Virus record (IMG/VR): IMGVR_UViG_3300030117_004654
Location: 9,373-73,372 of that record
Source of the DNA: a virus
Length of the DNA: 64,000 bases
Direction: 5' to 3' (one strand)
A program made the position numbers and the translations under genes. The notes below the pieces were generated by a model. The model saw only the letters and a list, made by a program, of their open reading frames with translations, did no database searches and was not told the DNA's origin. Below, piece after piece: positions 1 to 64,000 of this stretch. Each line of letters starts with the position of its first letter. The stretch's first letter is position 1.

Positions 1-127
1 CTTCTAATGAGCCTGTAAAAGTTTCTTGTTTATCTAAATGTTCCATATCATAACCTATTCTACTATATGATTCAAGCGTTAGATAATACTTTTGAGGTTT
101 TTCCTTTAGTATATCTTGCCAACTCAT
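1..127 (-). CDS. WxDILK-tagged small protein, partial (C-terminus outside window)
   Basis: The first 42 codons of a leftward gene are visible and it runs off the left edge. It begins M-S-W-Q-D-I-L-K, the shared N-terminal tag. Residues 9-42 closely resemble residues 9-42 of the gene at 1010-1273: both have a PQKYYL segment, a Y/WDM segment and a TFTGSLE / FFTGTLE segment. The two are therefore paralogues from a local duplication. The function is unknown. The tag suggests head cargo by inference. The start follows a GGTGATT-like ribosome site or coupling from the gene at 129-560. Confidence 0.75.
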   Translation of the reverse strand, partial: MSWQDILKEKPQKYYLTLESYSRIGYDMEHLDKQETFTGSLE

Positions 128-128
128 T

Positions 129-560
129 TTAATCAACACTGTTCCATTTCTTTTTAGGTGGATTTGATTTGGGGAATTGACCACTTCTATCTAATGTCCA
201 CATATAGTCTGAATAATCATCCCTATCCCTTTGAATAAAAGCCCTAAAATTTTCTAAATTTGCTTTTTCACTATGATTAGGACTCACAAAATTTTTGGGC
301 ATATTTGCAGAATCAAATAATGAACCTGCTTTTTCTAAAATTGTAATTCTTTTATCGAAACCACTACGGTCTGAATTTAAGTATGCTCTATGAAGTTTTC
401 GAATTTGTTCACGAATTTGTTCTCTTCTACCTCTATTCATATCTTCAGGTGCAAACTCTTCAGCATCCATTCTTTCCCTGTCGGAAAGTTCTTTTCTGAT
501 TCCACTCATTGTTGGGCGTCTAACATCAATAATTGTTCTTTCTACTTTTCTAATATTCAT
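129..560 (-). CDS. hypothetical virion-block protein, untagged
   Basis: 143 residues. ATG at 560 was chosen because a GGTGATT ribosome site lies just upstream; a GTG at 572 overlaps that site. The protein is very charged (Arg/Glu/Lys), with a helical middle and a C-terminal segment reading YMWTLDRSGQFP. That segment resembles the C-terminal SYTLDRGGF of the tagged protein at 767-1000, so the two may share a C-terminal element. It lacks the WxDILK tag although it lies between tagged genes. Function not recognised. Confidence 0.6.
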   Translation of the reverse strand: MNIRKVERTIIDVRRPTMSGIRKELSDRERMDAEEFAPEDMNRGRREQIREQIRKLHRAYLNSDRSGFDKRITILEKAGSLFDSANMPKNFVSPNHSEKANLENFRAFIQRDRDDYSDYMWTLDRSGQFPKSNPPKKKWNSVD

Positions 561-565
561 TTTAA

Positions 566-766
566 TCACCACTTTTCTTCACCTTCAAATATATCAATCT
601 TAAGATATTTTAATTCTGAAACTTCTTGAATAATTTCCTGCACTTTTTCAGGCTGTGAAGCATTGGCTTTAATTCTAGTTAAGTCTGATAGTAATTTGTC
701 AAAAAGCCCACCTATTTCAGAAGAAGCCGATTGCGTCTGTTTTTTAATTTCATTTTCCCAACTCAT
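566..766 (-). CDS. WxDILK-tagged small helical protein
   Basis: 66 residues, starting M-S-W-E-N-E-I-K, a slightly degenerate form of the tag. The rest is predicted helical (SASSEIGGLFDKLLSDLTRI) with an acidic C-terminus. It is packed end to end with 767-1000 and overlaps the upstream reach of 129-560. It resembles nothing else known to me. It is possibly a head-internal protein, inferred only from the tag and position. Confidence 0.65.
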   Translation of the reverse strand: MSWENEIKKQTQSASSEIGGLFDKLLSDLTRIKANASQPEKVQEIIQEVSELKYLKIDIFEGEEKW

Positions 767-1000
767 TTAGAATCCTCCCCTGTCAAGAGTATAACTCATT
801 TTTGGTTGCCCCTCATCTCGTTTTTCTTCTATCCTAAATGCCCAATTATCAACTCTAGCCCTTAAGTTTACAATTAAATCATATAATTCGTTTTCGTTTT
901 TGGCATTTTCCATTTTTGTAATAAAATCTTCCAAAAACTTTTTAAAATTGCTCAATTCAAAATACTCTTCATCTTCTTTTAATATATCTTCCCAACTCAT
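767..1000 (-). CDS. WxDILK-tagged small protein
   Basis: 77 residues, beginning with the full tag M-S-W-E-D-I-L-K-E. The tag codons (GAT ATA TTA) differ synonymously from those in other tagged genes, which argues for selection on the peptide. A helical region of about 45 residues (FKKFLEDFITKMENAKNENEL) follows, ending in the SYTLDRGGF motif also seen near the end of the 129-560 product. It is preceded by GGTGATATT, a good ribosome site. Function unknown. Confidence 0.7.
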   Translation of the reverse strand: MSWEDILKEDEEYFELSNFKKFLEDFITKMENAKNENELYDLIVNLRARVDNWAFRIEEKRDEGQPKMSYTLDRGGF

Positions 1001-1009
1001 AATATCACC

Positions 1010-1273
1010 TTAATAGTTGTCACTACTATGAACTAAATTATCTTCCTCATTATATAATTTAAAAGATGAACTGCCATAATTTCTAAATTGCCATTCATTT
1101 GACTCTGAATATTCATCAAATTTCTTTTCTGCCCACTTTTTTGCTTCTTCTAATGTACCGGTAAAAAATTCCTGCTCATCTAAATCGGCCATATCCCAAC
1201 CATGTTTAGTAACTGCTTCTAGAATTAGATAATACTTTTGAGGTTCTCCCTTTAATACATTTTCCCAACCCAT
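1010..1273 (-). CDS. WxDILK-tagged small protein, paralogue of the gene at the left edge
   Basis: 87 residues, starting M-G-W-E-N-V-L-K. The body is a compact alpha/beta-looking domain containing PQKYYLILEA, FFTGTLEEAKKWAEKKF and a C-terminal QFRNYGSSSFKLYNEED. It is clearly related to the partial gene at 1-127. The Tyr/Trp-rich architecture with a TLEEAKKWAEK helix looks like a small globular fold rather than a coiled coil. Function not recognised. Confidence 0.7.
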   Translation of the reverse strand: MGWENVLKGEPQKYYLILEAVTKHGWDMADLDEQEFFTGTLEEAKKWAEKKFDEYSESNEWQFRNYGSSSFKLYNEEDNLVHSSDNY

Positions 1274-1516
1274 TTAATCACCTTTTTTATAATCAGGGCC
1301 ATACACTTTTTGTGCCATTAATAAGTCTACTTTAATAGAGTTATTTTCATCATCAATATAGGTTGAATGAAGTTCTGGACTTAACTCTTCCAATCCCTTA
1401 ACTGTTTCCTTAGAATGCTTTTGAGTATTTTTATAGACAATACCATCCTTTTTTATGTAGAGAGGGAATCCATATTTATCGGTTTTATTTTCCTTTAGTA
1501 TATCTTCCCAACTCAT
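1274..1516 (-). CDS. WxDILK-tagged small protein
   Basis: 80 residues, beginning M-S-W-E-D-I-L-K-E. After the tag comes a short beta-like stretch (YGFPLYIKKDGIVYKNT), then a helical and polar tail ending in KKGD. It directly abuts the gene at 1010-1273, and its start is preceded by a GGCGATTAAT ribosome site. No family is recognised. The early YIKKDGIVY segment could be a small SH3-like or beta-hairpin element, which is speculative. Confidence 0.68.
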   Translation of the reverse strand: MSWEDILKENKTDKYGFPLYIKKDGIVYKNTQKHSKETVKGLEELSPELHSTYIDDENNSIKVDLLMAQKVYGPDYKKGD

Positions 1517-1526
1517 ATTAATCGCC

Positions 1527-2198
1527 TTAATAATCTTTAATCATTGTCATTACACCACGATATACCATTTCAGGGTCTGATTTTGCACTCATTACATATT
1601 TATGACAAGGTATTCCTATTTCGTTGAGTTGTTGAATGCCCATTGTGAACGGTTCAAATATGGGATGATTGTTAGGTTCTCCATTGAAGTCATATTTATC
1701 ACCCCATAAATCAAATTTATTTGCCCAAATTCCTATTGCAGTTGGATAATCTTTTTCTTTTTTCTTTTTGGCTCTTTTACCATCTCTCCAATGAGTATCA
1801 AGAATTGTATCTACTAAAAATCTCCATGCTAATTGGTTATCTAAATTAAATGCCTCTTCATTATGCCGATTATCAATCATAAAAATAATATATTCCACTT
1901 TTCTTTTCCTCATATCTTGAATCCATTGAGTCCAATACTGTGCTTGACCACCAACATCTGATGATTTAACTGTTTTTAACTCCCCATCTATTTTAACGAC
2001 TTTTCTTGTTGGCCTTTGTAATCCATCTGTTCTTCTTTTAATTTCAGGGACTTCTCCTCTAGTTCTTAATTGCCTATGTAAAGTAGTTTTTCCAACTTCT
2101 CCTGCACCATAAATACCAAAATTGTGAGCATGAACTCTATTATAAATTGATAATCCTACTTCTGCTACTAATACTGCGAATCCTGCAAATAATGACAC
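1527..2198 (-). CDS. Arf/Ras-like small GTPase with N-terminal membrane segment
   Basis: 223 residues. All GTPase motifs are visible: P-loop GAGEVGKT (31-38), a possible switch I Thr near residue 64, G3 DVGGQ (81-85, the Arf/Sar-type DxGGQ), G4 NKFD (160-163) and G5 SAKS near 205. Residues 2-20 (LFAGFAVLVAEVGLSIY) are hydrophobic and could anchor it in a membrane; an insertion of about 20 mostly basic residues (KRAKKKKEK) precedes G4. It lies four bases from a two-gene membrane-protein set (2203-2427, 2438-2812) and probably acts with them. Small GTPases with intact switch motifs are rare in viruses. The fold assignment is confident; the biological role is not known. It lacks the WxDILK tag. 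Confidence 0.85.
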   Translation of the reverse strand: MSLFAGFAVLVAEVGLSIYNRVHAHNFGIYGAGEVGKTTLHRQLRTRGEVPEIKRRTDGLQRPTRKVVKIDGELKTVKSSDVGGQAQYWTQWIQDMRKRKVEYIIFMIDNRHNEEAFNLDNQLAWRFLVDTILDTHWRDGKRAKKKKEKDYPTAIGIWANKFDLWGDKYDFNGEPNNHPIFEPFTMGIQQLNEIGIPCHKYVMSAKSDPEMVYRGVMTMIKDY

Positions 2199-2202
2199 AT
2201 AA

Positions 2203-2427
2203 TCAACTACCTATCGCATGACTAATTAAATCAAATAATGCTTTAAAGAAATTAATACCTAATGAGCCTAAAATATTCCCAACTAATAACGCACCAACTG
2301 AACAAGTTATTCCCCAACACCATGCTCTAACTTTCAAAAACCAAATATCAGCAGAATGCGCCCGTGTTAAATCATAAGCCTGTCTTTGCTCATCAACACC
2401 AAATAAGTCAGGAAATAACCATCCCAT
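2203..2427 (-). CDS. small membrane protein next to GTPase
   Basis: 74 residues. An amphipathic N-terminus (WLFPDLFGVDEQRQAYDLTRA) is followed by hydrophobic segments at about 28-50 and 54-73. The C-terminal stretch LGINFFKALFDLI resembles GIMGIKAFFDLV of the next protein (2438-2812), so the pair may be distant paralogues or interacting subunits. It lies immediately upstream of the GTPase gene, with which it is probably co-translated. Possible virion or host membrane component; function unknown. Confidence 0.7.
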   Translation of the reverse strand: MGWLFPDLFGVDEQRQAYDLTRAHSADIWFLKVRAWCWGITCSVGALLVGNILGSLGINFFKALFDLISHAIGS

Positions 2428-2437
2428 TTAATCACCA

Positions 2438-2812
2438 TTACTGCATTTGTTCTAAGAATGTTGCTGGCAATTCATCATTATTTTGTTGATAATTGTTTAA
2501 CATACCATTCTGCCTCATGTGGTCAGTAATTTTTTGCTTTTGTTGATTTTCTCTATTCTTCTTTTCCCAATACATATTAATTTTTCTATCAAGTAGCCAT
2601 AATTCCATTCTATCATTCATAACTAAATCAAAGAATGCTTTAATTCCCATAATTCCACCAATCGTTAATAACGAAAAGAGAACAGCATGGGATAAATGTG
2701 TCCAAGGTAATTCTGCACCATAATTAGCGTAGAAATAAACATTCATTCCACTTACTGCGCCCACAAATAAAATTGTCATAATTAATCTAGTATCTTTTGT
2801 TAAACTTGCCAT
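2438..2812 (-). CDS. two-helix membrane protein
   Basis: 124 residues with two hydrophobic helices (about 9-28 and 41-65). A cytosolic-looking polar tail follows (ELWLLDRKINMYWEKKNREN), rich in Gln/Asn (QQKQK, NNYQQNNDEL). The IKAFFDLV motif after the second helix matches the neighbouring membrane protein at 2203-2427. The start is preceded by GGTGATTAA. Together with the GTPase it forms a membrane-associated cassette between the decoration-type genes and the small tagged genes. Role unknown. Confidence 0.7.
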   Translation of the reverse strand: MASLTKDTRLIMTILFVGAVSGMNVYFYANYGAELPWTHLSHAVLFSLLTIGGIMGIKAFFDLVMNDRMELWLLDRKINMYWEKKNRENQQKQKITDHMRQNGMLNNYQQNNDELPATFLEQMQ

Positions 2813-2821
2813 TTAATCACC

Positions 2822-3190
2822 TCATGCGAATTCAATTGTGAAACCTGATGTTGCTGCATTTTGACTTGCACCACCTCCCGCCGTTGCGGAATTGATAACA
2901 ATATCAGCATATAATCCGTTTTCACAAATTACGCCATGCATATCAAATTCAACACTAGTCCCATAAAACCCACCTGCACCATCAGGAGTGGGGCTTAATT
3001 GAACTTTAGCCACAATTTTACCACTTGCTGCCACATTATCATATAAATTCAATGTAATTGGATTAAATGCAGGTGTACCCGATGCATTTGCACCGATATT
3101 ACAACCATGAATACTAACTAATTTACATCTACCTGTGTGAACAAGTGTATCTGCTGTTAAAAAACCACTACTTCTTGCTACGTTACTCAT
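2822..3190 (-). CDS. probable virion surface/decoration protein
   Basis: 122 residues, beta-rich and glycine/alanine/asparagine-rich, with no charged coiled coil. Segments such as CKLVSIHGCNIGANASGTP, ITLNLYDN and GLYADIVINSATAGGGASQN look like an all-beta sandwich with exposed loops. This composition, the lack of the WxDILK tag and its place two genes downstream of the capsid gene suggest a decoration or fibre-type structural protein (inference). It is preceded by an intergenic stretch of 75 bases that may hold its own promoter, consistent with high expression. Confidence 0.6.
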   Translation of the reverse strand: MSNVARSSGFLTADTLVHTGRCKLVSIHGCNIGANASGTPAFNPITLNLYDNVAASGKIVAKVQLSPTPDGAGGFYGTSVEFDMHGVICENGLYADIVINSATAGGGASQNAATSGFTIEFA

Positions 3191-3265
3191 TTTCTCACCT
3201 AATTTATCAATGGGACTATGCCCTACGCTATGGGCTAGATGCCCTCAACGTATAAAGGTTGGGAA
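3191..3265 (-). promoter_or_regulatory. intergenic leader with candidate promoter and GGGCAT repeats
   Basis: On the minus strand this 75-base gap contains CTTTATAC, a possible archaeal TATA box. It also has two direct copies of GGGCAT and a short inverted match between GGGCAT/AGCCCAT and CATAGTCCC that could form a hairpin. The gap ends with AGGTGAG before the ATG at 3190. It is the longest gap among the capsid-region genes, so it may hold a terminator for the capsid transcript and/or a promoter for the downstream genes. Confidence 0.35.
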
Positions 3266-3655
3266 TCATTCGGATTCATCGGCTAAAACAGCCTCATCCG
3301 AAGATTCTTCTGAAACGGGTTCTTCAACCGTTTCTACCTTTTTTGGTGTAATTGCCTCAACAACAGTTTGAGTAACAGTTTTCTTCTTTTTGGGAAGTAA
3401 AGATTTTCTATATGTTTTAGAATCAGAACCTAGTTTTTTTGCATACCATTCTAATTCTTCATCTGTTACATCATCTAAATCGCCAGATTCAAATTCAACC
3501 TTAAAATCAGGTGAACCTAGCCAACCAACTGCTCTTTTTGGAGAGATTGGTGATGGGACATTATAAGTTAATAAAATGTCCTCATCATCACCAACCCCTC
3601 TAATTAGGTAAGTTATATTGGGCAAATTTACTCTTAAATAAGTAATTGTTGCCAA
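3266..3655 (-). CDS. hypothetical structural protein with acidic tail
   Basis: 129 residues. The N-terminal 45 residues look beta-stranded (ITYLRVNLPNITYLIRG). A middle segment DVTDEELEWYAKKLG is followed by a basic patch (LLPKKKKTVTQ) and a Pro/Glu/Val-rich low-complexity acidic tail ending ADESE. It lies between two beta-rich genes downstream of the capsid gene and lacks the tag. A head-completion or head-tail joining role is possible, but I do not recognise the family. Confidence 0.6.
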   Translation of the reverse strand: MATITYLRVNLPNITYLIRGVGDDEDILLTYNVPSPISPKRAVGWLGSPDFKVEFESGDLDDVTDEELEWYAKKLGSDSKTYRKSLLPKKKKTVTQTVVEAITPKKVETVEEPVSEESSDEAVLADESE

Positions 3656-3665
3656 TTAACTCACC

Positions 3666-4013
3666 TCAAATTAAGCCCCAAACACGAAGTCTTACTGAAC
3701 CTACGTTAGTATCGCTTGTTGTAGATGCGCCACCTAAATCATCTGCATAATGCAATTTAACTGTTGTTCCTGAAGCATAAGCACCTGTTTCTGCCGTAAT
3801 TTCTGGAACAATTTTGTAATGATTAGGGTTTTCTGCCCCTGTTACTGTTACACAGTGAATTGTTGCTAATCCACATTCTGCGGCAGTAATTGTCACTCCG
3901 CCTGATGGCATATTTGTGCTATCTACGCAAACATCAACAACATATTCATCTCCACTAACTTTTGGTCGTGCTACACCTTTATGGTCTGCTAAAATTACTA
4001 CTGTATGTGTCAT
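3666..4013 (-). CDS. probable head decoration protein
   Basis: 115 residues, nearly all beta-like and threonine/glycine/alanine-rich, with segments such as GVTITAAECGLATIHCVTVTG and ASGTTVKLHYADDLGG. It lies immediately downstream of the major capsid gene, the usual place for decoration proteins in HK97-type viruses. Its leader closely resembles that of the capsid gene (see 4014-4040), suggesting similarly high expression. The family is not identified by name; the role rests on context and composition. Confidence 0.6.
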   Translation of the reverse strand: MTHTVVILADHKGVARPKVSGDEYVVDVCVDSTNMPSGGVTITAAECGLATIHCVTVTGAENPNHYKIVPEITAETGAYASGTTVKLHYADDLGGASTTSDTNVGSVRLRVWGLI

Positions 4014-4040
4014 TTTAAATCACCTTTTTTTATTTTAAGT
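4014..4040 (-). promoter_or_regulatory. leader shared with capsid gene
   Basis: Reading leftward, the sequence CACTTAAAATAAAAAAAGG precedes the GGTGATTTAAA ribosome site. The capsid gene leader at 5389-5420 has an almost identical arrangement: AACTTAAAAATAAAAAAGG, then GGTGATG. The A-rich block could be a TATA-like promoter element or an unstructured translation enhancer. Confidence 0.4.
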
Positions 4041-4050
4041 GACCTCAAAC

Positions 4051-5388
4051 TCACTGTAAGTTAGTAATTTTGCCTTGACCCTTAAAGAAGGTACATCCCA
4101 ATTCTCCCATAGTGCGGAATAGACCTCGGTTTCCGAGAACATTGACGCCAAATGGGTTTCCATGAGTAATACCATCCTCGAAGTATTGGGTTGGTTTCAT
4201 AACTGCAAGCCATAGGTGGTCTGTGTCTAAGAACAACATATCGCTGATTGCTGCACCTTGACCTGTTTTAGGCATATCCTTACAAGGAATCATTGGAATA
4301 TCGAAGTATGTTGCAACTCTAAATCCAACTTCTTGGCCTTTAACACCCTTTACGCCTGAGTGAGTAGGAATAATTTCCTTTCTGTCCATAAATCGCTCTT
4401 GGCTCTGCAATAAGTCACCAATTGTCTGAATAGTATCATATCCAGTTAAGATAACCTTTGGAGTTCCACCGTTGGTTCGCAAATTCTGAATTAAATCGTT
4501 TAATCGAGTTAAAGTCAGAGAACGAACACCTGCTGCGTTATAAACACCAAAATCACAAACTGCGTCAATATAACTTGCACCACTCTTTCTTGAGTTGTTT
4601 CCGTAAATTTGTCCAATTTGGTCGGGGGCTGCACCTGCGTTTGCAGAAGCAATTAAAGCACTTCCAACACCAGCAGTTGACATTTCAGTTAATTCTGCAT
4701 TGTTTGAAACAATCTTCATCAATGATGTGTAATTTCGCTCAATGTCACCGTATGAAGCATTATCATAGTGTTCAAGAGGCATAACAATCATCTTTGATTG
4801 AACTTCTGCGTGGAATTTACCCATATCTTCTCTAATTAATGCTCTTAAGTCACCAACACCATCGTCAATTTTAGCCATTTCTGCTGCAAGTTCCGAATAA
4901 TCGAATTGATGAGCAACGATTTTTGGACTCATGTAGAGAGTAGCATATTCTGGTGCAATTGGCTGCAATCCTGTTGAACTCAATGAATGGTTTTCAGACA
5001 CACCACCGATTTCATCAGCATTTGGGGCATCCATAGCGTTATTTGCGGCCCATGTAGTTGTTCCAATACCAAATGCTGCGGAATCTCCGCCCATTGGTCT
5101 TTTTGTCATAACTCTCCAACCACTACTTGTATATGGTCTTTTAGCCAAAATACTGAATGGATTGATTTCTTGATTTAGCATTGACCAAATCTTCTGACCA
5201 TAAACCATGTTATATAGCGAAGATAGGTTTGTTGCTGTTGAACCACCGGCAAGTAGATTACTTGCGTCATGTTGGAAACCACTGTTAATTCCACCAACAA
5301 TTCCACCACCCTTTAGAAGGGTATTTCCACCAGCCATACCGTATGTTGCTGCTTCTAAGTCTTTAATTGTGTTAATATATTTTGTCAT
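4051..5388 (-). CDS. major capsid protein (HK97-like)
   Basis: 445 residues, untagged. The size, its place directly downstream of the prohead protease/scaffold gene, and the content fit an HK97-fold major capsid protein. The content includes a glycine-rich N-terminal region, a long helical spine (KIVAHQFDYSELAAEMAK, ALIREDMGKFHAEVQSKM) and a C-terminal beta-rich region with GNPFGVNVLGNRG. Residues 20-29 read GGNTLLKGGG. If the maturation protease cuts after xLLK, as proposed for other tag-like sites here, this would remove a 26-residue delta-like arm; that is inference. The same NTLLK string occurs at the scaffold N-terminus. Confidence 0.85.
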   Translation of the reverse strand: MTKYINTIKDLEAATYGMAGGNTLLKGGGIVGGINSGFQHDASNLLAGGSTATNLSSLYNMVYGQKIWSMLNQEINPFSILAKRPYTSSGWRVMTKRPMGGDSAAFGIGTTTWAANNAMDAPNADEIGGVSENHSLSSTGLQPIAPEYATLYMSPKIVAHQFDYSELAAEMAKIDDGVGDLRALIREDMGKFHAEVQSKMIVMPLEHYDNASYGDIERNYTSLMKIVSNNAELTEMSTAGVGSALIASANAGAAPDQIGQIYGNNSRKSGASYIDAVCDFGVYNAAGVRSLTLTRLNDLIQNLRTNGGTPKVILTGYDTIQTIGDLLQSQERFMDRKEIIPTHSGVKGVKGQEVGFRVATYFDIPMIPCKDMPKTGQGAAISDMLFLDTDHLWLAVMKPTQYFEDGITHGNPFGVNVLGNRGLFRTMGELGCTFFKGQGKITNLQ

Positions 5389-5420
5389 TTTTCATCACCT
5401 TTTTTATTTTTAAGTTTTCA
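5389..5420 (-). promoter_or_regulatory. capsid gene leader
   Basis: The minus strand reads AACTTAAAAATAAAAAAGG, then GGTGATG and AAAAATG. It matches the leader at 4014-4040, and both precede genes expected to be highly expressed. The GGTGATG is complementary to the archaeal 16S rRNA tail. Confidence 0.4.
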
Positions 5421-5425
5421 CTTAT

Positions 5426-6157
5426 TCAGAACTTTTCCTCCAATCTCTGAATAGTCAAGTGAATATCATTCCAATCCATCTTGGAAATTTCTTCGTATGT
5501 TGGAACATTAAGAGAAGCGATTGCATCTTCTTGCTTCTTGATAGTCATTTCAGCATCATTCTTGAGAGTGTCAAGAAGGTCACTAAATTGCTTCTTTAGT
5601 TCATTAACCTCTGCTCTTGGGTCATAGTTTGCCTTTGCAATTGCTTCGTTCTTTGCATTAACTTCATTATCAAATCGAGATTGGAAACTACGCTTAATAT
5701 CCTCATAAGCAAGTTTTTCCATCTGCTCAGCCTTGAATTCAGCATAGGCTTTTTCAAGGTTTTCTGCACTTAAATCAAGAGTTGGGGTTTCACCCGAATA
5801 AGACTTAACAGTTCCATCAGAACCAATTTGGGCGTGTTTGTTTTGGCCGGGACTTAATTCTTCACCTGCTTCACCTGCTTCCAAATAACCTGTTGGTAGG
5901 TCTTTTTCTCCTTTATAAGTTGATTCAACATCTTCTAATGTTTCCTCTTCTTCCATTCCCAAATCACCCAATTCGGGTGATTCGTCGGCGGATGTCATTT
6001 CATCCATACCTAAATCTTCGTCATCCATATATTCACTTTCTGACATTTGTTCACCTTCTACGGGCATTCCCATACCTTGTTCTTCATCTAATTCTTCACT
6101 TTCTAAATTTTTCAATAGAGTATTTAACTCACTAATTGCTTCACTAATATTTGTCAT
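5426..6157 (-). CDS. nested scaffold protein (internal start in protease gene)
   Basis: An in-frame ATG at 6157 is preceded by AAAGGTGAAAAA, the best ribosome site in this gene. It would yield a 243-residue scaffold alone (residues 180-422 of the fusion). In lambda and other phages an in-frame internal start provides separate scaffold in excess over protease (established for lambda C/Nu3). The product begins MTNISEAISELNTLLK, has acidic Glu/Met/Asp-rich linkers and ends with the helix that carries the M-D-W-N-D-I motif. Inferred from the internal ribosome site. Confidence 0.6.
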   Translation of the reverse strand: MTNISEAISELNTLLKNLESEELDEEQGMGMPVEGEQMSESEYMDDEDLGMDEMTSADESPELGDLGMEEEETLEDVESTYKGEKDLPTGYLEAGEAGEELSPGQNKHAQIGSDGTVKSYSGETPTLDLSAENLEKAYAEFKAEQMEKLAYEDIKRSFQSRFDNEVNAKNEAIAKANYDPRAEVNELKKQFSDLLDTLKNDAEMTIKKQEDAIASLNVPTYEEISKMDWNDIHLTIQRLEEKF

Positions 6158-6694
6158 TTTTTCACCTTTGTCTTGTTTTAGTATATCAAATTTTGCTTCA
6201 GGATTAATTCCTTTTTCACAAATTGTAACTTCATGTAATTCTAATTTACTAATTTCATTGTAGTCGCCTAGTTCTTCATTATTTCGCTTTCGCTTTTCTA
6301 ATGCTTGGCCTCCAATACTAAATGAACGCATCGTACCTTTTCTAATTTCTCGGCTAACTTCTTTTGCTTTTTCAATATCATCTCTTAATTTAATAACAAC
6401 AAAAAAACCAACATCATCTACATCTGTTTTCCAAAGTTTGCCATTTTTATCTCTATATTCTTTAACAACTTCTCCAACTTGTACATTTGAATGATTAGTC
6501 ATTACATTTCTATATTTTGGGTCATTCATATATTTCTTAACCGCTTCACCTAACGCATCTAATGTAATTAAATCATTTTGTTTATCTACTACTTCAATAG
6601 ATGCATAACCACCAATATACAAATCATCTGATTTTAGAATAGAAAAATCTTGAACACTATTACTTACTGTTCTTGCTACTGCACTAGCAGACAT
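5426..6694 (-). CDS. prohead protease fused to scaffold
   Basis: 422 residues from the ATG at 6694, chosen because GGTGATTC lies upstream; an ATG at 6712 overlaps that site. Residues 22-172 form an HK97/U35-type serine protease: GGYASIEVVDKQNDLI, catalytic His68 in TNHSN, catalytic Ser near 124-126 in MRSFSIGG, and the terminal ELHEVTICEKGINPEA strand. Residues 180-422 are an acidic, helical scaffold ending in a helix with KMDWNDIHLTIQRLEEKF. Tag-like strings flank the protease domain: FSILK (17-21) and FDILK (169-173). If they are cleavage sites, the protease would free itself from a propeptide and from the scaffold. The capsid gene follows directly. Confidence 0.85.
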   Translation of the reverse strand: MSASAVARTVSNSVQDFSILKSDDLYIGGYASIEVVDKQNDLITLDALGEAVKKYMNDPKYRNVMTNHSNVQVGEVVKEYRDKNGKLWKTDVDDVGFFVVIKLRDDIEKAKEVSREIRKGTMRSFSIGGQALEKRKRNNEELGDYNEISKLELHEVTICEKGINPEAKFDILKQDKGEKMTNISEAISELNTLLKNLESEELDEEQGMGMPVEGEQMSESEYMDDEDLGMDEMTSADESPELGDLGMEEEETLEDVESTYKGEKDLPTGYLEAGEAGEELSPGQNKHAQIGSDGTVKSYSGETPTLDLSAENLEKAYAEFKAEQMEKLAYEDIKRSFQSRFDNEVNAKNEAIAKANYDPRAEVNELKKQFSDLLDTLKNDAEMTIKKQEDAIASLNVPTYEEISKMDWNDIHLTIQRLEEKF

Positions 6695-6730
6695 TGAATC
6701 ACCATCCTTCAATTACTATATTAAGGGAAC

Positions 6731-9289
6731 CTAATCGAGGCTTGAAAAGGACAAATCTTTATTCTTATCTTCCCTAATATCCCAAATACCATCATCTGAT
6801 TTAGGTTCAACAGGTTCTTTAACAAAACTCGAAAATGCAATCCATTGTTTTTGGTTTTTTAATGGAACAACTCTTAAATGTAGTTTTGTATCAAACTTTT
6901 TACCTTTTAAAATATATTCGTGATAACCATGCCTTTGCACACCTAACTCAACATCCCCTTCATCAATAAGTTTTTCTTTTGAAACTGTTCTTTGAACTTG
7001 GGCAGGATATTTACCTGCTTTACCAAATAAATCAAAAACATTATCATCTGAATCTATTTGAATTTCCCAACCAAACTTAACATCATCTAAAAGGAAAGTT
7101 AAAGATAAGTTTTCATCTTCTCTTTTGTATAATTTAAACTTACCATTTCTGTAATTATCTGGGGTTTTATACTCATTTTTTTCTAACATATTATCATTAG
7201 CCGCAAATTTGTTTTCACCTAAATATGTAATATCTATTGCCACATTTTTAAGATAACGTTTTAATGCTGCATCATTATTTTTAAACCCTTCATCATAATT
7301 TTCTTTAACTTTTTTATTTCCATTAATGTGGTCAATAATTTCAGAAAAAGTTTTTGGTCCCTCTTCTTCTAAGAAATTTTTTATACTAACCCTTACAAAT
7401 GCTTTTTTTTCTTTGTATATTTCTTCAACTTGATTCTTCCAAATGTCAATATCTAATATCGCATTTTTAGTCATTAAATTATTATCTTTAAATCCATAAA
7501 TAGTAAACCCATCTAAATCTTCTTTAAGAATTACTTCAGTTTCACCATGAATTTCATCAGTAATAATGATTGCTTTTTCTAAAGCCCTTGCTTTGTATTC
7601 CTTTTTAGTATTTTCCCCAGATAAAAGTTGTAATGTAATTAATTTATCTGGCAAGTCTACTTCAGGAATTTCTACAATTTTAGCAGTATAAATTCTATAT
7701 TGTCCTTTAGAATTCTTTTTTACTTCATCAACTTTTACTCTAACAATAGAACCGACTTTAACATCTACTTTAGTGTTGAGTGCTTTTCCAACATTTAAAT
7801 AATATCTATCATTAATTTTTTCTGATTCTAGTTTTCTTGCTTCTTGTAAAGTAATAGGCCCAGCACCTAAAGTATAGGTATTCATATTAGATTTAGTAGA
7901 TTTCTTATCTAAAACTATTAAGTCTAAGTCTACGAACTTTTTCCATTTAATCCACTTTGGATTTTTTCTTGCACCTTTAATGTAAGTGGACTCAATATCT
8001 TTAATTACCACACCTTCAGCACTAGGGATTTTCATAATCTCCTTTGAGTAAGTTTCAACATCTTTTAAACTATCAGCAATACGAGTATCTTTTTTAGATG
8101 GGAAGGCTAATATTTCATCTGAATGAATAGAATAATTTTGGAATAATATTTGAATTCTTTCTTTAAGAGGCTCACCTGATAAATCTCTATCATTATGTCG
8201 CATAATATCAAAAACGTGTATTTTCAATTCGCCTTCAGTTTCTTTATCCTTGAATACATGAGCAACAACTTGCGCTCTATGTAGAGGAGTATCTTTATCA
8301 AAAAGCATTAATTCGGCGTCTAAAATACATTCTCCGAATTTTTTTTCTTTAAGAATTTTAACCTGTTTAGGACACTTATCTGTAATATCTTTACCATTGT
8401 AAGAATAGATTTTAACTTCATTATCAATTTTATGTAATTGGATTCTCATTCCATCATATTTTTCTTGAACAACCCATTCTCCTGTAAACCCTCTAAGTTC
8501 TTCGATATCAGCAATATCAAAGATTCTATACATAGGTTTATTGGGTGTTAAAAAATCTATTTCTGATTTTTCTTCACTATCCTCATCCTTTTCTTCCTTT
8601 AAAAGTTCAACACCAAGTAACTGTTTCCAATCAGACTTTGAGTAATGTTTTGAATATAATTGTTCCAATAACTTCATAGAACCATTAACTTTATCTTTAA
8701 CCCCTTGTGTATTTTTATCATCACCATAATGCTCAATAATATAGGAGGGTATGTCCTTGAAGTGTAGGTCAAGACCCCTATACCCATCGGTGATTTCGTC
8801 ACCCTTTGGCAACACATTTTCCCAAACTTCAATTGGAAGCGCGTTTTTGTCATCTCTGATAGCCCAATGAATAAATAGAGCAAGTAAGTTCTTATCTTCT
8901 AATAAAGACTCTAATACTTTAGTTTTAAACTTTTTACTAAATGGGTCTTTTACATTTTCTGAATCATATCTTAATTCTTTCATCGCTCTATAAATATTTG
9001 AAGCAGAATTTGATTCAGGGTCACTTGCCTCATCTATTAACAAATCATCCTCATTTAAGACTTCTTTCAAATCTGAGGCTAAAGCATCAATATCATTATA
9101 TGCTGCTTTTAATTTATCAACTATTTTTTTCCAATCCTTAGAATACTCTTTAGGGTCTTGCCGAGCAGAAAGATATGCTGCTCTAGTTTCCTCAAAAAGG
9201 GAAACAATTTGCCGAGAAAGAGGATTAGTCTCCTTCTCAAATACAAGACCACTTTCTGCCAAATAATCACCCTTGGGTAAACATATCAA
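6731..9289 (-). CDS. ATP-dependent DNA ligase domain inside a large virion-block protein
   Basis: 852 residues. A nucleotidyltransferase core lies at about 270-470: motif I EKYDGMR with the adenylated Lys277, CILDAELMLFD, HVFDIMRHNDRDLSG, EGVVIKD and a motif V WIKWKK. An OB-like region follows to about 560 (SIVRVKVDEVKKNSKGQYRI). The 270-residue N-terminal part is helical and unlike ligase DNA-binding domains; residues 90-180 look like an uncharacterised phage domain. The C-terminal 130 residues (VQRHGYHEYILKGKKFDTKLHLRV split by a KF turn) may resemble the LigD-type phosphoesterase fold, an uncertain call. A second, conventional ligase is encoded at 56689-58218. The location between portal and protease suggests a packaged or head-associated enzyme. 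The start overlaps the gene at 9267-9746. Confidence 0.75.
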   Translation of the reverse strand: MICLPKGDYLAESGLVFEKETNPLSRQIVSLFEETRAAYLSARQDPKEYSKDWKKIVDKLKAAYNDIDALASDLKEVLNEDDLLIDEASDPESNSASNIYRAMKELRYDSENVKDPFSKKFKTKVLESLLEDKNLLALFIHWAIRDDKNALPIEVWENVLPKGDEITDGYRGLDLHFKDIPSYIIEHYGDDKNTQGVKDKVNGSMKLLEQLYSKHYSKSDWKQLLGVELLKEEKDEDSEEKSEIDFLTPNKPMYRIFDIADIEELRGFTGEWVVQEKYDGMRIQLHKIDNEVKIYSYNGKDITDKCPKQVKILKEKKFGECILDAELMLFDKDTPLHRAQVVAHVFKDKETEGELKIHVFDIMRHNDRDLSGEPLKERIQILFQNYSIHSDEILAFPSKKDTRIADSLKDVETYSKEIMKIPSAEGVVIKDIESTYIKGARKNPKWIKWKKFVDLDLIVLDKKSTKSNMNTYTLGAGPITLQEARKLESEKINDRYYLNVGKALNTKVDVKVGSIVRVKVDEVKKNSKGQYRIYTAKIVEIPEVDLPDKLITLQLLSGENTKKEYKARALEKAIIITDEIHGETEVILKEDLDGFTIYGFKDNNLMTKNAILDIDIWKNQVEEIYKEKKAFVRVSIKNFLEEEGPKTFSEIIDHINGNKKVKENYDEGFKNNDAALKRYLKNVAIDITYLGENKFAANDNMLEKNEYKTPDNYRNGKFKLYKREDENLSLTFLLDDVKFGWEIQIDSDDNVFDLFGKAGKYPAQVQRTVSKEKLIDEGDVELGVQRHGYHEYILKGKKFDTKLHLRVVPLKNQKQWIAFSSFVKEPVEPKSDDGIWDIREDKNKDLSFSSLD

Positions 9290-9746
9290 GAACTTGTCTA
9301 AGTCTATCCTGATTAATAGGCGTTTGTGCTAATTCATGCTCTAGCATTTTAACATTAACAGGGTTAAACATATTGGGTTTCGTCTTAGATTCTTCTAAAA
9401 GCATTCTTGCTCTAGTTTCTTCATCCATACCTTCTTGCTTTAAAAAACTTTTAAATTCTTCCAACTTTTGTCGGGTAGCCTTTAAAGTAGCATCAGTTAG
9501 ATAAATACTTTCATCTGCGCCTTTTCCACCATCCATAGATGTTGTGCGACTCAATGTTTTAGGTGCTTTTACATTCTCAGGTTTCGGTGTTTTAACTTTA
9601 ACTTCTTCTCCACCAGCAGGTTCACAATTATGTTCTTCTGTTGCAGATTCAACCTGAAGCATACTTTCTTCTTCTCCGCTACTTAAATTATTATAAGCAT
9701 CTACTTTAATTTCTTCTAATTTTTTCATTATTTCTTCGTATTTCAT
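9267..9746 (-). CDS. hypothetical head-module protein
   Basis: 159 residues, with a helical N-terminus starting MKYEEIMKKLEEIK, a low-complexity Pro/Lys/Glu linker (VKVKTPKPENVKAPKTL), then a helical C-terminal half (LKATRQKLEEFKSFLKQEG, ARMLLEESKTKPN). The gene overlaps both neighbours by 4 and 23 bases, indicating translational coupling with the coiled-coil gene at 9743-9988 and the ligase-containing gene. It may be an assembly or core protein. No family is recognised and the canonical tag is absent. Confidence 0.65.
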   Translation of the reverse strand: MKYEEIMKKLEEIKVDAYNNLSSGEEESMLQVESATEEHNCEPAGGEEVKVKTPKPENVKAPKTLSRTTSMDGGKGADESIYLTDATLKATRQKLEEFKSFLKQEGMDEETRARMLLEESKTKPNMFNPVNVKMLEHELAQTPINQDRLRQVLDMFTQG

Positions 9747-9988
9747 AGACTTCCCTCCAATTTGGCAACCATAGCATTTATGTCATCCCAACTCATTTTA
9801 GCAATTGTTTCTGAACTTGGTACTCCTGATGCTACTTGCATTTTTGGTCTTGGTGTTTCTGCTTTAACAAAGCCTGATTTCATTAATATGTTTTCATTAT
9901 CAAACACCGTTTCTTCTAACTTGCTTACTTTCTCCACTAATAATTTAAGAATTTCTAGTGTTTCATTTTTTACTTCTTCTTCTGTCAT
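9743..9988 (-). CDS. scaffold-like coiled-coil protein with C-terminal MSWDDI motif
   Basis: 81 residues. The N-terminal 35 residues form a coiled coil (LEILKLLVEKVSKLEETV); a Pro/Gln linker follows. The last 25 residues (PSSETIAK, then MSWDDI, then a KLEGSL end) match the end of the scaffold (PTYEEISK, then MDWNDI, then a RLEEKF end). The shared C-terminus implies both bind the same partner, plausibly the inner face of the capsid protein as in other scaffolds. M-S-W-D-D-I also resembles the first six residues of the WxDILK tag. Overlaps neighbours by ATGA at each end. Confidence 0.7.
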   Translation of the reverse strand: MTEEEVKNETLEILKLLVEKVSKLEETVFDNENILMKSGFVKAETPRPKMQVASGVPSSETIAKMSWDDINAMVAKLEGSL

Positions 9989-10320
9989 TTTTTTCTCAAC
10001 CCCTTGCTTTTAGGATAGACAATCTCACGCAATTGTCTATACGACTCTTCATAATCCTTTCTAAGTTTTGCAGCAGTAGCAATAATATCTAAGTTTTTTT
10101 CAGAAATAGTTTTCATTCGCTTATTCATTTTTTTATCAGACTTAATTAATTCTAAATCTTTCATTAAATCTACAAGTTCACCTAATTTAGTAAAATCTTG
10201 ACCAAAATACTCAGATGGTTCTGCTGCTTGCAGCACCTTCTTCAAATGCTTTCTTTCTTTGTTAGATAGTGAACTTAAAATGTCACTATCAGTTTTAATT
10301 ACATCAAACCATTCATTCAT
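9985..10320 (-). CDS. WxDILK-tagged helical protein
   Basis: 111 residues, starting M-N-E-W-F-D-V-I-K-T-D, a tag variant with Trp at position 4. The rest is predicted all-helical and highly charged (SNKERKHLKKVLQAAEPSEY, LRKDYEESYRQLREIV), ending in a basic GLRKK tail. It overlaps 10317-13097 and 9743-9988 by four bases each. A core or internal head protein is plausible. No homology recognised. Confidence 0.68.
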   Translation of the reverse strand: MNEWFDVIKTDSDILSSLSNKERKHLKKVLQAAEPSEYFGQDFTKLGELVDLMKDLELIKSDKKMNKRMKTISEKNLDIIATAAKLRKDYEESYRQLREIVYPKSKGLRKK

Positions 10321-13097
10321 ATTAAATCATCCTCTTCTGATTGTGATTCCCAATATTCCGCATCAATTCTATCCCTTTCTTCTTGCTCTAATCTTTCTGC
10401 TTCTTGTTCTTCATATTCTTCACTAGTAATATCACCAAATTGTTCTCTCTCTTCTTCACTTAATTCTGTTAAAGAACCTCTTTCACGACCTTCTAACATT
10501 TCTTCAGTTTCTCTTTCACCAACATCAGTTTCATCATATTCTTCATCTAATTCTCTAATATCATCCTCTATTAATTCTTCTAATTCTTGGCTAACTTTTT
10601 TACTATTCCAACTAAATATCATATCTTTTGCATCAACTTTTTGACCCATAATTAATCTATTTATTACAACTTTTCTTTTAGCAAGATTGCCTTCATAATC
10701 TTCTTTAGATTGTCTTTTTTCTCTAACAGGTAATGGTAAATGTGCATCAATATAAGCCTTTAATTTATCATTAACATTATTATATCCTTTACTATATTCA
10801 TTTGACCATTCTTCATTACTAGAATTAGAAATAACCTCATTAGCATAATTACTTAATTCATCTAATACTTCTTGCATTTGACGCTTTGCTCTATTTGGTA
10901 ATTGAGATTGTTGTTTTATATCTTTAGAACTTAAAGGTACTTGTAAAAACTCTTTTAATGAATCTCTAATTTTATCTAGTCTATCTTTATCTGCAGAATT
11001 AATTTTATCTTCTATATCATCTTCCATAATAGAATCTAATTGTCTAAAAGTTCTTTCAAAATTACCAATTATAGTTTGTCTATTTTCTATATTTTCAACT
11101 TGTTCAGGCAAAGCATCCATATAAGTTTTTAACTTCTCCATAAGAACCTTAGCCCTTTTTACATTATCTACTTCAATTGGTTCTTCAGGCTGTTCTTCTC
11201 CTGTTAAATAAGGATTTAATTCTGCATACAAGTTTCCAATACTTTCTTGAAGGAAATCAGTAAAGTCAGTTTCTTGCTCACCACCTTCTCTTAGATGCCA
11301 ATAATCTCTAATTACTTCATATAAAGTTGTTCTACCTTTAATAGAATCATTTAAAATTTCTTTAATTGGTGATAACATATCTTCTGATAAAAGCCCTGCA
11401 TATTTGTATTGGCCTGTATCATATTTTTCATTAATTTCTAAAATTTTCTGTTCTTTATCTTCTTCACTAATATCACTAACTTTAACTTCAGAAATTTCTG
11501 CTTCCCTTTTATTTTCAGAAGCACTTGTAGTTTTTTCGGGTAGGATACCTCTTGATAATTTTTCTAAATCCCATATCTCTAAATCACTTTTACCTAATTG
11601 TCCAAGATAATTTAAGAATGCTTTAGGTAACTGTTCATCCATATCCCAACGCTTTAATATATTTCTCATTTTAGTAAATGTTTGCACAAGATTAGATACT
11701 GCTTCTTTACCACGCTTTTCACCTGAACGCGTCATTTTTAATTCTTGTTTTCTTTCTCTAACCTTTTCAGCATCTAATTCCTTATCAATAGCAACTAAAA
11801 TTCTTCTATGTATTTGAGGATTCTCATTAATTAAAAGAGGAGGTGCATTTTCAATAATTTTTTTAAGCCCTTGTAAGTTTTGGATTCTAATTTTAGCGGG
11901 GGCTAAATCTACACTTTTTTGTCCTCCACTTGTATATCTTACTCTACCCATACCATGAGGGTCTTGCCATTTTTTAGCACGATAAGGTTGAATATCTGCT
12001 ACTCCTTTAAATCCTTTTTTAGTTCTTTCATTAAGAAATACAGATAAATCTTCGATAAATTTATCTTTTCTTGCTTGGGTTCTCATTGTCTTAGATGTAT
12101 CAGCAACATCTTGTGCAAATAATTTACTTTTCCAACCAATATTTGATGGAAATTTAGATTTGGATGGTAAGGGGGAATCTTTAGTTTCTTCTGCTTCTCT
12201 TTCTTTTTTCCTTTGCTGAATCGCTTCTCTAGTTCTAGAAATAGTTTCTTTAGGTAAATCAGATTCAATAGGTCTTTCCTTTTTCATTCTTCTTTCTATT
12301 CCCTTTTTTCCACGGTAAATTCTACTGTTTAACTCAGAAACATCCTCGTATTTAACTCCAGAATCAGGTTTAGTAATAAAAAGTTTCTCTTTCATATTTT
12401 TATATTTTCCATCAATAGCAAAAAATTCTCTACGATATTGTGCGCTTGATATGGTTCCTTGTTGCCTAGATTGATTCAATTTATCTACTTCTTCTTTTTC
12501 TTGAGAAATTATTTTATCTAATTCTTTAGAAGAAGGTAAATTAAAAACCTTTCTTTGGTTTTCTTTAATTAAATCGCGTTTAGTTTCTAGCAACTCAACC
12601 CCAATTTGTAATATTTTAATTTCTTGTTCTTTTGTAAAACCTGAACGGTCACTAAAATCTTCAACATCTATTTCAGATAATTTACCTGACATTTCTGTTC
12701 CTGTAATATCTTGAACAATATCCCTATATTTATTTTTTAAAGATTCTAAATCTTTATTCCAATCCTTGAGGCTACGATTTAATTGCCTTAATTCTTTTTT
12801 ATATCTAGGTAAAGATTCATTTACAGGGGTATCATCATCTCTTGATAAAATTTCTATCATTTTACTTTTATCTTTAATGTTTTCTTCAATCTCTTCAATG
12901 ATGTAAGAAACTTCTTTAAATTCTTCTAATAAATTGGCATCTTCCTCTCCAAGTTCTTCCGACATTAAACGTTCAGTTTCTTCTTCGATTGCCCTAATTG
13001 GCATTTTTAGAATTTGATTTAGATAAATCTCAGACATAATAAATGGGTCATTAGACCCCATCAAATATGCCTTAAGTAAGGTTTCCATACTTACCAC
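10317..13097 (-). CDS. very large charged coiled-coil protein
   Basis: 926 residues, mostly helical and Lys/Glu/Arg-rich, with several long coiled coils and Pro/Ser linkers; the C-terminus is strongly acidic (EEQEAERLEQEERDRID). Residues 4-10 (METLLKA) resemble the xLLK sites seen in the capsid and scaffold proteins, but Trp is missing. A small globular island at about 375-410 (GVADIQPYRAKKWQDPHGMG) shows conserved-looking aromatic residues. It lies between portal-associated genes and the protease, where head core or internal proteins are typical. The start codon choice (13097 or the ATG at 13088) is uncertain. Confidence 0.65.
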   Translation of the reverse strand: MVSMETLLKAYLMGSNDPFIMSEIYLNQILKMPIRAIEEETERLMSEELGEEDANLLEEFKEVSYIIEEIEENIKDKSKMIEILSRDDDTPVNESLPRYKKELRQLNRSLKDWNKDLESLKNKYRDIVQDITGTEMSGKLSEIDVEDFSDRSGFTKEQEIKILQIGVELLETKRDLIKENQRKVFNLPSSKELDKIISQEKEEVDKLNQSRQQGTISSAQYRREFFAIDGKYKNMKEKLFITKPDSGVKYEDVSELNSRIYRGKKGIERRMKKERPIESDLPKETISRTREAIQQRKKEREAEETKDSPLPSKSKFPSNIGWKSKLFAQDVADTSKTMRTQARKDKFIEDLSVFLNERTKKGFKGVADIQPYRAKKWQDPHGMGRVRYTSGGQKSVDLAPAKIRIQNLQGLKKIIENAPPLLINENPQIHRRILVAIDKELDAEKVRERKQELKMTRSGEKRGKEAVSNLVQTFTKMRNILKRWDMDEQLPKAFLNYLGQLGKSDLEIWDLEKLSRGILPEKTTSASENKREAEISEVKVSDISEEDKEQKILEINEKYDTGQYKYAGLLSEDMLSPIKEILNDSIKGRTTLYEVIRDYWHLREGGEQETDFTDFLQESIGNLYAELNPYLTGEEQPEEPIEVDNVKRAKVLMEKLKTYMDALPEQVENIENRQTIIGNFERTFRQLDSIMEDDIEDKINSADKDRLDKIRDSLKEFLQVPLSSKDIKQQSQLPNRAKRQMQEVLDELSNYANEVISNSSNEEWSNEYSKGYNNVNDKLKAYIDAHLPLPVREKRQSKEDYEGNLAKRKVVINRLIMGQKVDAKDMIFSWNSKKVSQELEELIEDDIRELDEEYDETDVGERETEEMLEGRERGSLTELSEEEREQFGDITSEEYEEQEAERLEQEERDRIDAEYWESQSEEDDLI

Positions 13098-13303
13098 TTA
13101 TTTTCTGTTCTCTTTTGTTTCTTAGGTAAACCAATAAAATTAGGAATATCAGCAGAATTAGGTGCAGGGCGTTTTTTTTCAGGAAGCCCAACAGGTGCTA
13201 AATTCTTAATAACAGGTTGCTTTGCCCTTTCAGACATAGCAAGTGCTTTTTCTGCCGCTTGTAATTCTCTTCTTATTTTTGTTATTTCATCTCTTGTTGT
13301 CAT
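13091..13303 (-). CDS. small basic hypothetical protein
   Basis: 70 residues: an N-terminal helix (DEITKIRRELQAAEKALAMS) followed by a Pro/Lys-rich unstructured tail with two similar pieces, GLPEKKRPAPN and GLPKKQKRTEN. It overlaps the start of the 926-residue gene and abuts the tagged gene at 13305-13661. Lacks the tag. Possibly an adaptor in head assembly; function unknown. Confidence 0.55.
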   Translation of the reverse strand: MTTRDEITKIRRELQAAEKALAMSERAKQPVIKNLAPVGLPEKKRPAPNSADIPNFIGLPKKQKRTENKW

Positions 13304-13304
13304 T

Positions 13305-13661
13305 TTATCCCTCCGTAGGAAATGCTTCTTTTAATTTTTGTTTTGCTTGAATAGCCAGATTTTTTTGATTAACAGGGTCAATTGAAGCATTAGCCAATAT
13401 AGATAATGCTTGAACTAATTGCCTCTTTTTTGGACCTCTTGGTGATTGAACCATTAACGACCTAGTGTTTCTCCAAGTTTCTCCAACATCTGAATCATCT
13501 GCACCTGAATCACTTGAACCTGAATCTACAACATCTTGTTGAGCAGTAACATTGACTTTATTATCATCAATTATTTGAGAATCAGGTTTAATCATTCCTG
13601 AAGGATTTTGAATAAATCTGGTATCAAGTTGCATTTGAGTCTTAAGAAGATTAAACCACAT
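13305..13661 (-). CDS. WxDILK-tagged protein next to portal
   Basis: 118 residues, starting M-W-F-N-L-L-K-T. A polar, low-complexity Asp/Ser stretch (DVVDSGSSDSGADDSDVGE) separates the tag from a helical C-terminal part (KKRQLVQALSILANASIDP and KNLAIQAKQKLKEAFP). It lies just downstream of the portal gene, preceded by GGTGATATT. Possibly packaged or part of the prohead core; no family recognised. Confidence 0.68.
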   Translation of the reverse strand: MWFNLLKTQMQLDTRFIQNPSGMIKPDSQIIDDNKVNVTAQQDVVDSGSSDSGADDSDVGETWRNTRSLMVQSPRGPKKRQLVQALSILANASIDPVNQKNLAIQAKQKLKEAFPTEG

Positions 13662-13665
13662 AATA

Positions 13666-15294
13666 TCACCTTGTTTCTGTTCTTCTATCTACATTGTTAT
13701 TTGCCGCTTCTTCTGGTAATCCGGTATTTCTATTCGGTGGCCCCACACTCATGCTAGGTTTGTTTCTATTTGAACCCCCACCTTCAGGAGAATCTTTTCC
13801 TCCCGTTAACGCTTGTTCTTGTAATTGTCCTAATTGTGACGCATCTACATTTGTTCCCGCGTATGGGTCATTTTCTACTTTTTCGTCAGGTGCATCAGGT
13901 TTAGGTGAATCAGGTTGTTCTTTCTTAAATGTAAATTCTCCATCCTCATTCATATCTACAATGAATCCTAGATTTTTAATTGAAGCGGCGATATTAACTT
14001 CTATTTCTCTCTTTCGCATTACAGCGATTTCATCTTCTTCCTCAGATGGTGGCAAAATTAATTTCCATTGTTTGATACCAAACTGCTCTGCTAACCAAGG
14101 AAATACATAAAGATTGTACACATTTTGTGCCATTTCTACTGCACGATTAGTAACAAGAATTTGCATACCTTCATTATTTAATCCACCACTTGCAGAATTA
14201 TCTGCCATAAAGATTTTACTCACACCATAGAAAGCCGCAATTCTATCTCGCAAATCTTCCTTAACTGCAACATAATCCATCTCTTTAAGCGAATCCATAA
14301 ACTTAATCCACTCAACAGAACCCTTCCCATTATCTGCTTCAATACCCATAACAGGAATAAAGTGTTTATCTTCTTCCATCTTTTCTTTAACTGCTCTCCA
14401 AAAAGTTCTCATAGATTCCATGTTTCTAGTCTGAACTGCAAGCAATCCTTTAGGCATACGACTCTTGGTATAAGATGTATTAACATAATTCTCCATAGCA
14501 ATTAAAGTAGTAATGTGATTAAATAATGTCATTACAGGTGATTGACCATATAATCTAGATGGAGAATATTTACTAAAGTGTAAAACTTCACCCTCGATAA
14601 AATATTGTTCTTCACCATGCGCTCTATTAACATAATGAACAGGATAAAGAGTTTCACTAGTTTCAGGATGACATTCATGTGGGTTTTCAGAAATAAACCC
14701 TCTATCATTTAGAGCAGTAAAACCTTTTGTTCCTTTGTCTCCGACTTCATCAGAATAAATAGCCATTGTAACAGGGTCGCCTCTATAAATTTCTTTAATT
14801 CTATGCATGGCTATTTCGCCATTACCATCTAAATAATACTCCTTAACTAATACTAAATAAGCATCATCAATAATATTTAAATCATCTTCTAATTCTTTAA
14901 GAACATCAATGAATAATTGTTTAGAACTATTTACATAGCCACTAATAAAATTCTTAGCATATTCTAATTCTTTTTTACTAGGCTTAGTTAAATCTTTAGA
15001 TAAACACTGTGAGCATTGTTCAACAGGTTTTTCATGTTCGTGACCACAAGTTTTACATTTATTATCAAAAGTTTTTTTCCACTCATAACCTCTTCTAAAG
15101 ACTTCATTTTTTAGTTGAGTAGTACAAGTTCTAGTAATGACAGACTGTTTAGCAATATCATAAAGTAATGCTGTTGATAAAAATAACCCCTGCTCTCGCT
15201 CTTGTATTCCCATTTGAAATACTTTTCTATCTGCGGGTTTAGGAGTTTTCCTTCTCAATAGACTTCTAATAGAAAATCTTCTTTTTTCACTCAT
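13666..15294 (-). CDS. portal protein with zinc-ribbon insertion
   Basis: 542 residues. The order terminase, portal, protease, capsid, the size and the sequence support a portal: a wing/stem-like region with EVLHFSKYSPSRLYGQSPV, the spine helix YDIAKQSVITRTCTTQLKNE, the stem RDRIAAFYGVSKIFMA, and the crown helix with NRAVEMAQNVYNLYVFPWL. An insertion near residues 80-97 has four cysteines spaced CxxC-x10-CxxC, a probable zinc ribbon that is unusual for portals. The last 90 residues are Pro/Gly/Asn-rich and disordered. It lacks the tag, as expected for a vertex component. Start ATG overlaps the stop of the membrane protein at 15291. Confidence 0.82.
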   Translation of the reverse strand: MSEKRRFSIRSLLRRKTPKPADRKVFQMGIQEREQGLFLSTALLYDIAKQSVITRTCTTQLKNEVFRRGYEWKKTFDNKCKTCGHEHEKPVEQCSQCLSKDLTKPSKKELEYAKNFISGYVNSSKQLFIDVLKELEDDLNIIDDAYLVLVKEYYLDGNGEIAMHRIKEIYRGDPVTMAIYSDEVGDKGTKGFTALNDRGFISENPHECHPETSETLYPVHYVNRAHGEEQYFIEGEVLHFSKYSPSRLYGQSPVMTLFNHITTLIAMENYVNTSYTKSRMPKGLLAVQTRNMESMRTFWRAVKEKMEEDKHFIPVMGIEADNGKGSVEWIKFMDSLKEMDYVAVKEDLRDRIAAFYGVSKIFMADNSASGGLNNEGMQILVTNRAVEMAQNVYNLYVFPWLAEQFGIKQWKLILPPSEEEDEIAVMRKREIEVNIAASIKNLGFIVDMNEDGEFTFKKEQPDSPKPDAPDEKVENDPYAGTNVDASQLGQLQEQALTGGKDSPEGGGSNRNKPSMSVGPPNRNTGLPEEAANNNVDRRTETR

Positions 15295-15458
15295 TTATGA
15301 ATCCTCCTTAATAATTTATGACTTTTCCATAACTCTTCTGTTATTTCTTCGGCTTCAACTTCAACAACAAAATCAACAAGGTCATTTAGTGCTACCCAAA
15401 AATTATACCAAAAAATGGCAATCAAAATAATTAATGACGCTAACACAATTCCTAACAT
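15291..15458 (-). CDS. small single-pass membrane protein
   Basis: 55 residues: MLGIVLASLIILIAIFWYNF is one transmembrane helix, followed by an acidic amphipathic helix (DFVVEVEAEEITEELW) and a basic end (KLLRRIHK). An ATGA overlap joins it to the portal gene, and an AAGGAGG at its end serves as the portal ribosome site. The role is unknown; it may be a structural or lysis-related membrane peptide. Confidence 0.6.
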   Translation of the reverse strand: MLGIVLASLIILIAIFWYNFWVALNDLVDFVVEVEAEEITEELWKSHKLLRRIHK

Positions 15459-15460
15459 AA

Positions 15461-15721
15461 TTACCAATCCCTACAAGCCATGCATCTTGGTGAATTATTA
15501 CCGCTCTTACAAGTAGAGCATTTATGTCTTGCTCTAAAAGAACTTCTTCTTTTACCACTTCTTTTACCAGAAACCGTCACACCTTTTTGGCCCCAATGAA
15601 CACGCTTATGTCCACCTTTTCCATCCGAAACACATTTCATCCACTTTTTACCTTTAGAAGTAGATGAAGTTTTTTTAGTTGCTCTAGTGCATCTACCTGC
15701 TTTTAATGTATCAAACCACAT
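15461..15721 (-). CDS. WxDILK-tagged very basic Cys-rich protein
   Basis: 86 residues, beginning M-W-F-D-T-L-K-A. The body is strongly basic (Lys/Arg/Ser/Gly: KKTSSTSKGKKWMKC, GKRSGKRRSSFRARHKC). A C-terminal cysteine cluster CSTC...C..C ends in CRDW. The FRARHxC...CxxW ending recalls small basic proteins common in phage structural clusters. It is a good candidate for a DNA-binding protein packaged with the genome, by the tag plus charge; this is inference. Confidence 0.7.
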   Translation of the reverse strand: MWFDTLKAGRCTRATKKTSSTSKGKKWMKCVSDGKGGHKRVHWGQKGVTVSGKRSGKRRSSFRARHKCSTCKSGNNSPRCMACRDW

Positions 15722-15723
15722 AA

Positions 15724-17112
15724 TTATTCCTCCTTAACAATTGCTTCTAAATCATCCATAACTCCCATTTTACAATTATCATGTAACTTAGCAACAGTTT
15801 CAAAATCAATATTATATTTAGTAAAATCATAACCCACATGGTCTTTATGATTTTCATATTTCATAAGTTTAAAAATTTCATCACAACGAGTTTTATACCA
15901 ATCAGCCTTTTTATGTGATTTTTTCATACGAATTAATTCTAAAAGCAAATCAGCATTTTTACCTTTCATTCTAAAATGAGGGCGGCATTTAGTAAGTAGT
16001 TCCGTAACATCAGACTGTGAATAAAAATTTAAACGATTAACAGGTCTAGTATTTTGTGGAGATTTTTGGTCAAGATGTAATTTACCAATACCTAATTCTT
16101 TTTGAATTTGGACCATAAATGCTTTACCTCTATCACCCGTTGCTACCAACCCTACTCTTGGGTTATAATTTTTATCAATTGTAATATAACCATCAGAGTC
16201 AATAAAGGATGCCGTATAAGCATAAAGGTCTTTTTTAATATCATCTGTTAATTTATAGTAAGCACCATTAACATTTGTTACCCCAAGTTTATTAATTGAC
16301 TTTGAAATAATTTGAGGAGATGCTCTTTTAAATAATTTAGACGGCATTCTTTCATGTAATTCTCTAGCAGAAATCCCCGGATTATCACATATTGATTTTA
16401 AAATGAAATCTTGCATTTGTTCTTTAATATCCTTGCGAACAGATTGATGATTTATTTGTTTTAGAAACTTTCTAAATTCTGATTTCGCGTGTCTCATTTG
16501 TTTAGATAAAGTAGCATATTCAGCCGAATACCCACAATTTTTTTGTTCTAATTCGGCTTCCCAGAATTTGCAAAGAATATCTACTAATTCCATTCTTTGT
16601 TCATATTTCTTAATTGAATGAATTTTCTTTAAATCCTTTTCATTATAATTCATTTTACGAAGAGGGGCTTCATATTTAGATAACCAATAAATACTCTTAA
16701 TGCAATTATCTAAATGGTTTGAATATGCCTTAATTAAAGAATCAATACTATTAGTTAATTTGATTTTATTTTCTCCCTTAAGAGTTCTTCTATATTTTCT
16801 AAGACTCTTAATTACTGAAGGTATATCTTTTTCACCAACCATGTATTCTTTTGGAAAAGTTTCTACCATTTTTTTAGTATCTGATAAAGACATACTATAC
16901 TTAGATGACATTAATTTAATTGTGTCATATTCATCCGCAATAGGAGAAGAACGTAATGAGTTTCTAATTTCATCATTTAATCTTTCTCTAATTTGCATTT
17001 CTTGAGTTTCATTTTCTTCTAAATCAGAAGCAGCATTAAGTTGAGCATTTGCTCTTTCTCTTAATTCTTTTGAATCAGGCTGTTCTTTAGAAATTAAGTC
17101 CAAGTATTCCAC
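15724..17112 (-). CDS. LAGLIDADG-domain protein with winged helix, between terminase and portal
   Basis: 462 residues. The N-terminal 230 residues are helical and highly charged. Residues 235-288 look like a winged-helix domain (LKSICDNPGISARELHERMP). Residues 296-400 contain a LAGLIDADG-like motif, YTASFIDSDGYITI, and a second half KGKNADLLLELIRMKKSH. The conserved acidic residue Asp305 or Asp307 may be catalytic. The gene overlaps the terminase 3' end by 26 bases, as if a homing endonuclease gene had been inserted and fused to a host-virus gene. The terminase itself is intact. It could instead be a non-nuclease DNA-binding protein. Confidence 0.65.
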   Translation of the reverse strand: MEYLDLISKEQPDSKELRERANAQLNAASDLEENETQEMQIRERLNDEIRNSLRSSPIADEYDTIKLMSSKYSMSLSDTKKMVETFPKEYMVGEKDIPSVIKSLRKYRRTLKGENKIKLTNSIDSLIKAYSNHLDNCIKSIYWLSKYEAPLRKMNYNEKDLKKIHSIKKYEQRMELVDILCKFWEAELEQKNCGYSAEYATLSKQMRHAKSEFRKFLKQINHQSVRKDIKEQMQDFILKSICDNPGISARELHERMPSKLFKRASPQIISKSINKLGVTNVNGAYYKLTDDIKKDLYAYTASFIDSDGYITIDKNYNPRVGLVATGDRGKAFMVQIQKELGIGKLHLDQKSPQNTRPVNRLNFYSQSDVTELLTKCRPHFRMKGKNADLLLELIRMKKSHKKADWYKTRCDEIFKLMKYENHKDHVGYDFTKYNIDFETVAKLHDNCKMGVMDDLEAIVKEE

Positions 17113-18529
17113 CTCCCATATAATTCATTTCTGGTTCATTACTACCGAAAACATCCAAATCATCTAATAATACAAAATTGTCAATTGATTGGTGAGTTGC
17201 TGCATTTGCGAGGGCAAGCCCCATAACTAAATCGTCGTGCGCCCCTACGCCTTCAAACCTTCCGCTATCGGTTATGGCAAACATTGATAATTCCTCTAAA
17301 ATTGTATCTGTAACCCTTCTTGACTCTTCATTACCTCTAGGGAAAACTATCTTATGATTCTCAATATTCATCTGTAAACTCAAAATAATCTCTTCTTTCT
17401 TTTTTCGAGTAGTAGTAAAGTCATGCACATTAAGGTCTGTTTCATTACGTAGTTCTTGAGTAAAAGATTTAGCAAAAGTATTTGTTTCTAAAAAGATAGA
17501 TTCCGGTCTAAATAATTGCCCTACTAATTTAAGTTTATTGATATTTTCTCTAAATTCAACATTCTTTGAACGGTCAACAAACACCACTCTTTTATTTTTA
17601 TTCTCATCTACTTCTAAAACTATAATAACATTGTAGTCACCATCAGTTGAAATAGCGGGGTCTACACCGACAAAGTATTTATATCCCTGTTCCTTTCTTT
17701 CTCTCATTCTAAGAATTTCTTTTTTACCTAATTCTTTACAAGCAGTTAAATGTTCAGGATTAAATAAAGAGGTTCCCGTTGAAATTGGAATACACATATA
17801 TTCTCTTGTAAACTTAAGTGAGCCAACTTCAGCCTTTCTTTGCATTAGTGCATCATAATCCCATCTTTCTGGCCAAAGGGGTTCATTCAATTGATTAAGA
17901 CAAGGGTATTTTCTAACTGTATAAGCATCATTCTCTTCGAGTTCTGAGAAAATATCAGTATATGTAAATGGTGTACCAATCATTCTTAATGATGCAGTAT
18001 GGTGAAGAGTCGGAATCATGTCACCAAAGAACCAATCTGTAACTTTCTTAATAGCAGCCAAACTAAACTCTTTTAGAGGGTCGTCAATAATAATTTGTTG
18101 AGGGTGCAAACCACGAATCTGAGAACCAACTGAACGTTCAAGAATTGAATTGCCATTAGTGAGAGTAATGTTACCAACTGCCCATCCTCTACTCGGTCTA
18201 AAATGTTTTAATGCTGGTTTGTTAAACAGTCTATCAATATCTCTCATGTGAACCATAGTCTGCTTATGGTTAGATGAAATGTATAGCATTTGATATGGTG
18301 GAGGCTGAAAGCAAAGATTCCAAACAACCCAAGAATGCATAAATACAGATTTTCCGTGGTCACGACTACAAATAATTACAGTTCTAGTTGTATCATGCAT
18401 TAACTCTAACCATTCTTCATGGAAAGCAGTAAAATCATACCCTAAAACATTTTGAAAAAAATATGGAAATGATGTTTTGGAAATCTCCATATCCATTTCG
18501 GATGCAAAATCTAGAGTATCAATTTCCAT
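17087..18529 (-). CDS. terminase large subunit
   Basis: 480 residues, full length. The ATPase domain has Walker A SRDHGKS (55-61), Walker B IIIDD (146-150, with Asp where Glu is usual) and a coupling-like IGTPFTY motif. The RNase H-like nuclease domain shows VGVDPAISTDGDYNVI, the central FLETN acidic residue and the terminal HDDLVMGLALA. It pumps DNA into the prohead and cuts concatemers. It has no WxDILK tag, consistent with being released after packaging. The terminase small subunit candidate lies 10 kb upstream (28428-29090), an unusual separation. Confidence 0.92.
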   Translation of the reverse strand: MEIDTLDFASEMDMEISKTSFPYFFQNVLGYDFTAFHEEWLELMHDTTRTVIICSRDHGKSVFMHSWVVWNLCFQPPPYQMLYISSNHKQTMVHMRDIDRLFNKPALKHFRPSRGWAVGNITLTNGNSILERSVGSQIRGLHPQQIIIDDPLKEFSLAAIKKVTDWFFGDMIPTLHHTASLRMIGTPFTYTDIFSELEENDAYTVRKYPCLNQLNEPLWPERWDYDALMQRKAEVGSLKFTREYMCIPISTGTSLFNPEHLTACKELGKKEILRMRERKEQGYKYFVGVDPAISTDGDYNVIIVLEVDENKNKRVVFVDRSKNVEFRENINKLKLVGQLFRPESIFLETNTFAKSFTQELRNETDLNVHDFTTTRKKKEEIILSLQMNIENHKIVFPRGNEESRRVTDTILEELSMFAITDSGRFEGVGAHDDLVMGLALANAATHQSIDNFVLLDDLDVFGSNEPEMNYMGGGILGLNF

Positions 18530-18530
18530 A

Positions 18531-19169
18531 TCATTTACCTCCGGGCGGTTTTTGTTCTAAAGAGTAAATAAACTTTCTGTGCTTTTGTCCATATCGAGCA
18601 AGCATTTGTTTTGCTGATTGTGGAAATTTATCTTTATTCCAATCTTTTAATTCTTTTCTTGCAAGCAATTCTAATCTAGTTAACTTATTTTTTTGTCTAT
18701 GAGTTTTTGCCCAACGATTAACATAATTGATAAGTCTAGCAATTTTAGCGGGCATTTCTTTATGTGTTAATTCTTGACTAAGGCCTAGAATATAAGCGAA
18801 CTTATTAAAATCTTGCTTTATTGTGTCTGGATGTTCAAGAAATTCTTTTAATGCAACATAAGGATTTTCAGGAAACATTCCCATATAAGCCACATATTCT
18901 TTCTTTCTATTAGGATGCCAATAAAACTCTTCATCGGCTGCGTCGTGGGCTGCATGAGTTGATTCGTGCATAATCACTCTTTTAACATATTCCATTAATT
19001 CCTTTTCAGTTGGTTCTCTACCCAATTTAGTTTTTACAAAATCATAAATCTTTTTATGATTAATTTGGATATTACTAAATTCTGGCATATTACCCCAAGA
19101 TTCATAATGACCTAATCCTTTAGGTTCATCACTAAAGTCAATATCAACCTTAAGAATATCCCACCACAT
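18531..19169 (-). CDS. WxDILK-tagged HExxH metalloprotease-like protein
   Basis: 212 residues, starting M-W-W-D-I-L-K-V. Residues 60-80 carry MHESTHAAHDAADEE: a zinc-binding HExxH (His68, Glu69, His72) in an appropriate helix (ELMEYVKRVIMHESTHAAHD). A third ligand may be among the acidic residues that follow. The remaining two thirds are helical and end basic (YGQKHRKFIYSLEQ). It lies directly upstream of the terminase gene in the transcript. The tag suggests packaging within the head and delivery to the host or processing in the capsid; both are inference. Confidence 0.7.
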   Translation of the reverse strand: MWWDILKVDIDFSDEPKGLGHYESWGNMPEFSNIQINHKKIYDFVKTKLGREPTEKELMEYVKRVIMHESTHAAHDAADEEFYWHPNRKKEYVAYMGMFPENPYVALKEFLEHPDTIKQDFNKFAYILGLSQELTHKEMPAKIARLINYVNRWAKTHRQKNKLTRLELLARKELKDWNKDKFPQSAKQMLARYGQKHRKFIYSLEQKPPGGK

Positions 19170-19181
19170 AATTATATCCCC

Positions 19182-19718
19182 TTATATCGAAGCCCCTGCT
19201 CTACTTTCTACTAGGAAAATCTCATCTGATTCTATACCGTATTTTTTACCATCTATTGCGGGAGTTTCTTTATCTAATATAACCTGCTCAAAGTCAACGT
19301 ATCTTTCTTCAGGCTTCCAATCCATATCAAGTTCTATCAATTCTCTCTTCTTTTCTTCAGGTGTTTGGTTCTCTAAAAACTCTAATGGGTCACGGATATA
19401 TTTTACACTACCAAATGAACTTAATATTTTACCGTTGTAATTTTCTTTGAACCATTCTATTAATGTTTTAAGATTTTTAGCATAAATAGTTTTACCTACA
19501 CCAACCACAACACCGGTTTTATACCCATCGTAATCGGAATTACTGTAATCAAATTGACTAGAATCAAATGTAACATATTGTCCAGCAGGAACATATGTAA
19601 ATTTCATTCCATATTCTTCTTCTTTTATTTTAATAACTTTATGATTAGGTATAAGAATTCGTTTTTTGGGTTCAGGGTCTTGTCCCCCTCTTCTTCTTTT
19701 CAAAATATCAAACCACAT
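19182..19718 (-). CDS. WxDILK-tagged hypothetical protein
   Basis: 178 residues, starting M-W-F-D-I-L-K-R-R-R. An alpha/beta domain follows: AGQYVTFDSSQFDYSNSDYDG, GVVVGVGKTIYAKNLKTLIEW and ERYVDFEQVIL look like strands around helices. The overlap with 19718-20083 is a single base. No recognisable motif for catalysis. Function unknown. Confidence 0.65.
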   Translation of the reverse strand: MWFDILKRRRGGQDPEPKKRILIPNHKVIKIKEEEYGMKFTYVPAGQYVTFDSSQFDYSNSDYDGYKTGVVVGVGKTIYAKNLKTLIEWFKENYNGKILSSFGSVKYIRDPLEFLENQTPEEKKRELIELDMDWKPEERYVDFEQVILDKETPAIDGKKYGIESDEIFLVESRAGASI

Positions 19719-20083
19719 TATTCATCACCATATGTATATTCATACCAATCCCAATGAACCATATCAAGTAATTCTTCAAAATCTGCCGCTATCTTATCCC
19801 ATTCAACATCTGCTAAAGCATGAGTTTGAGTAAACTCTTCAAGCATTAATTGGTAAGTCAAGCCCATATGAGGCGAATTTAGAATATTATGTAAATTCTT
19901 GGCTAACCACATTTCAGTTTGTTCAGGTGTTATGTTTTTTTCATTAGGATGTGGGTATTCCGGCGAGTCAGGGTCTAAAGCAATTGATAAAAGATGTTTT
20001 GCCATCTCCCCATCTTCAACAAATATCTTACTATACATAGCCTGAGTAGCAGCGTTGCCTGTTTTTAATATATTAAACCACAT
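19718..20083 (-). CDS. WxDILK-tagged hypothetical protein
   Basis: 121 residues from the ATG at 20083, which puts the tag M-W-F-N-I-L-K-T at the N-terminus; an upstream in-frame ATG would bury it. Acidic and helical (YSKIFVEDGEMAKHLLSIA, AWLAKNLHNIL-like segment, DFEELLDMVHWDWYEY). It lies two bases from the gene at 20085-20690. Function unknown. Confidence 0.65.
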   Translation of the reverse strand: MWFNILKTGNAATQAMYSKIFVEDGEMAKHLLSIALDPDSPEYPHPNEKNITPEQTEMWLAKNLHNILNSPHMGLTYQLMLEEFTQTHALADVEWDKIAADFEELLDMVHWDWYEYTYGDE

Positions 20084-20084
20084 A

Positions 20085-20690
20085 TTATTCACCAACAGGT
20101 TCGTAATCAATCAATAATGCTCTCCAAGTTTTCTCAAAACTATCACTATATTTCTTTACTGCCCATGCTGCATTAGGGTCATTTTCATATCTATTTTTAA
20201 ACCATTGAATGGTTTTTTCTGGTATACCCGGAAATTGTTCTAAAGCCTTTTCTGAAGGATTAATAATCCAATTAAATCTACCTCTTTGCATATTTAAATA
20301 TTTTCCGAGTGGAGTCGCTTTTGGCTTCAATCCTGCAATTTTAGGAACAACTATATTAGCATCTCTAGTATCTGCTAATCTAGAATAAACACCTCTAACC
20401 CCATTTGTTGTTCGATATTTAGGTATAACATAAGCATCACCAAAGAAAGCATAATCTCCTGCTAATTGATACCCAATAAAACCGACAGGTTTTCCTTTAT
20501 CTTCAACATTAAAGTTATCATCATTATGAATTGCAACAATATATCTATTAATAGGATACATTTCAGATAATTCTGGATTTCTGGGGTCTAATTTTTTACC
20601 CCAAGATTCCTGCCAACGAGAAGCGATAGTACTTTTATCAGAATTTTGAAATCGAATCTCTAATTCGTGCATTTGATTTTCTTCAGTCAT
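20085..20690 (-). CDS. GNAT-like acetyltransferase domain protein
   Basis: 201 residues. The segment RYIVAIHNDDNF, KGKPVGFIGYQL, YAFFGDAYVIPKYRTTNGVRG and VYSRLADTRD follows the GNAT order of strands 2-4 and the acetyl-CoA-binding loop (R/K-x-x-G-x-R/G). The C-terminal half ends with FEKTWRALLIDYEP, typical of a last strand. The WxDILK tag is absent. It could modify a host or viral protein or be a structural domain in a virion protein. Overlap of four bases with the large upstream gene. Confidence 0.6.
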   Translation of the reverse strand: MTEENQMHELEIRFQNSDKSTIASRWQESWGKKLDPRNPELSEMYPINRYIVAIHNDDNFNVEDKGKPVGFIGYQLAGDYAFFGDAYVIPKYRTTNGVRGVYSRLADTRDANIVVPKIAGLKPKATPLGKYLNMQRGRFNWIINPSEKALEQFPGIPEKTIQWFKNRYENDPNAAWAVKKYSDSFEKTWRALLIDYEPVGE

Positions 20691-23176
20691 CTACACAACC
20701 CCTTAATCTTATAAATGATTTCTCCGCTAAGACCATAATTAGAAGAAAGATTTTGCATAGAGTCATGAGATTTAACTATTGAATCAATTTCAATTGTAGT
20801 AACTTCGACCTTATCTTCTTTATGAATTCTATTTATTAGATAATCCATATCAGAAATATCATCAGTAAATAACTCACCATAATAAATTTTTAATCCAGCC
20901 GATTTTCTGATAACATCATAAGCATTCATAATAGCATCATTGATTTCATCAGACTTTCTAACAGAAGGACTACTGACCTCTAAAAATTTATTAACAAGTT
21001 CTTGTAATTTTTTACCACTAATCTCTCTAAACTTTTGTTCCTTTCTTAAAATTTGATTCATTTGTTCAGAAGAGAGTAATGTACGAAGTCTAGTAATAGG
21101 TTTCCTAGAATCTAATTTATCATACTCACTTAAGTTCTTACCCATAAAATTAATGGTACTAAGGTCAACATCAGGATAATTTCTTGTAGCAATAGTTGAA
21201 GCATAGTCAGCCGCCCAATTTCTATTATCTTCTTCAAATTTTTCAGGTAATAATTCATCTAATATTTCAACAATATCTTCTAACGCTTGAATAAATATCG
21301 GCCAACTTTCTTCTCCACCCTTTCTAATAGTTTCAAAGAAATTAATAAGTTCTTGCAAATCAGTAATAGTAATATTTTCAGCATATCCATCCAAGATTTC
21401 TTGTTCTGCCTTAACCTCATCAGTTTGTGAAAAATTCATTTTAAGATTTCTAAAATCATAATTTCTAACATCTTCTGCAAAATCAGGTTTCTCATCTTCA
21501 GCAAACATATTAGAAGTTAATGGACCGAAATAATATTTATCCATAGATTCTATCAAATTTTTAATAGCAGTATTAAATGTTTCTTCATCAAACTTTCTCT
21601 TAATTGATGGTCTAAATGGTTGCGCTCTATCCATTCTCATTCCTGTTTTTGGAGGCGTTTTCTTACCTGCTTGTAATGGTGGTGCGCCGCTTCCACTCAT
21701 AACATCACTAACACTTTGAGAAACCATAAATTGACCCTTACTTTCAATTAAAACATCATTAAGGAAAGCAAAGAAATCTTCAGCACTTTGATTTAAATTA
21801 GCATAATCCTGTTGTTTTATGGTTCCATCTTCACCTTCCATTAATTCAACTAACCAATCAGTGTAAGGAAGATAAACCGAATCATATTCGCTTTCAGCAG
21901 ATGTTTCCATAATTTGTTCCCAAATATTCATTGCGTTTTTATATTCAGAATCTGTTGATTTTTCATAAGCATATTGTAAAAATTCTTTCATGTATTCTTT
22001 GAAGAAATCTGACTCATCAAATGCAATAGGGATAGATATGTCATCAAATAATTGAGCCTCAATAATGTAATATAAAATAGGGTCAACCTTTTTATTTTTA
22101 GTTAACAAATCAGTTTCTTCTAACGCAAGTTCACTCATTTGGCCTCTAACTTTACCTAATTTTTCTTTCCAATCTCTAGCAGTTCTTCCAAAAATATCTT
22201 CCATATCTGAACTAGAAATTGCTTTTGGTGCATCCCGTATAACAACAGATTCTCCAACAACAGGCTCATTAATTCTTTGTCCCTGTTCAGTATTAGGTCC
22301 GGGCCTTTGTAATTGAGTTAAATAATTTTTTGCTTCGTTTCTTGCACCTTCTTCATATTCTTTAAGATTCATACCAAGAGGTAATTTACCACCTAACATT
22401 TCCATTACTTTTAATAGACGCAATTGTTCTTTTTCTAATTTAATTCTAGGTGATTTAACATTAATTACATATTTAGGCAATTCTGGAATAGTTAACCCAT
22501 GTTCCTCATTTGACCAAAAATCAGTATTTTTTAATTCTTTTGTAAATTGTTTCCAAGAGGTTTCTAACGCAGACCATTCATCATTAACCTTATCCCAAAA
22601 AGTGTAGATAGTATCTCTATCTTTAGATAATGTTATATCAACATCATTAATTTCATCTAGCATACCATCAATAGTTAGTGTAACTTTCTTTAATTTAGAA
22701 GGGTCAGGCATATTTGCTACATCTGCTGATAATTTAATCATTACTTGTTGTAATTGGGAAACACCTTCCATGCCCTGCTTTGATAACAATTGCTCAACAA
22801 TTTCTAATTGTCCTAATAATTCTTCTAAATCGTCATCATCCTTAATGTATGTAAAATTGGGAGTAACCTTATTGACATTAAAGTTAGAAATTAAATTATT
22901 GTATTTCAAGTTACCTGAACCATATTTAATGTTCTTAAAATACTGTTTATCAATTTTATCAATTTGAGCAGGAGGGAAATACTGTGGCCCAGCGTCAGCA
23001 GACTTATCTCCTTCAGAAATAATTTCATCTAAATATTCATCAAAATCTAAACCTTCTGCTTCAATTGCATCTTCATAATCATCTTGGAAATCATCAGACC
23101 AACGAGATACTTTATTTTGTATTTTGGCTTGTTTATAAGCCTCTATAAATTCTTGTTTTCTTTCTTCAAAACTCAT
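20687..23176 (-). CDS. large helical virion-block protein
   Basis: 829 residues from the ATG at 23176, chosen for spacing to GGAGG; an ATG at 23182 is too close. The sequence is helical and acidic. Conserved-looking local segments include SRWSDDFQDDYEDAIEAEG near the start and an Asp/Glu-rich central part with Pro linkers (GAPPLQAGKKTPPKTG). The KVSRWSDDF segment resembles the SRWQESWGKK of the neighbouring GNAT-like protein. No tag at its N-terminus. It may be a large core or injected protein; family unknown. Confidence 0.62.
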   Translation of the reverse strand: MSFEERKQEFIEAYKQAKIQNKVSRWSDDFQDDYEDAIEAEGLDFDEYLDEIISEGDKSADAGPQYFPPAQIDKIDKQYFKNIKYGSGNLKYNNLISNFNVNKVTPNFTYIKDDDDLEELLGQLEIVEQLLSKQGMEGVSQLQQVMIKLSADVANMPDPSKLKKVTLTIDGMLDEINDVDITLSKDRDTIYTFWDKVNDEWSALETSWKQFTKELKNTDFWSNEEHGLTIPELPKYVINVKSPRIKLEKEQLRLLKVMEMLGGKLPLGMNLKEYEEGARNEAKNYLTQLQRPGPNTEQGQRINEPVVGESVVIRDAPKAISSSDMEDIFGRTARDWKEKLGKVRGQMSELALEETDLLTKNKKVDPILYYIIEAQLFDDISIPIAFDESDFFKEYMKEFLQYAYEKSTDSEYKNAMNIWEQIMETSAESEYDSVYLPYTDWLVELMEGEDGTIKQQDYANLNQSAEDFFAFLNDVLIESKGQFMVSQSVSDVMSGSGAPPLQAGKKTPPKTGMRMDRAQPFRPSIKRKFDEETFNTAIKNLIESMDKYYFGPLTSNMFAEDEKPDFAEDVRNYDFRNLKMNFSQTDEVKAEQEILDGYAENITITDLQELINFFETIRKGGEESWPIFIQALEDIVEILDELLPEKFEEDNRNWAADYASTIATRNYPDVDLSTINFMGKNLSEYDKLDSRKPITRLRTLLSSEQMNQILRKEQKFREISGKKLQELVNKFLEVSSPSVRKSDEINDAIMNAYDVIRKSAGLKIYYGELFTDDISDMDYLINRIHKEDKVEVTTIEIDSIVKSHDSMQNLSSNYGLSGEIIYKIKGLCR

Positions 23177-23178
23177 AT

Positions 23179-25458
23179 TCATTCCTCCGTTAAGAACCCT
23201 TCCTTGACTAAATCATCTAATAATTCAGGATATGTAGAATTTATTGCATCCATTTGATTATTTTTAATTTTCTCTAATCTTTTTTTAACAAGCCCTTTTA
23301 TTCCATCTCTAATATTTTCCAAAGCCGTTTGCAAAGTTTTAGAAAAATCATCAACATCACTATCTAATTCTCCATCTAAAATATTTCTTAGTCTTTCTTT
23401 TTCTGGAATCTTTTCTTGATACTTATCATTTAATGTATGAAGAAGTGGTCTTAAAACTTTTTGGTCAGCAACTTCTTTTTCAACCTTTCCTAAAAAATCT
23501 ATCACAGATATAAAATTAGAATTAGATAATTTTAGTTTTTCTTCCGGAGAAGAAGTAATTATTCCATTTGGACCTGTTAAATCTGAGGATGTATAATACA
23601 CATCGAATAAAGTGTATGCTATTGTTTTTTCTAGAGGAGAACCACTTTTAAGTTTATTTGCATCCTTAAATGTGCCTTCTTCTATATTACCAACAAGACC
23701 TTGAAGGTGAAACTCTTTAGTTAAATGCCTATTATCAGGATTACGTCTAAAGGTTCTAAACCTACTTCTTAACGCCCTCCAATTACTAGGTGGATTATCT
23801 AAATATAGATAGTTATGTAACTCTCTAACTATTTCCGAATATTTATCCGAACCTTCAGGTAATTTATACAACCCAACGACCTGTTTTGCACCGCCCTCTT
23901 TGGTCTGTGTGGGGGATTTTTCGCCACCGACCACCCCGAAACCACTGTTCTGACGGCCCTGTTTTTTTGAAATGAAATCAGAACGTTCTTCAGGAGAATA
24001 AGCGCGTAAAAACGCATCTACAAGTTTTTTATTATCGCCTTGAGGGTTCGCTTCTTGAAGTGCCGAGGCCAATAGGTCAATAAAATCAACGAAATCTTTA
24101 GTAACTGAATTTCTAATTCTAGAAATCTTATCCTTCATACTTTGAACATATTTATCTCTAGACTCATTATAGATATTTTTATCTGGACTATTTAATTGAG
24201 CATTAAGAATAGTTTTATATTGTTTTTCATCTAAGTTATCTCTACCAAGTATTGTTAGAATACCGTCATCATCTTTATTACCGGTATTATATTTATTCCA
24301 AGATTGATTAACATAATCTTCTTTTACTGCATCTTCTCGTATAACAATACTAGATAATTCTGAAAACCATTCATTAGCAAGAGTATTTTCTACTTCAGTA
24401 TTTTGTTTCATAATTCCTTCTAGTAGAGGATTTAGCCACATCCTTTGATTTTTTTCCTGTTTACCTTTTAAGAATTTATTTAGACCTAATCCCACCTTTA
24501 AATATCCTCTAATGGGATTGCCTCTAATTTTCTTTTTAGTTGCAAATTTTCTAAGATAAGTTAATGCTTCTCGTGGTGTAATATCATTAACTTGGTATTT
24601 TTTGATTTCTACATCTTGCTTAAGATGGCCAAAGAAAGCCTTAAGTTTTGGAGTATCTTCTGGAACATATTGAATAAGAGTTTGTACTGTTTCATCACCA
24701 AGAGAACTTATTAGTAATACTTTATCTCTTCTTTTTGGTTGTAAACTTTTATAATTTTTAGCCATTAAAGTTTCAATTTCATCCCAATCTGGAGTTTGAT
24801 TTGCCTTCAATGTTTCTGCCGCATCTTTGAGTAAATCTACTAATTGAGCATGGGCTAATTTTTGAGTTTGTGGTGGAGAACTCCTACCACCATGAGTTGA
24901 ATCATGTTCTTTGAACTTCTCCATCAATGGTTGTAATTTAACATAATTCTCTTTAACTAAATTTCTATTTTCTTTAAATTCGGCCCTATCAGTTTTTCTC
25001 TCAGAAAATGGAATTAAATCTTTTGCCGCAGAATTTTCATTCCATTCAAAGAATTTTTTATAAGTAATAGTTGGCTGCATAAATCCAGCAAAAGCATACT
25101 TATCAAATGTTTTTTCAAACAATTGTAGTTGTAAATCAAATGATATATCTGTAAGAAGTTTCCTCCACTTAGAATTATTTCTTCCGGGCAATTGTAATTT
25201 AGTAACAGATTTTTCTGACTTAAGCATCTTGTTTTCTTTAGTCATCTCGTCTAACCAATCTCTTGCATACTTAACAAAAAAATCTACTTCCTTTTCAGAA
25301 TGCATTTTAATTAATTCTAGAATATAACTATTAATAAGATTATACCAATTAGGGTTTATTTTTTTAGCCTTACGCCAAATTTCAGGGGCGGCATCATAAA
25401 CCTCTTTCAATTTAGAAAGATTAGTTTTTTCTACCTTTAGAATATTTGCCCAATTCAT
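23179..25458 (-). CDS. WxDILK-tagged very large helical protein
   Basis: 759 residues, starting M-N-W-A-N-I-L-K-V-E-K. Helical almost throughout, with many Lys/Glu pairs and a Gly/Thr/Gln linker at about 510-540 (FGVVGGEKSPTQTKEGGAKQ). The linker DNA is visibly richer in G+C than its surroundings, which may mark an inserted or fast-evolving piece. Its size class and neighbours (829 and 663 residues) recall large internal or ejection proteins of other head-tailed viruses, which is an analogy only. Confidence 0.65.
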   Translation of the reverse strand: MNWANILKVEKTNLSKLKEVYDAAPEIWRKAKKINPNWYNLINSYILELIKMHSEKEVDFFVKYARDWLDEMTKENKMLKSEKSVTKLQLPGRNNSKWRKLLTDISFDLQLQLFEKTFDKYAFAGFMQPTITYKKFFEWNENSAAKDLIPFSERKTDRAEFKENRNLVKENYVKLQPLMEKFKEHDSTHGGRSSPPQTQKLAHAQLVDLLKDAAETLKANQTPDWDEIETLMAKNYKSLQPKRRDKVLLISSLGDETVQTLIQYVPEDTPKLKAFFGHLKQDVEIKKYQVNDITPREALTYLRKFATKKKIRGNPIRGYLKVGLGLNKFLKGKQEKNQRMWLNPLLEGIMKQNTEVENTLANEWFSELSSIVIREDAVKEDYVNQSWNKYNTGNKDDDGILTILGRDNLDEKQYKTILNAQLNSPDKNIYNESRDKYVQSMKDKISRIRNSVTKDFVDFIDLLASALQEANPQGDNKKLVDAFLRAYSPEERSDFISKKQGRQNSGFGVVGGEKSPTQTKEGGAKQVVGLYKLPEGSDKYSEIVRELHNYLYLDNPPSNWRALRSRFRTFRRNPDNRHLTKEFHLQGLVGNIEEGTFKDANKLKSGSPLEKTIAYTLFDVYYTSSDLTGPNGIITSSPEEKLKLSNSNFISVIDFLGKVEKEVADQKVLRPLLHTLNDKYQEKIPEKERLRNILDGELDSDVDDFSKTLQTALENIRDGIKGLVKKRLEKIKNNQMDAINSTYPELLDDLVKEGFLTEE

Positions 25459-27446
25459 GACTGTTCCTCCGGTTCAGGCTCATCAGGTTTCATTTCTTCT
25501 TCCTTTTCTTCTTCCGCAAAAGTTTCTTTAGGCGGTTGAGTTGTTTCATCACTAATTGTTAATTCTTCTTCAGGTTCTTTTTCTTCAGGTTCTTCTGCCT
25601 GTTGTTCTTTTTCTTCAGGTGTTGGGTCAGGTGTTGGGTCAACTGCTCTTTCATGTGCATTTGATACCCAATCGCGTTCTGCTGCATTATATTTCCATTG
25701 ACCATCAGGAGATAATTCGCCGTCTTTAGGGGCAGGTTTACCCATACTTCCTTCTTTCCAATCTCCCCCTTCTTGTGTTTCTGATTCAGGGACTTCTCGC
25801 AACGGTGTCCTTTCTCGTAATCCATATTTCTGCTTAAATTCGCCTAATTTTCTTTTATGCCAAGGTGTAGTTTGTCGCATTACTTGTTTTTTATTTCTTT
25901 GCAACATCTCTCTCCAATCATATAAATCTCTAGTTGGCATTTTAAATTCTGCCTCATTTTCTGGAAGTGCTTCGCCTTCTGCCCCAAATTTCTTTTCCCA
26001 ATTAATAGGGATTTTTCTATCTAAACTTCTTATTGTTTTTCTCCAACCTTGAGGTCTTTCACTTTCAGCAACATCCATAATTTTCTTTTTTTGTTCAACT
26101 GCGTCAATAATCTTTTTCTTCTTTCTTTCTCTACCTCTTTGGATAGCACTGTCTTGGTCAGCAACATTACCCATCATACGCATTTCTTGCTCAAATCTTT
26201 TTTGATGCCATTTATCAGAACCGGGAGTATATTTAGAAGTTTTTAGTTGTTCTTTCCATCTACCAAGTTTTTCTTTACCAGCACCATATAATTCTTTACC
26301 CTTTTCTTTACCGGTATCATATAATTCTTTACCTGCATCAAAAACCATTTGAGCAGCATCACCTTGAACATTTCTCATTTGCGTTCTTGCTGCTGGGCCT
26401 AATCTTTCTTCTCTTTCTCTACGTTGTGCTTCCAACATATCTCTACGTTCATTTTCATCAGTAGCCTCATCAAACGCTTGATTAAACTCATCTCTTCTTA
26501 ATTTATCTTGCCACCTATCATAAGCCTGTTTATGATGTTCTTTACCCCTTTGTTCTTTAGCAGGTTTATCTACCATTTCTCCTCTTAGGGCTTCTAATAA
26601 TCTATTTCTATTTTGTTCTTGAGAAGAAGTTCTTTTATCAGAAACATCCCTAAATGCTTCTGTTAATCTTTCTAAATTTTTAGGTTGTGATGCTATTGTT
26701 TTTTCACGTAATTGTTGCAATCTTGATTTAGGAACAGGTTTATCTAATAACCTTTCTACTGCTGTTTTACCCCTTGGTTTATCAACTAAAGCAGATAAAG
26801 CAGGTGTTTTTTCCTTTCTCCATTCTTCGGGAGATAATGATGCTAATCTCTCTTTTTCTGCAATTTCTTCATCTTCTCTTTGAATATCTTCTTCAATTTC
26901 TGTAAGCCACTCATCGCCTACTTTATTTCTTCTTTTAGTATCTGCACCACGACGGGCGGCTTCTGAGCGTTTATCGGCTAATGCCTCTTGTTCGCCCTCT
27001 TCTACTAATCTACGTTGTTCTAGAATATCTTCTCCGCGAAGACGATTTCTTTCCTCTTCTTTTTCTCTTCTTCTTGCAGACTCTATTCCTCTTTGTTCTA
27101 ATTTGGCTTGTTCCGCACGTTCACCTTCAAGGAATTTTTCTCTATTTGCTGCATCTAATTCTAATCCACTTAATTGTTGTTCTCCTCTTGAACGTGGACC
27201 AAAACCTAATGCTCTTATAGCCCTTTGTGACCAAGTTTCTTTAGGAAGTTCTCCTTCCCCTGACCTTGCTCTTTCCATTCTTTCTTTTCTTTCAGCAGCA
27301 ACTCTTTCTTTTTCTGCTTCTCTAGCCATATAGTCACTAAATTCATCTTCAGTCATATCTGAATCAGATGCTTCTTGAATTCTTCTCATTGTATCTTGAT
27401 GAGCCCTTCGGCTTTTTTCGATGTTTAATGTATCTTTCCAAGTCAT
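25455..27446 (-). CDS. WxDILK-tagged Arg/Glu-rich low-complexity protein
   Basis: 663 residues, starting M-T-W-K-D-T-L-N-I-E-K, a degenerate tag. It is dominated by Arg/Glu/Lys/Gln heptad-like repeats (EKERVAAERKERMERA, EQRGIESARRREKEEERN), several KELY(G/D)xGKEK repeats at about 365-390, and a Pro/Glu-rich acidic tail (KPDEPEPEEQS). Such composition suggests a long flexible rod or a nucleic-acid-associated scaffold rather than an enzyme. Overlaps neighbours by four bases on both sides. Confidence 0.62.
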   Translation of the reverse strand: MTWKDTLNIEKSRRAHQDTMRRIQEASDSDMTEDEFSDYMAREAEKERVAAERKERMERARSGEGELPKETWSQRAIRALGFGPRSRGEQQLSGLELDAANREKFLEGERAEQAKLEQRGIESARRREKEEERNRLRGEDILEQRRLVEEGEQEALADKRSEAARRGADTKRRNKVGDEWLTEIEEDIQREDEEIAEKERLASLSPEEWRKEKTPALSALVDKPRGKTAVERLLDKPVPKSRLQQLREKTIASQPKNLERLTEAFRDVSDKRTSSQEQNRNRLLEALRGEMVDKPAKEQRGKEHHKQAYDRWQDKLRRDEFNQAFDEATDENERRDMLEAQRREREERLGPAARTQMRNVQGDAAQMVFDAGKELYDTGKEKGKELYGAGKEKLGRWKEQLKTSKYTPGSDKWHQKRFEQEMRMMGNVADQDSAIQRGRERKKKKIIDAVEQKKKIMDVAESERPQGWRKTIRSLDRKIPINWEKKFGAEGEALPENEAEFKMPTRDLYDWREMLQRNKKQVMRQTTPWHKRKLGEFKQKYGLRERTPLREVPESETQEGGDWKEGSMGKPAPKDGELSPDGQWKYNAAERDWVSNAHERAVDPTPDPTPEEKEQQAEEPEEKEPEEELTISDETTQPPKETFAEEEKEEEMKPDEPEPEEQS

Positions 27447-27583
27447 TGCTCATCACCCCAATACCATTCATAAATTTTATCTATTATATCTTTATGTTCG
27501 TTCTTATGGTCGCGCCAAATTTTCTTTTTATTTAAGTTTTTATATCCTTCAAGTTGAGCGTTCCAATAGTCCCAATTGAACAT
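27443..27583 (-). CDS. small hypothetical protein
   Basis: 46 residues, MFNWDYWNAQLEGYKN at the start, then basic (KKKIWRDHKNEHKD) and an aromatic acidic end (YEWYWGDEQ). It overlaps 25455-27446 by ATGA. The M-F-N-W-D-Y-W start recalls the tag only in having an early Trp-x-x; the D-I-L-K part is missing. Function unknown. Coupled translation and the ribosome site AAAGGATT support it. Confidence 0.5.
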   Translation of the reverse strand: MFNWDYWNAQLEGYKNLNKKKIWRDHKNEHKDIIDKIYEWYWGDEQ

Positions 27584-27663
27584 TATAATCCTTTTCCCCA
27601 TACTGTATATCTTGGCAAATACTGTGCGTATTTAGATAACCATGTTGCTAATTTATCAATCAC
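27583..27663 (-). CDS. possible very small protein with GTG start
   Basis: 26 residues reading from a GTG at 27663: V/M-I-D-K-L-A-T-W-L-S-K-Y, ending in GKGL. It bridges the gap between the 27656-27970 gene, which it overlaps by 8 bases, and the ATG at 27583 (TAATG). The amphipathic, Trp-containing sequence is plausible but short. Without homologues this remains a guess. Confidence 0.35.
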   Translation of the reverse strand: MIDKLATWLSKYAQYLPRYTVWGKGL

Positions 27664-27970
27664 TTTCTTCGCCTAACCAATTAAGTAAAATTTTCTTATT
27701 TGCTTCTTTGTCTGCAAATCTACCGTGTAAGGAAGGGGCTAAATCATATTCCCTAAGCATCATTTGAATTTGTTTAAGCACCATTCTAGCGGTTTCAGGG
27801 TCTTCTGCTGACATATATGTTTTTATCATATTCAAAAGAACAGGTCGCATTCTTTCTTTCATAGCCGCCTGAACTTCTTTTTCTGCTTCTCTTACATCTT
27901 TTGGTGCAAATCTTCTTGCATCAGATATAGCATCCTTTGTGCTAATTTTTAATATATCTTCCCAACTCAT
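27656..27970 (-). CDS. WxDILK-tagged small helical protein
   Basis: 104 residues, beginning with the full tag M-S-W-E-D-I-L-K-I. A three-helix-like body follows: VREAEKEVQAAMKERMRPVL, ETARMVLKQIQMMLREY and a C-terminal NKKILLNWLGEES. ATGA overlap with 27967-28431. It lies next to the terminase small subunit gene. Function unknown. Confidence 0.7.
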   Translation of the reverse strand: MSWEDILKISTKDAISDARRFAPKDVREAEKEVQAAMKERMRPVLLNMIKTYMSAEDPETARMVLKQIQMMLREYDLAPSLHGRFADKEANKKILLNWLGEESD

Positions 27971-28431
27971 TGTAATTCCTCCTTAATTTCATCTATCCGT
28001 CTTTTTAATTCAGACATTTCTCTTTCTCTAGATGCCCCATACCTTTTGTAATCAACATTATTCTTACGTTTAGTATGTGAATGAACATTTTTAATCCTAT
28101 CATATTCTTTTTGAAGACGTTTTAACTCTCTCATTAACGGGTCACGTTTAGTAGATTCTATTAATTCTCTAGCCCTAACGTCAACATCACTTTTAAGTGT
28201 CTCTGCGGTTTCTAAACTTTTATCCGGTTCAATTCTTTCAAACTTTGTCCATAAACTGGGATTAGTTCTTCCATCAAACGGGTCATCATATAAATTAGAA
28301 AACCAATATGTTCCATTTATTTTATGAAATAAGTAAACAGTTTTACCTGAAGAATTTGCTAATTTTTGTGCTTCTGCTCTAGTAGAATCTAAATCGCTAC
28401 TTTCTTTTCTAAGAATATCTTCCCAACTCAT
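27967..28431 (-). CDS. WxDILK-tagged hypothetical protein
   Basis: 154 residues, starting M-S-W-E-D-I-L-R-K, with tag codons GAT ATT CTT AGA that differ from other copies. A small beta-containing domain (TVYLFHKINGTYWFSNLYD) is followed by a charged coiled coil (RELKRLQKEYDRIKNVHSH, REMSELKRRIDEIKEELQ). ATGA overlaps join it to the terminase small subunit gene upstream and the tagged gene downstream. Function unknown. Confidence 0.68.
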   Translation of the reverse strand: MSWEDILRKESSDLDSTRAEAQKLANSSGKTVYLFHKINGTYWFSNLYDDPFDGRTNPSLWTKFERIEPDKSLETAETLKSDVDVRARELIESTKRDPLMRELKRLQKEYDRIKNVHSHTKRKNNVDYKRYGASREREMSELKRRIDEIKEELQ

Positions 28432-29090
28432 TGTAACTTCCTTTCCATTTCTTTCTTAACATCTAACCAGACATTAGGGTGTTGTTGAGCCAAGACTTCT
28501 TTAACAATTTGCATCTGTGCAATAACAATAGTATCCTGTCTTTTGTGAATAAGTTTACCTTTGAATTCCATAAGGTATTTTAGGCTCTCTCTAACTTCTC
28601 TCGCTAACTTAGTTAATGAGTCAATCTGTTTAGCGTCTAAAACTTCCTCTTGGAAAATCTCATCTAATTTAATATCTAATTTCTGAATGTTCTTTGAAAG
28701 TAATTCAATTTCATCTAACTCTTTCTTAGCAATAATAGTGGCTGCTGATTTCTGAACAACAGGTTGAAGGTGACTTTTCATGTGAACTGCAATTTGTTCT
28801 CTTGTTGTCCCTAATGTTTCTGCAAGAGCCTTTGAAGATAAAGTCCCATCTTTAACTCCTTTTTCAAAAATATCTCTCATAGGGTGAGTGCAAACTTTAC
28901 ATCGAGGATTAGCCTTTTCTTCATATTCTCCAATATGATTCCTTAAATGTCTACTTGATACACCTGAAGGCCAACCCATTTTTTTATCTAATTCATCAGG
29001 TGTAATAGATAAAGAATTTAACGAATTTTCTAATTCTTCTCTGTCATCATGTTGACAAAGGCGACAATGCTTACGGGTTTTCTTACTCAT
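28428..29090 (-). CDS. probable terminase small subunit, double zinc-finger type
   Basis: 220 residues. Two similar N-terminal modules each carry a CxxC pair followed by a helix-turn-helix and a histidine: CRLCQHDDREELE...RHLRNHIGEY and CKVCTHPMRDIFE...IAVHMKSHL. A coiled-coil oligomerisation region (LLSKNIQKLDIKLDEIF, LTKLAREVRESLKYLMEF) follows. DNA-binding repeats plus coiled coil match terminase small subunits, which recognise the packaging site. It lies upstream of the large subunit in the same transcript, though 10 kb away. An alternative is a viral transcription regulator. No tag. Confidence 0.6.
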   Translation of the reverse strand: MSKKTRKHCRLCQHDDREELENSLNSLSITPDELDKKMGWPSGVSSRHLRNHIGEYEEKANPRCKVCTHPMRDIFEKGVKDGTLSSKALAETLGTTREQIAVHMKSHLQPVVQKSAATIIAKKELDEIELLSKNIQKLDIKLDEIFQEEVLDAKQIDSLTKLAREVRESLKYLMEFKGKLIHKRQDTIVIAQMQIVKEVLAQQHPNVWLDVKKEMERKLQ

Positions 29091-29233
29091 TCGTGGTCCA
29101 CCTTTACAATAAATTTAGCAATCTTCATTAATTTGTTCCAACCCTCTTCATCATCATTATCAAAATGTTCAAGCAATAAACTAATATGACCACGCAATTC
29201 TTTATTTGCTTTACAATAATCCATTTTACTCAT
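29087..29233 (-). CDS. small hypothetical protein
   Basis: 48 residues, MSKMDYCKANKELRG at the start, acidic centre (EHFDNDDEEGWN) and a C-terminal KIAKFIVKVDHE. It fills the gap between 28428-29090 and 29230-30507 with ATGA overlaps at both ends, which strongly supports it as a real coupled gene. Function unknown. Confidence 0.55.
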   Translation of the reverse strand: MSKMDYCKANKELRGHISLLLEHFDNDDEEGWNKLMKIAKFIVKVDHE

Positions 29234-30507
29234 AAGTAATCTCTCCATAAATGTTGTGACCATGATTTTTTAACATTACCTCCACCTTCAGGCGGTTCAT
29301 CAGGTAATGCCCATCTTGGAATAGTTAGCCCTTCTTGCTTTGCTCGTTTTAATTCAGCATTAAATAATTCCTTTCTTTTTTCTTGGACTCTAGCAGCATC
29401 GAACAAAAATATACCTGTCTTCCCATCGTGCTTGAAAGTATCTAAAGTATAACGACCTAAATCCATTTGAGAAATAATAGTTCTAATTAATGAATTAGAA
29501 ATCCCTTGAATATAAAATGATTCTAATTGTCCTGCCAAATCTGCATTACCTGAAGCACGTAAAACCAAGTCACTTAGTTTTTCATCATTAGGGTCAATAA
29601 TAAATTTAGTTTCCATTAACTTACGACGGTAAGCATTAAAGTTAATCTGCAATCTTTTGAATGGGGCATTAGCACTATGATAAACTGATTGGTCTTTAAG
29701 AATAACTTGCATTGTTTCAATTACTGCTGGAACTTGTTGTAATAATTCCCTTTGTCCTCTACCTTTAATCTGTAATTCTTCTAAAGGTTGTTCCTCAATC
29801 TCTTCTTCAAGTTTTCTCAATAAAGGTAATAGCCCTGTTGTAATAACATCACCGTCACCATCTGCAAAAAGGGCTTGCCAAAAAGGAGGCTTTGCTGTAT
29901 TAGGACTTCTCTTAATCCAATCATCACCCATTTCAATATTAGGCTCATTTTTACCTTTAACTTCCTCTCTATACTTTACATAGGTAGGAGTTCTATAATG
30001 ACCATAAACAGTTTCCCATTCATCTACACCATCAGCAGTTAAAGATTTAGGAACAGTAAATGGAATATTTCTAGGATTAGTTTTCTCATCTCTCTCAATC
30101 TCTTCTAAATCTTCAATGAAATCTTCTATCGCTAAAAGTTCCTTTGTCTTAAATGCATGAACATCCCCAATCATTTCCATTACTGAATCAATAATATCCA
30201 TAGAACCCTGTCTTTCAGGTTGTCCGGCTCTTTGATAACCACTATCAATATGTCTAGTAATATGTTCTAACAAACTCCTACTACCATGTTTACCTGTAAC
30301 ACCAATAGAGTTCATAGTCTTACTTCTACAAGTATTATACCATGCAGTAATTTCTTTTTTAATTTTATTTAAAGAACTAGTAGTAATAACTTTTACTTTA
30401 TCGCCACTATCTAATGTTTCTTCAGCAGCACCTTTCTTAGCCTTCTTAGTAGACTTTACAATAAAGTCCTCTAAAGCATAAGACTTTAGAACTTGTTGCC
30501 ATGCCAT
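29230..30507 (-). CDS. WxDILK-tagged hypothetical protein
   Basis: 425 residues from the ATG at 30507, giving M-A-W-Q-Q-V-L-K-S-Y, a tag variant. Helical with a Thr/Ser-rich early part. Central segments include SGYQRAGQPERQGSMDIID and KPPFWQALFADGDGDVIT. The C-terminal region (GRYTLDTFKHDGKTGIFLF) looks globular. Overlaps the small gene at 29087. Function unknown. The size suggests an enzyme or structural domain, but no motif is recognisable. Confidence 0.63.
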   Translation of the reverse strand: MAWQQVLKSYALEDFIVKSTKKAKKGAAEETLDSGDKVKVITTSSLNKIKKEITAWYNTCRSKTMNSIGVTGKHGSRSLLEHITRHIDSGYQRAGQPERQGSMDIIDSVMEMIGDVHAFKTKELLAIEDFIEDLEEIERDEKTNPRNIPFTVPKSLTADGVDEWETVYGHYRTPTYVKYREEVKGKNEPNIEMGDDWIKRSPNTAKPPFWQALFADGDGDVITTGLLPLLRKLEEEIEEQPLEELQIKGRGQRELLQQVPAVIETMQVILKDQSVYHSANAPFKRLQINFNAYRRKLMETKFIIDPNDEKLSDLVLRASGNADLAGQLESFYIQGISNSLIRTIISQMDLGRYTLDTFKHDGKTGIFLFDAARVQEKRKELFNAELKRAKQEGLTIPRWALPDEPPEGGGNVKKSWSQHLWRDYL

Positions 30508-30512
30508 AATAA

Positions 30513-30773
30513 TCACTCAAATCCTTCATACATACTACAATAACCTTTTTCATTAACATCAACAAAATTTAATTGACATTCTCCATAGGCATTATGTTTA
30601 CAGGTTCTTGCTTCACACTTTCTAACCTTACATTTATCTTTTCCACCAAAACCTGCTTTTTGGTTTTTGGGTGGTTTATCATAAGATGCTGCTTTATCTT
30701 CTCTACGTTGACGCATCTCACGTAAATCATATTCACGTTCAGATTTTGGGTGCAATTGTTCTTTCCAACTCAT
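30513..30773 (-). CDS. WxDILK-tagged Cys-rich (DUF1540-like) protein
   Basis: 86 residues, starting M-S-W-K-E-Q-L-H, a weak tag. After a charged helix come four to six cysteines in the order CKVRKCEARTCKHNAYGEC, then CSMY near the end. The C-x(3)-C-x-A-x-x-C-x-x-N-x(4)-C pattern resembles the DUF1540 metal-binding module. It probably binds zinc. Overlap of four bases with 30770-31057. Role unknown. Confidence 0.6.
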   Translation of the reverse strand: MSWKEQLHPKSEREYDLREMRQRREDKAASYDKPPKNQKAGFGGKDKCKVRKCEARTCKHNAYGECQLNFVDVNEKGYCSMYEGFE

Positions 30774-31057
30774 ATTACACCACCTGTCCTAGTTACTTCA
30801 TAAACCACTTTATTATCACCTTGTGATTTTAATTTAAAATGATATACTTCATAATAATCTCTACTCTCTTCTTCAATTTTAAATTCCTTAATAGGTTTAC
30901 CTTTTTTCGCTCTCACAATTTTATCGGCTTTACCTTCTACGCCACTAAAAAGTCCCTCTTCAATTGGATTATTTCTATCATATACCCATTCTCCGATTGC
31001 ACCTTTAGGGCCGGGTTTAAAATTAATTCTTGATTTTAATATGTCTTCCCAACTCAT
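30770..31057 (-). CDS. WxDILK-tagged hypothetical protein
   Basis: 95 residues from the ATG at 31057, which places the complete tag M-S-W-E-D-I-L-K-S at the N-terminus (GGTGATTAAA ribosome site). A basic loop (INFKPGPKGAIGEWVYD) is followed by a predicted beta-rich C-terminal half (YYEVYHFKLKSQGDNKVVYEV). The GPKGxxGEWV string suggests a small beta-barrel fold. Function unknown. Confidence 0.68.
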   Translation of the reverse strand: MSWEDILKSRINFKPGPKGAIGEWVYDRNNPIEEGLFSGVEGKADKIVRAKKGKPIKEFKIEEESRDYYEVYHFKLKSQGDNKVVYEVTRTGGVI

Positions 31058-31058
31058 T

Positions 31059-31406
31059 TTAATCACCAATTCTATCATATAGTGGCTGAATATCTTCTTC
31101 AGCATGATTAAGACCTATTATTGGATAGTCTATTGTTTCCATTGGTAATGTAGCAAAATTTTCTAATTCCCTCATAATTTTTTTTATTTTATTCACATCA
31201 TTAATTGGGTCTAATTTGTAAAGTGGATTTGTTATTTTATCAAATTGTTTCGCCCAATAAGCATCGCTACCATCTGAATACATTTCAAACGTTTGAATGC
31301 CATAACCTTCAAGTTCATTGTAGAGCCAATCCTTCCAAAGTTTTCTTATCATTTCCTCCAATGGAGGATATTCGGCATCTGTTTTCAATATATCCTTCCA
31401 ACTCAT
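31059..31406 (-). CDS. WxDILK-tagged hypothetical protein
   Basis: 115 residues, starting M-S-W-K-D-I-L-K-T. Contains aromatic helical segments (LEEMIRKLWKDWLYNELEGYG) and a C-terminal part with AEEDIQPLYDRIGD. Separated by one base from its tagged neighbours on both sides. Function unknown. Confidence 0.68.
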   Translation of the reverse strand: MSWKDILKTDAEYPPLEEMIRKLWKDWLYNELEGYGIQTFEMYSDGSDAYWAKQFDKITNPLYKLDPINDVNKIKKIMRELENFATLPMETIDYPIIGLNHAEEDIQPLYDRIGD

Positions 31407-31407
31407 T

Positions 31408-32922
31408 TCAATCCCTCCAAAAATCTAATTCTTTAGGAACAATCAACTGTTCGTTTTCTTCTTCCTTTTTAGTTTTCTTTTTCTTTTTTCCAACTACTTT
31501 ATTGTTTATTAATCCGGGTGTTGAATTAGAAGCAGTTACAGGACCACCTTGTTTAAGAGCATCAAACCATGATTTTTCCATATTCTCCACATCATCTTTT
31601 CTTCTTCCTCTATGTCCTCTTACAGGTCCACGCTGTTTCATTCTAATAGCCGCCTTACGCCTTTTTTCTTGTTCATCCTTAGTTCTTACTCTTTCTTCTT
31701 GTTTATCCGTGTCTGCTAAAAACTGTTGATAATTTTGTTGAATGGATGATAAACGAGATTTTTCTTTTTCTTTTTGTTCTCTATAATATCTATCTCTTTT
31801 TTCTTGTTCTTCTCGCTTTTTACGTGCCAATCTTCTTTCAGATATTTCTGATAATTTTTTAGCATACTTGTCTAAATCTTGAGAAGAAGGTAAACTATCA
31901 CTTAACATCTTTTCATATTTTTCAAGAGCAGGTTGCACTGATTCCATTATTGCTGGTTCAGCAACTCTTTGAATTAAAAGTGTATCAATTAATCTCCAAG
32001 GAGGGGTTTCATAAAGTTCCCAAAGATTTCTAACAGTAGAATCATCTAATGCTTCTTCATAAGCCTTTTTCCAAAAACCATTGAGAATTTCTAATCTTTT
32101 TTCTTCTTTAGTAGAGATAGCATTAACAATATCACTTCTATAATATCTACTCTCTAAAGGTAAAAATGAGCCTAACGCACCACCTGTTCTAGTGAGTATT
32201 ATATTAATATTTGACTCATGTTGTTTTCTGTTATCATCAGCCATTTTTTGAGACTTAGAAAGAAAATCCTGCATAGCAATTTTAACCCTACCTTTGCTAG
32301 AACCAACAAAGCGAAGAATTCTTGGGGAAGACTTAAGTGCATAATCCTTTAATGATTTCATATCATTAATACCTTTTGCTTCTTTTTCTGCCTCATGCTT
32401 TGCTCGCTTCTCTGTATCTAAAGCACCAATATTTCCGGGATGAAGAGGTTCTCTTTCTGGATATTTTCTTCTTTGACCCTGCATTATTTCTCTACTTGGT
32501 TTAATAATATATTCAGTTGCATCAGGAAACTTATCACCTAATTGTGCTTCAATTTCAGATTTAACTTGAGCCTGTCTTTGTTTTCTAGGAACTTCAAATT
32601 TATAACCTGCGCGGATTAATTTCTGGTGTAAACTATCTTTACCTCTAGCGCGAGTAATAGGTCTATTTGTAACAAACTTAAAACCCCAATCAAGGTTCTT
32701 TTTAGCACCTCTCGGTGATTCAGTTAAAACCCCTTCTTCAGTAATTACTGCGGGGTCAACTTTTTGAATAGTGGGTCCACGAATAATACGAATATCTTCT
32801 TCACCTCTATCCCATGATTCTAGAATACTAATTAACACTTCTGGATTATATTCAAAATTAACTCTACGGCTCTTTTCGTCAAATTCAACAAGAGGTCTTT
32901 TAATAATATTTTCCCAACTCAT
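31408..32922 (-). CDS. WxDILK-tagged protein with a second internal tag copy
   Basis: 504 residues, starting M-S-W-E-N-I-I-K-R. A second tag-like string, K-S-W-F-D-A-L-K-Q-G-G, lies near residue 455, followed by a Lys-rich low-complexity stretch. The centre is helical with long Arg/Glu/Gln repeats (RRLARKKREEQEKRDRYYRE). If the tag is a cleavage site, the internal copy would release a 40-residue C-terminal peptide; alternatively the protein is a fusion of two ancestral tagged genes. Overlaps the metalloprotease-like gene upstream by four bases. Confidence 0.65.
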   Translation of the reverse strand: MSWENIIKRPLVEFDEKSRRVNFEYNPEVLISILESWDRGEEDIRIIRGPTIQKVDPAVITEEGVLTESPRGAKKNLDWGFKFVTNRPITRARGKDSLHQKLIRAGYKFEVPRKQRQAQVKSEIEAQLGDKFPDATEYIIKPSREIMQGQRRKYPEREPLHPGNIGALDTEKRAKHEAEKEAKGINDMKSLKDYALKSSPRILRFVGSSKGRVKIAMQDFLSKSQKMADDNRKQHESNINIILTRTGGALGSFLPLESRYYRSDIVNAISTKEEKRLEILNGFWKKAYEEALDDSTVRNLWELYETPPWRLIDTLLIQRVAEPAIMESVQPALEKYEKMLSDSLPSSQDLDKYAKKLSEISERRLARKKREEQEKRDRYYREQKEKEKSRLSSIQQNYQQFLADTDKQEERVRTKDEQEKRRKAAIRMKQRGPVRGHRGRRKDDVENMEKSWFDALKQGGPVTASNSTPGLINNKVVGKKKKKTKKEEENEQLIVPKELDFWRD

Positions 32923-33563
32923 TTCTTACCACCTTTTATTCTTAAGATTCTATTTTTAAATGTAAGGGTTAAAAAGTTCCATTTTCTTTCCGCTTCCTGC
33001 CCAATAACATTTGCTAAATTTCTTTGAATAGGTTTTAATTCAAATCTTAACAAATCTTCAACCATATCTTCAATGCGACCCATCATATCATAATTGTCTT
33101 TCAATTCTGCATATTTTAAATTCTTCTCACTAGAATAGGCAAACAACTCTTCCATAAATAACATTTCAGTATAATCGCCAACTAATCTTTTTAACTCTTT
33201 TTGGCTACTAACAAAATTGTTAACATCTACATCTTTAACTAATTTTTTTAATTCCTTCTCAAACTTATTATATCTAGGTTGCATTTCACTTGCCATAGCC
33301 TGATGAGTAACTTCATGTGTATCTATATCAATTAGTAATTCAATAAAATCATCAATATCATTTGCGGTAACACCATCTTCTATTACACTTTCCCATACAT
33401 TATCTAAAAATACTACCGCCCTATCTGTTTTTTCATCATATACCCCTAAAGATACAATAGGTTCTTTTGCAGTAGTGTTTGGATTAGTATCATATATTCC
33501 ATCTTTTCTATCTAATTCACGTAATGATGTAGAAAGTTCAGCCTTCAATATATCTGTCCACAA
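32919..33563 (-). CDS. WxDILK-tagged HExxH metalloprotease-like protein
   Basis: 214 residues, starting M-W-T-D-I-L-K-A. The helix DFIELLIDIDTHEVTHQAM carries His83-Glu84-x-x-His87, a zincin signature. An acidic residue pair about 65 residues later (FMEELFAYSSEK) could supply the third zinc ligand, as in gluzincins. Flanking beta strands (VSLGVYDEKTDRAVVFLDNV) fit a zincin N-subdomain. It is the second tagged HExxH protein here and differs clearly from the one at 18531-19169. Confidence 0.7.
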   Translation of the reverse strand: MWTDILKAELSTSLRELDRKDGIYDTNPNTTAKEPIVSLGVYDEKTDRAVVFLDNVWESVIEDGVTANDIDDFIELLIDIDTHEVTHQAMASEMQPRYNKFEKELKKLVKDVDVNNFVSSQKELKRLVGDYTEMLFMEELFAYSSEKNLKYAELKDNYDMMGRIEDMVEDLLRFELKPIQRNLANVIGQEAERKWNFLTLTFKNRILRIKGGKK

Positions 33564-33593
33564 AATATCACCAAATTTTTGGGGGAAATTTTT

Positions 33594-33911
33594 TTAAACA
33601 GGATGTTTTCCTACTTTAATTATACACGACATATACATATCGGACAATTTTCTAAATTTTTCTAAACTAGGATGAGTATAATCTTCTGTCATATGGTCTT
33701 TGTATGCCGGAGGGTCATATTCACCTGTACGAGTATTAAAGGAATATTTATCATCCCATTCAATTAGGAAATCTTCAATATTACCCCATACTTTTTCAGC
33801 ACCTTCAAGAGTTAAATCATGATTCGTATTAAACATTTTATTATATTCAGTAATAAGTTGTTTTTCACAAGGTCCGAATTCTTCATTTTTAAGTATATCC
33901 ATCCAATTCAT
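33594..33911 (-). CDS. WxDILK-tagged hypothetical protein, first gene of the leftward block
   Basis: 105 residues, starting M-N-W-M-D-I-L-K-N. Acidic, with segments FGPCEKQLITEYNKMFNTNHD and SLEKFRKLSDMYMSCI that look helical. It is the promoter-proximal gene of the leftward late block; the 530 bases upstream contain no other gene. An AAAGGTGATT ribosome site precedes it. Function unknown. Confidence 0.67.
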   Translation of the reverse strand: MNWMDILKNEEFGPCEKQLITEYNKMFNTNHDLTLEGAEKVWGNIEDFLIEWDDKYSFNTRTGEYDPPAYKDHMTEDYTHPSLEKFRKLSDMYMSCIIKVGKHPV

Positions 33912-34350
33912 CTAAAATCACCTTTATTTCTCAAAATTTGGGCTGTAATTTATGAGGCACTAGCAAAAATTTTTTTAAGTTAATTATTCTATTTCCAGTA
34001 TAAGAACTAATGTTTATAAGAACGTAGTTTAAAAGTAAAGATTATAATCATTATATTTGAAAGTAAACATTAGTTTAATCATATTTAATGTTGGAATACT
34101 TGTAATGGTATGCAAACCTTATGGCCGAAGTTTGTTTTAAAGTTAACTTAATAAGTGTTTAATATAAACAATACGTGTAATATAATATAAATGTATAATG
34201 CACATTTGCCATAAGTGATACGACTTACAGTATGCGATATTGACTACCCTTCATATAGTCTTGCATAATACAGACAATATTTTATGTGCAAAATAGCAAA
34301 TAAGTCATTATTCCGCATTAATTTTAATTAAATAAAAAATCGGTGCAAAG

Positions 34351-34359
34351 CATATGGTT
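34351..34359. promoter_or_regulatory. degenerate CATATGGT palindrome half
   Basis: GCATATGGTT lies here, preceded by CAAAG, so the order CAAAG-CATATGG echoes the CCAAAGT-ACCATATGGT modules further right. It is the weakest member of the set. Confidence 0.4.
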
Positions 34360-34393
34360 GTGTAAAACCTCATTTAATTTAATATACTGCTAT

Positions 34394-34417
34394 CATATGG
34401 TAATGTATTAACTTTGG
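34394..34417. promoter_or_regulatory. CATATGGT + ACTTTGG module
   Basis: CATATGGT (34394-34401), 9 bases, then ACTTTGG (34411-34417). Same two words and order as the modules at 35088 and 36027, but with wider spacing. Confidence 0.45.
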
Positions 34418-34430
34418 GAAATACAATATT

Positions 34431-34442
34431 GCCCCGAAGGGC
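34431..34442 (-). terminator. hairpin terminator GCCC-UUCG-GGGC
   Basis: On the minus strand, just past the stop of the gene ending at 34444, the sequence GCCCTTCGGGGC forms a four-pair stem with a stable UUCG-type loop. It probably ends the small leftward operon. It is not followed by a long T-run. Confidence 0.5.
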
Positions 34443-34443
34443 G

Positions 34444-34617
34444 TTATTTACAAGGATATCTTAAATCCTCTATCCGACCTCTAAATCGTTTAGGGTCGAA
34501 ATTATAGTTATCAGTACCAAACATATTAACAAAAAATGTTATTGTTCGGTCTGAAGCGTCACTAAACGCTAATGTTTCAGCAATTGCCTCATAATGCCGT
34601 CGTTGGAATTTACTCAT
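34444..34617 (-). CDS. small phage-type hypothetical protein (RRHYEAIAETL family)
   Basis: 57 residues from the ATG at 34617. The sequence RRHYEAIAETLAFSD ... FFVNMFGTDNYNFDPKRFRGRIE matches a recurrent small viral protein pattern I recognise (R-H-Y-E-x-I-A-x-x-L followed by a D-N-x-x-F-D-x-x-R-F end). Its function is not established. The start overlaps the preceding stop (TAATG) and GGAGGAAT is the ribosome site. Confidence 0.65.
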   Translation of the reverse strand: MSKFQRRHYEAIAETLAFSDASDRTITFFVNMFGTDNYNFDPKRFRGRIEDLRYPCK

Positions 34618-34736
34618 TAGTATTCCTCCACGCATTCAATACAGGCAAATTCGCCATCCCAGAGATAACCACCTTCAAGGTGAACTTCTATCTCTTTTCC
34701 GCAATTAGCGCATTCACAGTCATAACTTGTTGTCAT
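34617..34736 (-). CDS. small zinc-ribbon protein
   Basis: 39 residues, MTTSYDCECANCGKEIEV at the start and FACIECVEEY at the end: CxC-x2-C ... C-x2-C, a compact zinc ribbon. ATGA overlap with the upstream gene and TAATG with the downstream one show translational coupling in a three-gene leftward operon. It is possibly a regulator or accessory transcription protein; no direct evidence. Confidence 0.6.
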   Translation of the reverse strand: MTTSYDCECANCGKEIEVHLEGGYLWDGEFACIECVEEY

Positions 34737-34921
34737 TCTTCTCCCTCCACTTCGTATTCAACTGTTGTTGGCTCATATAGTAATTTAGGCATACCTACCT
34801 TATCCATATAATTAACGATAGCGTCAACCTGTTGCATATATTTCCAAATTGAACTGCTATACGCCTTCAAATCTGCTTTCGTCATTTCGTGCATTTCCTC
34901 TACTGTTTTTATTTCATTCAT
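34733..34921 (-). CDS. small hypothetical protein
   Basis: 62 residues, helical (VEEMHEMTKADLKAYSSSI, YMQQVDAIVNYMDKVG), ending EVEGEE. The final GAGGGAGAAG codons double as the ribosome site of the next gene, the same acidic-end pattern seen in the rightward block. Preceded by GGAGGCG. Function unknown. Confidence 0.6.
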   Translation of the reverse strand: MNEIKTVEEMHEMTKADLKAYSSSIWKYMQQVDAIVNYMDKVGMPKLLYEPTTVEYEVEGEE

Positions 34922-34923
34922 AT

Positions 34924-34989
34924 TTACGCCTCCTTAAATTCCCAATAAATCCATTCTTCGTTCTCAATCATCATTATCAATTTGGCCAT
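34924..34989 (-). CDS. possible 21-residue leader peptide
   Basis: Reads MAKLIMMIENEEWIYWEFKEA and stops two bases before the ATG at 34921, carrying the AAGGAGG that serves that gene. Its upstream GGGGC is a weak ribosome site. It is too short to be certain of, but the arrangement fits a translated leader. Confidence 0.35.
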   Translation of the reverse strand: MAKLIMMIENEEWIYWEFKEA

Positions 34990-35281
34990 TTTAAAAGCCC
35001 CACTGTTCAAAAGGATACATTTTCATTCCTCGGCAATAAGAGCATTATTCAAATAGGTTTAGGGTGCGTGTAACCAAAGTTTACCTTACCATATGGTATT
35101 ACTTTGGAATACCTCACTAAGACATAATGTACAAATCCTCTTTATGCCCGACCGCAATCGGGTCGCTGTGCCTGAATAATTATTTAACCAATAATAAGGG
35201 ATACCTGCCAGATTCTCTAGCGAGAACGCTTCAATGCTAAAATAGTGAGAAGCAAGATTATTTTATAATCGTCATTTAGCG
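34990..35281. other. strand-switch control region
   Basis: Just under 300 bases between the leftward operon and the first rightward small genes. It holds the complete palindrome module at 35074-35107 and the sequence CTAAGACATAATGTACAAAT, whose CTAAGACAT is repeated upstream of the 37078 gene. It also holds a short hairpin GCCCGACCGCAATCGGGTCGC. It is the likely site of divergent promoters and a candidate replication origin. Confidence 0.45.
35074..35107. promoter_or_regulatory. CCAAAGT-ACCATATGGT-ACTTTGG module
   Basis: CCAAAGT (35074-35080), 7 bases, the perfect palindrome ACCATATGGT (35088-35097), 3 bases, ACTTTGG (35101-35107). CCAAAGT and ACTTTGG are reverse complements, so the module is an extended inverted repeat around the palindrome. 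The copy at 36012 has the same words. Confidence 0.6.
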
Positions 35282-35401
35282 ATGACCAGCGCAAACAAAA
35301 AAGTAACGATTTTTGGGGTAGTAAAAGTAGCCGTCGATTTCATTGGCCAAGAATGGAATTGGGGTTCGGTGAAATTTAGGGGATATGCTACCAAGGCATA
35401 A
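35282..35401 (+). CDS. possible 39-residue protein
   Basis: Reads MTSANKKVTIFGVVKVAVDF and continues IGQEWNWGSVKFRGYATKA: two or three beta strands with sensible amphipathic pattern. No strong ribosome site precedes it. It overlaps the next small frame. Low confidence on length alone, although the sequence looks protein-like. Confidence 0.4.
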   Translation: MTSANKKVTIFGVVKVAVDFIGQEWNWGSVKFRGYATKA

Positions 35402-35551
35402 TGAACCTCAGCACTTATTTCCTGAGCATGAAGTAAAACTGTTCATTATATTCCACAGTGGGAAGAAAGAGAGTTAAAAGGCGATATTGTAATAATAGAC
35501 GACGAAGATTTATGCCCTAGTAAATTGTTGGTAACAGAAGTAGATGATTAG
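35385..35551 (+). pseudogene. small gene split by a -1 frameshift
   Basis: The frame from ATG 35385 (after AGGGG) reads MLPRHNEPQHLFPEHEVK. The adjoining frame then continues TVHYIPQWEERELKGDIVII, with DDEDLCPSKLLVTEVDD to the stop at 35551. Both halves look like one protein. Joining needs a -1 shift at the GTAAAACTG run (about 35431-35440). This may be a sequencing or assembly error, a decayed gene or a programmed frameshift. The next gene starts inside its last codons (GATGATTAG), supporting a functional reading to that stop. Confidence 0.4.
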
Positions 35552-35693
35552 ATGGCCATTCATTGAAGACGCAATTGAAGACGCATACCTAGTATTCGGT
35601 ATTAGCAAAAAAAGCAAACCTCTCGGACTTCCTTTTCTATTCTTAAGGCCCCATGCAGCCTTCTTGGGAAAGCCTCCCTTAATGTCTATTTAG
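35544..35693 (+). CDS. small hypothetical protein
   Basis: 49 residues, MIRWPFIEDAIEDAYLVFGI at the start, then basic and proline-rich (SKKSKPLGLPFLFLRPHAAF). The start overlaps the stop of the preceding frame, a pattern typical of coupled genes here. Function unknown. Confidence 0.42.
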   Translation: MIRWPFIEDAIEDAYLVFGISKKSKPLGLPFLFLRPHAAFLGKPPLMSI

Positions 35694-35699
35694 CGATAG

Positions 35700-35828
35700 A
35701 TGAGTAAAAGATGTGGCATTATGCATAATGGCCGTGTACGCACAGCGGGATATAAAAGGTGCAAGGCATTCATCAAATACAGGAGAAATAAAAATGTTTG
35801 GAAGAAAAACAATAGCAATAGGAAATGA
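35700..35828 (+). CDS. possible small basic protein
   Basis: 42 residues, MSKRCGIMHNGRVRTAGYKR at the start, all strongly basic to NNSNRK at the end. It runs out of frame into the better supported gene at 35794. Its DNA includes the CATTATGCATAATG palindrome. The basic character may be only a by-product of A-rich sequence. Confidence 0.25.
   Translation: MSKRCGIMHNGRVRTAGYKRCKAFIKYRRNKNVWKKNNSNRK
35717..35730. repeat. perfect palindrome CATTATGCATAATG
   Basis: A 14-base perfect inverted repeat centred on ATGCAT. Related palindromes lie at 36793-36816 and 37370-37385, giving a second palindrome family in the control region. Confidence 0.5.
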
Positions 35829-35988
35829 GCCAAAAATGACCTTAAAGGTTGGACACGATAGATATAATAATTTGATAATTAAAGAATTAAGAGTCAGCGG
35901 TGACTCAATTGATGAAGTAATTAGTCAATTAAAACAGAGCCTAGAAGAATTTAATCAAATGAAGGGAGAAATTCTTTTAGCAGAATAA
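35794..35988 (+). CDS. small alpha/beta hypothetical protein
   Basis: 64 residues from ATG 35794, preceded by AGGAGA at suitable distance; a longer in-frame reading from 35713 lacks such a site. The sequence MFGRKTIAIGNEPKMTLKVG, then LIIKELRVSGDSIDEVISQL and KQSLEEFNQM, suggests strand-strand-helix. A hairpin terminator follows at once, so it is a monocistronic unit. Function unknown. Confidence 0.6.
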   Translation: MFGRKTIAIGNEPKMTLKVGHDRYNNLIIKELRVSGDSIDEVISQLKQSLEEFNQMKGEILLAE

Positions 35989-35998
35989 CCCTTCGGGG
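35989..35998 (+). terminator. CCC-UUCG-GGG hairpin directly after stop
   Basis: CCCTTCGGGG begins at the base after the TAA at 35986-35988 and forms a short stem with a UUCG-type loop, similar to the one at 34431-34442. Confidence 0.5.
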
Positions 35999-36011
35999 AA
36001 TTGTTAGATTA

Positions 36012-36046
36012 CCAAAGTTAATCACAACCATATGGTATTACTTTGG
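36012..36046. promoter_or_regulatory. CCAAAGT-ACCATATGGT-ACTTTGG module upstream of 36147 gene
   Basis: CCAAAGT (36012-36018), ACCATATGGT (36027-36036), ATT, ACTTTGG (36040-36046). From the palindrome rightward it is identical to the 35088 copy over 24 bases. About 55 bases further right is ACAAATGCTCTTAATGC, resembling ACAAATCCTCTTTATGC after the 35088 copy. Confidence 0.62.
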
Positions 36047-36146
36047 AATATTTACGTAGCCTCAATAATACATATAGAACAAATGCTCTTAATGCAGGGC
36101 GGGTTAATACCGTTCTAATGGAGAAAATAAACAGGAGATGAAAAAA

Positions 36147-36683
36147 ATGGCAGATTATAGCATGACAGACGAAAAATGGAATAAGAACAAGTCTAAGGTA
36201 ACTACATACCTTGAAAACAATGACTTGGGAGATATGGAAGCAGTTATTCGGTGGAACCTAAATCAAGGTGATACTGATGTTGATAACCGGAAAAGATTCT
36301 GGACAAGCATTACCACACTTTTTGGTATGCTACCGGACAGCCCAATTACCCGTGGGCGCGAATCGTCACTACCGGAAGAAGTCCAACAGACAATCAATTC
36401 GATTGCTGTTCAATACGCAGAAGCGTTTTCTGCGCCTTTTGCGACGGACCCTCTTTTTGGTGAAATCGTTCGAAAGCATGGAAAGTCGGATTACGCGGCT
36501 TATGATGATTCAGACGAATATGCAGAGGTATTGAAGAATTCAATGCGAAACTCTTTAACGAGTTATTACCGAAACCACATTAAGGGCAACGATGGCCCAC
36601 AGTGGGATGGTACAATGACTGACGGAATGGTAACAATTAACGTTATTTCGTCAGAATCTTCTTCACAGGAGGAAGAGGAGTAA
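36147..36683 (+). CDS. hypothetical protein, member of a three-gene local family
   Basis: 178 residues from the ATG at 36147 (AGGAG nine bases upstream); the ATG at 36138 abuts that site. The central part SPITRGRESSLPEEVQQTI ... ATDPLFGEIVRKHGKS aligns with SPVRRGKKSNLPASVNVAV ... SNPLLQAVLLKHGKA of the 38150 gene. The 37078 gene shares a weaker SERTDLPSVTRSRGP segment. Each member has its own intergenic control element and terminator, suggesting strong separate expression. The Glu-rich end (SSQEEEE) is not needed as a ribosome site here. It may be an abundant early host-takeover protein; function unknown. Confidence 0.7.
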   Translation: MADYSMTDEKWNKNKSKVTTYLENNDLGDMEAVIRWNLNQGDTDVDNRKRFWTSITTLFGMLPDSPITRGRESSLPEEVQQTINSIAVQYAEAFSAPFATDPLFGEIVRKHGKSDYAAYDDSDEYAEVLKNSMRNSLTSYYRNHIKGNDGPQWDGTMTDGMVTINVISSESSSQEEEE

Positions 36684-36704
36684 GGGTGGTAAAATCCGCC
36701 CTGC

Positions 36705-36743
36705 ACCCTTTAGAGGGTTATCGGCCTTAATCACAATAGGCCG
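36705..36743 (+). terminator. tandem hairpins after 36147 gene
   Basis: ACCCT-TTAG-AGGGT (36705-36718) is followed by CGGCCT (36722-36727) pairing with AGGCCG (36738-36743). Two consecutive hairpins shortly after the stop at 36683 suggest a terminator or a 3' processing signal. Confidence 0.45.
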
Positions 36744-36775
36744 GTAACTCTCAAATTGGGGCTACGCGTTATTCT

Positions 36776-36795
36776 CCAAAGTAGAACCATATGGT
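36776..36795. promoter_or_regulatory. inverted CCAAAGT-AGA-ACCATATGGT module
   Basis: CCAAAGT, 3 bases, ACCATATGGT: the exact reverse-complement arrangement of ACCATATGGT-3-ACTTTGG seen at 35088 and 36027. It lies 45 bases before the small membrane protein gene. Confidence 0.6.
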
Positions 36796-36816
36796 CATGC
36801 ATTTATGCATATGACC
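36793..36816. repeat. imperfect inverted repeat GGTCATGCAT...ATGCATATGACC
   Basis: GGTCATGCATTTATGCATATGACC is a 24-base near-palindrome around ATGCAT words, overlapping the right end of the ACCATATGGT palindrome. It may be a composite operator. Confidence 0.5.
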
Positions 36817-36840
36817 TCAAAAATAGGGTATCTTAAAAAT

Positions 36841-36984
36841 ATGTACGAAAAACACGGCGAAAGAATTATAGAAGCATCTGTCTACATTCTATTTATTGCT
36901 GTATGTATTTATTACTTAGTAATAAATCCTGTTGAATGCACTAACCCAGATGGTTCAATGAATTCACTGTGTTATCCTCCATAA
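36841..36984 (+). CDS. small single-pass membrane protein
   Basis: 47 residues: MYEKHGERIIEASVYILFIA begins with a charged N-terminus and enters a transmembrane helix that continues VCIYYLVINP. It ends with an outer-looking tail containing two cysteines (ECTNPDGSMNSLCYPP), which could form a disulphide. The ribosome site is weak, so it may be leaderless. It lies between two palindrome modules. Confidence 0.5.
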   Translation: MYEKHGERIIEASVYILFIAVCIYYLVINPVECTNPDGSMNSLCYPP

Positions 36985-36993
36985 TCACTTAAT

Positions 36994-37017
36994 ACCATAT
37001 GGTAATGAAAACTTTGT
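36994..37017. promoter_or_regulatory. ACCATATGGT + ACTTTG module upstream of 37078 gene
   Basis: ACCATATGGT (36994-37003), 7 bases, ACTTTG (37011-37016). CCCTAAGACATTAGACA follows, matching CTAAGACAT after the 35088 module. The gene start is 62 bases downstream of ACTTTG. Confidence 0.58.
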
Positions 37018-37077
37018 AACAGCACCCTAAGACATTAGACATTTTTGCCCTTAATACCCAAAGGGGGTTAACAAAAT

Positions 37078-37485
37078 ATGGAGATTGAGAAGTTTAACGA
37101 GCAAGTAGGCCGAATTAGTGAGTGGTTGGATAACATTGAGGATGATTCAATGGCGATTGCCATGCTAAGGCAACAAATTGATATTGAACCAGCAGATAAC
37201 GATAAAGCCCGAAAGAAGCACATGGCAGGTTTGAAGACTTTGCTACAAATGAGCGAAAGAACTGATTTGCCCTCAGTAACTCGTTCACGCGGTCCACACC
37301 GTGAAGAGGTTTATGCTGAATCTGCAAACATCACAGAAAAAGCAGAAGCACTCTTTGAAGCCGCAGGTGCATTTATGCATAAATGGGACACCAAGGAGGA
37401 ATATAGCGAGTGGTTTGTCAAGAATATCGCAGAAAGCCACCACAGACACCAAACAAAGACAGAAAACACCTCAAAGGGGGCTTAA
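37078..37485 (+). CDS. hypothetical protein, distant member of the local three-gene family
   Basis: 135 residues, preceded by AAGGGGG. Helical: FNEQVGRISEWLDNIEDDSM, ITEKAEALFEAAGAFMHKW. It shares the layout of the 36147 and 38150 products: N-terminal helices, a central LPSVTRSRGP turn, and a C-terminal EEYSEWFVKNI helix, though similarity is weak. The C-terminus is His/Lys/Thr-rich. It has its own promoter-like module and terminator. Function unknown. Confidence 0.65.
   Translation: MEIEKFNEQVGRISEWLDNIEDDSMAIAMLRQQIDIEPADNDKARKKHMAGLKTLLQMSERTDLPSVTRSRGPHREEVYAESANITEKAEALFEAAGAFMHKWDTKEEYSEWFVKNIAESHHRHQTKTENTSKGA
37370..37385. repeat. perfect palindrome CATTTATGCATAAATG inside coding sequence
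   Basis: A 16-base perfect inverted repeat centred on ATGCAT, within the 37078 gene (codons for G-A-F-M-H-K-W). It is the third member of the ATGCAT palindrome family. Confidence 0.5.
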
Positions 37486-37494
37486 TTGCCTCCT

Positions 37495-37510
37495 GACCCT
37501 TTTTAGGGTC
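37495..37510 (+). terminator. GACCC...GGGTC hairpin
   Basis: GACCCTTTTTAGGGTC forms a five-pair stem with a T-rich loop a few bases after the stop at 37485, followed by AAAATATCTTT. Confidence 0.55.
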
Positions 37511-37524
37511 AAAATATCTTTACC

Positions 37525-37552
37525 CCAAAGTTAGTAGATAAGACCATATGGT
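37525..37552. promoter_or_regulatory. CCAAAGT-ACCATATGGT module
   Basis: CCAAAGT (37525-37531), 11 bases, ACCATATGGT (37543-37552). The spacings between the two words across modules are 3, 7, 9 and 11 bases. Confidence 0.55.
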
Positions 37553-37916
37553 TGTAAATGAAATATATGATATTTCTCCGTCAGAAGGGCTTCTTTGCCC
37601 GTTTGAAATCTAACCAATATAAAAGGGGTACTGCGAGCCACAGAAAAATAATTGTCTGAAAATATGGGGGCTAAACTAAAGGTACGGCCCAATTGACATA
37701 TACGATATAGGATAGTATATCTGATAAGTATAATGATATATGATATTAAGATACTATACCACCCGCACAACATTAGAGTGCTTCTACCGGAGTATTTACA
37801 TGGGAGAGCCTTTTGTAAAATAAACAAAAGAATCTTTTAACCTAAAATGGCTGAGTGAAAAGATGAGATGAGAAGTTCAAATATGCCCTTCGCACGTTCA
37901 AACTACATATTATCTC

Positions 37917-37938
37917 CTACATTTTGTACACGATAACG
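37917..37938. repeat. CTACA-TTTTG-ACACGATAA element, copy 1
   Basis: CTACATTTTGTACACGATAACG here and CTACAAAATGCACACGATAATG at 39038 agree at 17 of 22 positions, both in long gene-free stretches. It may be a protein-binding site or part of an RNA. Confidence 0.4.
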
Positions 37939-38064
37939 ATGAAGTTCATACGCATTATGATGAAGATATTACGAAGAATAGGCTAAAGGTTATTCTCTAA
38001 TTATCATTATTATCAAATGATGTTTAAACTAAACCTTCATATACTCTACTATGGATGCAGACTT

Positions 38065-38077
38065 GCCCCGCAGGGGC
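38065..38077 (+). promoter_or_regulatory. GCCCC-GCA-GGGGC hairpin in leader of 38150 gene
   Basis: A five-pair GC-only stem with a three-base loop, 73 bases before the gene's ATG. It may terminate upstream transcription or fold in the leader of the mRNA. Confidence 0.4.
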
Positions 38078-38149
38078 CAATCAATACATAAGGATTAAAA
38101 CAAGATATAGAATTAAATTGATTGTATTTTTGAAACAAAGGTGAAGAAA

Positions 38150-38629
38150 ATGGAAGGTTGGACAGCAAGAACAGAAGAAGTAAGCGATTTTATTGCAACT
38201 GAAGGATTTGACGAGCAATTGCGACAAGTTATTCAGTTCCAATTAAATTTTGGAAATGAGAACCCCGCACAACAAGAGCGAGTTTGGGACAGTATTAAGT
38301 CTATGATTCGTGGATTGGATGGTTCTCCTGTAAGAAGAGGAAAGAAGAGCAATTTGCCTGCAAGTGTAAATGTAGCAGTTGACCAAGTTTGTGCTGAAGT
38401 GGCATCACTTCATGCAAACCTATTTGACAGCAATCCGCTACTACAAGCAGTATTGCTAAAACACGGAAAAGCCGGTGGCGGTTCATACGAAAGTGGGGCT
38501 TCATACGGTAAAGCAGTTAGCAAGAAAACTCGTACTCTTCTAAAGAAGATGTATGCAGAAGATTCATGGAACGGTGAATACAGTGGTTTAACCGCTACTG
38601 TCGCTATTTCCCATGATGAAGAAGAGTGA
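38150..38629 (+). CDS. hypothetical protein, member of the local three-gene family
   Basis: 159 residues from the ATG at 38150 (AAAGGTGA upstream; the GTG at 38141 is part of that site). The region GSPVRRGKKSNLPASVNVAV ... PLLQAVLLKHGKA ... SYGKAVSKKTRTLLKKMY parallels the 36147 product over most of its length, and both end with a short beta segment and acidic residues (TATVAISHDEEE / TINVISSESSSQEEEE). It is followed by the best terminator of the region. Function unknown. Confidence 0.7.
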   Translation: MEGWTARTEEVSDFIATEGFDEQLRQVIQFQLNFGNENPAQQERVWDSIKSMIRGLDGSPVRRGKKSNLPASVNVAVDQVCAEVASLHANLFDSNPLLQAVLLKHGKAGGGSYESGASYGKAVSKKTRTLLKKMYAEDSWNGEYSGLTATVAISHDEEE

Positions 38630-38671
38630 ATTAAAAACTCATTCTAAAACTGATTGATTGATGACGTAACG

Positions 38672-38719
38672 GGGGATAGTAGGGGTTTGGCTTTCGGGTC
38701 ATTATCCCTGCTATTCCCC
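38672..38719 (+). terminator. strong hairpin terminator
   Basis: GGGGATAGTAGGG (38672-38684) pairs with CCCTGCTATTCCCC (38706-38719), with one bulged base, followed by TAATTTTTATTT. It ends the 38150 transcription unit. Confidence 0.6.
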
Positions 38720-39180
38720 TAATTTTTATTTAACATATCATTAAAATGATATTAATCTTTTTCTAAATGTTACAAAAGCAGATGGGGTCGCGCCCTATAA
38801 CCTACGAGCCGATTCCCCATATTGAGCAAACAGTGATTATTTCCATTATTCTCAATGTTTTCATAGAGTGAAAAAAACAAATTGATGGGGATAAGGCATA
38901 GTATCTTATACATTTTGTTTATTATTTATTATTTTTATTATTATCAATACTACTACTACTTGAACACCCTCAATCTCACAGACACAGAAAGACACACCCC
39001 CTGATAATTATGATAATCGAGAATCGAGAGGTATCTGCTACAAAATGCACACGATAATGGGGGTTTTCGTACACATATTGTCATTATCACGGCCTGTAAT
39101 AATTTGATAATTACCAAACCGGATATGACTTTTCACTTAATCAAATTAATTTAATACAGAAATAAAAGGAGAAATGAAAG
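38720..39180. other. AT-rich gene-free stretch
   Basis: About 460 bases without a gene. It includes a TTATT/ATT repeat tract (38920-38950), several ACTACT repeats (38950-38960) and the element CTACAAAATGCACACGATAATG (39038). Inverted TTATCA/TGATAA pieces lie around 39000-39110. Such AT-rich, repeat-bearing DNA is compatible with an origin or a promoter array, but nothing decisive can be seen. Confidence 0.4.
39038..39059. repeat. CTACA-AAATG-ACACGATAA element, copy 2
   Basis: Second copy of the element at 37917-37938, 1.1 kb away in the same orientation. Confidence 0.4.
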
Positions 39181-39729
39181 ATGACAAAACATTGGATGAC
39201 AAAGAAAGCAATTGTGGTTATGTTTGAAATTAAACCTAGCCATTTAGATAAACTAAGAAAGAATGGCGCAGTTAGAACAAGATATGTTCCTCGTAAAGAA
39301 GGACAACGTGGGCGAAATCCATTAGTGTTTAATTGTGCAGATGTAAAGGCTTTTCTAAAAATGGATAAAGATGTAAGAAAGGTTACACTTAATATCAGCA
39401 AACATAGAAAGGCTTTAGGAGAAAAATCTTTGAAAGGTTCAAAGGATTTAGATGATGCAATAAACGATTTTAATAAATCTCATTGGCACTATAAAAAAGA
39501 TAACTCAGCATGGGACAGTCTTAAAAAGATGCCTGAAGAAATGGTAAATCATCCTAAACATTATAATCCCGGAAAGATTGAAGTTATTGATGCAATTGAA
39601 GATTGGCGTCTTGACTTTAATGAAGGAAATGTAATTAAATATATTGTTCGTGCAAAACGCAAAAATAATAGAAAGCAAGATTTACAAAAGGCTCTTTGGT
39701 ATATCCAAAGAATGCTAGATAATTTGTGA
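39181..39729 (+). CDS. DUF3310 protein with N-terminal helix-turn-helix domain
   Basis: 182 residues. The C-terminal 65 residues (MVNHPKHYNPGKIEVIDAIE, GNVIKYIVRAKRKNNRKQDL, then QKALWYIQRML) match DUF3310, a small phage domain with a conserved HPxHY and a K-Y-x-x-R-x-x-x-K helix. The N-terminal 65 residues (KKAIVVMFEIKPSHLDKLRK, GQRGRNPLVFNCADVKAFLK) look like a MerR/excisionase-type winged helix. The fusion suggests a DNA-binding regulator or nucleotide-metabolism accessory. Preceded by AAAGGAGAAATGAAAG. Confidence 0.7.
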   Translation: MTKHWMTKKAIVVMFEIKPSHLDKLRKNGAVRTRYVPRKEGQRGRNPLVFNCADVKAFLKMDKDVRKVTLNISKHRKALGEKSLKGSKDLDDAINDFNKSHWHYKKDNSAWDSLKKMPEEMVNHPKHYNPGKIEVIDAIEDWRLDFNEGNVIKYIVRAKRKNNRKQDLQKALWYIQRMLDNL

Positions 39730-40135
39730 TTCATCTACGAAGGTAGGTGTGTTCCACGATGTTTTTTATAAAAGGCGAAAGTAAGAGAAATCCATTTATG
39801 AGTATTTCGATGACCTACTGATAGTAACCTTAGTATTAAACAGTTAAAACCAATAAGGGGATTGGATAATAAGTGATTGTCGCCCCATAGTTATGAGATA
39901 GTATCAAATATCTACGGACAACCTTCGCGGAACAAATTAAATTCTAGGGGTAATTCGGGAGAGTAGGGTGAAATAAAGTTCGGCCCGTATGATGTGTTCC
40001 CTACACAGAATTCATGTTAATTACCCCTTTTGTTTGTTAATAATTTGGTTGCCCGGCAAATTTAACAAACTAGTCCTGAGCAAAGAATAGAGCGAAATAT
40101 TCTTTTTAGACGATAAAAGGCTCAATCCCATTCAT
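39730..40135. other. gene-free stretch upstream of tRNA genes
   Basis: About 400 bases without a gene. It contains ATTAAACAGTTAAAACC and other A/T-rich blocks that could include a promoter for the tRNA cluster. No hairpin terminator or repeat stands out. Confidence 0.35.
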
Positions 40136-40209
40136 GGGCCATTGGCGCAGTTAGGTAGCGCAACGGGCTTTTAACCCGTTGGTCAAGGGTTCGAATCCCT
40201 TATGGCCCG
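40136..40209 (+). tRNA. tRNA-Lys (UUU)
   Basis: The acceptor stem GGGCCAT/ATGGCCC, D-arm GCGCAGTTAGGTAGCGC, anticodon stem ACGGG/CCCGT with loop CTTTTAA, and T-arm AAGGGTTCGAATCCCTT are all present. The anticodon is TTT. The 3' CCA is not encoded. It reads AAA, the dominant lysine codon of this AT-rich genome. Confidence 0.93.
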
Positions 40210-40250
40210 TTATATTCATTTGTCAAACAAAGACATTAAAATAAACAAAA

Positions 40251-40334
40251 GGCGGGATTTCAGAGTTTGGCCAAATGAGCAGGACTTAAGATTCTGTGCG
40301 AAATGCTTCGTGGGTTCAAATCCCACTCCCGCCA
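40251..40334 (+). tRNA. tRNA-Leu (UAA)
   Basis: The acceptor stem GGCGGGA/TCCCGCC, anticodon loop CTTAAGA with anticodon TAA, a long variable arm (type II) TGCGAAATGCTTC, and T-arm GTGGGTTCAAATCCCAC are visible. The 3' CCA is not encoded. It reads TTA, a frequent leucine codon here. Confidence 0.9.
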
Positions 40335-40338
40335 CTTT

Positions 40339-40412
40339 GGGCAATTAGTGTAGTCTGGAAATCACTTTGGCCTTCTAAGCCGAAAACAGGGGTTCGAATC
40401 CTCTATTGCCCG
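40339..40412 (+). tRNA. tRNA-Arg (UCU)
   Basis: The acceptor stem GGGCAAT/ATTGCCC, anticodon stem TTGGC/GCCGA with loop CTTCTAA (anticodon TCT), and T-arm AGGGGTTCGAATCCTCT are present. The 3' CCA is not encoded. It reads AGA, the dominant arginine codon in this genome. The gene lies only four bases after tRNA-Leu. Confidence 0.9.
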
Positions 40413-40444
40413 CCTTATTCAATAAAACAAAAGGAGATATAAAA

Positions 40445-40669
40445 ATGAAGAAAAAAGATATGAAAAAAATGATAGAAGAAATAGAGCGGCTTGGTGTCCT
40501 TGTTAAGGACTTTGAGTTAAGTAAACACATTAAGTTGTGGATAGAAAATAAAAACACAGGAACTATTAAATTAGTTACTGTGTCTGCCACACCAAAATGT
40601 AAAGGAAAATATGCATTAGTAAAATCTAGTGTTAGAAAAGTATTTAGAAAAATAGGTGAAGAAATATGA
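40445..40669 (+). CDS. small HicA-like or dsRBD-like fold protein
   Basis: 74 residues from ATG 40445 (AAAGGAGATAT upstream). MKKMIEEIERLGVLVKDFEL is helical, then strands HIKLWIENKNTGTIKLVTVS, then a terminal helix SSVRKVFRKIGEE. The order helix-strand-strand-(K)-helix resembles HicA mRNA-interferase-like proteins often found in phages. The catalytic His is not clearly placed, so an activity is not claimed. First gene of the rightward block after the tRNAs. Confidence 0.55.
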   Translation: MKKKDMKKMIEEIERLGVLVKDFELSKHIKLWIENKNTGTIKLVTVSATPKCKGKYALVKSSVRKVFRKIGEEI

Positions 40670-40899
40670 AAGAACAAGATGAACAAATGACGAAGTTTGA
40701 TATGGTAACAAAGAACCAAAAGAAGAAGTATGAAAATGAAATTGAATATAGAGAAGAATTAGGCGCGTGTAAAGGTGGACTTGAAGCGGCCTATGAAATT
40801 TTTATGGTGAATCCATCATCAATGAATTTTAGTATTCTAGAATCAAAGATGATGCGATATCAGAATATTACTTGCAATTGTTATTATGGAGATGAGTAA
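40666..40899 (+). CDS. small hypothetical protein
   Basis: 77 residues. Charged N-terminus (FDMVTKNQKKKYENEIEYRE) with a CKGGLEAAYEIF helix and a terminal CNCYY. ATGA overlap with the gene before it; GGAGATGAG at its end serves the next gene. Function unknown. Confidence 0.6.
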   Translation: MKEQDEQMTKFDMVTKNQKKKYENEIEYREELGACKGGLEAAYEIFMVNPSSMNFSILESKMMRYQNITCNCYYGDE

Positions 40900-40900
40900 T

Positions 40901-41212
40901 ATGACAGGAAGAAAAATGTATTTTGGTGTAAGTAGTTTAATTGGTGGCGGTGTATTTTATTTTAACATTGAACAAGTTTCAACAGTTAGAATTGTGCATT
41001 GTCATAAGGAATCAAAGATGTTTCAAACGTATTTAGAAATGTGTGAAGATAAAGGTATTGAACCTTGTAAGAATGTGTATTTCTTAAATGTTGGTGCAAA
41101 GGGCGCAAAAGAAAGTTTTTTGATTAGTGATACAAAACGAAAGACTTTAATTAAAAAGATGAAACACGTAATGTTTGAATTGCCTACTGAATATGGAGAT
41201 GAGGAAGAATGA
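40901..41212 (+). CDS. small hypothetical protein
   Basis: 103 residues from ATG 40901 (GGAGATGAG upstream). Beta-rich first half (KMYFGVSSLIGGGVFYFNIE), then helix and strand segments (KNVYFLNVGAKGAKESFLIS). The Gly-rich start and alternating hydrophobics suggest an alpha/beta domain. The end GDEEE overlaps the ribosome site of the next gene. Function unknown. Confidence 0.6.
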   Translation: MTGRKMYFGVSSLIGGGVFYFNIEQVSTVRIVHCHKESKMFQTYLEMCEDKGIEPCKNVYFLNVGAKGAKESFLISDTKRKTLIKKMKHVMFELPTEYGDEEE

Positions 41213-41373
41213 GTATTGAAGAACAATATGATGATATGTTAGATGATTGTTGGGGAGAAATTAATATTTGTGGCATGATGTGGTGTGCCTCAACAGTTTT
41301 GAAGAGAGTAGACCCAATTGCATATAGAGTTGGATTAGCAGATTATGAATCTTTCTTGGAGGAAGAAGAATGA
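41209..41373 (+). CDS. small acidic hypothetical protein
   Basis: 54 residues: MSIEEQYDDMLDDCWGEINI, then CGMMWCASTVLKRVDPIAYR. A helical, acidic protein with three or four cysteines. ATGA overlaps at both ends and the LEEEE tail place it firmly in the operon. Function unknown. Confidence 0.55.
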   Translation: MSIEEQYDDMLDDCWGEINICGMMWCASTVLKRVDPIAYRVGLADYESFLEEEE

Positions 41374-41528
41374 ATGCACCAACAGAAGAAAGGTTTTTGA
41401 TAGAGTTTGCAAAACTTATTGATTCCTATGGGGGCGTAATTGATTATGAATTTAATCTTGGTACATTCTGGTGGGAAAATGAACACGGTCAAGTTTACAC
41501 AATGATAATTCAAGGATTGGATGAGTAA
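41370..41528 (+). CDS. small hypothetical protein
   Basis: 52 residues: MNAPTEERFLIEFAKLIDSY, then GGVIDYEFNLGTFWWENEHG and QVYTMIIQGLDE. Looks like helix plus three strands. ATGA coupled to the gene before and TAATG to the next one. Function unknown. Confidence 0.52.
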   Translation: MNAPTEERFLIEFAKLIDSYGGVIDYEFNLGTFWWENEHGQVYTMIIQGLDE

Positions 41529-41686
41529 TGCTAGAAAAGTTAGAGAAAGTAGAAAATAAATGGATGACAATGCGTGAGTATTTATCACCAAGTCAACGTA
41601 GATATTGGAAAGAAAGTTTCCTAAATAAGACAGTTCTAGAAGTTAGAAATGAAATAAAGAGACATTTAAAGAGGAATAAGAAATGA
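41528..41686 (+). CDS. small basic hypothetical protein
   Basis: 52 residues: MLEKLEKVENKWMTMREYLS, PSQRRYWKESFLNKTVLEVR, then a Lys/Arg-rich end (KRHLKRNKK). Two helices, basic C-terminus, possibly nucleic-acid binding. Start overlaps the stop before it; ATGA overlap with the next gene. Confidence 0.55.
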   Translation: MLEKLEKVENKWMTMREYLSPSQRRYWKESFLNKTVLEVRNEIKRHLKRNKK

Positions 41687-42255
41687 ATATATTTGTATTA
41701 CATAAAGATGCAACAGAAGCGGCTAATTATATGTTGGATAAACATATTGTAAAAATGCCAACAGAAACAATGCAGATGATGTGTACTAATCTAGCCCATC
41801 TAGGTTATACAGGTTGGTTGCCAATGAAGTCAGTAATGCTTAATCATCCATCAACTATTTGGATGAGGCAAAGTTACGGTAATTGGTTATGGTGTATTGA
41901 ACACCTAGAATCAATGCTTAACAATTATACTCATACCTATGATAAGATTCATATGGTTGAAAAACATTGGGATAAAATGTCTGATGATGTTTATGCATTT
42001 TTGCTTGAAGAATATCATGCAGATGAAAATGAAGATTATGAACCAACACCATTTGCTATGGCTATGCCTGATAAATACAGAAATGATGATGTAGTCAAAG
42101 CCTATCGTGATTATTACTTAGGTGATAAGTGGGAATTTGCTACATGGAAAGCAAGAAGAATTCCTGATTGGTGGCCGCATGACCATATTCAAAATAAAAA
42201 ACAAGAAATGCTTGACAAGTTTAATAAGCAATTTGGCGCGAGTGTGAAACTATGA
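41683..42255 (+). CDS. pyrimidine dimer DNA glycosylase-like protein
   Basis: 190 residues. MNIFVLHKDATEAANYMLDK, then HIVKMPTETMQMMCT and LNHPSTIWMRQSYGNWLW match the phage family annotated as pyrimidine-dimer glycosylase (Pyr_excise-like), with its opening N-x-F-V-L-H/D, DKHxVKM and NHP-(S/C)-T-x-W motifs. Its enzymatic activity in viruses is largely inferred from annotation. It would cut at UV photodimers, plausible for a sunlit-ocean virus. ATGA overlaps both neighbours. Confidence 0.62.
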   Translation: MNIFVLHKDATEAANYMLDKHIVKMPTETMQMMCTNLAHLGYTGWLPMKSVMLNHPSTIWMRQSYGNWLWCIEHLESMLNNYTHTYDKIHMVEKHWDKMSDDVYAFLLEEYHADENEDYEPTPFAMAMPDKYRNDDVVKAYRDYYLGDKWEFATWKARRIPDWWPHDHIQNKKQEMLDKFNKQFGASVKL

Positions 42256-42422
42256 GATATGGAAGAATTGTAACATTTAAAATTGAGTCAAATGATTTGA
42301 AGGATTTGAAAGCCTTTATTTCTGGACTAAAGGGATATGCCGAAGGTAACATAATTAACCGTAGGACTAATATTTCTTATATAACAGAAGAACCTTGTGT
42401 AGAAAGGAGAGATGAAGAATGA
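42252..42422 (+). CDS. small hypothetical protein
   Basis: 56 residues: MRYGRIVTFKIESNDLKDLK, AFISGLKGYAEGNIINRRTN, then ISYITEEPCVERRDEE. Beta-strand, helix, strands; could be a small ferredoxin-like fold. Coupled by ATGA on both sides. Function unknown. Confidence 0.55.
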   Translation: MRYGRIVTFKIESNDLKDLKAFISGLKGYAEGNIINRRTNISYITEEPCVERRDEE

Positions 42423-42520
42423 TTGAATGTATAGTATGTAGAGAATTAACCTTCAGCATAGACGAAGAAATATGTCTGAAGTGTGGAAGTAGTATGAATT
42501 TATGGAGTGAAGAAAAATGA
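42419..42520 (+). CDS. small zinc-ribbon protein
   Basis: 33 residues: MIECIVCRELTFSIDEEICL, then KCGSSMNLWSEEK. A CxxC ... CxxC pair forms a minimal zinc ribbon. ATGA overlaps on both sides. Function unknown; one of several tiny Cys-rich proteins in this block. Confidence 0.55.
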   Translation: MIECIVCRELTFSIDEEICLKCGSSMNLWSEEK

Positions 42521-42741
42521 AGCCACATGAAAAGATTGAAGAGATGATTAAGAACGCAGAAAAGAAAGTCCATGCCGGAGAATGGTTGAGAATTGAACAA
42601 GTTAGAACACTAATGAACCAATTTGGTATTTGGATGATTGAAAGAGAACAAGAGGAATTGAAAAACCTCAAGCATAATATATTGGAAGATATACGACAAA
42701 TAGGTGAAAAAGAATATAGAACATTGGGGGAAGAAGAATGA
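42517..42741 (+). CDS. small helical hypothetical protein
   Basis: 74 residues, helical (IEEMIKNAEKKVHAGEWLRI, QFGIWMIEREQEELKNLKHN). Acidic GEEE tail over the ribosome site of the next gene. Function unknown. Confidence 0.58.
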   Translation: MKPHEKIEEMIKNAEKKVHAGEWLRIEQVRTLMNQFGIWMIEREQEELKNLKHNILEDIRQIGEKEYRTLGEEE

Positions 42742-43082
42742 AAGATTATGAAAAGAAATTTGATTATAGTGAACTAAGTGATGAGTTAGATAAATCTGTA
42801 ATGGATTCAGACTTGCCGGAAGAAGCAAAGAATTTTCTATTTGATTTGAATGGTGATGTGCTAGAATATACACAAGCCTATGAAGATTTTCTAGTAAATT
42901 CTACTAAAGAAGAATTGCTTGGTTTTGTGCGAGGATTTGATAATATGATGATTTTATATTTTGAATCTGTATTACTAGAATTGGGAATTGATTATTTTCA
43001 AGCACCATTTCCCCTACATTTCTATAATATATCTATGGGAAATGATATTATTGAGAAATGGCATGGAAGTGAAGAAGAATGA
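42738..43082 (+). CDS. acidic hypothetical protein
   Basis: 114 residues, acidic, helical with a central hydrophobic helix (FVRGFDNMMILYFESVLLEL) and a C-terminal loop (PFPLHFYNISMGNDI). Coupled by ATGA overlap. Function unknown. Confidence 0.58.
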   Translation: MKDYEKKFDYSELSDELDKSVMDSDLPEEAKNFLFDLNGDVLEYTQAYEDFLVNSTKEELLGFVRGFDNMMILYFESVLLELGIDYFQAPFPLHFYNISMGNDIIEKWHGSEEE

Positions 43083-43237
43083 GAATTAATTTAGAAGGAG
43101 ATTACCTAGAAATAGGTATATTCGGGATGGTACTAATCGGCATCCTTGAATTAGCATTTTGGGGTTGGATGTTTAGAATCGGCTCAAAACGATTAGGACA
43201 AATTTATAAAATAATGGAGAGTGATGAAAGTGAGTGA
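43079..43237 (+). CDS. small membrane protein
   Basis: 52 residues: MRINLEGDYLEIGIFGMVLI, GILELAFWGWMFRIGS form one or two membrane-spanning helices, then an acidic end ESDESE. Coupled by ATGA with the upstream gene. Function unknown. Confidence 0.55.
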   Translation: MRINLEGDYLEIGIFGMVLIGILELAFWGWMFRIGSKRLGQIYKIMESDESE

Positions 43238-43487
43238 ATTATTTAAAGATGATAGACATATTGTAGAATACAGAGTGGTTAATGATGAAAATCTACCACC
43301 AATTGTAATTACTATGACAGAAGATGATGAGGTGAAGGTTGTAATGAATCAGCATCATAAAATTTGGCTATGCTTGCATAGAAAAGAAATTGCAGGTTCA
43401 GCAAACTCATTGTTTGAGAAGATTGATATGATTTTGACAGGGTTTTTGTCAGAACAAAGAGAATACGAAAGGATGGATAATGAATGA
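43224..43487 (+). CDS. small hypothetical protein
   Basis: 87 residues from ATG 43224 (start may also be the GTG at 43230). VEYRVVNDENLPPIVITMTE, then EVKVVMNQHHKIWLCLHRKE suggests a beta-hairpin; the C-terminal helix reads LFEKIDMILTGFLSEQREYE. Overlaps the preceding gene by 14 bases. Function unknown. Confidence 0.57.
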   Translation: MKVSELFKDDRHIVEYRVVNDENLPPIVITMTEDDEVKVVMNQHHKIWLCLHRKEIAGSANSLFEKIDMILTGFLSEQREYERMDNE

Positions 43488-43807
43488 AATGTAAAATATG
43501 TAAGGGAGAAGGGTTCTATAAGGTTGATGATAATGTAATCAATCGTTGCTCAATTTGTGATGGGACCGGAGAAGTAACAAAATGTCGTAATTGTAACGGT
43601 GTAGGAACTTTTACCCGTTCATTTGTAACTGAATGGAGAATTGTCCCTTGCATGACTTGTATTGGGAATGGTATTGTCCCAAAACGTTTATATGATTGCC
43701 AGAACTGTGATAATACAGGAATAACAATGAATAGTCATACTGTTTATTATGATGATGGAAGTAGAGAAATAATTTATGAACCCGATATATGCGGGTGTAA
43801 AGAATAG
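43484..43807 (+). CDS. DnaJ-type zinc-finger protein without J domain
   Basis: 107 residues with five cysteine repeats of the DnaJ central-domain kind: CKICKGEG, CSICDGTG, CRNCNGVG, CMTCIGNG and CQNCDNTG, enough for two zinc sites plus a half. No J domain or substrate-binding domain is present. Such stand-alone modules occur in phages and chaperone-like proteins; it may assist folding along with the GroES/GroEL pair or bind RNA, which is inference. Confidence 0.75.
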   Translation: MKCKICKGEGFYKVDDNVINRCSICDGTGEVTKCRNCNGVGTFTRSFVTEWRIVPCMTCIGNGIVPKRLYDCQNCDNTGITMNSHTVYYDDGSREIIYEPDICGCKE

Positions 43808-43818
43808 GAAGTGAAAAA

Positions 43819-45093
43819 ATGGATAGAGAATATGAAGAATTATTGCCCCGTAGGGCATTAGGCGAAGGTCATTGGGACCGAAGATTAAAAGAAAGAATGG
43901 TTGATTTGTCAGTAGCAGATAACTATGATGATTGTAAACACGAATGGATTGTTACCGAAAATGTTTGGTATATTCCATTTGGTGAAGATGCGAATGTAGT
44001 TTTACCTGACGTTCATTGTCATGGAGAAAATGCTCATGCACACGAATGTTTATGTGGTCATCCTATTGTTTGGCATTTTGAGATTGAGAATACTGAAAAC
44101 GGTAATAAGCAAATTGTCGGTTCAGAACATATTGAATCTTACATGGTCATTCGATATTTTGAGAAGAAGGGATATGACCCTGAAGCGGTTACTGAAGAAA
44201 TGATTGAAGAATGGATTCAAGAGCGTGTTAAATCTCTTAAAGCCCAATGGTGGTGGGATTTGCATGGTGAACAGTTTACTGAATGGTTTGAAGAAATTCG
44301 TGAATTGGATTTAAGAGTAAATCAACGAAGAAAGGGTAGTGTTTATTCTCAAACAACTAGACGTTATGAACCCCAATATGTTATTCGTAAGAAAGCCGAA
44401 GGTAAATTTGGTCAAGCAGGATATAAAATGGCATCTATTGTTTGGAGATGGAATCATCCTAACAATAGTCGTCGTCAAATTGAAACACGCGGTTATCCAA
44501 ATGAGCGTTTGTGGAATGATTTGCAGATTTTCTATATTACTCAACAACAATATAGACAACAGATTCAACAAGAAGATGCTGAAATTGCAAGAAGGGTTGA
44601 AGAATTGGCTGAGCAGGATAGATTGGCAGAAGTTCGCCGTCGAGAAAGAGATGAAGAATATAGGCGTCAACGTATTGAAAGGGAAAAACGAATGGAAGAG
44701 AGAAGAATGCAGGAAGCGGAACTTGAAGGAATTCAAGAAGAAAAGCGTCTTGCTAATCTTATGAAAAATAGATTAGATGCTGAATCAGCAGAAACCACAT
44801 TTGTTCAGATGTGTGAGTATTATGATGTGCCTGTTTTTACCAGAGATAATGGTGCGAATGATTGGGAAAGAAGATTTTTAGGAGACCTTATTATTAGAAT
44901 GGGTCAAGGTAAAAATCTATCCAATAGTCAATTGAACCATCTTAGAAATATTGTGGTTGATGAGCCATTACCTGCAACTGATAAGCAGATTTGGTATATC
45001 CAAAAATTGGCCGGAGATGATTTTGAAATCCCTGAAGGACTAAATAGAGTCACGGCTAGTGAATTAATTTCAATGTTGAAGGAGGAAGAATAA
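43819..45093 (+). CDS. hypothetical protein with zinc ribbon and coiled coil
   Basis: 424 residues in three parts. The N-terminal part has His/Cys clusters: HCHGENAHAHECLCGHPIVW plus IVGSEHIESYMV, a zinc-bound motif I recognise from phage proteins of unknown role. The middle (about 250-320) is an Arg/Glu coiled coil (REEYRRQRIEREKRMEERR-like). The C-terminal domain (TDKQIWYIQKLAGDDFEIPEG) has the pattern of small phage helical repeats. It is one of the largest early genes; ATG overlaps the next. Confidence 0.58.
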   Translation: MDREYEELLPRRALGEGHWDRRLKERMVDLSVADNYDDCKHEWIVTENVWYIPFGEDANVVLPDVHCHGENAHAHECLCGHPIVWHFEIENTENGNKQIVGSEHIESYMVIRYFEKKGYDPEAVTEEMIEEWIQERVKSLKAQWWWDLHGEQFTEWFEEIRELDLRVNQRRKGSVYSQTTRRYEPQYVIRKKAEGKFGQAGYKMASIVWRWNHPNNSRRQIETRGYPNERLWNDLQIFYITQQQYRQQIQQEDAEIARRVEELAEQDRLAEVRRRERDEEYRRQRIEREKRMEERRMQEAELEGIQEEKRLANLMKNRLDAESAETTFVQMCEYYDVPVFTRDNGANDWERRFLGDLIIRMGQGKNLSNSQLNHLRNIVVDEPLPATDKQIWYIQKLAGDDFEIPEGLNRVTASELISMLKEEE

Positions 45094-45308
45094 TGACAGA
45101 GTATTGTTTAGAAGCAGGAAGTAATTTGGAATTGGCGTTTTTCTTATCATTCTTTGTATTACTTGGTCATATACTAATTCATTATTGGTTGCCAAGGCGA
45201 CCATATATCCCTAAACAATTTAGGGAAACTGACGGTAATACAGATGAGGCACTAAGGAGTGTATCATTATTTAGACAGATTTTAGAAGAAGGAAGTGAAA
45301 AGAAATGA
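45093..45308 (+). CDS. small membrane protein
   Basis: 71 residues. LELAFFLSFFVLLGHILIHY is a transmembrane helix; then WLPRRPYIPKQF and an acidic to basic C-terminal tail. Starts at the overlap TAATG with the preceding gene. Function unknown. Confidence 0.58.
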   Translation: MTEYCLEAGSNLELAFFLSFFVLLGHILIHYWLPRRPYIPKQFRETDGNTDEALRSVSLFRQILEEGSEKK

Positions 45309-45520
45309 GTAAAACAAAACAAGAGTTAGTAGAAGAGTTAGATGCTCTTCAAAAGAATTTTGCAGATGAGAAGAAAACAATAGGTGAAACATTAAACACC
45401 TTATCATCTAATCTAGCAACAGAACAAGCCCTTAGAATGAATTTAGAATTGATGATGGTTCAATATGAAAAGACCATCTTAATTCTAACTAAGCGATTAA
45501 TGGAGGCGAGGGAGGCTTAA
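45305..45520 (+). CDS. small coiled-coil protein
   Basis: 71 residues, nearly all helical (ELVEELDALQKNFADEKKTI, LNTLSSNLATEQALRMNLEL, MMVQYEKTILILTKRLMEAR). ATGA overlap with the preceding gene. Likely forms oligomers. Function unknown. Confidence 0.58.
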   Translation: MSKTKQELVEELDALQKNFADEKKTIGETLNTLSSNLATEQALRMNLELMMVQYEKTILILTKRLMEAREA

Positions 45521-45594
45521 TATATGACCCCCTTCATGGCTACTTGCCTCGGACAAAAGGTATGCCAAACTATAAAAAACAGGAAGTGAAAAGA

Positions 45595-45795
45595 ATGAAA
45601 TTAAGAATTTTGAATGAAACAGGACACACGGAATTAGAAGTATCTGCAAGTGAAGTTATTGAACACATTAACGACCATCCTACACATTGGGTGTTTGTTG
45701 ATGGTGAAATGGTTTCACGCGAAGAAGTCACATCACTTAATTGGGATGAAGTTGCTTCAGTAGATTTAACACCCGCGATTGTCGGTGGTTATTAA
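45595..45795 (+). CDS. ubiquitin-like beta-grasp protein ending Gly-Gly-Tyr
   Basis: 66 residues from ATG 45595 (AGGAAGTGAAAAG upstream). The layout fits a beta-grasp fold: strand KLRILNETG, strand HTELEVS, helix EVIEHINDHP, strand HWVFVDGEMVSREEV (like the Ub turn that carries the hydrophobic patch), and a last strand ASVDLTPAIV ending G64-G65-Y66. A Gly-Gly with one extra residue is typical of precursors of ubiquitin-like or sulphur-carrier proteins (SAMP/MoaD/ThiS family, whose tails also follow a PPVAGG-like pattern). Removal of Tyr66 would need a peptidase; a JAMM candidate is encoded at 52943-53425 and an E1-like protein at 51788-52348. A terminator follows closely. Confidence 0.72.
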   Translation: MKLRILNETGHTELEVSASEVIEHINDHPTHWVFVDGEMVSREEVTSLNWDEVASVDLTPAIVGGY

Positions 45796-45847
45796 GTCTA
45801 AAATAGACTGAAAGCCCCCTTCAACCCATTATGGGTGTATTTGGGGG
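45795..45847 (+). promoter_or_regulatory. hairpins preceding the terminator
   Basis: AGTCT/AGACT (45795-45809) is followed by GCCCCC (45814-45819) that could pair with GGGGG (45843-45847) around the inner ACCC/GGGT hairpin. The GGGGG is also part of the terminator stem, so the two structures exclude one another, an attenuator-like arrangement. Inference from base pairing only. Confidence 0.4.
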
Positions 45848-45890
45848 AGAGAGGAGTTTAAATTTATTCCTCTCTTCCCCTCTTTTTTTT
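45843..45890 (+). terminator. strong terminator
   Basis: GGGGGAGAGAGG (45843-45854) pairs with CCTCTCTTCCCC (45869-45880), then a T-run (TCTTTTTTTT). It separates the early block that ends with the ubiquitin-like gene from the nucleotide reductase genes. Confidence 0.62.
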
Positions 45891-45955
45891 GTTTTGTGAA
45901 AACAAAAACTCAAAAAACAATAGGGGTGGCTATCGTCGGAATTTCGGGTGTTATT

Positions 45956-46366
45956 ATGAAACCAGATAATAAGAATTATATGTCTGAAGATGTGTTAAAA
46001 ATCATTTTAGAACAATTAGGTTGGTCTTATACAGGGACATTAACGGATATATTAAGAGAACATAATTTAAATGGGCCTATTGTGCCTATTCGGGCAGATT
46101 TTTACCCTATTGGGTGGAAACTCGCTTCGTCGAATAAAGCCATTATTATATGTGATGGTTATAAAAGTGTTATTCACTATAAAAATGAAAGATTCCTCAC
46201 AGGTTGGGGGATTTATGATAGATTCGGGCTTGAAGGTCTGAACGATATAGAAAATTGGAATTTTGAAGAAGAAATGGAATGGTTAATTAAAAAGTATAAT
46301 GGGGATTTGATTACCTCATTTACTCAGTTAACTGATTGTCCGTTTAGAACAAGTATAAGGTGTTAA
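45956..46366 (+). CDS. hypothetical protein upstream of ribonucleotide reductase
   Basis: 136 residues from ATG 45956; a GTG at 45896 is also in frame, and the start is uncertain because no clear ribosome site exists (possibly a leaderless transcript after the terminator). Contains DVLKIILEQLGWSYTGTLTD, FYPIGWKLASSNKAIIICDG and VIHYKNERFLTGWGIYDR; a mixed alpha/beta domain. Function unknown. Its stop lies three bases before the reductase start codon. Confidence 0.5.
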   Translation: MKPDNKNYMSEDVLKIILEQLGWSYTGTLTDILREHNLNGPIVPIRADFYPIGWKLASSNKAIIICDGYKSVIHYKNERFLTGWGIYDRFGLEGLNDIENWNFEEEMEWLIKKYNGDLITSFTQLTDCPFRTSIRC

Positions 46367-46368
46367 AA

Positions 46369-48519
46369 ATGTTACCAAGTGAAAAAGAATGGATTCAAAA
46401 CTTATTGAAACAAAGATATTATCAAGCAGATGAAAATACATGGCCCCAAGTTTGTCAAAGAGTGGCTAAATTAGGCAAGACGCCTGAAGACCAAGCGGCA
46501 TTTTTTAATTATTTGTTGCATTGTGATTTCCTACCTAACAGTCCCACATTATTTAATGCGGGAACAGGTAAAGGAAATCTTTCGGCTTGCTATGTGTTAC
46601 CAATGAAAGATTCTTTAGAAGAAATCTTTGATACTGCTAAAAATACGGCATTAATTCATAAATATGGTGGAGGAACAGGTTTCGATTTTACCAGAATTAG
46701 ACCTGAAGATGCTACTGTTGGTGGAACAAATCAAGTTGCATCAGGACCACTCTCTTTTATGAGAGTTATTGATGCTAATACTCAAGAAATTAAGCAAGGT
46801 GGAAAACGTCGTGGGGCTAATATGGCCGAACTGCGAATTGACCATCCTGATATTGTAAAGTTTATTAAGATGAAAACAGCAGATGATGGAACATTAACTA
46901 ATTTTAATATTAGTGTTAGTGTAACAGATTCTTTTATGGAAAAACTTCAGAAATATCCAGATGACCCTTGCTTTTTTCATTGGAATGATTATGCATATCT
47001 AATTAATAATGAAACAGACGAAGTAGAGATGGAGAGTACTGATTCTACATTTGATGATAAATACACTTATCGTCAAGTTTGGGACTTAATTGCACAATCA
47101 GCATGGGAATGTGCAGACCCCGGAATTATCTTTATTGATAGAATTAATAAACAAATGCCAGCAAATTACTTGGCTCATCCTGAATACTTGAATGAAACAG
47201 GAGATGATTTGACTATACGCGCAACTAATCCCTGTGGTGAACAGCCGTTGCCCGATTATGGTTCATGTAATCTTGTTGCATTAAACTTGGGTAATTTTGT
47301 TTCTAAGGGCAAAATGGATTGGAATAGGCTTCAAGATGCAGTTAAGTATGCTTATCGTTTAGGTGAAGCAGTAATTGATGAGAATGTTTACCCTATTCCT
47401 GAAATCGAAAAGCATAGTCGTGCATATAGGAACATTGGTATTGGTGTTATGGGATATGCTGATGCCTGTATTCTCATGGGTATGCGATATGGAGAAGAAG
47501 ATGCTTTAGCCTTTGGTGAAGAAGTAATGCGTTTTATCTATAAATGGACATTTGTTGAGTCAGTGGAATATGCTGAAGAATATGGTTGCTTCAAAGGGTG
47601 GGAATACGGAGATTATAAGCCACTTATTGATGGTCGCCAATTACCACCAGAAACTCGCAAGAAGTATAAAAAGACAGGTTTAAGAAATATTTGTATTACA
47701 ACAATCGCACCAACAGGTAGCATTGGGTATATTGCAGATTGTTCTACGGGAATTGAACCTCATTATGCTGATAAGGTGTTTAGAGTTGACCAATCTAATC
47801 CTGAAGGAACATGGATTACTACACCATTAGCGGCTAAATACCCTGAAGTATTCGTTGCGGCTACTGAATTAGATGTAGATGCTCATGTTGCAGTTCAAGC
47901 GGTATTTCAAAAGTGGGTTGATTCAGGAATCAGTAAGACGATTAATATGGATAATAGTGTTACAGTTGATGATGTTAAGCGAGCATATATGTTGGCTTGG
48001 GATTCAAATTGTAAAGGTGTAACAATTTATAGGGATGGTTCAAAGTCTATACAGGTTTTGAATACTTCAGAAAAAAGTAATTTGAAACCTAAAGACTTAG
48101 ACGATATTAGTGAAGCAGTTAGATTTAGATTGCCGGCTGAAGGTCTTGATGATGAATACATTTACATTACAGTATCACACTATGAGAATAAACCTATTGA
48201 GATGTTTGTGAATTATCCATATCTAAATAGACCAACAATAGAACACACTCAACGTCGAGAACAATTAGACAGTATTTCTAGACTTATTTCTGTTGGATTG
48301 CGTTATCATATCCCATTGGATAAATTGATTGAGCAATTGGAAAAATCAAAAGGTTCAATGAGAGGTACTGTTGCACAAATTTCAAATGTATTGAAAGAAT
48401 TTGCATCGAGAAGTGATGACCCTTACACTGAATCTTGTGTAGAATGTGATAATGGAAATATGGTTTTCCAAGGTGGATGTGCAACCTGTGATGTTTGCGG
48501 TCATTCCGAGTGTGGTTAA
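46369..48519 (+). CDS. nrdJ: class II (adenosylcobalamin-dependent) ribonucleotide reductase
   Basis: 716 residues from ATG 46369 (AAGGTG upstream). Reduces ribonucleotides to deoxyribonucleotides using a cobalamin-derived radical. Visible landmarks: LSACYVLP with Cys74, GGGTGFDFTRIRP, KQGGKRRGANMAEL, active-site NPCGE (287-291), CxxC-like GSCNLV, TTIAPTGSIGYIADCSTGIEP, and a C-terminal cysteine pair in CATCDVCGHSECG for re-reduction. The lack of an R2 partner gene nearby and the C-terminal tail fit NrdJ rather than class I. It supplies dNTPs for virus replication. Confidence 0.9.
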   Translation: MLPSEKEWIQNLLKQRYYQADENTWPQVCQRVAKLGKTPEDQAAFFNYLLHCDFLPNSPTLFNAGTGKGNLSACYVLPMKDSLEEIFDTAKNTALIHKYGGGTGFDFTRIRPEDATVGGTNQVASGPLSFMRVIDANTQEIKQGGKRRGANMAELRIDHPDIVKFIKMKTADDGTLTNFNISVSVTDSFMEKLQKYPDDPCFFHWNDYAYLINNETDEVEMESTDSTFDDKYTYRQVWDLIAQSAWECADPGIIFIDRINKQMPANYLAHPEYLNETGDDLTIRATNPCGEQPLPDYGSCNLVALNLGNFVSKGKMDWNRLQDAVKYAYRLGEAVIDENVYPIPEIEKHSRAYRNIGIGVMGYADACILMGMRYGEEDALAFGEEVMRFIYKWTFVESVEYAEEYGCFKGWEYGDYKPLIDGRQLPPETRKKYKKTGLRNICITTIAPTGSIGYIADCSTGIEPHYADKVFRVDQSNPEGTWITTPLAAKYPEVFVAATELDVDAHVAVQAVFQKWVDSGISKTINMDNSVTVDDVKRAYMLAWDSNCKGVTIYRDGSKSIQVLNTSEKSNLKPKDLDDISEAVRFRLPAEGLDDEYIYITVSHYENKPIEMFVNYPYLNRPTIEHTQRREQLDSISRLISVGLRYHIPLDKLIEQLEKSKGSMRGTVAQISNVLKEFASRSDDPYTESCVECDNGNMVFQGGCATCDVCGHSECG

Positions 48520-48825
48520 ATGATGAGGGAAAGTTGGTCTAAATTTTTAAAAGATTTTAAAGAAGCAAAGATGCTAATTATTGAATTAGAAATGGAACGT
48601 AGAGGAAAATACGAACCTGCATATGTTTGGGATTCTATTATAGAGAGAATGTATGGAATAGAAATGAGTGATAATAGAGATGTAGATAAAATTACACTCT
48701 TAATGACTGATGTTTGTAGACACTTATTATTACCACAAACAATGTTTCCTAAATCATGGTTAATTAAAAAGTTACCAGAATTAAGGGATAGAATGAATTA
48801 TTATAAATATAATGAAGAGGAATAA
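48520..48825 (+). CDS. small hypothetical protein
   Basis: 101 residues starting right after the reductase stop (TAAATG). WSKFLKDFKEAKMLIIELEM, VWDSIIERMYGIEMSD, LLMTDVCRHLLLPQTMFPKS: helical, with a tail NEEE before TAA. It may be a phage protein of unknown role, possibly related to nucleotide metabolism by neighbourhood. Confidence 0.55.
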   Translation: MMRESWSKFLKDFKEAKMLIIELEMERRGKYEPAYVWDSIIERMYGIEMSDNRDVDKITLLMTDVCRHLLLPQTMFPKSWLIKKLPELRDRMNYYKYNEEE

Positions 48826-48827
48826 AG

Positions 48828-49100
48828 ATGTTTAAAGGAAAAGAAGAATTAGAAGGAATGTATAAAAGTGAAGTTTTGGAATTTATGAAAGATATTGTAT
48901 TTCCAAATAGAACAAAGGGAGGTTTAATTATGGCTAATGGTTTTACTAAAGAAATCATTGGAACCAATATGTCAGCACATAGGCCAATTATTGATGGTGT
49001 TGAATATACATGGAATTATTTAGAAACTTACCCTAATCCCTTACTAAGGGTGTTGGCATATAGATTATGGAGTAGTTATAATGGAGGTGAAGAAGAATGA
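48828..49100 (+). CDS. small hypothetical protein
   Basis: 90 residues, MFKGKEELEGMYKSEVLEFM at the start, VFPNRTKGGLIMANGFTKEI in the middle; a second possible start at MANGFTKEI (49 residues) follows an AAAGGGAGG, so a shorter product might also be made. GEEE tail overlaps the next gene. Function unknown. Confidence 0.52.
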   Translation: MFKGKEELEGMYKSEVLEFMKDIVFPNRTKGGLIMANGFTKEIIGTNMSAHRPIIDGVEYTWNYLETYPNPLLRVLAYRLWSSYNGGEEE

Positions 49101-49282
49101 ATGAAGAAGAAGTAAATGTAAAGTATAGATTTAGAATTACTATATTGAGAGCAAGCGGTAGTGTATGGGTTGAAGATTATAATTCAATCCCTGCTATGCT
49201 TGAAGGTGCAGGGGAATTGATTGCTCAATATCCTCACTTAGTATTGTCTAAGCAAAGAATTGTATTACAGGAAGATGAGTAA
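49097..49282 (+). CDS. small hypothetical protein
   Basis: 61 residues. KYRFRITILRASGSVWVEDY, then a helix SIPAMLEGAGELIAQYP and a strand LVLSKQRIVL. A beta-beta-alpha-beta order suggests a small compact domain. Coupled by ATGA. Function unknown. Confidence 0.56.
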   Translation: MNEEEVNVKYRFRITILRASGSVWVEDYNSIPAMLEGAGELIAQYPHLVLSKQRIVLQEDE

Positions 49283-49283
49283 A

Positions 49284-49451
49284 ATGACCAAAGACCCTGA
49301 ATATGTAGAAAGTAGAATTTCTTATATGAAAAGAATTGCTACTAGATGCAGAATTTGTGGTGGTCAATTAACTGACCCTGAAGATGCAAAACATGAAATG
49401 CACGAAAAGTGTTTAAAAAATTATAAAAAGAAGAGTTATGGAGTTAGATAG
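49284..49451 (+). CDS. small zinc-binding protein
   Basis: 55 residues from ATG 49284 (GGAAG nine bases upstream; ATG 49275 is too close). CRICGGQLTDPEDAKHEMHE then KC gives CxxC ... HxxxC, a probable zinc site. Overlaps the preceding reading by none and ends before the next start. Function unknown. Confidence 0.55.
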   Translation: MTKDPEYVESRISYMKRIATRCRICGGQLTDPEDAKHEMHEKCLKNYKKKSYGVR

Positions 49452-49452
49452 A

Positions 49453-50691
49453 ATGGAAACTATATTTGATAATGAAATTAAAATATATACGGCTGATGAT
49501 TCAAGTAGATATAATTCTGCATGGCTAACAATTAAAAGTGATATGACATATGAATATAGTAATTCTGATTATAATTGGAGGCGTCACTATGATTCAGATT
49601 GTGTTATGCCCAACAGGTTTACATCTGAACCTGAACCGACTATTGCGGCAATAAAGCATTTTCTTAATAGAAAACTTAAACTAAATAGAAAAGGAAAAAG
49701 TGATTTTAACACGTATATTACAATAGGTGATAAAAAGGAACCCCTAACTATTTTGTTTAGTAAAATTGGTGTTAGGTATTATTTGATGGGCGAAATGCAA
49801 TCAAAAGATACTGTATTATCTGCAATATGTAGAGTAATTTATAGGTCATGTTTTGAATCTGACCAATCTAAATTATATAATTATATGCTACATCATCTAA
49901 GATTGCCAGAAAATGTATCATATGCTTTAGAAAATCGCGCACCTTTTCATTGGTATGTTAAGGCTAAAAGGATTGAAGTTAGATTTAACATCAAAATGAT
50001 TGGAGATGATGAATGTGCTATGGAAATTTCTGATGGTATTTGGGCCCCTATTTCAGTAAAGAATTTAAACGTTTATATGAATTATTATTGGAAGGGACAA
50101 GATAGAGGTTCTTGGAAATTTTTGTCACCAAGGAAACTTTGGACAAAGTTAATGAAAGAAGAACCTTCTGAAACGCAATTGAAAATGATGATTGCATTTT
50201 TAGGACAAAATAGAACTGATGATTTAGTACAGAGCAGGGCGGTCCAACTTGTAAAGGATATGTCAACCCAATATAAAAATAAAATGAAGGTTTTATGGTA
50301 TGATGCAGGTGCTTCTAATAAGCAACGAATTAAAGCAATTTTAGTTAAAGGTTCGTTAGCCGATTGGATTATAACAGATAATGAATTTAAATCTGATATT
50401 CAGGCAGTTTCTACATTTATCTATAAGAATGATGCAGGGGGTTCTGAAAAGAAATTCTTGGATGGTTACGTTGCAGGGCCAATTTGTATTGATAACATGA
50501 CGAAAAACTCATCAGTTGGCGACCAATTTGCGGCAAGAACTATGGCATTATTTAATGATAAGTTAACTGTTAGTCTTGTTAATACGATTAAAAGATATTT
50601 GGATGATGTTCATGTTGAAGGACAATATTTATGTAGAATAGATTTTGATGATTTCAACCATCAGACAATTGATGATATGTTGGGGAATTAA
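49453..50691 (+). CDS. hypothetical protein (412 residues)
   Basis: 412 residues from ATG 49453 (GGAG nine bases upstream; ATG 49438 lacks a site). Segments: beta-rich start (IFDNEIKIYTADDSSRYNSA), a helical middle (TVLSAICRVIYRSCFES, YALENRAPFHWYVKAKRIEV) and a C-terminal CIDNMTKNSSVGDQF ... LFNDKLTVSLVNTIKRYLDD. It resembles no family I can name. One of the few long unknowns in the rightward block, so it may carry a replication or host-interaction role. Confidence 0.58.
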   Translation: METIFDNEIKIYTADDSSRYNSAWLTIKSDMTYEYSNSDYNWRRHYDSDCVMPNRFTSEPEPTIAAIKHFLNRKLKLNRKGKSDFNTYITIGDKKEPLTILFSKIGVRYYLMGEMQSKDTVLSAICRVIYRSCFESDQSKLYNYMLHHLRLPENVSYALENRAPFHWYVKAKRIEVRFNIKMIGDDECAMEISDGIWAPISVKNLNVYMNYYWKGQDRGSWKFLSPRKLWTKLMKEEPSETQLKMMIAFLGQNRTDDLVQSRAVQLVKDMSTQYKNKMKVLWYDAGASNKQRIKAILVKGSLADWIITDNEFKSDIQAVSTFIYKNDAGGSEKKFLDGYVAGPICIDNMTKNSSVGDQFAARTMALFNDKLTVSLVNTIKRYLDDVHVEGQYLCRIDFDDFNHQTIDDMLGN

Positions 50692-50692
50692 T

Positions 50693-50839
50693 ATGAATAA
50701 TGTTAAATTTATTACCGTAATGGTAGAATACGAAAGTGACGAAATATGGGAAGAGTCACTTAAAGATATAGAAGAATTAATATCAATGATGAACAATATT
50801 AGTAGGCAAGCCACTATTATTGAAATTAAGGAGGAATGA
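50693..50839 (+). CDS. small hypothetical protein
   Basis: 48 residues from ATG 50693 (GGGGAATTAAT upstream): MNNVKFITVMVEYESDEIWE, ESLKDIEELISMMNNISRQA, TIIEIKEE. Strand-helix-strand. Its last codons AAGGAGGAA supply the ribosome site of the TFB gene. Function unknown. Confidence 0.55.
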   Translation: MNNVKFITVMVEYESDEIWEESLKDIEELISMMNNISRQATIIEIKEE

Positions 50840-50841
50840 AA

Positions 50842-51801
50842 ATGAGAGTAGAAGATACAACAAAGTGTAAAGAGTGCAATAGTAGAAACTTAGTTGAAGA
50901 TATTAAGCGAGGAGAATTATATTGCGCTGATTGTGGTTCAGTTTTAGATGAAAAGCAAATTGAACGAAAAACATCGGGTCGAGAAAAAGATGGCGACCCA
51001 AATTCAGCAAGAATTTATGAACCAAATGACCCTGCATGGGTTTTGGGTTCTCAAGTTGGTATTAGAAATACTGATGGTTCGATTGACAGAACAAAAATTG
51101 GCAGAGCGTTAAGAAAAGAAAATAAAAGGCAGTTACCAAGCCATGTTAGAAATCAACAGAAAGGGATAGTGCAAGTTAAAATGCTTCTTGCAGATTTAGG
51201 CGCACCTCTTGATTTTCAAAAACAAGCAGTTTGGAACTATAAGCGACTAAATCAACTTAGAGTTTTTAATGGTATGCCTTTGGAAACTAGAGCCGCCGCA
51301 GTAGTTTATTTTACTTATAGGGATAATAATATTTTAAGGTCTATTGAAGAAGTAGCAGAAGCAAATTCTTCTCATCCTAGACAAGTTGCTAAGTTATCTA
51401 GAAAAATTGCTTCGGCATTTAGACGACCTTGGGTATTGTCTAGAAAAAATATGCAGGATGAGATTCTAAAATATTGTAATCTACTTAAGATGAATCAGAA
51501 TGATATTGCATCTATACTTGAATTATCTGTTCCTGTGGAACAAATGGCTGACGGCCTTTACTATCAAAAAGGAGTAGGATTAACTGCGGCTCTTATTTAT
51601 CTAGGTATTAGGTTAATTCCAAATGGTTCATATAGAACCCAAAGGGATATTTCAGAGGTTTGTAGAATTACAGAAGTTACCTTAAGAAACAACTACAAAC
51701 TTATACTTAAGGGATTAAATATAGACAAGTCAAGTGTTGACCATCAAGGTTTTACTATTGACGACATTATAAGTGGGGCGTATAGAAATGAAGAAGAATA
51801 A
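50842..51801 (+). CDS. tfb: transcription factor B (TFB/TFIIB)
   Basis: 319 residues from ATG 50842, seven bases after AAGGAGG. N-terminal zinc ribbon C9xxC12 ... C28xxC31, a B-reader/linker with a charged patch, then two cyclin-like repeats (about 105-200: QKAVWNYKRLNQLRVFNGMP, VVYFTYRDNNILRSIEEVAE; about 210-300: DEILKYCNLLKMNQNDIASI, GLTAALIYLGIRLIPNGSYR). TFB recruits RNA polymerase with TBP at archaeal promoters; a virus copy could redirect host transcription to viral promoters. It is the clearest evidence for an archaeal host. Confidence 0.85.
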   Translation: MRVEDTTKCKECNSRNLVEDIKRGELYCADCGSVLDEKQIERKTSGREKDGDPNSARIYEPNDPAWVLGSQVGIRNTDGSIDRTKIGRALRKENKRQLPSHVRNQQKGIVQVKMLLADLGAPLDFQKQAVWNYKRLNQLRVFNGMPLETRAAAVVYFTYRDNNILRSIEEVAEANSSHPRQVAKLSRKIASAFRRPWVLSRKNMQDEILKYCNLLKMNQNDIASILELSVPVEQMADGLYYQKGVGLTAALIYLGIRLIPNGSYRTQRDISEVCRITEVTLRNNYKLILKGLNIDKSSVDHQGFTIDDIISGAYRNEEE

Positions 51802-52348
51802 AATATTAGTTATTGGTGCAGGTGGAATAGGTTCGTATTTAATTGAAGTGTTAAATCGAACTGAATGTTATGATATTGTTGTAGCAGACCCAGATAAATA
51901 TGAGAAAAAGAATCTAACATATCAATTTTGCACAACTGATGAAATTGGGACAAATAAAGCCTCAGCGACAACAGGTAAATATCATAATGTTAAGAGCATT
52001 AAATATCCAATTTTAACTGCGAAGCAGATTGAAGGATTTGATTTGGTGGTCTGTTGTGCAGACAATTTAGATGTTAGGCGACTTCTATATCGTGAAAATT
52101 GTGCATGGTTAGACTTGAGAGCGCAAGGTAGAAATTGTGCATATATTTCATATCGTGCAGATAGGAATAAACATGATGTATTATTGGCCGGACCTGAAGG
52201 TTCATTTAGTTGTCAAGGGGATTCATGGGATGGTTCAGCAAAAGCACAACATTTTTCACATATTATTGCGGCAGGAATGGGCGCACAATGGATTCACCGA
52301 TATTTTGCAGGTGATGATGTAGCGGATTTTAAGGTTGTGAATGTATGA
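51788..52348 (+). CDS. E1/ThiF/MoeB-like activating enzyme
   Basis: 186 residues from ATG 51788. Rossmann fold with the nucleotide loop GAGGIG (10-15), Asp34 at the end of strand 2 (VVADPDKYEKKNL), N42-L43 of the NLxxQ motif, G54xxKA of the DIGxxKA motif and DN (92-93) of CADNLDVRRLL. These are the ATP-binding signatures of enzymes that adenylate Gly-Gly tails. The Arg finger of NLxRQ is replaced by Tyr45, and no CxxC zinc pair or rhodanese domain follows; Cys142 in SFSCQG could be the thioester Cys. Small for the family (usual length about 240-400). It overlaps the TFB gene and may act with the ubiquitin-like protein and JAMM peptidase. Confidence 0.75.
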   Translation: MKKNKILVIGAGGIGSYLIEVLNRTECYDIVVADPDKYEKKNLTYQFCTTDEIGTNKASATTGKYHNVKSIKYPILTAKQIEGFDLVVCCADNLDVRRLLYRENCAWLDLRAQGRNCAYISYRADRNKHDVLLAGPEGSFSCQGDSWDGSAKAQHFSHIIAAGMGAQWIHRYFAGDDVADFKVVNV

Positions 52349-52482
52349 GTATGATGGATGAAACAAATGTTCTATTGGAAAAGTTAAATGTTCTGATAGA
52401 AAAAACAAATAGAATTATTATTACAGTCAATGTAGTGAACATTGTTACGTTGTGTGTATTATTGATGGTGGTATTGAAATGA
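52345..52482 (+). CDS. small membrane protein
   Basis: 45 residues: MSMMDETNVLLEKLNVLIEK is amphipathic, then IIITVNVVNIVTLCVLLMVV is a transmembrane helix. ATGA overlaps with the E1-like and following genes. Function unknown. Confidence 0.55.
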   Translation: MSMMDETNVLLEKLNVLIEKTNRIIITVNVVNIVTLCVLLMVVLK

Positions 52483-52742
52483 GAGAGAGAATGAAAAATT
52501 TAGTAAAATATGAATGTAAGAATAGTAAGTGTGGTAAACTATGGGGATTGACGCCAGATATGGTCGTTCTTAGTGACGAGCGTATTTTTTGTGGTTTTGA
52601 TTTTCAAGGTAGAAAGAAATGGAGAAAGAGCGGCGAATGCACTTGTGGTACACCGTTTGATTATCCATCAATTAAAATTAAAGATTTACAAGACAGTTAT
52701 GGAAGTGCTTGGAAATCTAATCAAGCAAAAGGAAGTGAATGA
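52479..52742 (+). CDS. small zinc-ribbon-like protein
   Basis: 87 residues from ATG 52479, ATGA-coupled. Cysteines: YECKNSKCGKLWGL and GECTCGTPFDYP, a possible two-loop zinc ribbon. Sits between the E1-like and JAMM genes, so a link to their pathway is possible but not shown. Confidence 0.55.
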   Translation: MRERMKNLVKYECKNSKCGKLWGLTPDMVVLSDERIFCGFDFQGRKKWRKSGECTCGTPFDYPSIKIKDLQDSYGSAWKSNQAKGSE

Positions 52743-52946
52743 ATGAAAGAAGTATTTACAGCAAAAAATGGTAGACCTTATATTAAGGATGAGAATGGTA
52801 GAGTTAAGTTTATCAGTGATAAACAAGCGGAAGAATACCTTCAAGAAGAAGAAACTAAGAAAGAGGGAATGATTTTTATTACAACAGCATTTATTGTTAT
52901 AGCATCAATTGTTGCCATTAGTGATTACGGAGTAGGATTAATATGA
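52743..52946 (+). CDS. small tail-anchored membrane protein
   Basis: 67 residues. Start MKEVFTAKNGRPYIKDENGR, then a helix FISDKQAEEYLQEEETKKEG and a C-terminal transmembrane helix (IFITTAFIVIASIVAISDYG) near the stop. Topology suggests a tail anchor. It overlaps the JAMM gene by ATGA. Function unknown. Confidence 0.58.
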   Translation: MKEVFTAKNGRPYIKDENGRVKFISDKQAEEYLQEEETKKEGMIFITTAFIVIASIVAISDYGVGLI

Positions 52947-53425
52947 TTTCAAGTGATAGCATTGTAGTTATGCAAGCAGATTGGGATGACCAAATTAAGA
53001 ATGCTTGGGCTTATGGTGGGTTTGATTACAGAAATCAGGAATTCTTAGATACTATTTGGGAGATGAGTTTAACCGCTTTTGATATTGGCCGTGAGGTACA
53101 AGTGGTTATTGATGGTAAAATGAATATTTATATTTCTGCGGGTGACCCCGGATTTGTTTGGTTTAAGGAACCACCAAAAGGAATGTGTTTGCCTATTGAA
53201 TGTTGGATTCATACTCACCCATTTGGTTCAGCATATTTTTCTGGAACAGATTGGGCAACAATTAAAACGTGGGAACCTGTAATGAATTGTGCAATTGTTT
53301 TAGGTGATAAACAACAAATGGATTGGGTAAAGGGTTCAGAATACACTGTGTTTTATCAACAACATGATATTCCTGATTGGGCCAATACACAAATGACTCT
53401 TGATGATTTTATGGAGGAAGAGTAA
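52943..53425 (+). CDS. JAMM/MPN metallopeptidase
   Basis: 160 residues. The JAMM motif is perfect: His90-x-His92, seven residues, Ser100-x-x-Asp103 (WIHTHPFGSAYFSGTDW), with Glu51 in GREVQVVI as the probable upstream acid. JAMM proteins remove ubiquitin-like tags or trim Gly-Gly precursors; in phages they also act in tail assembly as K-type peptidases (NlpC-linked), but no such fusion is present. Together with 45595 and 51788 it completes a three-part ubiquitin-like set. Stop is single-base overlapped with the next ATG. Confidence 0.82.
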   Translation: MISSDSIVVMQADWDDQIKNAWAYGGFDYRNQEFLDTIWEMSLTAFDIGREVQVVIDGKMNIYISAGDPGFVWFKEPPKGMCLPIECWIHTHPFGSAYFSGTDWATIKTWEPVMNCAIVLGDKQQMDWVKGSEYTVFYQQHDIPDWANTQMTLDDFMEEE

Positions 53426-53613
53426 TGGGACATTTTTATGAAATTGAAATGACATTTACTCCAGAACAGTTAGACCATATTAATTATATTGTCGATACAA
53501 CCGGTGCAAGTTTTAATGACGTTGTTGTATTTCTAATTAAGTTAGGAATGGAAACTGAACAAGAGTGGCAAGATGCTTTAATTAAAGAATTTGAAGGAGA
53601 GGAAGAAGAATGA
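53425..53613 (+). CDS. ribbon-helix-helix-like small protein
   Basis: 62 residues: MGHFYEIEMTFTPEQLDHIN, YIVDTTGASFNDVVVFLIKL then an acidic tail GEEEE. Strand-helix-helix order fits RHH/CopG-like DNA-binding proteins (F/Y-x-I-x-(hydrophobic) strand then two helices). If so it is a candidate binder of the palindromes at 35-37.6 kb, which is inference. Confidence 0.5.
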   Translation: MGHFYEIEMTFTPEQLDHINYIVDTTGASFNDVVVFLIKLGMETEQEWQDALIKEFEGEEEE

Positions 53614-53783
53614 ATAGAGATTTAGTAACGGCAGTAGCAAATAAAGTAAGTGACAAGGATTCAGTAATCCTTTTTGATATTTTGAAAAAGACACGAACTG
53701 AAGATTGGTGGAATTTACATGAGGATACACTTTATCAGTTGTGTCTTAAAATGTTAGAAGATATGGAGAGTGAGGAAGAATGA
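53610..53783 (+). CDS. small hypothetical protein
   Basis: 57 residues: MNRDLVTAVANKVSDKDSVI, LFDILKKTRTEDWWNLHEDT, LYQLCLKMLEDMESEEE. Helical. An internal LFDILKK resembles the tag but is not N-terminal and is in the early block; probably chance. ATGA overlaps on both sides. Confidence 0.55.
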   Translation: MNRDLVTAVANKVSDKDSVILFDILKKTRTEDWWNLHEDTLYQLCLKMLEDMESEEE

Positions 53784-53881
53784 TAACAGGAGATATTTGC
53801 CCGTGTTGTAATAAGATGTTACCAGAATGGAGAAATTATTGTAAAACAACTAAAACTTGTAGAGTGGTGGTGATGAAATGA
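53780..53881 (+). CDS. small Cys-rich protein
   Basis: 33 residues: MITGDICPCCNKMLPEWRNY, then CKTTKTCRVVVMK. CPCC ... C ... C suggests a tiny zinc knuckle. It ends GTGGTGATGAAATGA, giving the ribosome site and ATGA overlap for the GroES gene. Confidence 0.52.
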   Translation: MITGDICPCCNKMLPEWRNYCKTTKTCRVVVMK

Positions 53882-54120
53882 TTAGCGCACAGGGAGATTG
53901 GGTAGTTTTAATTTATGAACATAAAATTTCGGATTCTGGTATTATTACAAATGAAGGAAATTCTGCCACTGTTATTTCAGTAGGTAGTAATTGCCCCGAT
54001 GACATTCAGGAATTACAGGGGAAGCGTGTAGTGTTTTCCCAAAAGAGAACATTGATTGAAATCAAAGAGTATATGGTTATTGATTGGCGAGATATTTTGT
54101 ATGTGGAGGAAGAAGAATGA
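53878..54120 (+). CDS. groES: GroES-like co-chaperonin (Cpn10)
   Basis: 80 residues, slightly shorter than typical Cpn10. The order fits the GroES fold: GDWVVLIYEHKISDSGIITN contains the mobile-loop region with the GII hydrophobic contact, then SATVISVGSNCP (roof/beta turn), KRVVFSQKRTLIEIKEYMVI and the terminal strand WRDILYVEE, matching the family consensus GDRVLF ... EYLILREEDILAVIE. It caps the GroEL ring. It lies directly before the GroEL gene with an ATGA overlap, as in bacterial groES-groEL operons. Confidence 0.75.
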   Translation: MISAQGDWVVLIYEHKISDSGIITNEGNSATVISVGSNCPDDIQELQGKRVVFSQKRTLIEIKEYMVIDWRDILYVEEEE

Positions 54121-55643
54121 TTTTACATGGAGAAGAAGCGAGGGAAAAATTGATGCAAGGTGTTGATTTAGTGGCAGATACTGTTGTTGGAACATTAGGT
54201 CCAAAGGCGAAAACTGTCGTTATTAAGCAGAACGGAAGACCCGTTGTAATTAACGATGGTGTTACTATTGCTAAGGCAGTATTTAGTGATGACCCATTTA
54301 TTCAAATGGGTGTAGAATTAGTACAAGAAGTTGCTTCTCAAGCACAGAATAAATCTGGTGATGGAACAACAACGTCTATTATTTTGGCTAGAGAACTTTG
54401 CAGAAGTGGTCTAAAGGACATAAAAGCAGGTATTGACCCTGTTCTTCTTAAGAAAGAATTGGACAGTGTTGCTAATGATATTATTGAACATCTTAATTCT
54501 ATTGCTAAGCCTGTTAACGGTAGAGGCGATTTAGAAAATGTAGCGACTATTGCGGCAAATAATGATGCTGAATTGGGATTACTAATTGCAGATATTGTTG
54601 AAGAAATTGGAAAGGATGGTGTTATTTCTGTTGAGGATGGTCAAAATGCTGAAACAACTTATAGCGTAATTGATGGAATGGAATTAGATAGAGGATATGT
54701 CCATCATGTTATGGTAAATAAGCCCGATGAAGGTTACTGTGAATTTGAAGATGCTTTAGTTTTAATGACAAACGACACACTAAATAATTTTGAGGATATT
54801 TATAATATTTTAGATATGTCGGTAAAGGAAAAGAAACCTTTGTTAATTATTGCTAAAGAAATTGAAGGTTCAGCATTGAATAATATCTTACTTAATCTTG
54901 CAGGTGAAAGAATTAGAGCCTGTGCAATTCGCGCCCCTGATTGGGGAGATGACCAAGTAGAAGTATTGAATGATATTTCTACCCTTTTAGGTGGAAAGGT
55001 TTTTAATTCTACGGTCGGTGATGATTTTTCAAAGGCTAAGTTAGAAGATTTAGGTATTGCAACAAAGGTTAGGGTTAGTAGAACAACAACAATGCTAATT
55101 AATGATAATGCTATCCAAGAACATATTAATGAAAGAGTTGCACTTTTGTCATCTCAATTAGATAATCAAACTAACGATTGGTTTCGCGAAAAGATTCATA
55201 GAAGAATTGGTAAATTAACGGGAGGCGTAGCGGTTGTAAAGGTTGGTGCGGCTACTGAAACAGAATTAAGAGAAAGAAAAGAAAGATTGGATGATGCTCT
55301 TAATGCCACTAAATGTGCAGTTCAAGAAGGAATCGTTGTTGGTGGTGGAATGGCATTATATGATTGGGTTCTTAAACAGAAGCCTTCACCAATTAACTCA
55401 GCGTTTTCTGCACCAACTAATGTTATTGCTTCAAATGCGGGTGTTTCATTGAATTCAAATAAATTGCTAGAAGGTCTAGGTTTTAATGCTAACACTAATA
55501 AGTATCAGAATTTGCTTGAAGCAGGTGTTATTGACCCTGTTAAGGTAACAAAGAATGCAGTATTAACTGCCACTTCTATTGCAGGTCTTGTTTTAACAAC
55601 AAACGTTTTAGTAGGAGAAAAGGAGGAACCCCAATGGGGTTAA
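54117..55643 (+). CDS. groEL: GroEL-type (group I) chaperonin
   Basis: 508 residues from ATG 54117. Group I features: opening LHGEEAREKLMQGVDLVADT, VVGTLGPKAKTVVIK, INDGVTIAK, GDGTTTSIILAREL (ATP site), TIAANND, ISVEDGQNAETTY, ELDRGYVHH, KLTGGVAVVKVGAATETELR with the catalytic-loop Asp in LDDALNATK, GIVVGGGMALYDW, and the closing KVTKNAVLTATSIAGLVLTT. The usual C-terminal Gly-Gly-Met tail is missing. Archaea normally use group II thermosomes, so a viral group I GroEL with its own GroES is notable. It may fold capsid or other virus proteins. Confidence 0.92.
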   Translation: MILHGEEAREKLMQGVDLVADTVVGTLGPKAKTVVIKQNGRPVVINDGVTIAKAVFSDDPFIQMGVELVQEVASQAQNKSGDGTTTSIILARELCRSGLKDIKAGIDPVLLKKELDSVANDIIEHLNSIAKPVNGRGDLENVATIAANNDAELGLLIADIVEEIGKDGVISVEDGQNAETTYSVIDGMELDRGYVHHVMVNKPDEGYCEFEDALVLMTNDTLNNFEDIYNILDMSVKEKKPLLIIAKEIEGSALNNILLNLAGERIRACAIRAPDWGDDQVEVLNDISTLLGGKVFNSTVGDDFSKAKLEDLGIATKVRVSRTTTMLINDNAIQEHINERVALLSSQLDNQTNDWFREKIHRRIGKLTGGVAVVKVGAATETELRERKERLDDALNATKCAVQEGIVVGGGMALYDWVLKQKPSPINSAFSAPTNVIASNAGVSLNSNKLLEGLGFNANTNKYQNLLEAGVIDPVKVTKNAVLTATSIAGLVLTTNVLVGEKEEPQWG

Positions 55644-55879
55644 AGGATTCTGAAATTAGGGGCCGTATTGCCCGAAGCGCAATAGATGAAGTTATCATTG
55701 AAAAGGGTAGATATTGGAATATTGATGTTGTTGATATTAGATGGTACAAAGATGGGAAGGCTACTAGTAAAGGAATTAGAGTTAACATGAATGAGTTAGT
55801 GCATATGCACAATATATTAGGAAGGATTTTAGATGGTGAGCATACGAGAAGTAGAGAGAATAATCAAGAGAAAGAATAA
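55634..55879 (+). CDS. small hypothetical protein after GroEL
   Basis: 81 residues. GLKDSEIRGRIARSAIDEVI, YWNIDVVDIRWYKDGKATSK, GIRVNMNELVHMHNILGRIL: helix, strands, helix. It overlaps the chaperonin stop by 10 bases and the following histone-like frame by 47. Function unknown; the IRWYKDGKATSKGIRVN hairpin resembles transcriptional coactivator-type small domains, speculative. Confidence 0.58.
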   Translation: MGLKDSEIRGRIARSAIDEVIIEKGRYWNIDVVDIRWYKDGKATSKGIRVNMNELVHMHNILGRILDGEHTRSRENNQEKE

Positions 55880-56075
55880 TGGTATTCATTGGACAGGTAA
55901 AGCCAAAAAACAATTTGCTGAAACAATGCAATTAGTTATGGCTATGATGGTCGATAGAATAGAATATGAAAACTTTCTCTCTAATGATAAAAAGAGAGTT
56001 GGTGAATTAGCAGTAAAGGCAGTAATGTGTCATATTGTAGAAAAAATTAATAAAGGTGATGAAGATGAAGTTTGA
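55833..56075 (+). CDS. possible histone-fold protein
   Basis: 80 residues from ATG 55833 (AGGAAGG upstream). Start VSIREVERIIKRKN resembles the first helix of archaeal histones (P-V-x-R-I-I-R). Then a long helix TGKAKKQFAETMQLVMAMMV with DRIEYENFLSNDK, loop, and a final helix RVGELAVKAVMCHIVEK. The long central helix and the VERIIK start fit a histone fold, though the DNA-contact Arg-Thr pair is not obvious. It overlaps its neighbour by 47 bases. Could be a virus architectural protein. Confidence 0.48.
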   Translation: MVSIREVERIIKRKNNGIHWTGKAKKQFAETMQLVMAMMVDRIEYENFLSNDKKRVGELAVKAVMCHIVEKINKGDEDEV

Positions 56076-56265
56076 AGAAATTATTAAGCATATTCAAGAA
56101 GCACAATTGTTTGTTGAAAGTGAAGTGAACGAAGAGTTTGATGAAATTGTTGAAAAGTCTTACGAAACATTAGAATTCGTAGCAGGTCACATTGTTGGAA
56201 TGAGAGATGCTATGGTTATGGTGCAGACAATTTTAGCAAGAAGTGTACTAGGTGAAGAAGAATGA
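56065..56265 (+). CDS. small helical hypothetical protein
   Basis: 66 residues from ATG 56065 (AAGGTGATG upstream): MKFEEIIKHIQEAQLFVESE, VNEEFDEIVEKSYETLEFVA, GHIVGMRDAMVMVQTILARS. All helical, acidic, GEEE tail overlapping the next gene. Function unknown. Confidence 0.57.
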   Translation: MKFEEIIKHIQEAQLFVESEVNEEFDEIVEKSYETLEFVAGHIVGMRDAMVMVQTILARSVLGEEE

Positions 56266-56612
56266 GCCAATGGCTAAGAAAGAAGATTATATCCTTCATG
56301 GGTAATGTTTATGTGTGGTTAGATAAAGGACTTAAGCATGAAACAAGTCCTATTCTTGGTGTTAATATTCATTCTGATTTTCAGGATATGAATAGACGAG
56401 AGTTATGCCAACATATTGCTGATAAATTTGGTTGGGAAAAGGATGCGTTTTGGAATCTTGAATCAACACAGAAGATTAGGTTGTGTTGCCAACAGGCAAG
56501 AAATATGGAAACAGCGCATAAAGAAAGTATTAAGATGATGGTATTATTGGATGACGTTAAAGATAGGCACGACCTAAGAAATTGGGAAGAATTAAGAGGT
56601 GAGGAAGAATGA
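56262..56612 (+). CDS. small hypothetical protein
   Basis: 116 residues. SQWLRKKIISFMGNVYVWLD then a helical region with NRRELCQHIADKFGWEKDAF and LESTQKIRLCCQQARNMETA. Acidic GEEE tail and ATGA coupling. Function unknown. Confidence 0.56.
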   Translation: MSQWLRKKIISFMGNVYVWLDKGLKHETSPILGVNIHSDFQDMNRRELCQHIADKFGWEKDAFWNLESTQKIRLCCQQARNMETAHKESIKMMVLLDDVKDRHDLRNWEELRGEEE

Positions 56613-56692
56613 CCGAAATAGTTTGGTGTATGTTATTTTTATGGGGAACATTTGCATGGTTAATGATAAGAGAATGGAGGGAAGATAATTGA
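56609..56692 (+). CDS. very small membrane protein
   Basis: 27 residues: MTEIVWCMLFLWGTFAWLMI is a single transmembrane helix followed by REWREDN. ATGA overlap with the previous gene, and its end GGAGGGAAGATAATTGA supplies the ribosome site for the ligase TTG start. Function unknown. Confidence 0.5.
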   Translation: MTEIVWCMLFLWGTFAWLMIREWREDN

Positions 56693-58218
56693 GTTGGGCA
56701 AGATTTTCTAGACTAAATCAAGCGATAGAAGATTTGTCGCCTACGGCTTCGATTGTTCAAGTTAAGAGAGCATGGGATTTATTTGATGATAAGGAAGCAT
56801 TAGTTTCCTTATTGACATTAGAATACCCAATGAATAACTTAGGACAAAAGAAAGCAGTAAAGTGGGTAACAAAGTTTTATGAAGCGTTTGATGATGAAAT
56901 TGAACAGTATGCAGATATGTATGGTGATTTGGGAGAAGGTATTTATTTCTTTGATGAAGGTGGTGAAGATAGTAATTTTTCAATAACTGCTGTTTATAAT
57001 CTAATTATACAGGATTGTAGTAGAATTGAAAGTAATACATTTGACAATTTTGATTCTATGTTTGAAGAAATGTCTGCTCTTGAAAAGAAGTGGTTTTTAC
57101 GCTATTGGCTTAGAACACCTCGTCATGGATTTGGTGCAGGTAATGTTGTAAAGGCCTTGGCTAAAATTTATGATAAGAAACAAGCAGAAGTAAAAAAGCA
57201 TTGTAATTTCAATACTTATAGTAATGTTGTATCTGCTTATGAAAGTGGCGAAACGCCTTCAATGGATTTAACTGTTGGTTCGTATGTTGCACCGATGTTG
57301 GCTAAAGCAGTTCCTAAGAATAAATGGCCAAGAGAGAAACTTGTTGAATATAAGTATGATGGTGCAAGATATCAAATTCATCGAGATAATGACACTGTAA
57401 TCATATTCAACCGAAAAGGTGTAATTGTAACAGAACAATTCCCTGATGTTGTCACAAAGGTACGTTCATGGGAAATTTCTCCCTTTATTGTGGATTCAGA
57501 GATTTATCCAATTAATGAAGATGGTTCACCCGCGAAATTTCAACTGATGAATGCTCGCTTCCATAGCAAGGATGCGAATGAGGCCGTGAATAAATGCCCC
57601 GTTGCGATTGCAATTTTTGATTGTTTAATGATAAGGGGGAATGGGCTTATTGATACCCCATTAAAGGATAGAATTCAATTTATCGAAATGTTTCCTGACC
57701 AAGCCGTGAGGGTCTTGAACCCCGACAACTCGATTCCATTTTATTCAGAAGCGATTTCTAAAGGGTTTGAAGGTATAATGATTAAAGACCTTAATGCTTG
57801 TTATGAATCAGGAAAACGTTCAGTTAAGTGGGCAAAATACAAACCGCCCACAATAGAATTAGACGTAGTTATTACAGGTGCTAGATATGGAGATGGAAAA
57901 AGGGCTAATGTAATGGCTTCATATGATATGGCGGTTTCAGATTCAGAAGGTGGATTTATTTCTATTGGGGCCGTTGGAACAGGTTTTTCTGATTCTGACT
58001 TTTTAAGTTTAACTAGACAACTTAAACCAATTGTAACTCATTTGGATGGTGATACTCATAAGGTTACACCAAGGATTGTTTTACAAGTAAAGGCTGATTT
58101 AGTCACTTCTAATGAAAAGGGGGAATATGGATTAAGGTTTCCTCGTAAAACTAGAATTAGAAACGATAAGCCCGTTAGTGATATTAACACAATTGATGAT
58201 ATGAAGGGGATGATGTAA
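56689..58218 (+). CDS. lig: ATP-dependent DNA ligase (archaeal type)
   Basis: 509 residues from a TTG at 56689 (GGAGGGAAG upstream). N-terminal DNA-binding-like region to about 195 with FLRYWLRTPRHGFGAGNVVK, then the catalytic core at about 205-380: APMLAKAV, motif I EYKYDGARYQIH, motif III VDSEIYP, FDCLMI, motif IV FEGIMIKD and motif V VKWAKYKP. A C-terminal OB domain follows (LDVVITGARYGDGKRANVMA). It seals nicks in double-stranded DNA and probably acts with the clamp-loader genes downstream. It starts M-S-W but lacks the D-I-L-K part of the tag. A different ligase-containing protein is encoded in the head block (6731-9289). Confidence 0.88.
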   Translation: MSWARFSRLNQAIEDLSPTASIVQVKRAWDLFDDKEALVSLLTLEYPMNNLGQKKAVKWVTKFYEAFDDEIEQYADMYGDLGEGIYFFDEGGEDSNFSITAVYNLIIQDCSRIESNTFDNFDSMFEEMSALEKKWFLRYWLRTPRHGFGAGNVVKALAKIYDKKQAEVKKHCNFNTYSNVVSAYESGETPSMDLTVGSYVAPMLAKAVPKNKWPREKLVEYKYDGARYQIHRDNDTVIIFNRKGVIVTEQFPDVVTKVRSWEISPFIVDSEIYPINEDGSPAKFQLMNARFHSKDANEAVNKCPVAIAIFDCLMIRGNGLIDTPLKDRIQFIEMFPDQAVRVLNPDNSIPFYSEAISKGFEGIMIKDLNACYESGKRSVKWAKYKPPTIELDVVITGARYGDGKRANVMASYDMAVSDSEGGFISIGAVGTGFSDSDFLSLTRQLKPIVTHLDGDTHKVTPRIVLQVKADLVTSNEKGEYGLRFPRKTRIRNDKPVSDINTIDDMKGMM

Positions 58219-58628
58219 TGCCTGTTGGTTCAAGTAAAGGATTTACAGTGTGGACTAAAACCAATCAGATTTGGCAATATCATTTATTACAATTTATCAT
58301 AGAAAGAGAATTTGTAACGGCTGAAGAAATATACTTAGAATCAATTAAAAAGAATCCAGATTCTAATTCAAGAACACCAAGAGGAACTTGGGGACAATTA
58401 CAACCTAATAAACATCAAATATGGAATTTTCTAAAACATAAATGTACATGGATAGTAGAAAGTGATAAAAAGTTATATCCTGAATGCGTAGGAAGTAGAC
58501 CTACAAAAAGTAAAACTATATTGTGGGAATTGGCTGAAGATTGGCCTATAAAATTTGGACAATATGCTCAAGATAAAATGATAAGAGCGGATAAATTAAA
58601 AGAACATGGAACGGTGAAATATACATGA
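58218..58628 (+). CDS. hypothetical DNA-binding-like protein
   Basis: 136 residues. A winged-helix-like N-terminal part (WQYHLLQFIIEREFVTAEEI, YLESIKKNPDSNSRTPRGTW) and a Trp-rich, basic middle (KHQIWNFLKHKCTWIVESDK). Single-base overlap with the ligase and ATGA with the next gene. May be a replication-associated winged helix; function unknown. Confidence 0.55.
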   Translation: MPVGSSKGFTVWTKTNQIWQYHLLQFIIEREFVTAEEIYLESIKKNPDSNSRTPRGTWGQLQPNKHQIWNFLKHKCTWIVESDKKLYPECVGSRPTKSKTILWELAEDWPIKFGQYAQDKMIRADKLKEHGTVKYT

Positions 58629-59122
58629 AGAGTCAAAAAGTTGGAGATATTGTACCTATTGGTGCAGATATTTATATGATTGAAAAAATTGAAAATGGTT
58701 GGGTATATATGAGGCAACCAAATGCTAGAGGAAAGTCCAAAAAAATGTATTGGAGAGAAGTACCTTATTTTAATGAAGGTAAATTGGTTATTCCAACAAT
58801 GGAAAAGTTACCAAAATTTAATTCTAAAATACATTTGGGTTCATTCTTTAAGAAAAACTCTGGTGATGATTTTCAAATTTCTAAGGAATATGTTGCATTT
58901 GCATATGAAATGATTGATGATTTACTTCATCGAATTTTAGATGATTCAATTGCTAATGCTGTTGCTAATGGAGATAGAAGATTAATGCCTGCTCATTTTA
59001 GACCTATTGATTTTTATAATAGATATACATATTATGAAGAGGACCAAAACGATTATGCTAGAAAGGAATCAGTTTGGCTTCAAGTTGATGAAATTAGACG
59101 AGAGGCTGAAAGAGATGAATGA
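58625..59122 (+). CDS. protein with possible C-terminal histone fold
   Basis: 165 residues. Residues 1-60 look like a small beta-barrel (VGDIVPIGADIYMIEKIENG). Residues 84-126 read QISKEYVAFAYEMIDDLLHR, then ILDDSIANAVANGDRRLMPAHFR: a helix, a loop with GDRRLMP and a short helix, closely following the histone alpha2-L2-alpha3 pattern (ISKEAVEAL ... ANGRKTVMPEDIR). The sequence before it may supply the first short helix. Could be a histone-like or TAF-like DNA-binding module. The last helix ends acidic/basic (EIRREAERDE). Confidence 0.52.
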   Translation: MKSQKVGDIVPIGADIYMIEKIENGWVYMRQPNARGKSKKMYWREVPYFNEGKLVIPTMEKLPKFNSKIHLGSFFKKNSGDDFQISKEYVAFAYEMIDDLLHRILDDSIANAVANGDRRLMPAHFRPIDFYNRYTYYEEDQNDYARKESVWLQVDEIRREAERDE

Positions 59123-59498
59123 GGAAGAATTTGATGATTTTACTGTAAAGGCATGGTTAGATGAATATGGTACTGTTACAGGTTACACTTGGATGGTTTA
59201 TGGCCCAATGACAATTAAAGATGATGCTATAATTAACAAAGGACTAACTCTTTCATTGATGGAAGAAGGTTATGGCGAATTAAGGTATATTCAAATAATT
59301 GAAGAAGTTGATGCTGAAAAAGCAGAACTATATATGGTAAGTCGTGGATGGAATATCCAATGGATTTTTCCCGGAATTGTAGACCAAAAGGCTGGGATTA
59401 TTATTACCAAAACTGTTGAGGAAGGTTTAGATTTTTTGAAATTATCTTATCAATTTTTAGGAACAATGGGTGGAAATGGAAGTGTGCGTTATGTTTAA
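59115..59498 (+). CDS. hypothetical protein
   Basis: 127 residues from ATG 59115. FDDFTVKAWLDEYGTVTGYT, then EEGYGELRYIQIIEEVDAEK, IIITKTVEEGLDFLKLSYQF. An alpha/beta domain. Overlaps both neighbours by 8 bases. Function unknown. Confidence 0.55.
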   Translation: MNEEEFDDFTVKAWLDEYGTVTGYTWMVYGPMTIKDDAIINKGLTLSLMEEGYGELRYIQIIEEVDAEKAELYMVSRGWNIQWIFPGIVDQKAGIIITKTVEEGLDFLKLSYQFLGTMGGNGSVRYV

Positions 59499-59892
59499 TG
59501 AAGATATGATAAAAGGTATTCTTTGTTCTATTGGTAGACCTGAATTAACTATTTATCGTAATGACAAAAAACATATTGGCTATGAAATTAGGATTAGAGT
59601 TAGTGTGAGGGCGGATAATGAAGAATTTTTAGTTAATGTCAAAGACGCACTTCAAAATTTGAACATTAACTGTAAACTAAAACCTTCTGAAAGTAAAGTG
59701 CGCCCTAAACCAATTCTTTGGATTTCTGGAATAGTTAATGTTGTAAGGGTTTGTGAATTAATTTCTACAATGACTACATCTAAAAATGGTTGGTCTAACT
59801 TCAAAGAAGCGGCTAATATAATTTACAGAGGGGAACACCAAAACCAAGAAGGGTTTGATGAAATTCTAAAATTAAAAGGTGAAATACAATGA
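59491..59892 (+). CDS. possible LAGLIDADG-like single-domain protein
   Basis: 133 residues from ATG 59491 (GGAAGTG six bases upstream). The segment MIKGILCSIGRPELTIYRND, then HIGYEIRIRVSVRADNEEFL, VNVKDALQNLNINCKLKPSE and ILWISGIVNVVRVCELI follows the helix-strand-strand-helix order of LAGLIDADG endonucleases, including the usual closing I-x-G-x-x-N-x-x-x-(hydrophobic) helix. The acidic catalytic residue of the first helix is not evident, so it may be inactive or a regulator. ATGA overlap with the next gene. Confidence 0.42.
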   Translation: MFNEDMIKGILCSIGRPELTIYRNDKKHIGYEIRIRVSVRADNEEFLVNVKDALQNLNINCKLKPSESKVRPKPILWISGIVNVVRVCELISTMTTSKNGWSNFKEAANIIYRGEHQNQEGFDEILKLKGEIQ

Positions 59893-60731
59893 GTATGTTG
59901 GGATTAAAAACAACACAACCAATTTTATTAGTTGGTAAACCTATGACAGGAAAAACAACGGGCGCAATTAGTAAATTAGGTGACCCAATTATAATGTATG
60001 CAAATGATATACCTAATGATATTTACTCATTACCTCCTGATAAAGGGTTGTTAATTGAAGAAGTGCATTATAAGGCAGATGTTACCGCCATATTAGAATT
60101 ACTTAGAACATATAAAGGAGAAATAATTCTTACATCTAACAATCAAAAAGATGTTCCCACTAAGATTAAAAATAAATGTAAAATGTCTAGAGCCACTAGA
60201 AAGTGGGGTGCTGAATATATTTCTAATATTGCACCGAATAGTGAAAGCCCTGATAATTTAGAAAGGTCTATGTATGATATAATGCGTCAATACCTTCAAG
60301 ATAAAGATAGGGATGCAATAGCGAAACTACTTAAGCACAATAAACCTGCTGACAATTATTTAATGTTATGGTTGTCTTATAATGTTAATCCAAATTCAAT
60401 TGTATTTTTAGACGGACACGTTAAGCGTCGATGGTCGAACAACTATTTTTATGAATTAGCGGCTTATTCTATTAATGGCACGAATCATTCTAGATTAAAC
60501 CCTCCTTCAAAAGGAAGTTATAGTAACTTGGTTAAAATTTGTAGGGGGTTAGGTCTTAAGGGAAGAGAAAGTCATTTATTATTTGATTTATTAAATGATG
60601 ATGGTTTTTTGAAAAAGGCCAAAACTAAAATTAGTAATGCTGATTGGCGTAAATTAGGTTTAGGTGAAAAGAAAATGAGAAAAAATAAAAAATATTTTGT
60701 TGAGTCTTCCTCAACATTGGAGGAATGGTAA
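59889..60731 (+). CDS. AAA+ P-loop ATPase, possible second clamp-loader subunit
   Basis: 280 residues. Walker A GKPMTGKTT (residues 17-25), Walker-B-like KGLLIEEVHY, sensor-1-like LTSNNQKD and SRATRK. The order resembles clamp-loader and replication-initiator AAA+ proteins, but the fold region is short and the arginine finger is unclear. Directly followed by a winged-helix gene and the RFC small subunit, so it may be the large-subunit equivalent (inference). The start is an ATGA overlap. Confidence 0.58.
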   Translation: MSMLGLKTTQPILLVGKPMTGKTTGAISKLGDPIIMYANDIPNDIYSLPPDKGLLIEEVHYKADVTAILELLRTYKGEIILTSNNQKDVPTKIKNKCKMSRATRKWGAEYISNIAPNSESPDNLERSMYDIMRQYLQDKDRDAIAKLLKHNKPADNYLMLWLSYNVNPNSIVFLDGHVKRRWSNNYFYELAAYSINGTNHSRLNPPSKGSYSNLVKICRGLGLKGRESHLLFDLLNDDGFLKKAKTKISNADWRKLGLGEKKMRKNKKYFVESSSTLEEW

Positions 60732-61045
60732 TGCCAAAGGGTTCTATTGAAGGAAGAATTCCTCTTCATGTTGGTATGGTGAAAGCCCCAAGAATTTTAG
60801 GCATGATAATAATGGCCTTAGAAGAAGGGCCGGGAACCGCAGAAGATATAATTAGTAGATTAAGAAATAAATATAGATATTACCCTGATAAGAAAAAAAT
60901 AGCGGCTATGTGTTCTAAATATAAAACTATATTTAAGGCACTTGATGATGCTAAAATTAATAATAATGGTAATAGATACAAAGTAAAAAGATGGGCCTTG
61001 AGAGATGATAGATATGCTATGGACAGAGAAATACAGACCGAGTAA
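60731..61045 (+). CDS. winged-helix-like protein
   Basis: 104 residues from ATG 60731 (GGAGGAATGGTA upstream). VKAPRILGMIIMALEEGPGT, AEDIISRLRNKYRYYPDKKK, IAAMCSKYKTIFKALDD: helix-helix-wing pattern. Basic end. Overlaps the next gene by 32 bases. Possibly a transcription or replication regulator. Confidence 0.52.
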   Translation: MPKGSIEGRIPLHVGMVKAPRILGMIIMALEEGPGTAEDIISRLRNKYRYYPDKKKIAAMCSKYKTIFKALDDAKINNNGNRYKVKRWALRDDRYAMDREIQTE

Positions 61046-61919
61046 GTTAAATGAAATAATTGGACAAACTTCTTTTTGTGAAGATGCCCAAAATTGGGTT
61101 ATTAACAAAGAGATGCCTAATGTATTATTTCATGGACCGGCAGGTACAGGAAAAACTAGTGCGGGTATAGCATTAGCAAAAGATATGTTAGGTGAAGACT
61201 TCGATTTTAATTTTATCGAACTGAATGCTAGTGACGATAGAAAATTAGAGACAGTGCGAACAAAAATTAAAGAGTTTGCTTCAACAGGAAAAATGGGAGA
61301 TTGCCCATTTAAAATATGTTTATTAGATGAAATTGAAGGAATGACTATTGATGCACAAAATGCTCTTAAGCGCATTATGGAAAAGTATGCAGTAAACATT
61401 CGTTTTGTTGTTACGTGTAATGATAGAAATAAAATTATCTTACCCTTGCAATCAAGGTGTGCAAACTACTTTTTTAGATTAGTCAGTGATGACTTAATTT
61501 ATATGACATTAAGTAGAATACTGAAAAATGAAGGGTTACAGGAACCTGATAATCTAGAACAATTTATTAGAAGTTTTAATGGAGATTTAAGAAGATGTAT
61601 AAGCGAATTACAGGCCGCTGTTTCTAGTGGTAAAAACTTAAAACTTCAAGTAGAAAGTTCTTTAGAAAGATGGACAGGGATAATTAATGCTATTATAGCA
61701 AATGAACAAAACGTTGTTAATGATAGTTTACACGCTATGTTATATACAGGCGTGACAGTTAAGGATATTTGTAATGGATTGCATGATGCGATATTACATG
61801 GAAGTTATGATAGAGGAACAAAGTATAAGTTATTGAGAGTTATAGGGGAAACTGAATATAGAAGTGTGAGCATGACACCGCGAGTAGTAATTTCGTGGAT
61901 GGTTGCTCAAACATTGTAA
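61014..61919 (+). CDS. rfcS: replication factor C small subunit
   Basis: 301 residues from ATG 61014. WTEKYRPSKLNEIIGQ is the characteristic RFC start; Walker A HGPAGTGKT, ELNASDDR, Walker B ICLLDEIEGM (family usual DEAD/DEAD-like; here DEIE), sensor 1 VTCNDRNKII, and the RFC-box SRC in LPLQSRCANYFF. It loads a sliding clamp for the polymerase; no clamp or polymerase is in this window. Alternative start 61005 cannot be excluded. Confidence 0.9.
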   Translation: MLWTEKYRPSKLNEIIGQTSFCEDAQNWVINKEMPNVLFHGPAGTGKTSAGIALAKDMLGEDFDFNFIELNASDDRKLETVRTKIKEFASTGKMGDCPFKICLLDEIEGMTIDAQNALKRIMEKYAVNIRFVVTCNDRNKIILPLQSRCANYFFRLVSDDLIYMTLSRILKNEGLQEPDNLEQFIRSFNGDLRRCISELQAAVSSGKNLKLQVESSLERWTGIINAIIANEQNVVNDSLHAMLYTGVTVKDICNGLHDAILHGSYDRGTKYKLLRVIGETEYRSVSMTPRVVISWMVAQTL

Positions 61920-61936
61920 AAAGGAAGTGAAGAAAA

Positions 61937-63184
61937 ATGAATGAAAAAGTGACAAATGAATTGAACAAAGCCGCAGAACTTTTGGGTATGACCCAAGATG
62001 ATGTAAATGCTAAGTGGAATAAGATTGTTGAGGATAACACTCTCAATCTTCAAGTTGAAGCCGAAGTTAATTTGGGTTTGACTTTATTCCGCCAATGGTT
62101 TACAGGAATGCGCCGCGTTCAACAATCAGGAGAAGAAGTAAAAACAAATTCTGGCGATTCTCTCGTTAAGAATGGTTTTGGTGTTGTAGTAGCAGTAGAA
62201 GAAGTTAGAGATTTTGAAGAATACTCAAGAAATCAACTTGTTGCTGAATTTATGCGTGACCGAAATGCCACGTATAATGCAGGAAAGTTTGCTTATGCAA
62301 ATAAGTTAGAAAATGGTAACTACAAAATCAGCCAGATTTTTGAGAATGAATTGAAGGAACGAACAGAAAACAGTCAAGGACAACCTTATACTGAATTGCC
62401 TCCATCTACTATGGAAATTGATGGACAAACTGTTATTCCTCTTGATGAAAGAAAGGTATTGCCTTGGGGTGATGCAAATAAGGGATATGGTCAACCTAAA
62501 CCCGCCCATAATTATCGAAGAACTGTACATTTTATTGGTGAAGTGAATGATGGCGGAATTAAATATTGGCGCATTATGGCTAAGGATGATGTTGCAAATA
62601 ATTGGGACATTAAGCCCCAAGAGTTTGTAAATCTAAATTTGATTTGGGATGCAGAAAAGGGAGAAGCATATCCTGTAAAGGACAGTCTTGAAACTGCTAC
62701 TTACAATAAAGATATGCCAAATCCAGTTGACACAAGTAGTGTAAATCTATCAGACTTAGTTGTTGAAAACTTAAAGGACAAGGTATCACCGTTGATTAAC
62801 CTCGAACAATACCACAATTCTATTCAACAATTGCCCCAAAAGGCTAGAATTGTTGTTACTGATGGTAATGTAACAAACATGAACATGAACCCGTCTGAAA
62901 AAACAGGTAACAGAACCTTGAGAATTTCAGACATTAATGCTGATTTCAGTTATGAAAGTGATGGTGAGGTTTCAACCGCGTGTTGGGTTCCGCCACATAT
63001 TGATATTGATTTCGGAATTACAAGTCATGTACTGGTTATTGGAAAAACTAGTCAAAGCAGAAATTCTGAGACAGGAGAATTAAGACCTGTGAGTATTAAT
63101 GTTTCAGGATTAGTTGTTCTTGATAAGCGTGGAAATCCAACCACGGTGCAAGATTCTGGAGAAACTTACACAGGCTGGTTCTGA
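61937..63184 (+). CDS. probable single-stranded DNA-binding (OB-fold) protein
   Basis: 415 residues with a good ribosome site (AAGGAAGTGAAGAA). Beta-rich segments (NYRRTVHFIGEVNDGGIKYW, GEVSTACWVPPHIDIDFGIT, SHVLVIGKTSQSRNSETGEL and RPVSINVSGLVVLDKRGNP) resemble one or more OB folds of RPA-like proteins. There is no zinc motif. Its place between the clamp loader and a RecA-like ATPase supports replication or recombination. The family is inferred, not recognised by a unique motif. Confidence 0.5.
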   Translation: MNEKVTNELNKAAELLGMTQDDVNAKWNKIVEDNTLNLQVEAEVNLGLTLFRQWFTGMRRVQQSGEEVKTNSGDSLVKNGFGVVVAVEEVRDFEEYSRNQLVAEFMRDRNATYNAGKFAYANKLENGNYKISQIFENELKERTENSQGQPYTELPPSTMEIDGQTVIPLDERKVLPWGDANKGYGQPKPAHNYRRTVHFIGEVNDGGIKYWRIMAKDDVANNWDIKPQEFVNLNLIWDAEKGEAYPVKDSLETATYNKDMPNPVDTSSVNLSDLVVENLKDKVSPLINLEQYHNSIQQLPQKARIVVTDGNVTNMNMNPSEKTGNRTLRISDINADFSYESDGEVSTACWVPPHIDIDFGITSHVLVIGKTSQSRNSETGELRPVSINVSGLVVLDKRGNPTTVQDSGETYTGWF

Positions 63185-63298
63185 TTGTAATTTCTTTTAC
63201 GGTTTGTCGAATAATAAGGGGAAAATCGCATTTCAAGTCTCACTCGAAATAGTGGTATTCGTACGCCATGAACCCCTTTCCGTAATTGAGGTGATATT
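63185..63298 (+). promoter_or_regulatory. intergenic leader
   Basis: 113 bases between rightward genes, longer than most gaps in this block. AAGGGGAAAATCGCATTTC and GAACCCCTTTCC can pair (GGGG/CCCC), a probable terminator or leader hairpin; GAGGTGATATT before the ATG at 63299 is the ribosome site. Confidence 0.4.
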
Positions 63299-63508
63299 AT
63301 GAATCATTATAGATTAAATAGATTGACGATTGATTTAGATGAAGTGGAATCTATTGAATGGTCAAACGTGTCTAATGAAACATTAGATGAAAATCCTGAT
63401 TTATATCAGGTAGTCCTACATATGAAGAGTGGAAAGAAATTTACACGAAGAGTATATAGGAAACAATTTGAAGAATTGATTGAAGAATTTGAAGGTGAAG
63501 AAGAATGA
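63299..63508 (+). CDS. small hypothetical protein
   Basis: 69 residues. NHYRLNRLTIDLDEVESIEW, then LYQVVLHMKSGKKFTRRVYR: beta strands and a C-terminal helix with EFEGEEE that carries the ribosome site of the next gene. The IDLDEVESIEW ... LHMKSGKKF pattern looks like a small phage protein with a YopX/PH-like turn. Function unknown. Confidence 0.57.
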   Translation: MNHYRLNRLTIDLDEVESIEWSNVSNETLDENPDLYQVVLHMKSGKKFTRRVYRKQFEELIEEFEGEEE

Positions 63509-64000
63509 GTTGGAGTAATGTAAAAACAGGTGAAGCAGTTTCTAAAGAAAGTTCATTAGAGATTGCAAAAGCATTAGTAAGAACAAAGATACAAAGAATG
63601 CAAGAGCGTGATAGAGCGCATCTTTGCACATTGTTATATGGAGAAGCAAAATGTGGCAAAAGTGGTTTAGCACTAGATAGTAGAACCCCCGAACAAATTG
63701 AAAATAATTGTTTAGTTATGGTTTTGGATTTTGATAATGGTTGTGAACCTACATGGAGGCAGAATTGGGATTCAGACCCAAACATTATGATTCTAAATCC
63801 GGTTGTGCGAGATGAAGAAGGCTATCCAAATTTAGATGAAACTACACTATTAGCAGAAGCGTTTATTTCTTTGGCTAATGATTATGTAGAAGAAGGTAAA
63901 GAAATTAAATTTGTTTTTGATGGTGTAGATAGATGGGAACAATTGTGTTTTTTAACAATGTCTGAAGATAAGAGGTCCACACAAGTAAAATTTATGCCTA
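63505..64000 (+). CDS. RecA-like AAA ATPase, partial at right edge
   Basis: 165 residues to the window end, 3' end outside. Walker A LYGEAKCGKSGLA near residue 55 and Walker B EIKFVFDGVDRW. The arrangement resembles phage Sak4/RecA-type (AAA_24) recombinases or RadA-like ATPases. Likely role in recombination-dependent replication or repair. It starts M-S-W-S-N-V-K, which is only a superficial resemblance to the tag. ATGA overlap with the preceding gene. Confidence 0.65.
   Translation, partial: MSWSNVKTGEAVSKESSLEIAKALVRTKIQRMQERDRAHLCTLLYGEAKCGKSGLALDSRTPEQIENNCLVMVLDFDNGCEPTWRQNWDSDPNIMILNPVVRDEEGYPNLDETTLLAEAFISLANDYVEEGKEIKFVFDGVDRWEQLCFLTMSEDKRSTQVKFMP

Follow-up and report, generated by a model that had tools for sequence, protein, structure and literature searches.

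The window, that is, the whole 64,000-nucleotide stretch of DNA analyzed here, is part of a virus record of 91,865 bases. Its gene content, rather than a taxonomic label, identifies the virus as a magrovirus, one of the tailed viruses that infect marine group II archaea. The minus strand carries the late genes over about 1 to 34 kb of the window, and the plus strand carries the early and replication genes. The portal gene (13666-15294), the protease gene (5426-6694), and the major capsid gene (4051-5388) lie on one strand, with the protease gene placed between the other two, as expected for a prohead protease of the Peptidase_S78 family. The principal features of the protease and capsid genes are as follows:

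5426-6694, minus strand: prohead protease with a Peptidase_S78 domain at residues 28-178, continuing into a scaffold region from about residue 180 to 422, from Pfam, PHROG, and homologs
6632-6646, minus strand: FSILK (residues 17-21), probable first S78 edge strand with invariant Lys21 and possible K/S self-cleavage site, from conservation and the halovirus alignment
6176-6190, minus strand: FDILK (residues 169-173), last S78 strand, ending in Lys173, and possible self-cleavage site, from conservation and the S78 alignment
4051-5388, minus strand: major capsid protein (SU10_MCP/PHROG 24667), from profile matches
5311-5319, minus strand: capsid LLK (residues 24-26), candidate maturation site LLK/G, from conservation in 125/125 proteins

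The protease reading frame (6694-5426) codes for a protein of 422 aa, in which residues 28-178 match Peptidase_S78 (PF04586; E value of 4e-9; 37.2 bits against a curated cutoff of 21) and which also matches PHROG 23555, head maturation protease (E value of 8e-17). Our set of homologs comprises 158 distinct proteases from two clades; column conservation was assessed in 44 aligned homologs. H68 and S126, invariant in 35 homologs and aligned in haloviruses as well, presumably form the catalytic pair, a role that we assign from knowledge of the family. The protease domains of the haloviruses HVTV-1 and HCTV-1 are approximately 32% identical to that of the window; neither the protease domain nor HK97 gp4 retrieved a relevant relative in sequence searches of the PDB, and a search for PF14550 in 200 genomes of one bacterial phylum gave no match. 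AlphaFold2 models of the protease-scaffold protein and the capsid protein had low confidence, the scaffold helices excepted; hence, the strand positions in the protease are based on the family alignment.

Many of the late genes around the head genes code for proteins that begin with a short tag, which we defined from N termini as a W at position 2 to 5 followed by any two residues, [IV], [IL], and K. It takes the form M-x-W-x-x-[IV]-[IL]-K or, on late proteins, M-x-W-x-[DNE]-[IV]-[IL]-K. The tagged genes of the window are as follows:

767-1000, minus strand: tagged, MSWEDILK
1010-1273, minus strand: tagged, MGWENVLK
1274-1516, minus strand: tagged, MSWEDILK
9985-10320, minus strand: tagged, MNEWFDVIK; most widespread tagged family, with 24 members
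13305-13661, minus strand: tagged, MWFNLLK
15461-15721, minus strand: tagged, MWFDTLK (degenerate)
18531-19169, minus strand: tagged, MWWDILK
19182-19718, minus strand: tagged, MWFDILK
19718-20083, minus strand: tagged, MWFNILK
23179-25458, minus strand: tagged, MNWANILK
25455-27446, minus strand: degenerate tag, MTWKDTLN
27656-27970, minus strand: tagged, MSWEDILK
27967-28431, minus strand: tagged, MSWEDILR (degenerate)
29230-30507, minus strand: tagged, MAWQQVLK
30770-31057, minus strand: tagged, MSWEDILK
31059-31406, minus strand: tagged, MSWKDILK
31408-32922, minus strand: tagged, MSWENIIK; second, internal SWFDALK near the C terminus
32919-33563, minus strand: tagged, MWTDILK
33594-33911, minus strand: tagged, MNWMDILK

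Within the window, the tag is present in 19 of the 42 late genes, a few degenerate forms included, against 0 of about 50 early genes (Fisher's P of about 2e-8, with the genes counted by hand), and no tagged gene occurs in the remainder of the record. As for the pattern W..[ILV][ILV]K, 116 unique instances are N terminal, and a single one lies elsewhere in 183,041 residues. At the DNA level, the tag pattern was found 127 times on the late strand versus twice on the other strand in 11 records from the clade that includes the window, and 14 records of the sister clade yielded one stray match. None of 759 sister-clade genes near the protease codes for the tag. We also considered a hidden N-terminal [ILV][ILV]K tag in the sister clade, but the 27 distinct strings among these 759 genes, versus approximately 40 expected at the background rate, show no enrichment. 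As the codons of the tag vary synonymously, we rejected the possibility that it is a DNA-level signal. Altogether, the tag is found on 79 protein families, all from one clade and encoded on the late strand, between which no similarity was detected apart from the tag itself. Pfam searches with ten of the proteins, one of which has a degenerate form of the tag, recovered no family. A text search of the literature for the tag found no paper, and the words "N-terminal," "motif," and "tag" are all absent from the text of a 2023 survey of magroviruses. As a side observation, the internal SWFDALK of the protein encoded at 31408-32922 gives it the appearance of a fusion of two tagged genes.

The original prediction held that FSILK and FDILK are tag-like sequences placed precisely at the start and end of the protease domain. 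Both motifs are indeed found at residues 17-21 (6646-6632) and 169-173 (6190-6176), and both lie at the edges of the Peptidase_S78 match, although only FSILK is outside it, FDILK being contained within residues 28-178. Their conservation, like that of the capsid site described below, is beyond chance. At the N-terminal site, all 158 distinct proteases have [ILV][ILV]K with S, A, or G as the next residue, and the C-terminal site is Fx[IV]LK in 151 of the 158, the other 7 having FDILK, FKILK, or FRIIK with a change nearby. In the 44 aligned homologs, Ile19, Lys21, Phe169, Ile171, Leu172, and Lys173 are invariant. The resemblance to the tag did not hold up. Asp or Lys replaces the invariant tag Trp five residues before the Lys at these sites, neither of which is N terminal, and the sister clade, which practically lacks tags, retains ILK at both ends of the protease as well as LLK in the capsid protein. 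Moreover, Lys21 is aligned with a Lys in haloviruses, and among 43 S78 proteases of bacterial phages and prophages, 27 have a Lys in the column of Lys173 and several have an aliphatic-Lys-[AS] sequence at the first strand. We therefore ruled out FSILK and FDILK as copies of the tag. FSILK probably forms the first edge strand of the S78 fold and FDILK its last, a family feature that bacterial phages have too. As they sit where S78 domains generally begin and end, the edge strand explanation covers both.

These strands might nevertheless also be cut. There is precedent for self-processing of prohead proteases, in that the C-terminal propeptide of SPN3US gp245 is cut off by the protein itself (PMC7411985) and T4 gp21 undergoes C-terminal self-processing, with an N-terminal cut suggested as well (PMC9026906); a literature text search for the self-cleavage position of the HK97 protease gave nothing useful. 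For the magrovirus protease, a cut at Lys173 is conceivable but somewhat doubtful, and one at Lys21 is slightly more doubtful. The residue following the Lys is Q, E, M, H, or R at the C-terminal site (151 proteases counted) and E, K, A, S, R, and others in the tags, which makes the case for cleavage at FDILK and in the tags less convincing than that for the capsid protein or the N-terminal end of the protease.

The capsid protein has NTLLK at residues 22-26. The linker around this motif (residues 18-58) is mostly freely variable and has many indels, but in 125/125 distinct capsid proteins the column of Lys26 has an entropy of 0, the two preceding residues are aliphatic, and the following one is A, Q, S, T, or G. 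An invariant LLK island in a variable arm looks as a processing site would. Separately, residues 4-17 (5338-5379, minus strand), with the pattern YINTIxDLExxTYG, show much stronger conservation than the linker after them, and this N terminus may itself dock to the scaffold.

Known maturation cleavages offer a framework for interpreting this site. HK97 capsid chains in the PDB start at residue 104, directly after Lys103 (K103/S104), and the T5 pb8 sequence reads HLK159/A160, where we take K159/A160 to be the exact bond that is cleaved. T5 pb8 loses about 160 residues (PMC11313276). Measured cuts fall at R128/L129 in phage phi12 and at K87/Q88 in the Ccm protein of SaPIbov5, the authors pointing to a basic P1 residue (PMC8569155). 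Phage P1 cleaves after Glu120 (PMC9024508), so that not every prohead protease has cut sites with a basic P1. The capsid proteins of HVTV-1 and HCTV-1 have [MV]SK/AD at the position of the sister-clade LLK/AD, a correspondence made by eye on the downstream sequence common to them, and the protease domains of these haloviruses end in VSK/A. HK97 gp4, T5 pb11, and the HVTV-1 and HCTV-1 proteases resemble the magrovirus protease in sharing a Pfam domain, in adjoining the capsid gene, and in edge strands that often end in Lys, and the known relatives cut after a basic residue. Unlike them, the magrovirus protease is fused to a scaffold that probably has an internal start of its own, its sites read ILK rather than having other residues before the Lys, and its specificity is putative. 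A Lys-specific maturation protease that cuts after [IL][IL]K would fit both the basic P1 residues of the known HK97-type (S78) sites and the extreme conservation of LLK, and of all that was originally predicted, the capsid LLK as a cut site is the strongest part. Judging from these sequence patterns, the capsid protein is quite probably cut after Lys26.

A reading without any cleavage, in which FSILK and FDILK are structural strands, the capsid LLK is a packing element of the N-terminal arm, and the tag is purely a binding peptide, draws on the frequency of Lys-ended edge strands in S78 proteases (27/43 at the last position) and on the conserved YINTIxDLExxTYG segment before LLK, which could stay in the shell. 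We consider it unlikely in view of the isolation of the invariant LLK in an indel-rich linker and the cuts made at a basic P1 by relatives with S78 proteases. At the other extreme is the full form of the original prediction, namely, that the tag, FSILK, FDILK, and the capsid LLK are a single signal and that the protease cuts them all and frees itself at both ends. All of these elements end in an aliphatic pair plus Lys that is invariant in 125 to 158 sequences, and the processing of SPN3US gp245 and T4 gp21 noted above fits such self-release. It is, however, rather improbable as a whole: the residues after the Lys vary with the context, the protease sites are fold strands common to bacterial S78 proteases, and the protease and capsid sites persist in the nearly tagless sister clade.

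The scaffold region downstream of the protease domain has its own distinctive features:

5426-6157, minus strand: probable separate scaffold protein starting at Met180, as an in-frame nested gene, from a start codon in 149/149 homologs
6162-6166, minus strand: Shine-Dalgarno-like GGTGA ahead of the internal start of the scaffold, kept across codon phases
5456-5479, minus strand: scaffold C-terminal MDWNDIHL (residues 406-413), proposed capsid-docking helix, from M and W invariant in 44/44 and a predicted helix
9743-9988, minus strand: small scaffold-like protein of 81 aa whose C terminus MSWDDINA (9773-9796) repeats that of the scaffold

Met180, six residues beyond FDILK in the window, corresponds to a start codon in all 149 distinct homologs (ATG in 147, TTG in 1, and GTG in 1); TTG and GTG are both alternative start codons, and each stands behind GAGGTGA. 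A strict Shine-Dalgarno word precedes the site in 70% of 146 homologs versus 4.7% of the other internal Met codons in these genes, which served as controls; the word persists even though its codon phase changes (GGT GAA versus AAG GTG AAA). These signals indicate that the scaffold is very probably translated on its own from Met180, in which case no cut at Lys173 is needed to produce it. Similarly, the scaffold gene Nu3 of phage lambda is nested in the protease gene and is expressed from an in-frame internal start; unlike that system, this one belongs to an archaeal virus, and its nested scaffold is inferred from sequence alone. The scaffold start was also predicted to carry a related xLLK signal. 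The sequence ELNTLLK is present at residues 189-195, but residue 195 is a Lys in only 11/44 homologs; we accordingly dismissed it as a cut site and regard it as a chance match in a coiled coil.

At its other end, the scaffold terminates in M-[DS]-W-[NSA]-[DE]-[ILV]-[HN], with M and W invariant in 44/44 homologs, and this block is predicted to be helical with fair to good confidence (AlphaFold2 pLDDT of 71 to 89). In tailed phages, the C-terminal helix of the scaffold commonly binds the capsid protein. The scaffold terminus is similar to the tag, the likeness being limited to the first half of the motif because the scaffold has H or N where the tag has L. Among 2,283 proteins (608,212 residues), M[STDNEG]W.[DEN][ILV] matched 212 times at C termini, 54 times at N termini, and 4 times elsewhere; of these 4, two are protein starts and two are in a protein of 123 to 124 aa with a scaffold-like end. 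If the tag copies the docking helix of the scaffold, a tagged protein would be carried into the prohead, and from these motif patterns the tag probably serves as a head address. Alternatively, it might bind some other late factor, such as the tail, the membrane, or host machinery, with the likeness to the scaffold arising by chance. The lack of recognized domains in the tagged proteins is compatible with such a target, but we think this improbable given the near restriction of the motif to scaffold C termini and tags and the clustering of tagged genes around the head genes, with none in the record outside the window.

The comparison drawn earlier with the short capsid-targeting propeptides processed by T4 gp21 is apt. 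In the T4 capsid targeting sequence, the N-terminal part targets the protein and residues 8 and 10 govern its processing (PMC9026906). Like this sequence, which is found on the internal proteins IPI to IPIII and Alt, the magrovirus tag is a short N-terminal peptide on otherwise unrelated late proteins and would, if both of its putative halves are correctly assigned, combine a docking half with a protease motif after it. Unlike the T4 sequence, with its (L/I)xE end recognized by gp21, the tag has W..[IV][IL]K without a terminal Glu, is spread over about 79 families rather than a handful, resembles the scaffold C terminus, and is only putatively a packaging signal. Lacking the (L/I)xE end, it would work like a T4 capsid targeting sequence but is not a member of that class. 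Cleavage after its Lys is plausible from the motif but, on balance, uncertain. In phage P1, the N-terminal 30 residues of DarB are enough to direct a reporter to the head interior (PMC9024508); unlike the P1 Dar proteins, which have no common consensus, the magrovirus tags have a strict motif. Two tagged late proteins, encoded at 18531-19169 and 32919-33563, contain the zinc peptidase-like motifs HESTH and HEVTH, respectively, without a Pfam match, and these are possibly packaged enzymes.

The best overall explanation, to which we assign a probability of roughly 0.6, combines S78 edge strands at the protease ends, a cut at the capsid LLK, and a tag acting as a T4-like targeting sequence. It is built on the sequences, their conservation, the clade distribution of the tag, and the internal start signals, from which we infer each cleavage and binding event. 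Under this explanation, the S78 protease would cut the N-terminal arm of the capsid protein after the Lys of LLK, as its HK97 and T5 relatives do, releasing the conserved 26-residue N-terminal peptide. The M-x-W-x-[DE]-[IV] half of the tag would copy the C-terminal helix of the scaffold and dock the protein in the prohead, after which the ILK end may be cut, an arrangement that would then resemble the T4 capsid targeting sequence. The protease may free itself at Lys21 and Lys173, the scaffold being independent of this through its Met180 start. Still more tentatively, and with more doubt than confidence, we propose that one clade joined the docking helix of the scaffold and the cut motif of the protease into a portable eight-residue head address, which, placed on dozens of unrelated proteins, would load them into the head, cut them free, and probably deliver a large cargo into marine archaea.

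The head maturation and protein cargo of magroviruses, which are very abundant viruses of marine archaea, are apparently unstudied at the protein level. The cut rule proposed here, [IL][IL]K, is open to testing, and a tag this strict would let packaged magrovirus proteins be predicted from sequence alone, besides providing a simple peptide with which heads could be loaded with foreign proteins. The tag also hints at a route by which the docking end of a scaffold could give rise to a capsid-targeting signal.

Two minor observations concern the early region. Many early proteins encoded on the plus strand at 36138-59122 end in EEE or DEEE, probably owing to overlap between the stop codon and a GGAGG-type ribosome site that serves the following gene. 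By eye, the segment 53878-55643 of this archaeal virus contains a GroES-like gene and, after it, a gene for a GroEL-like chaperonin.
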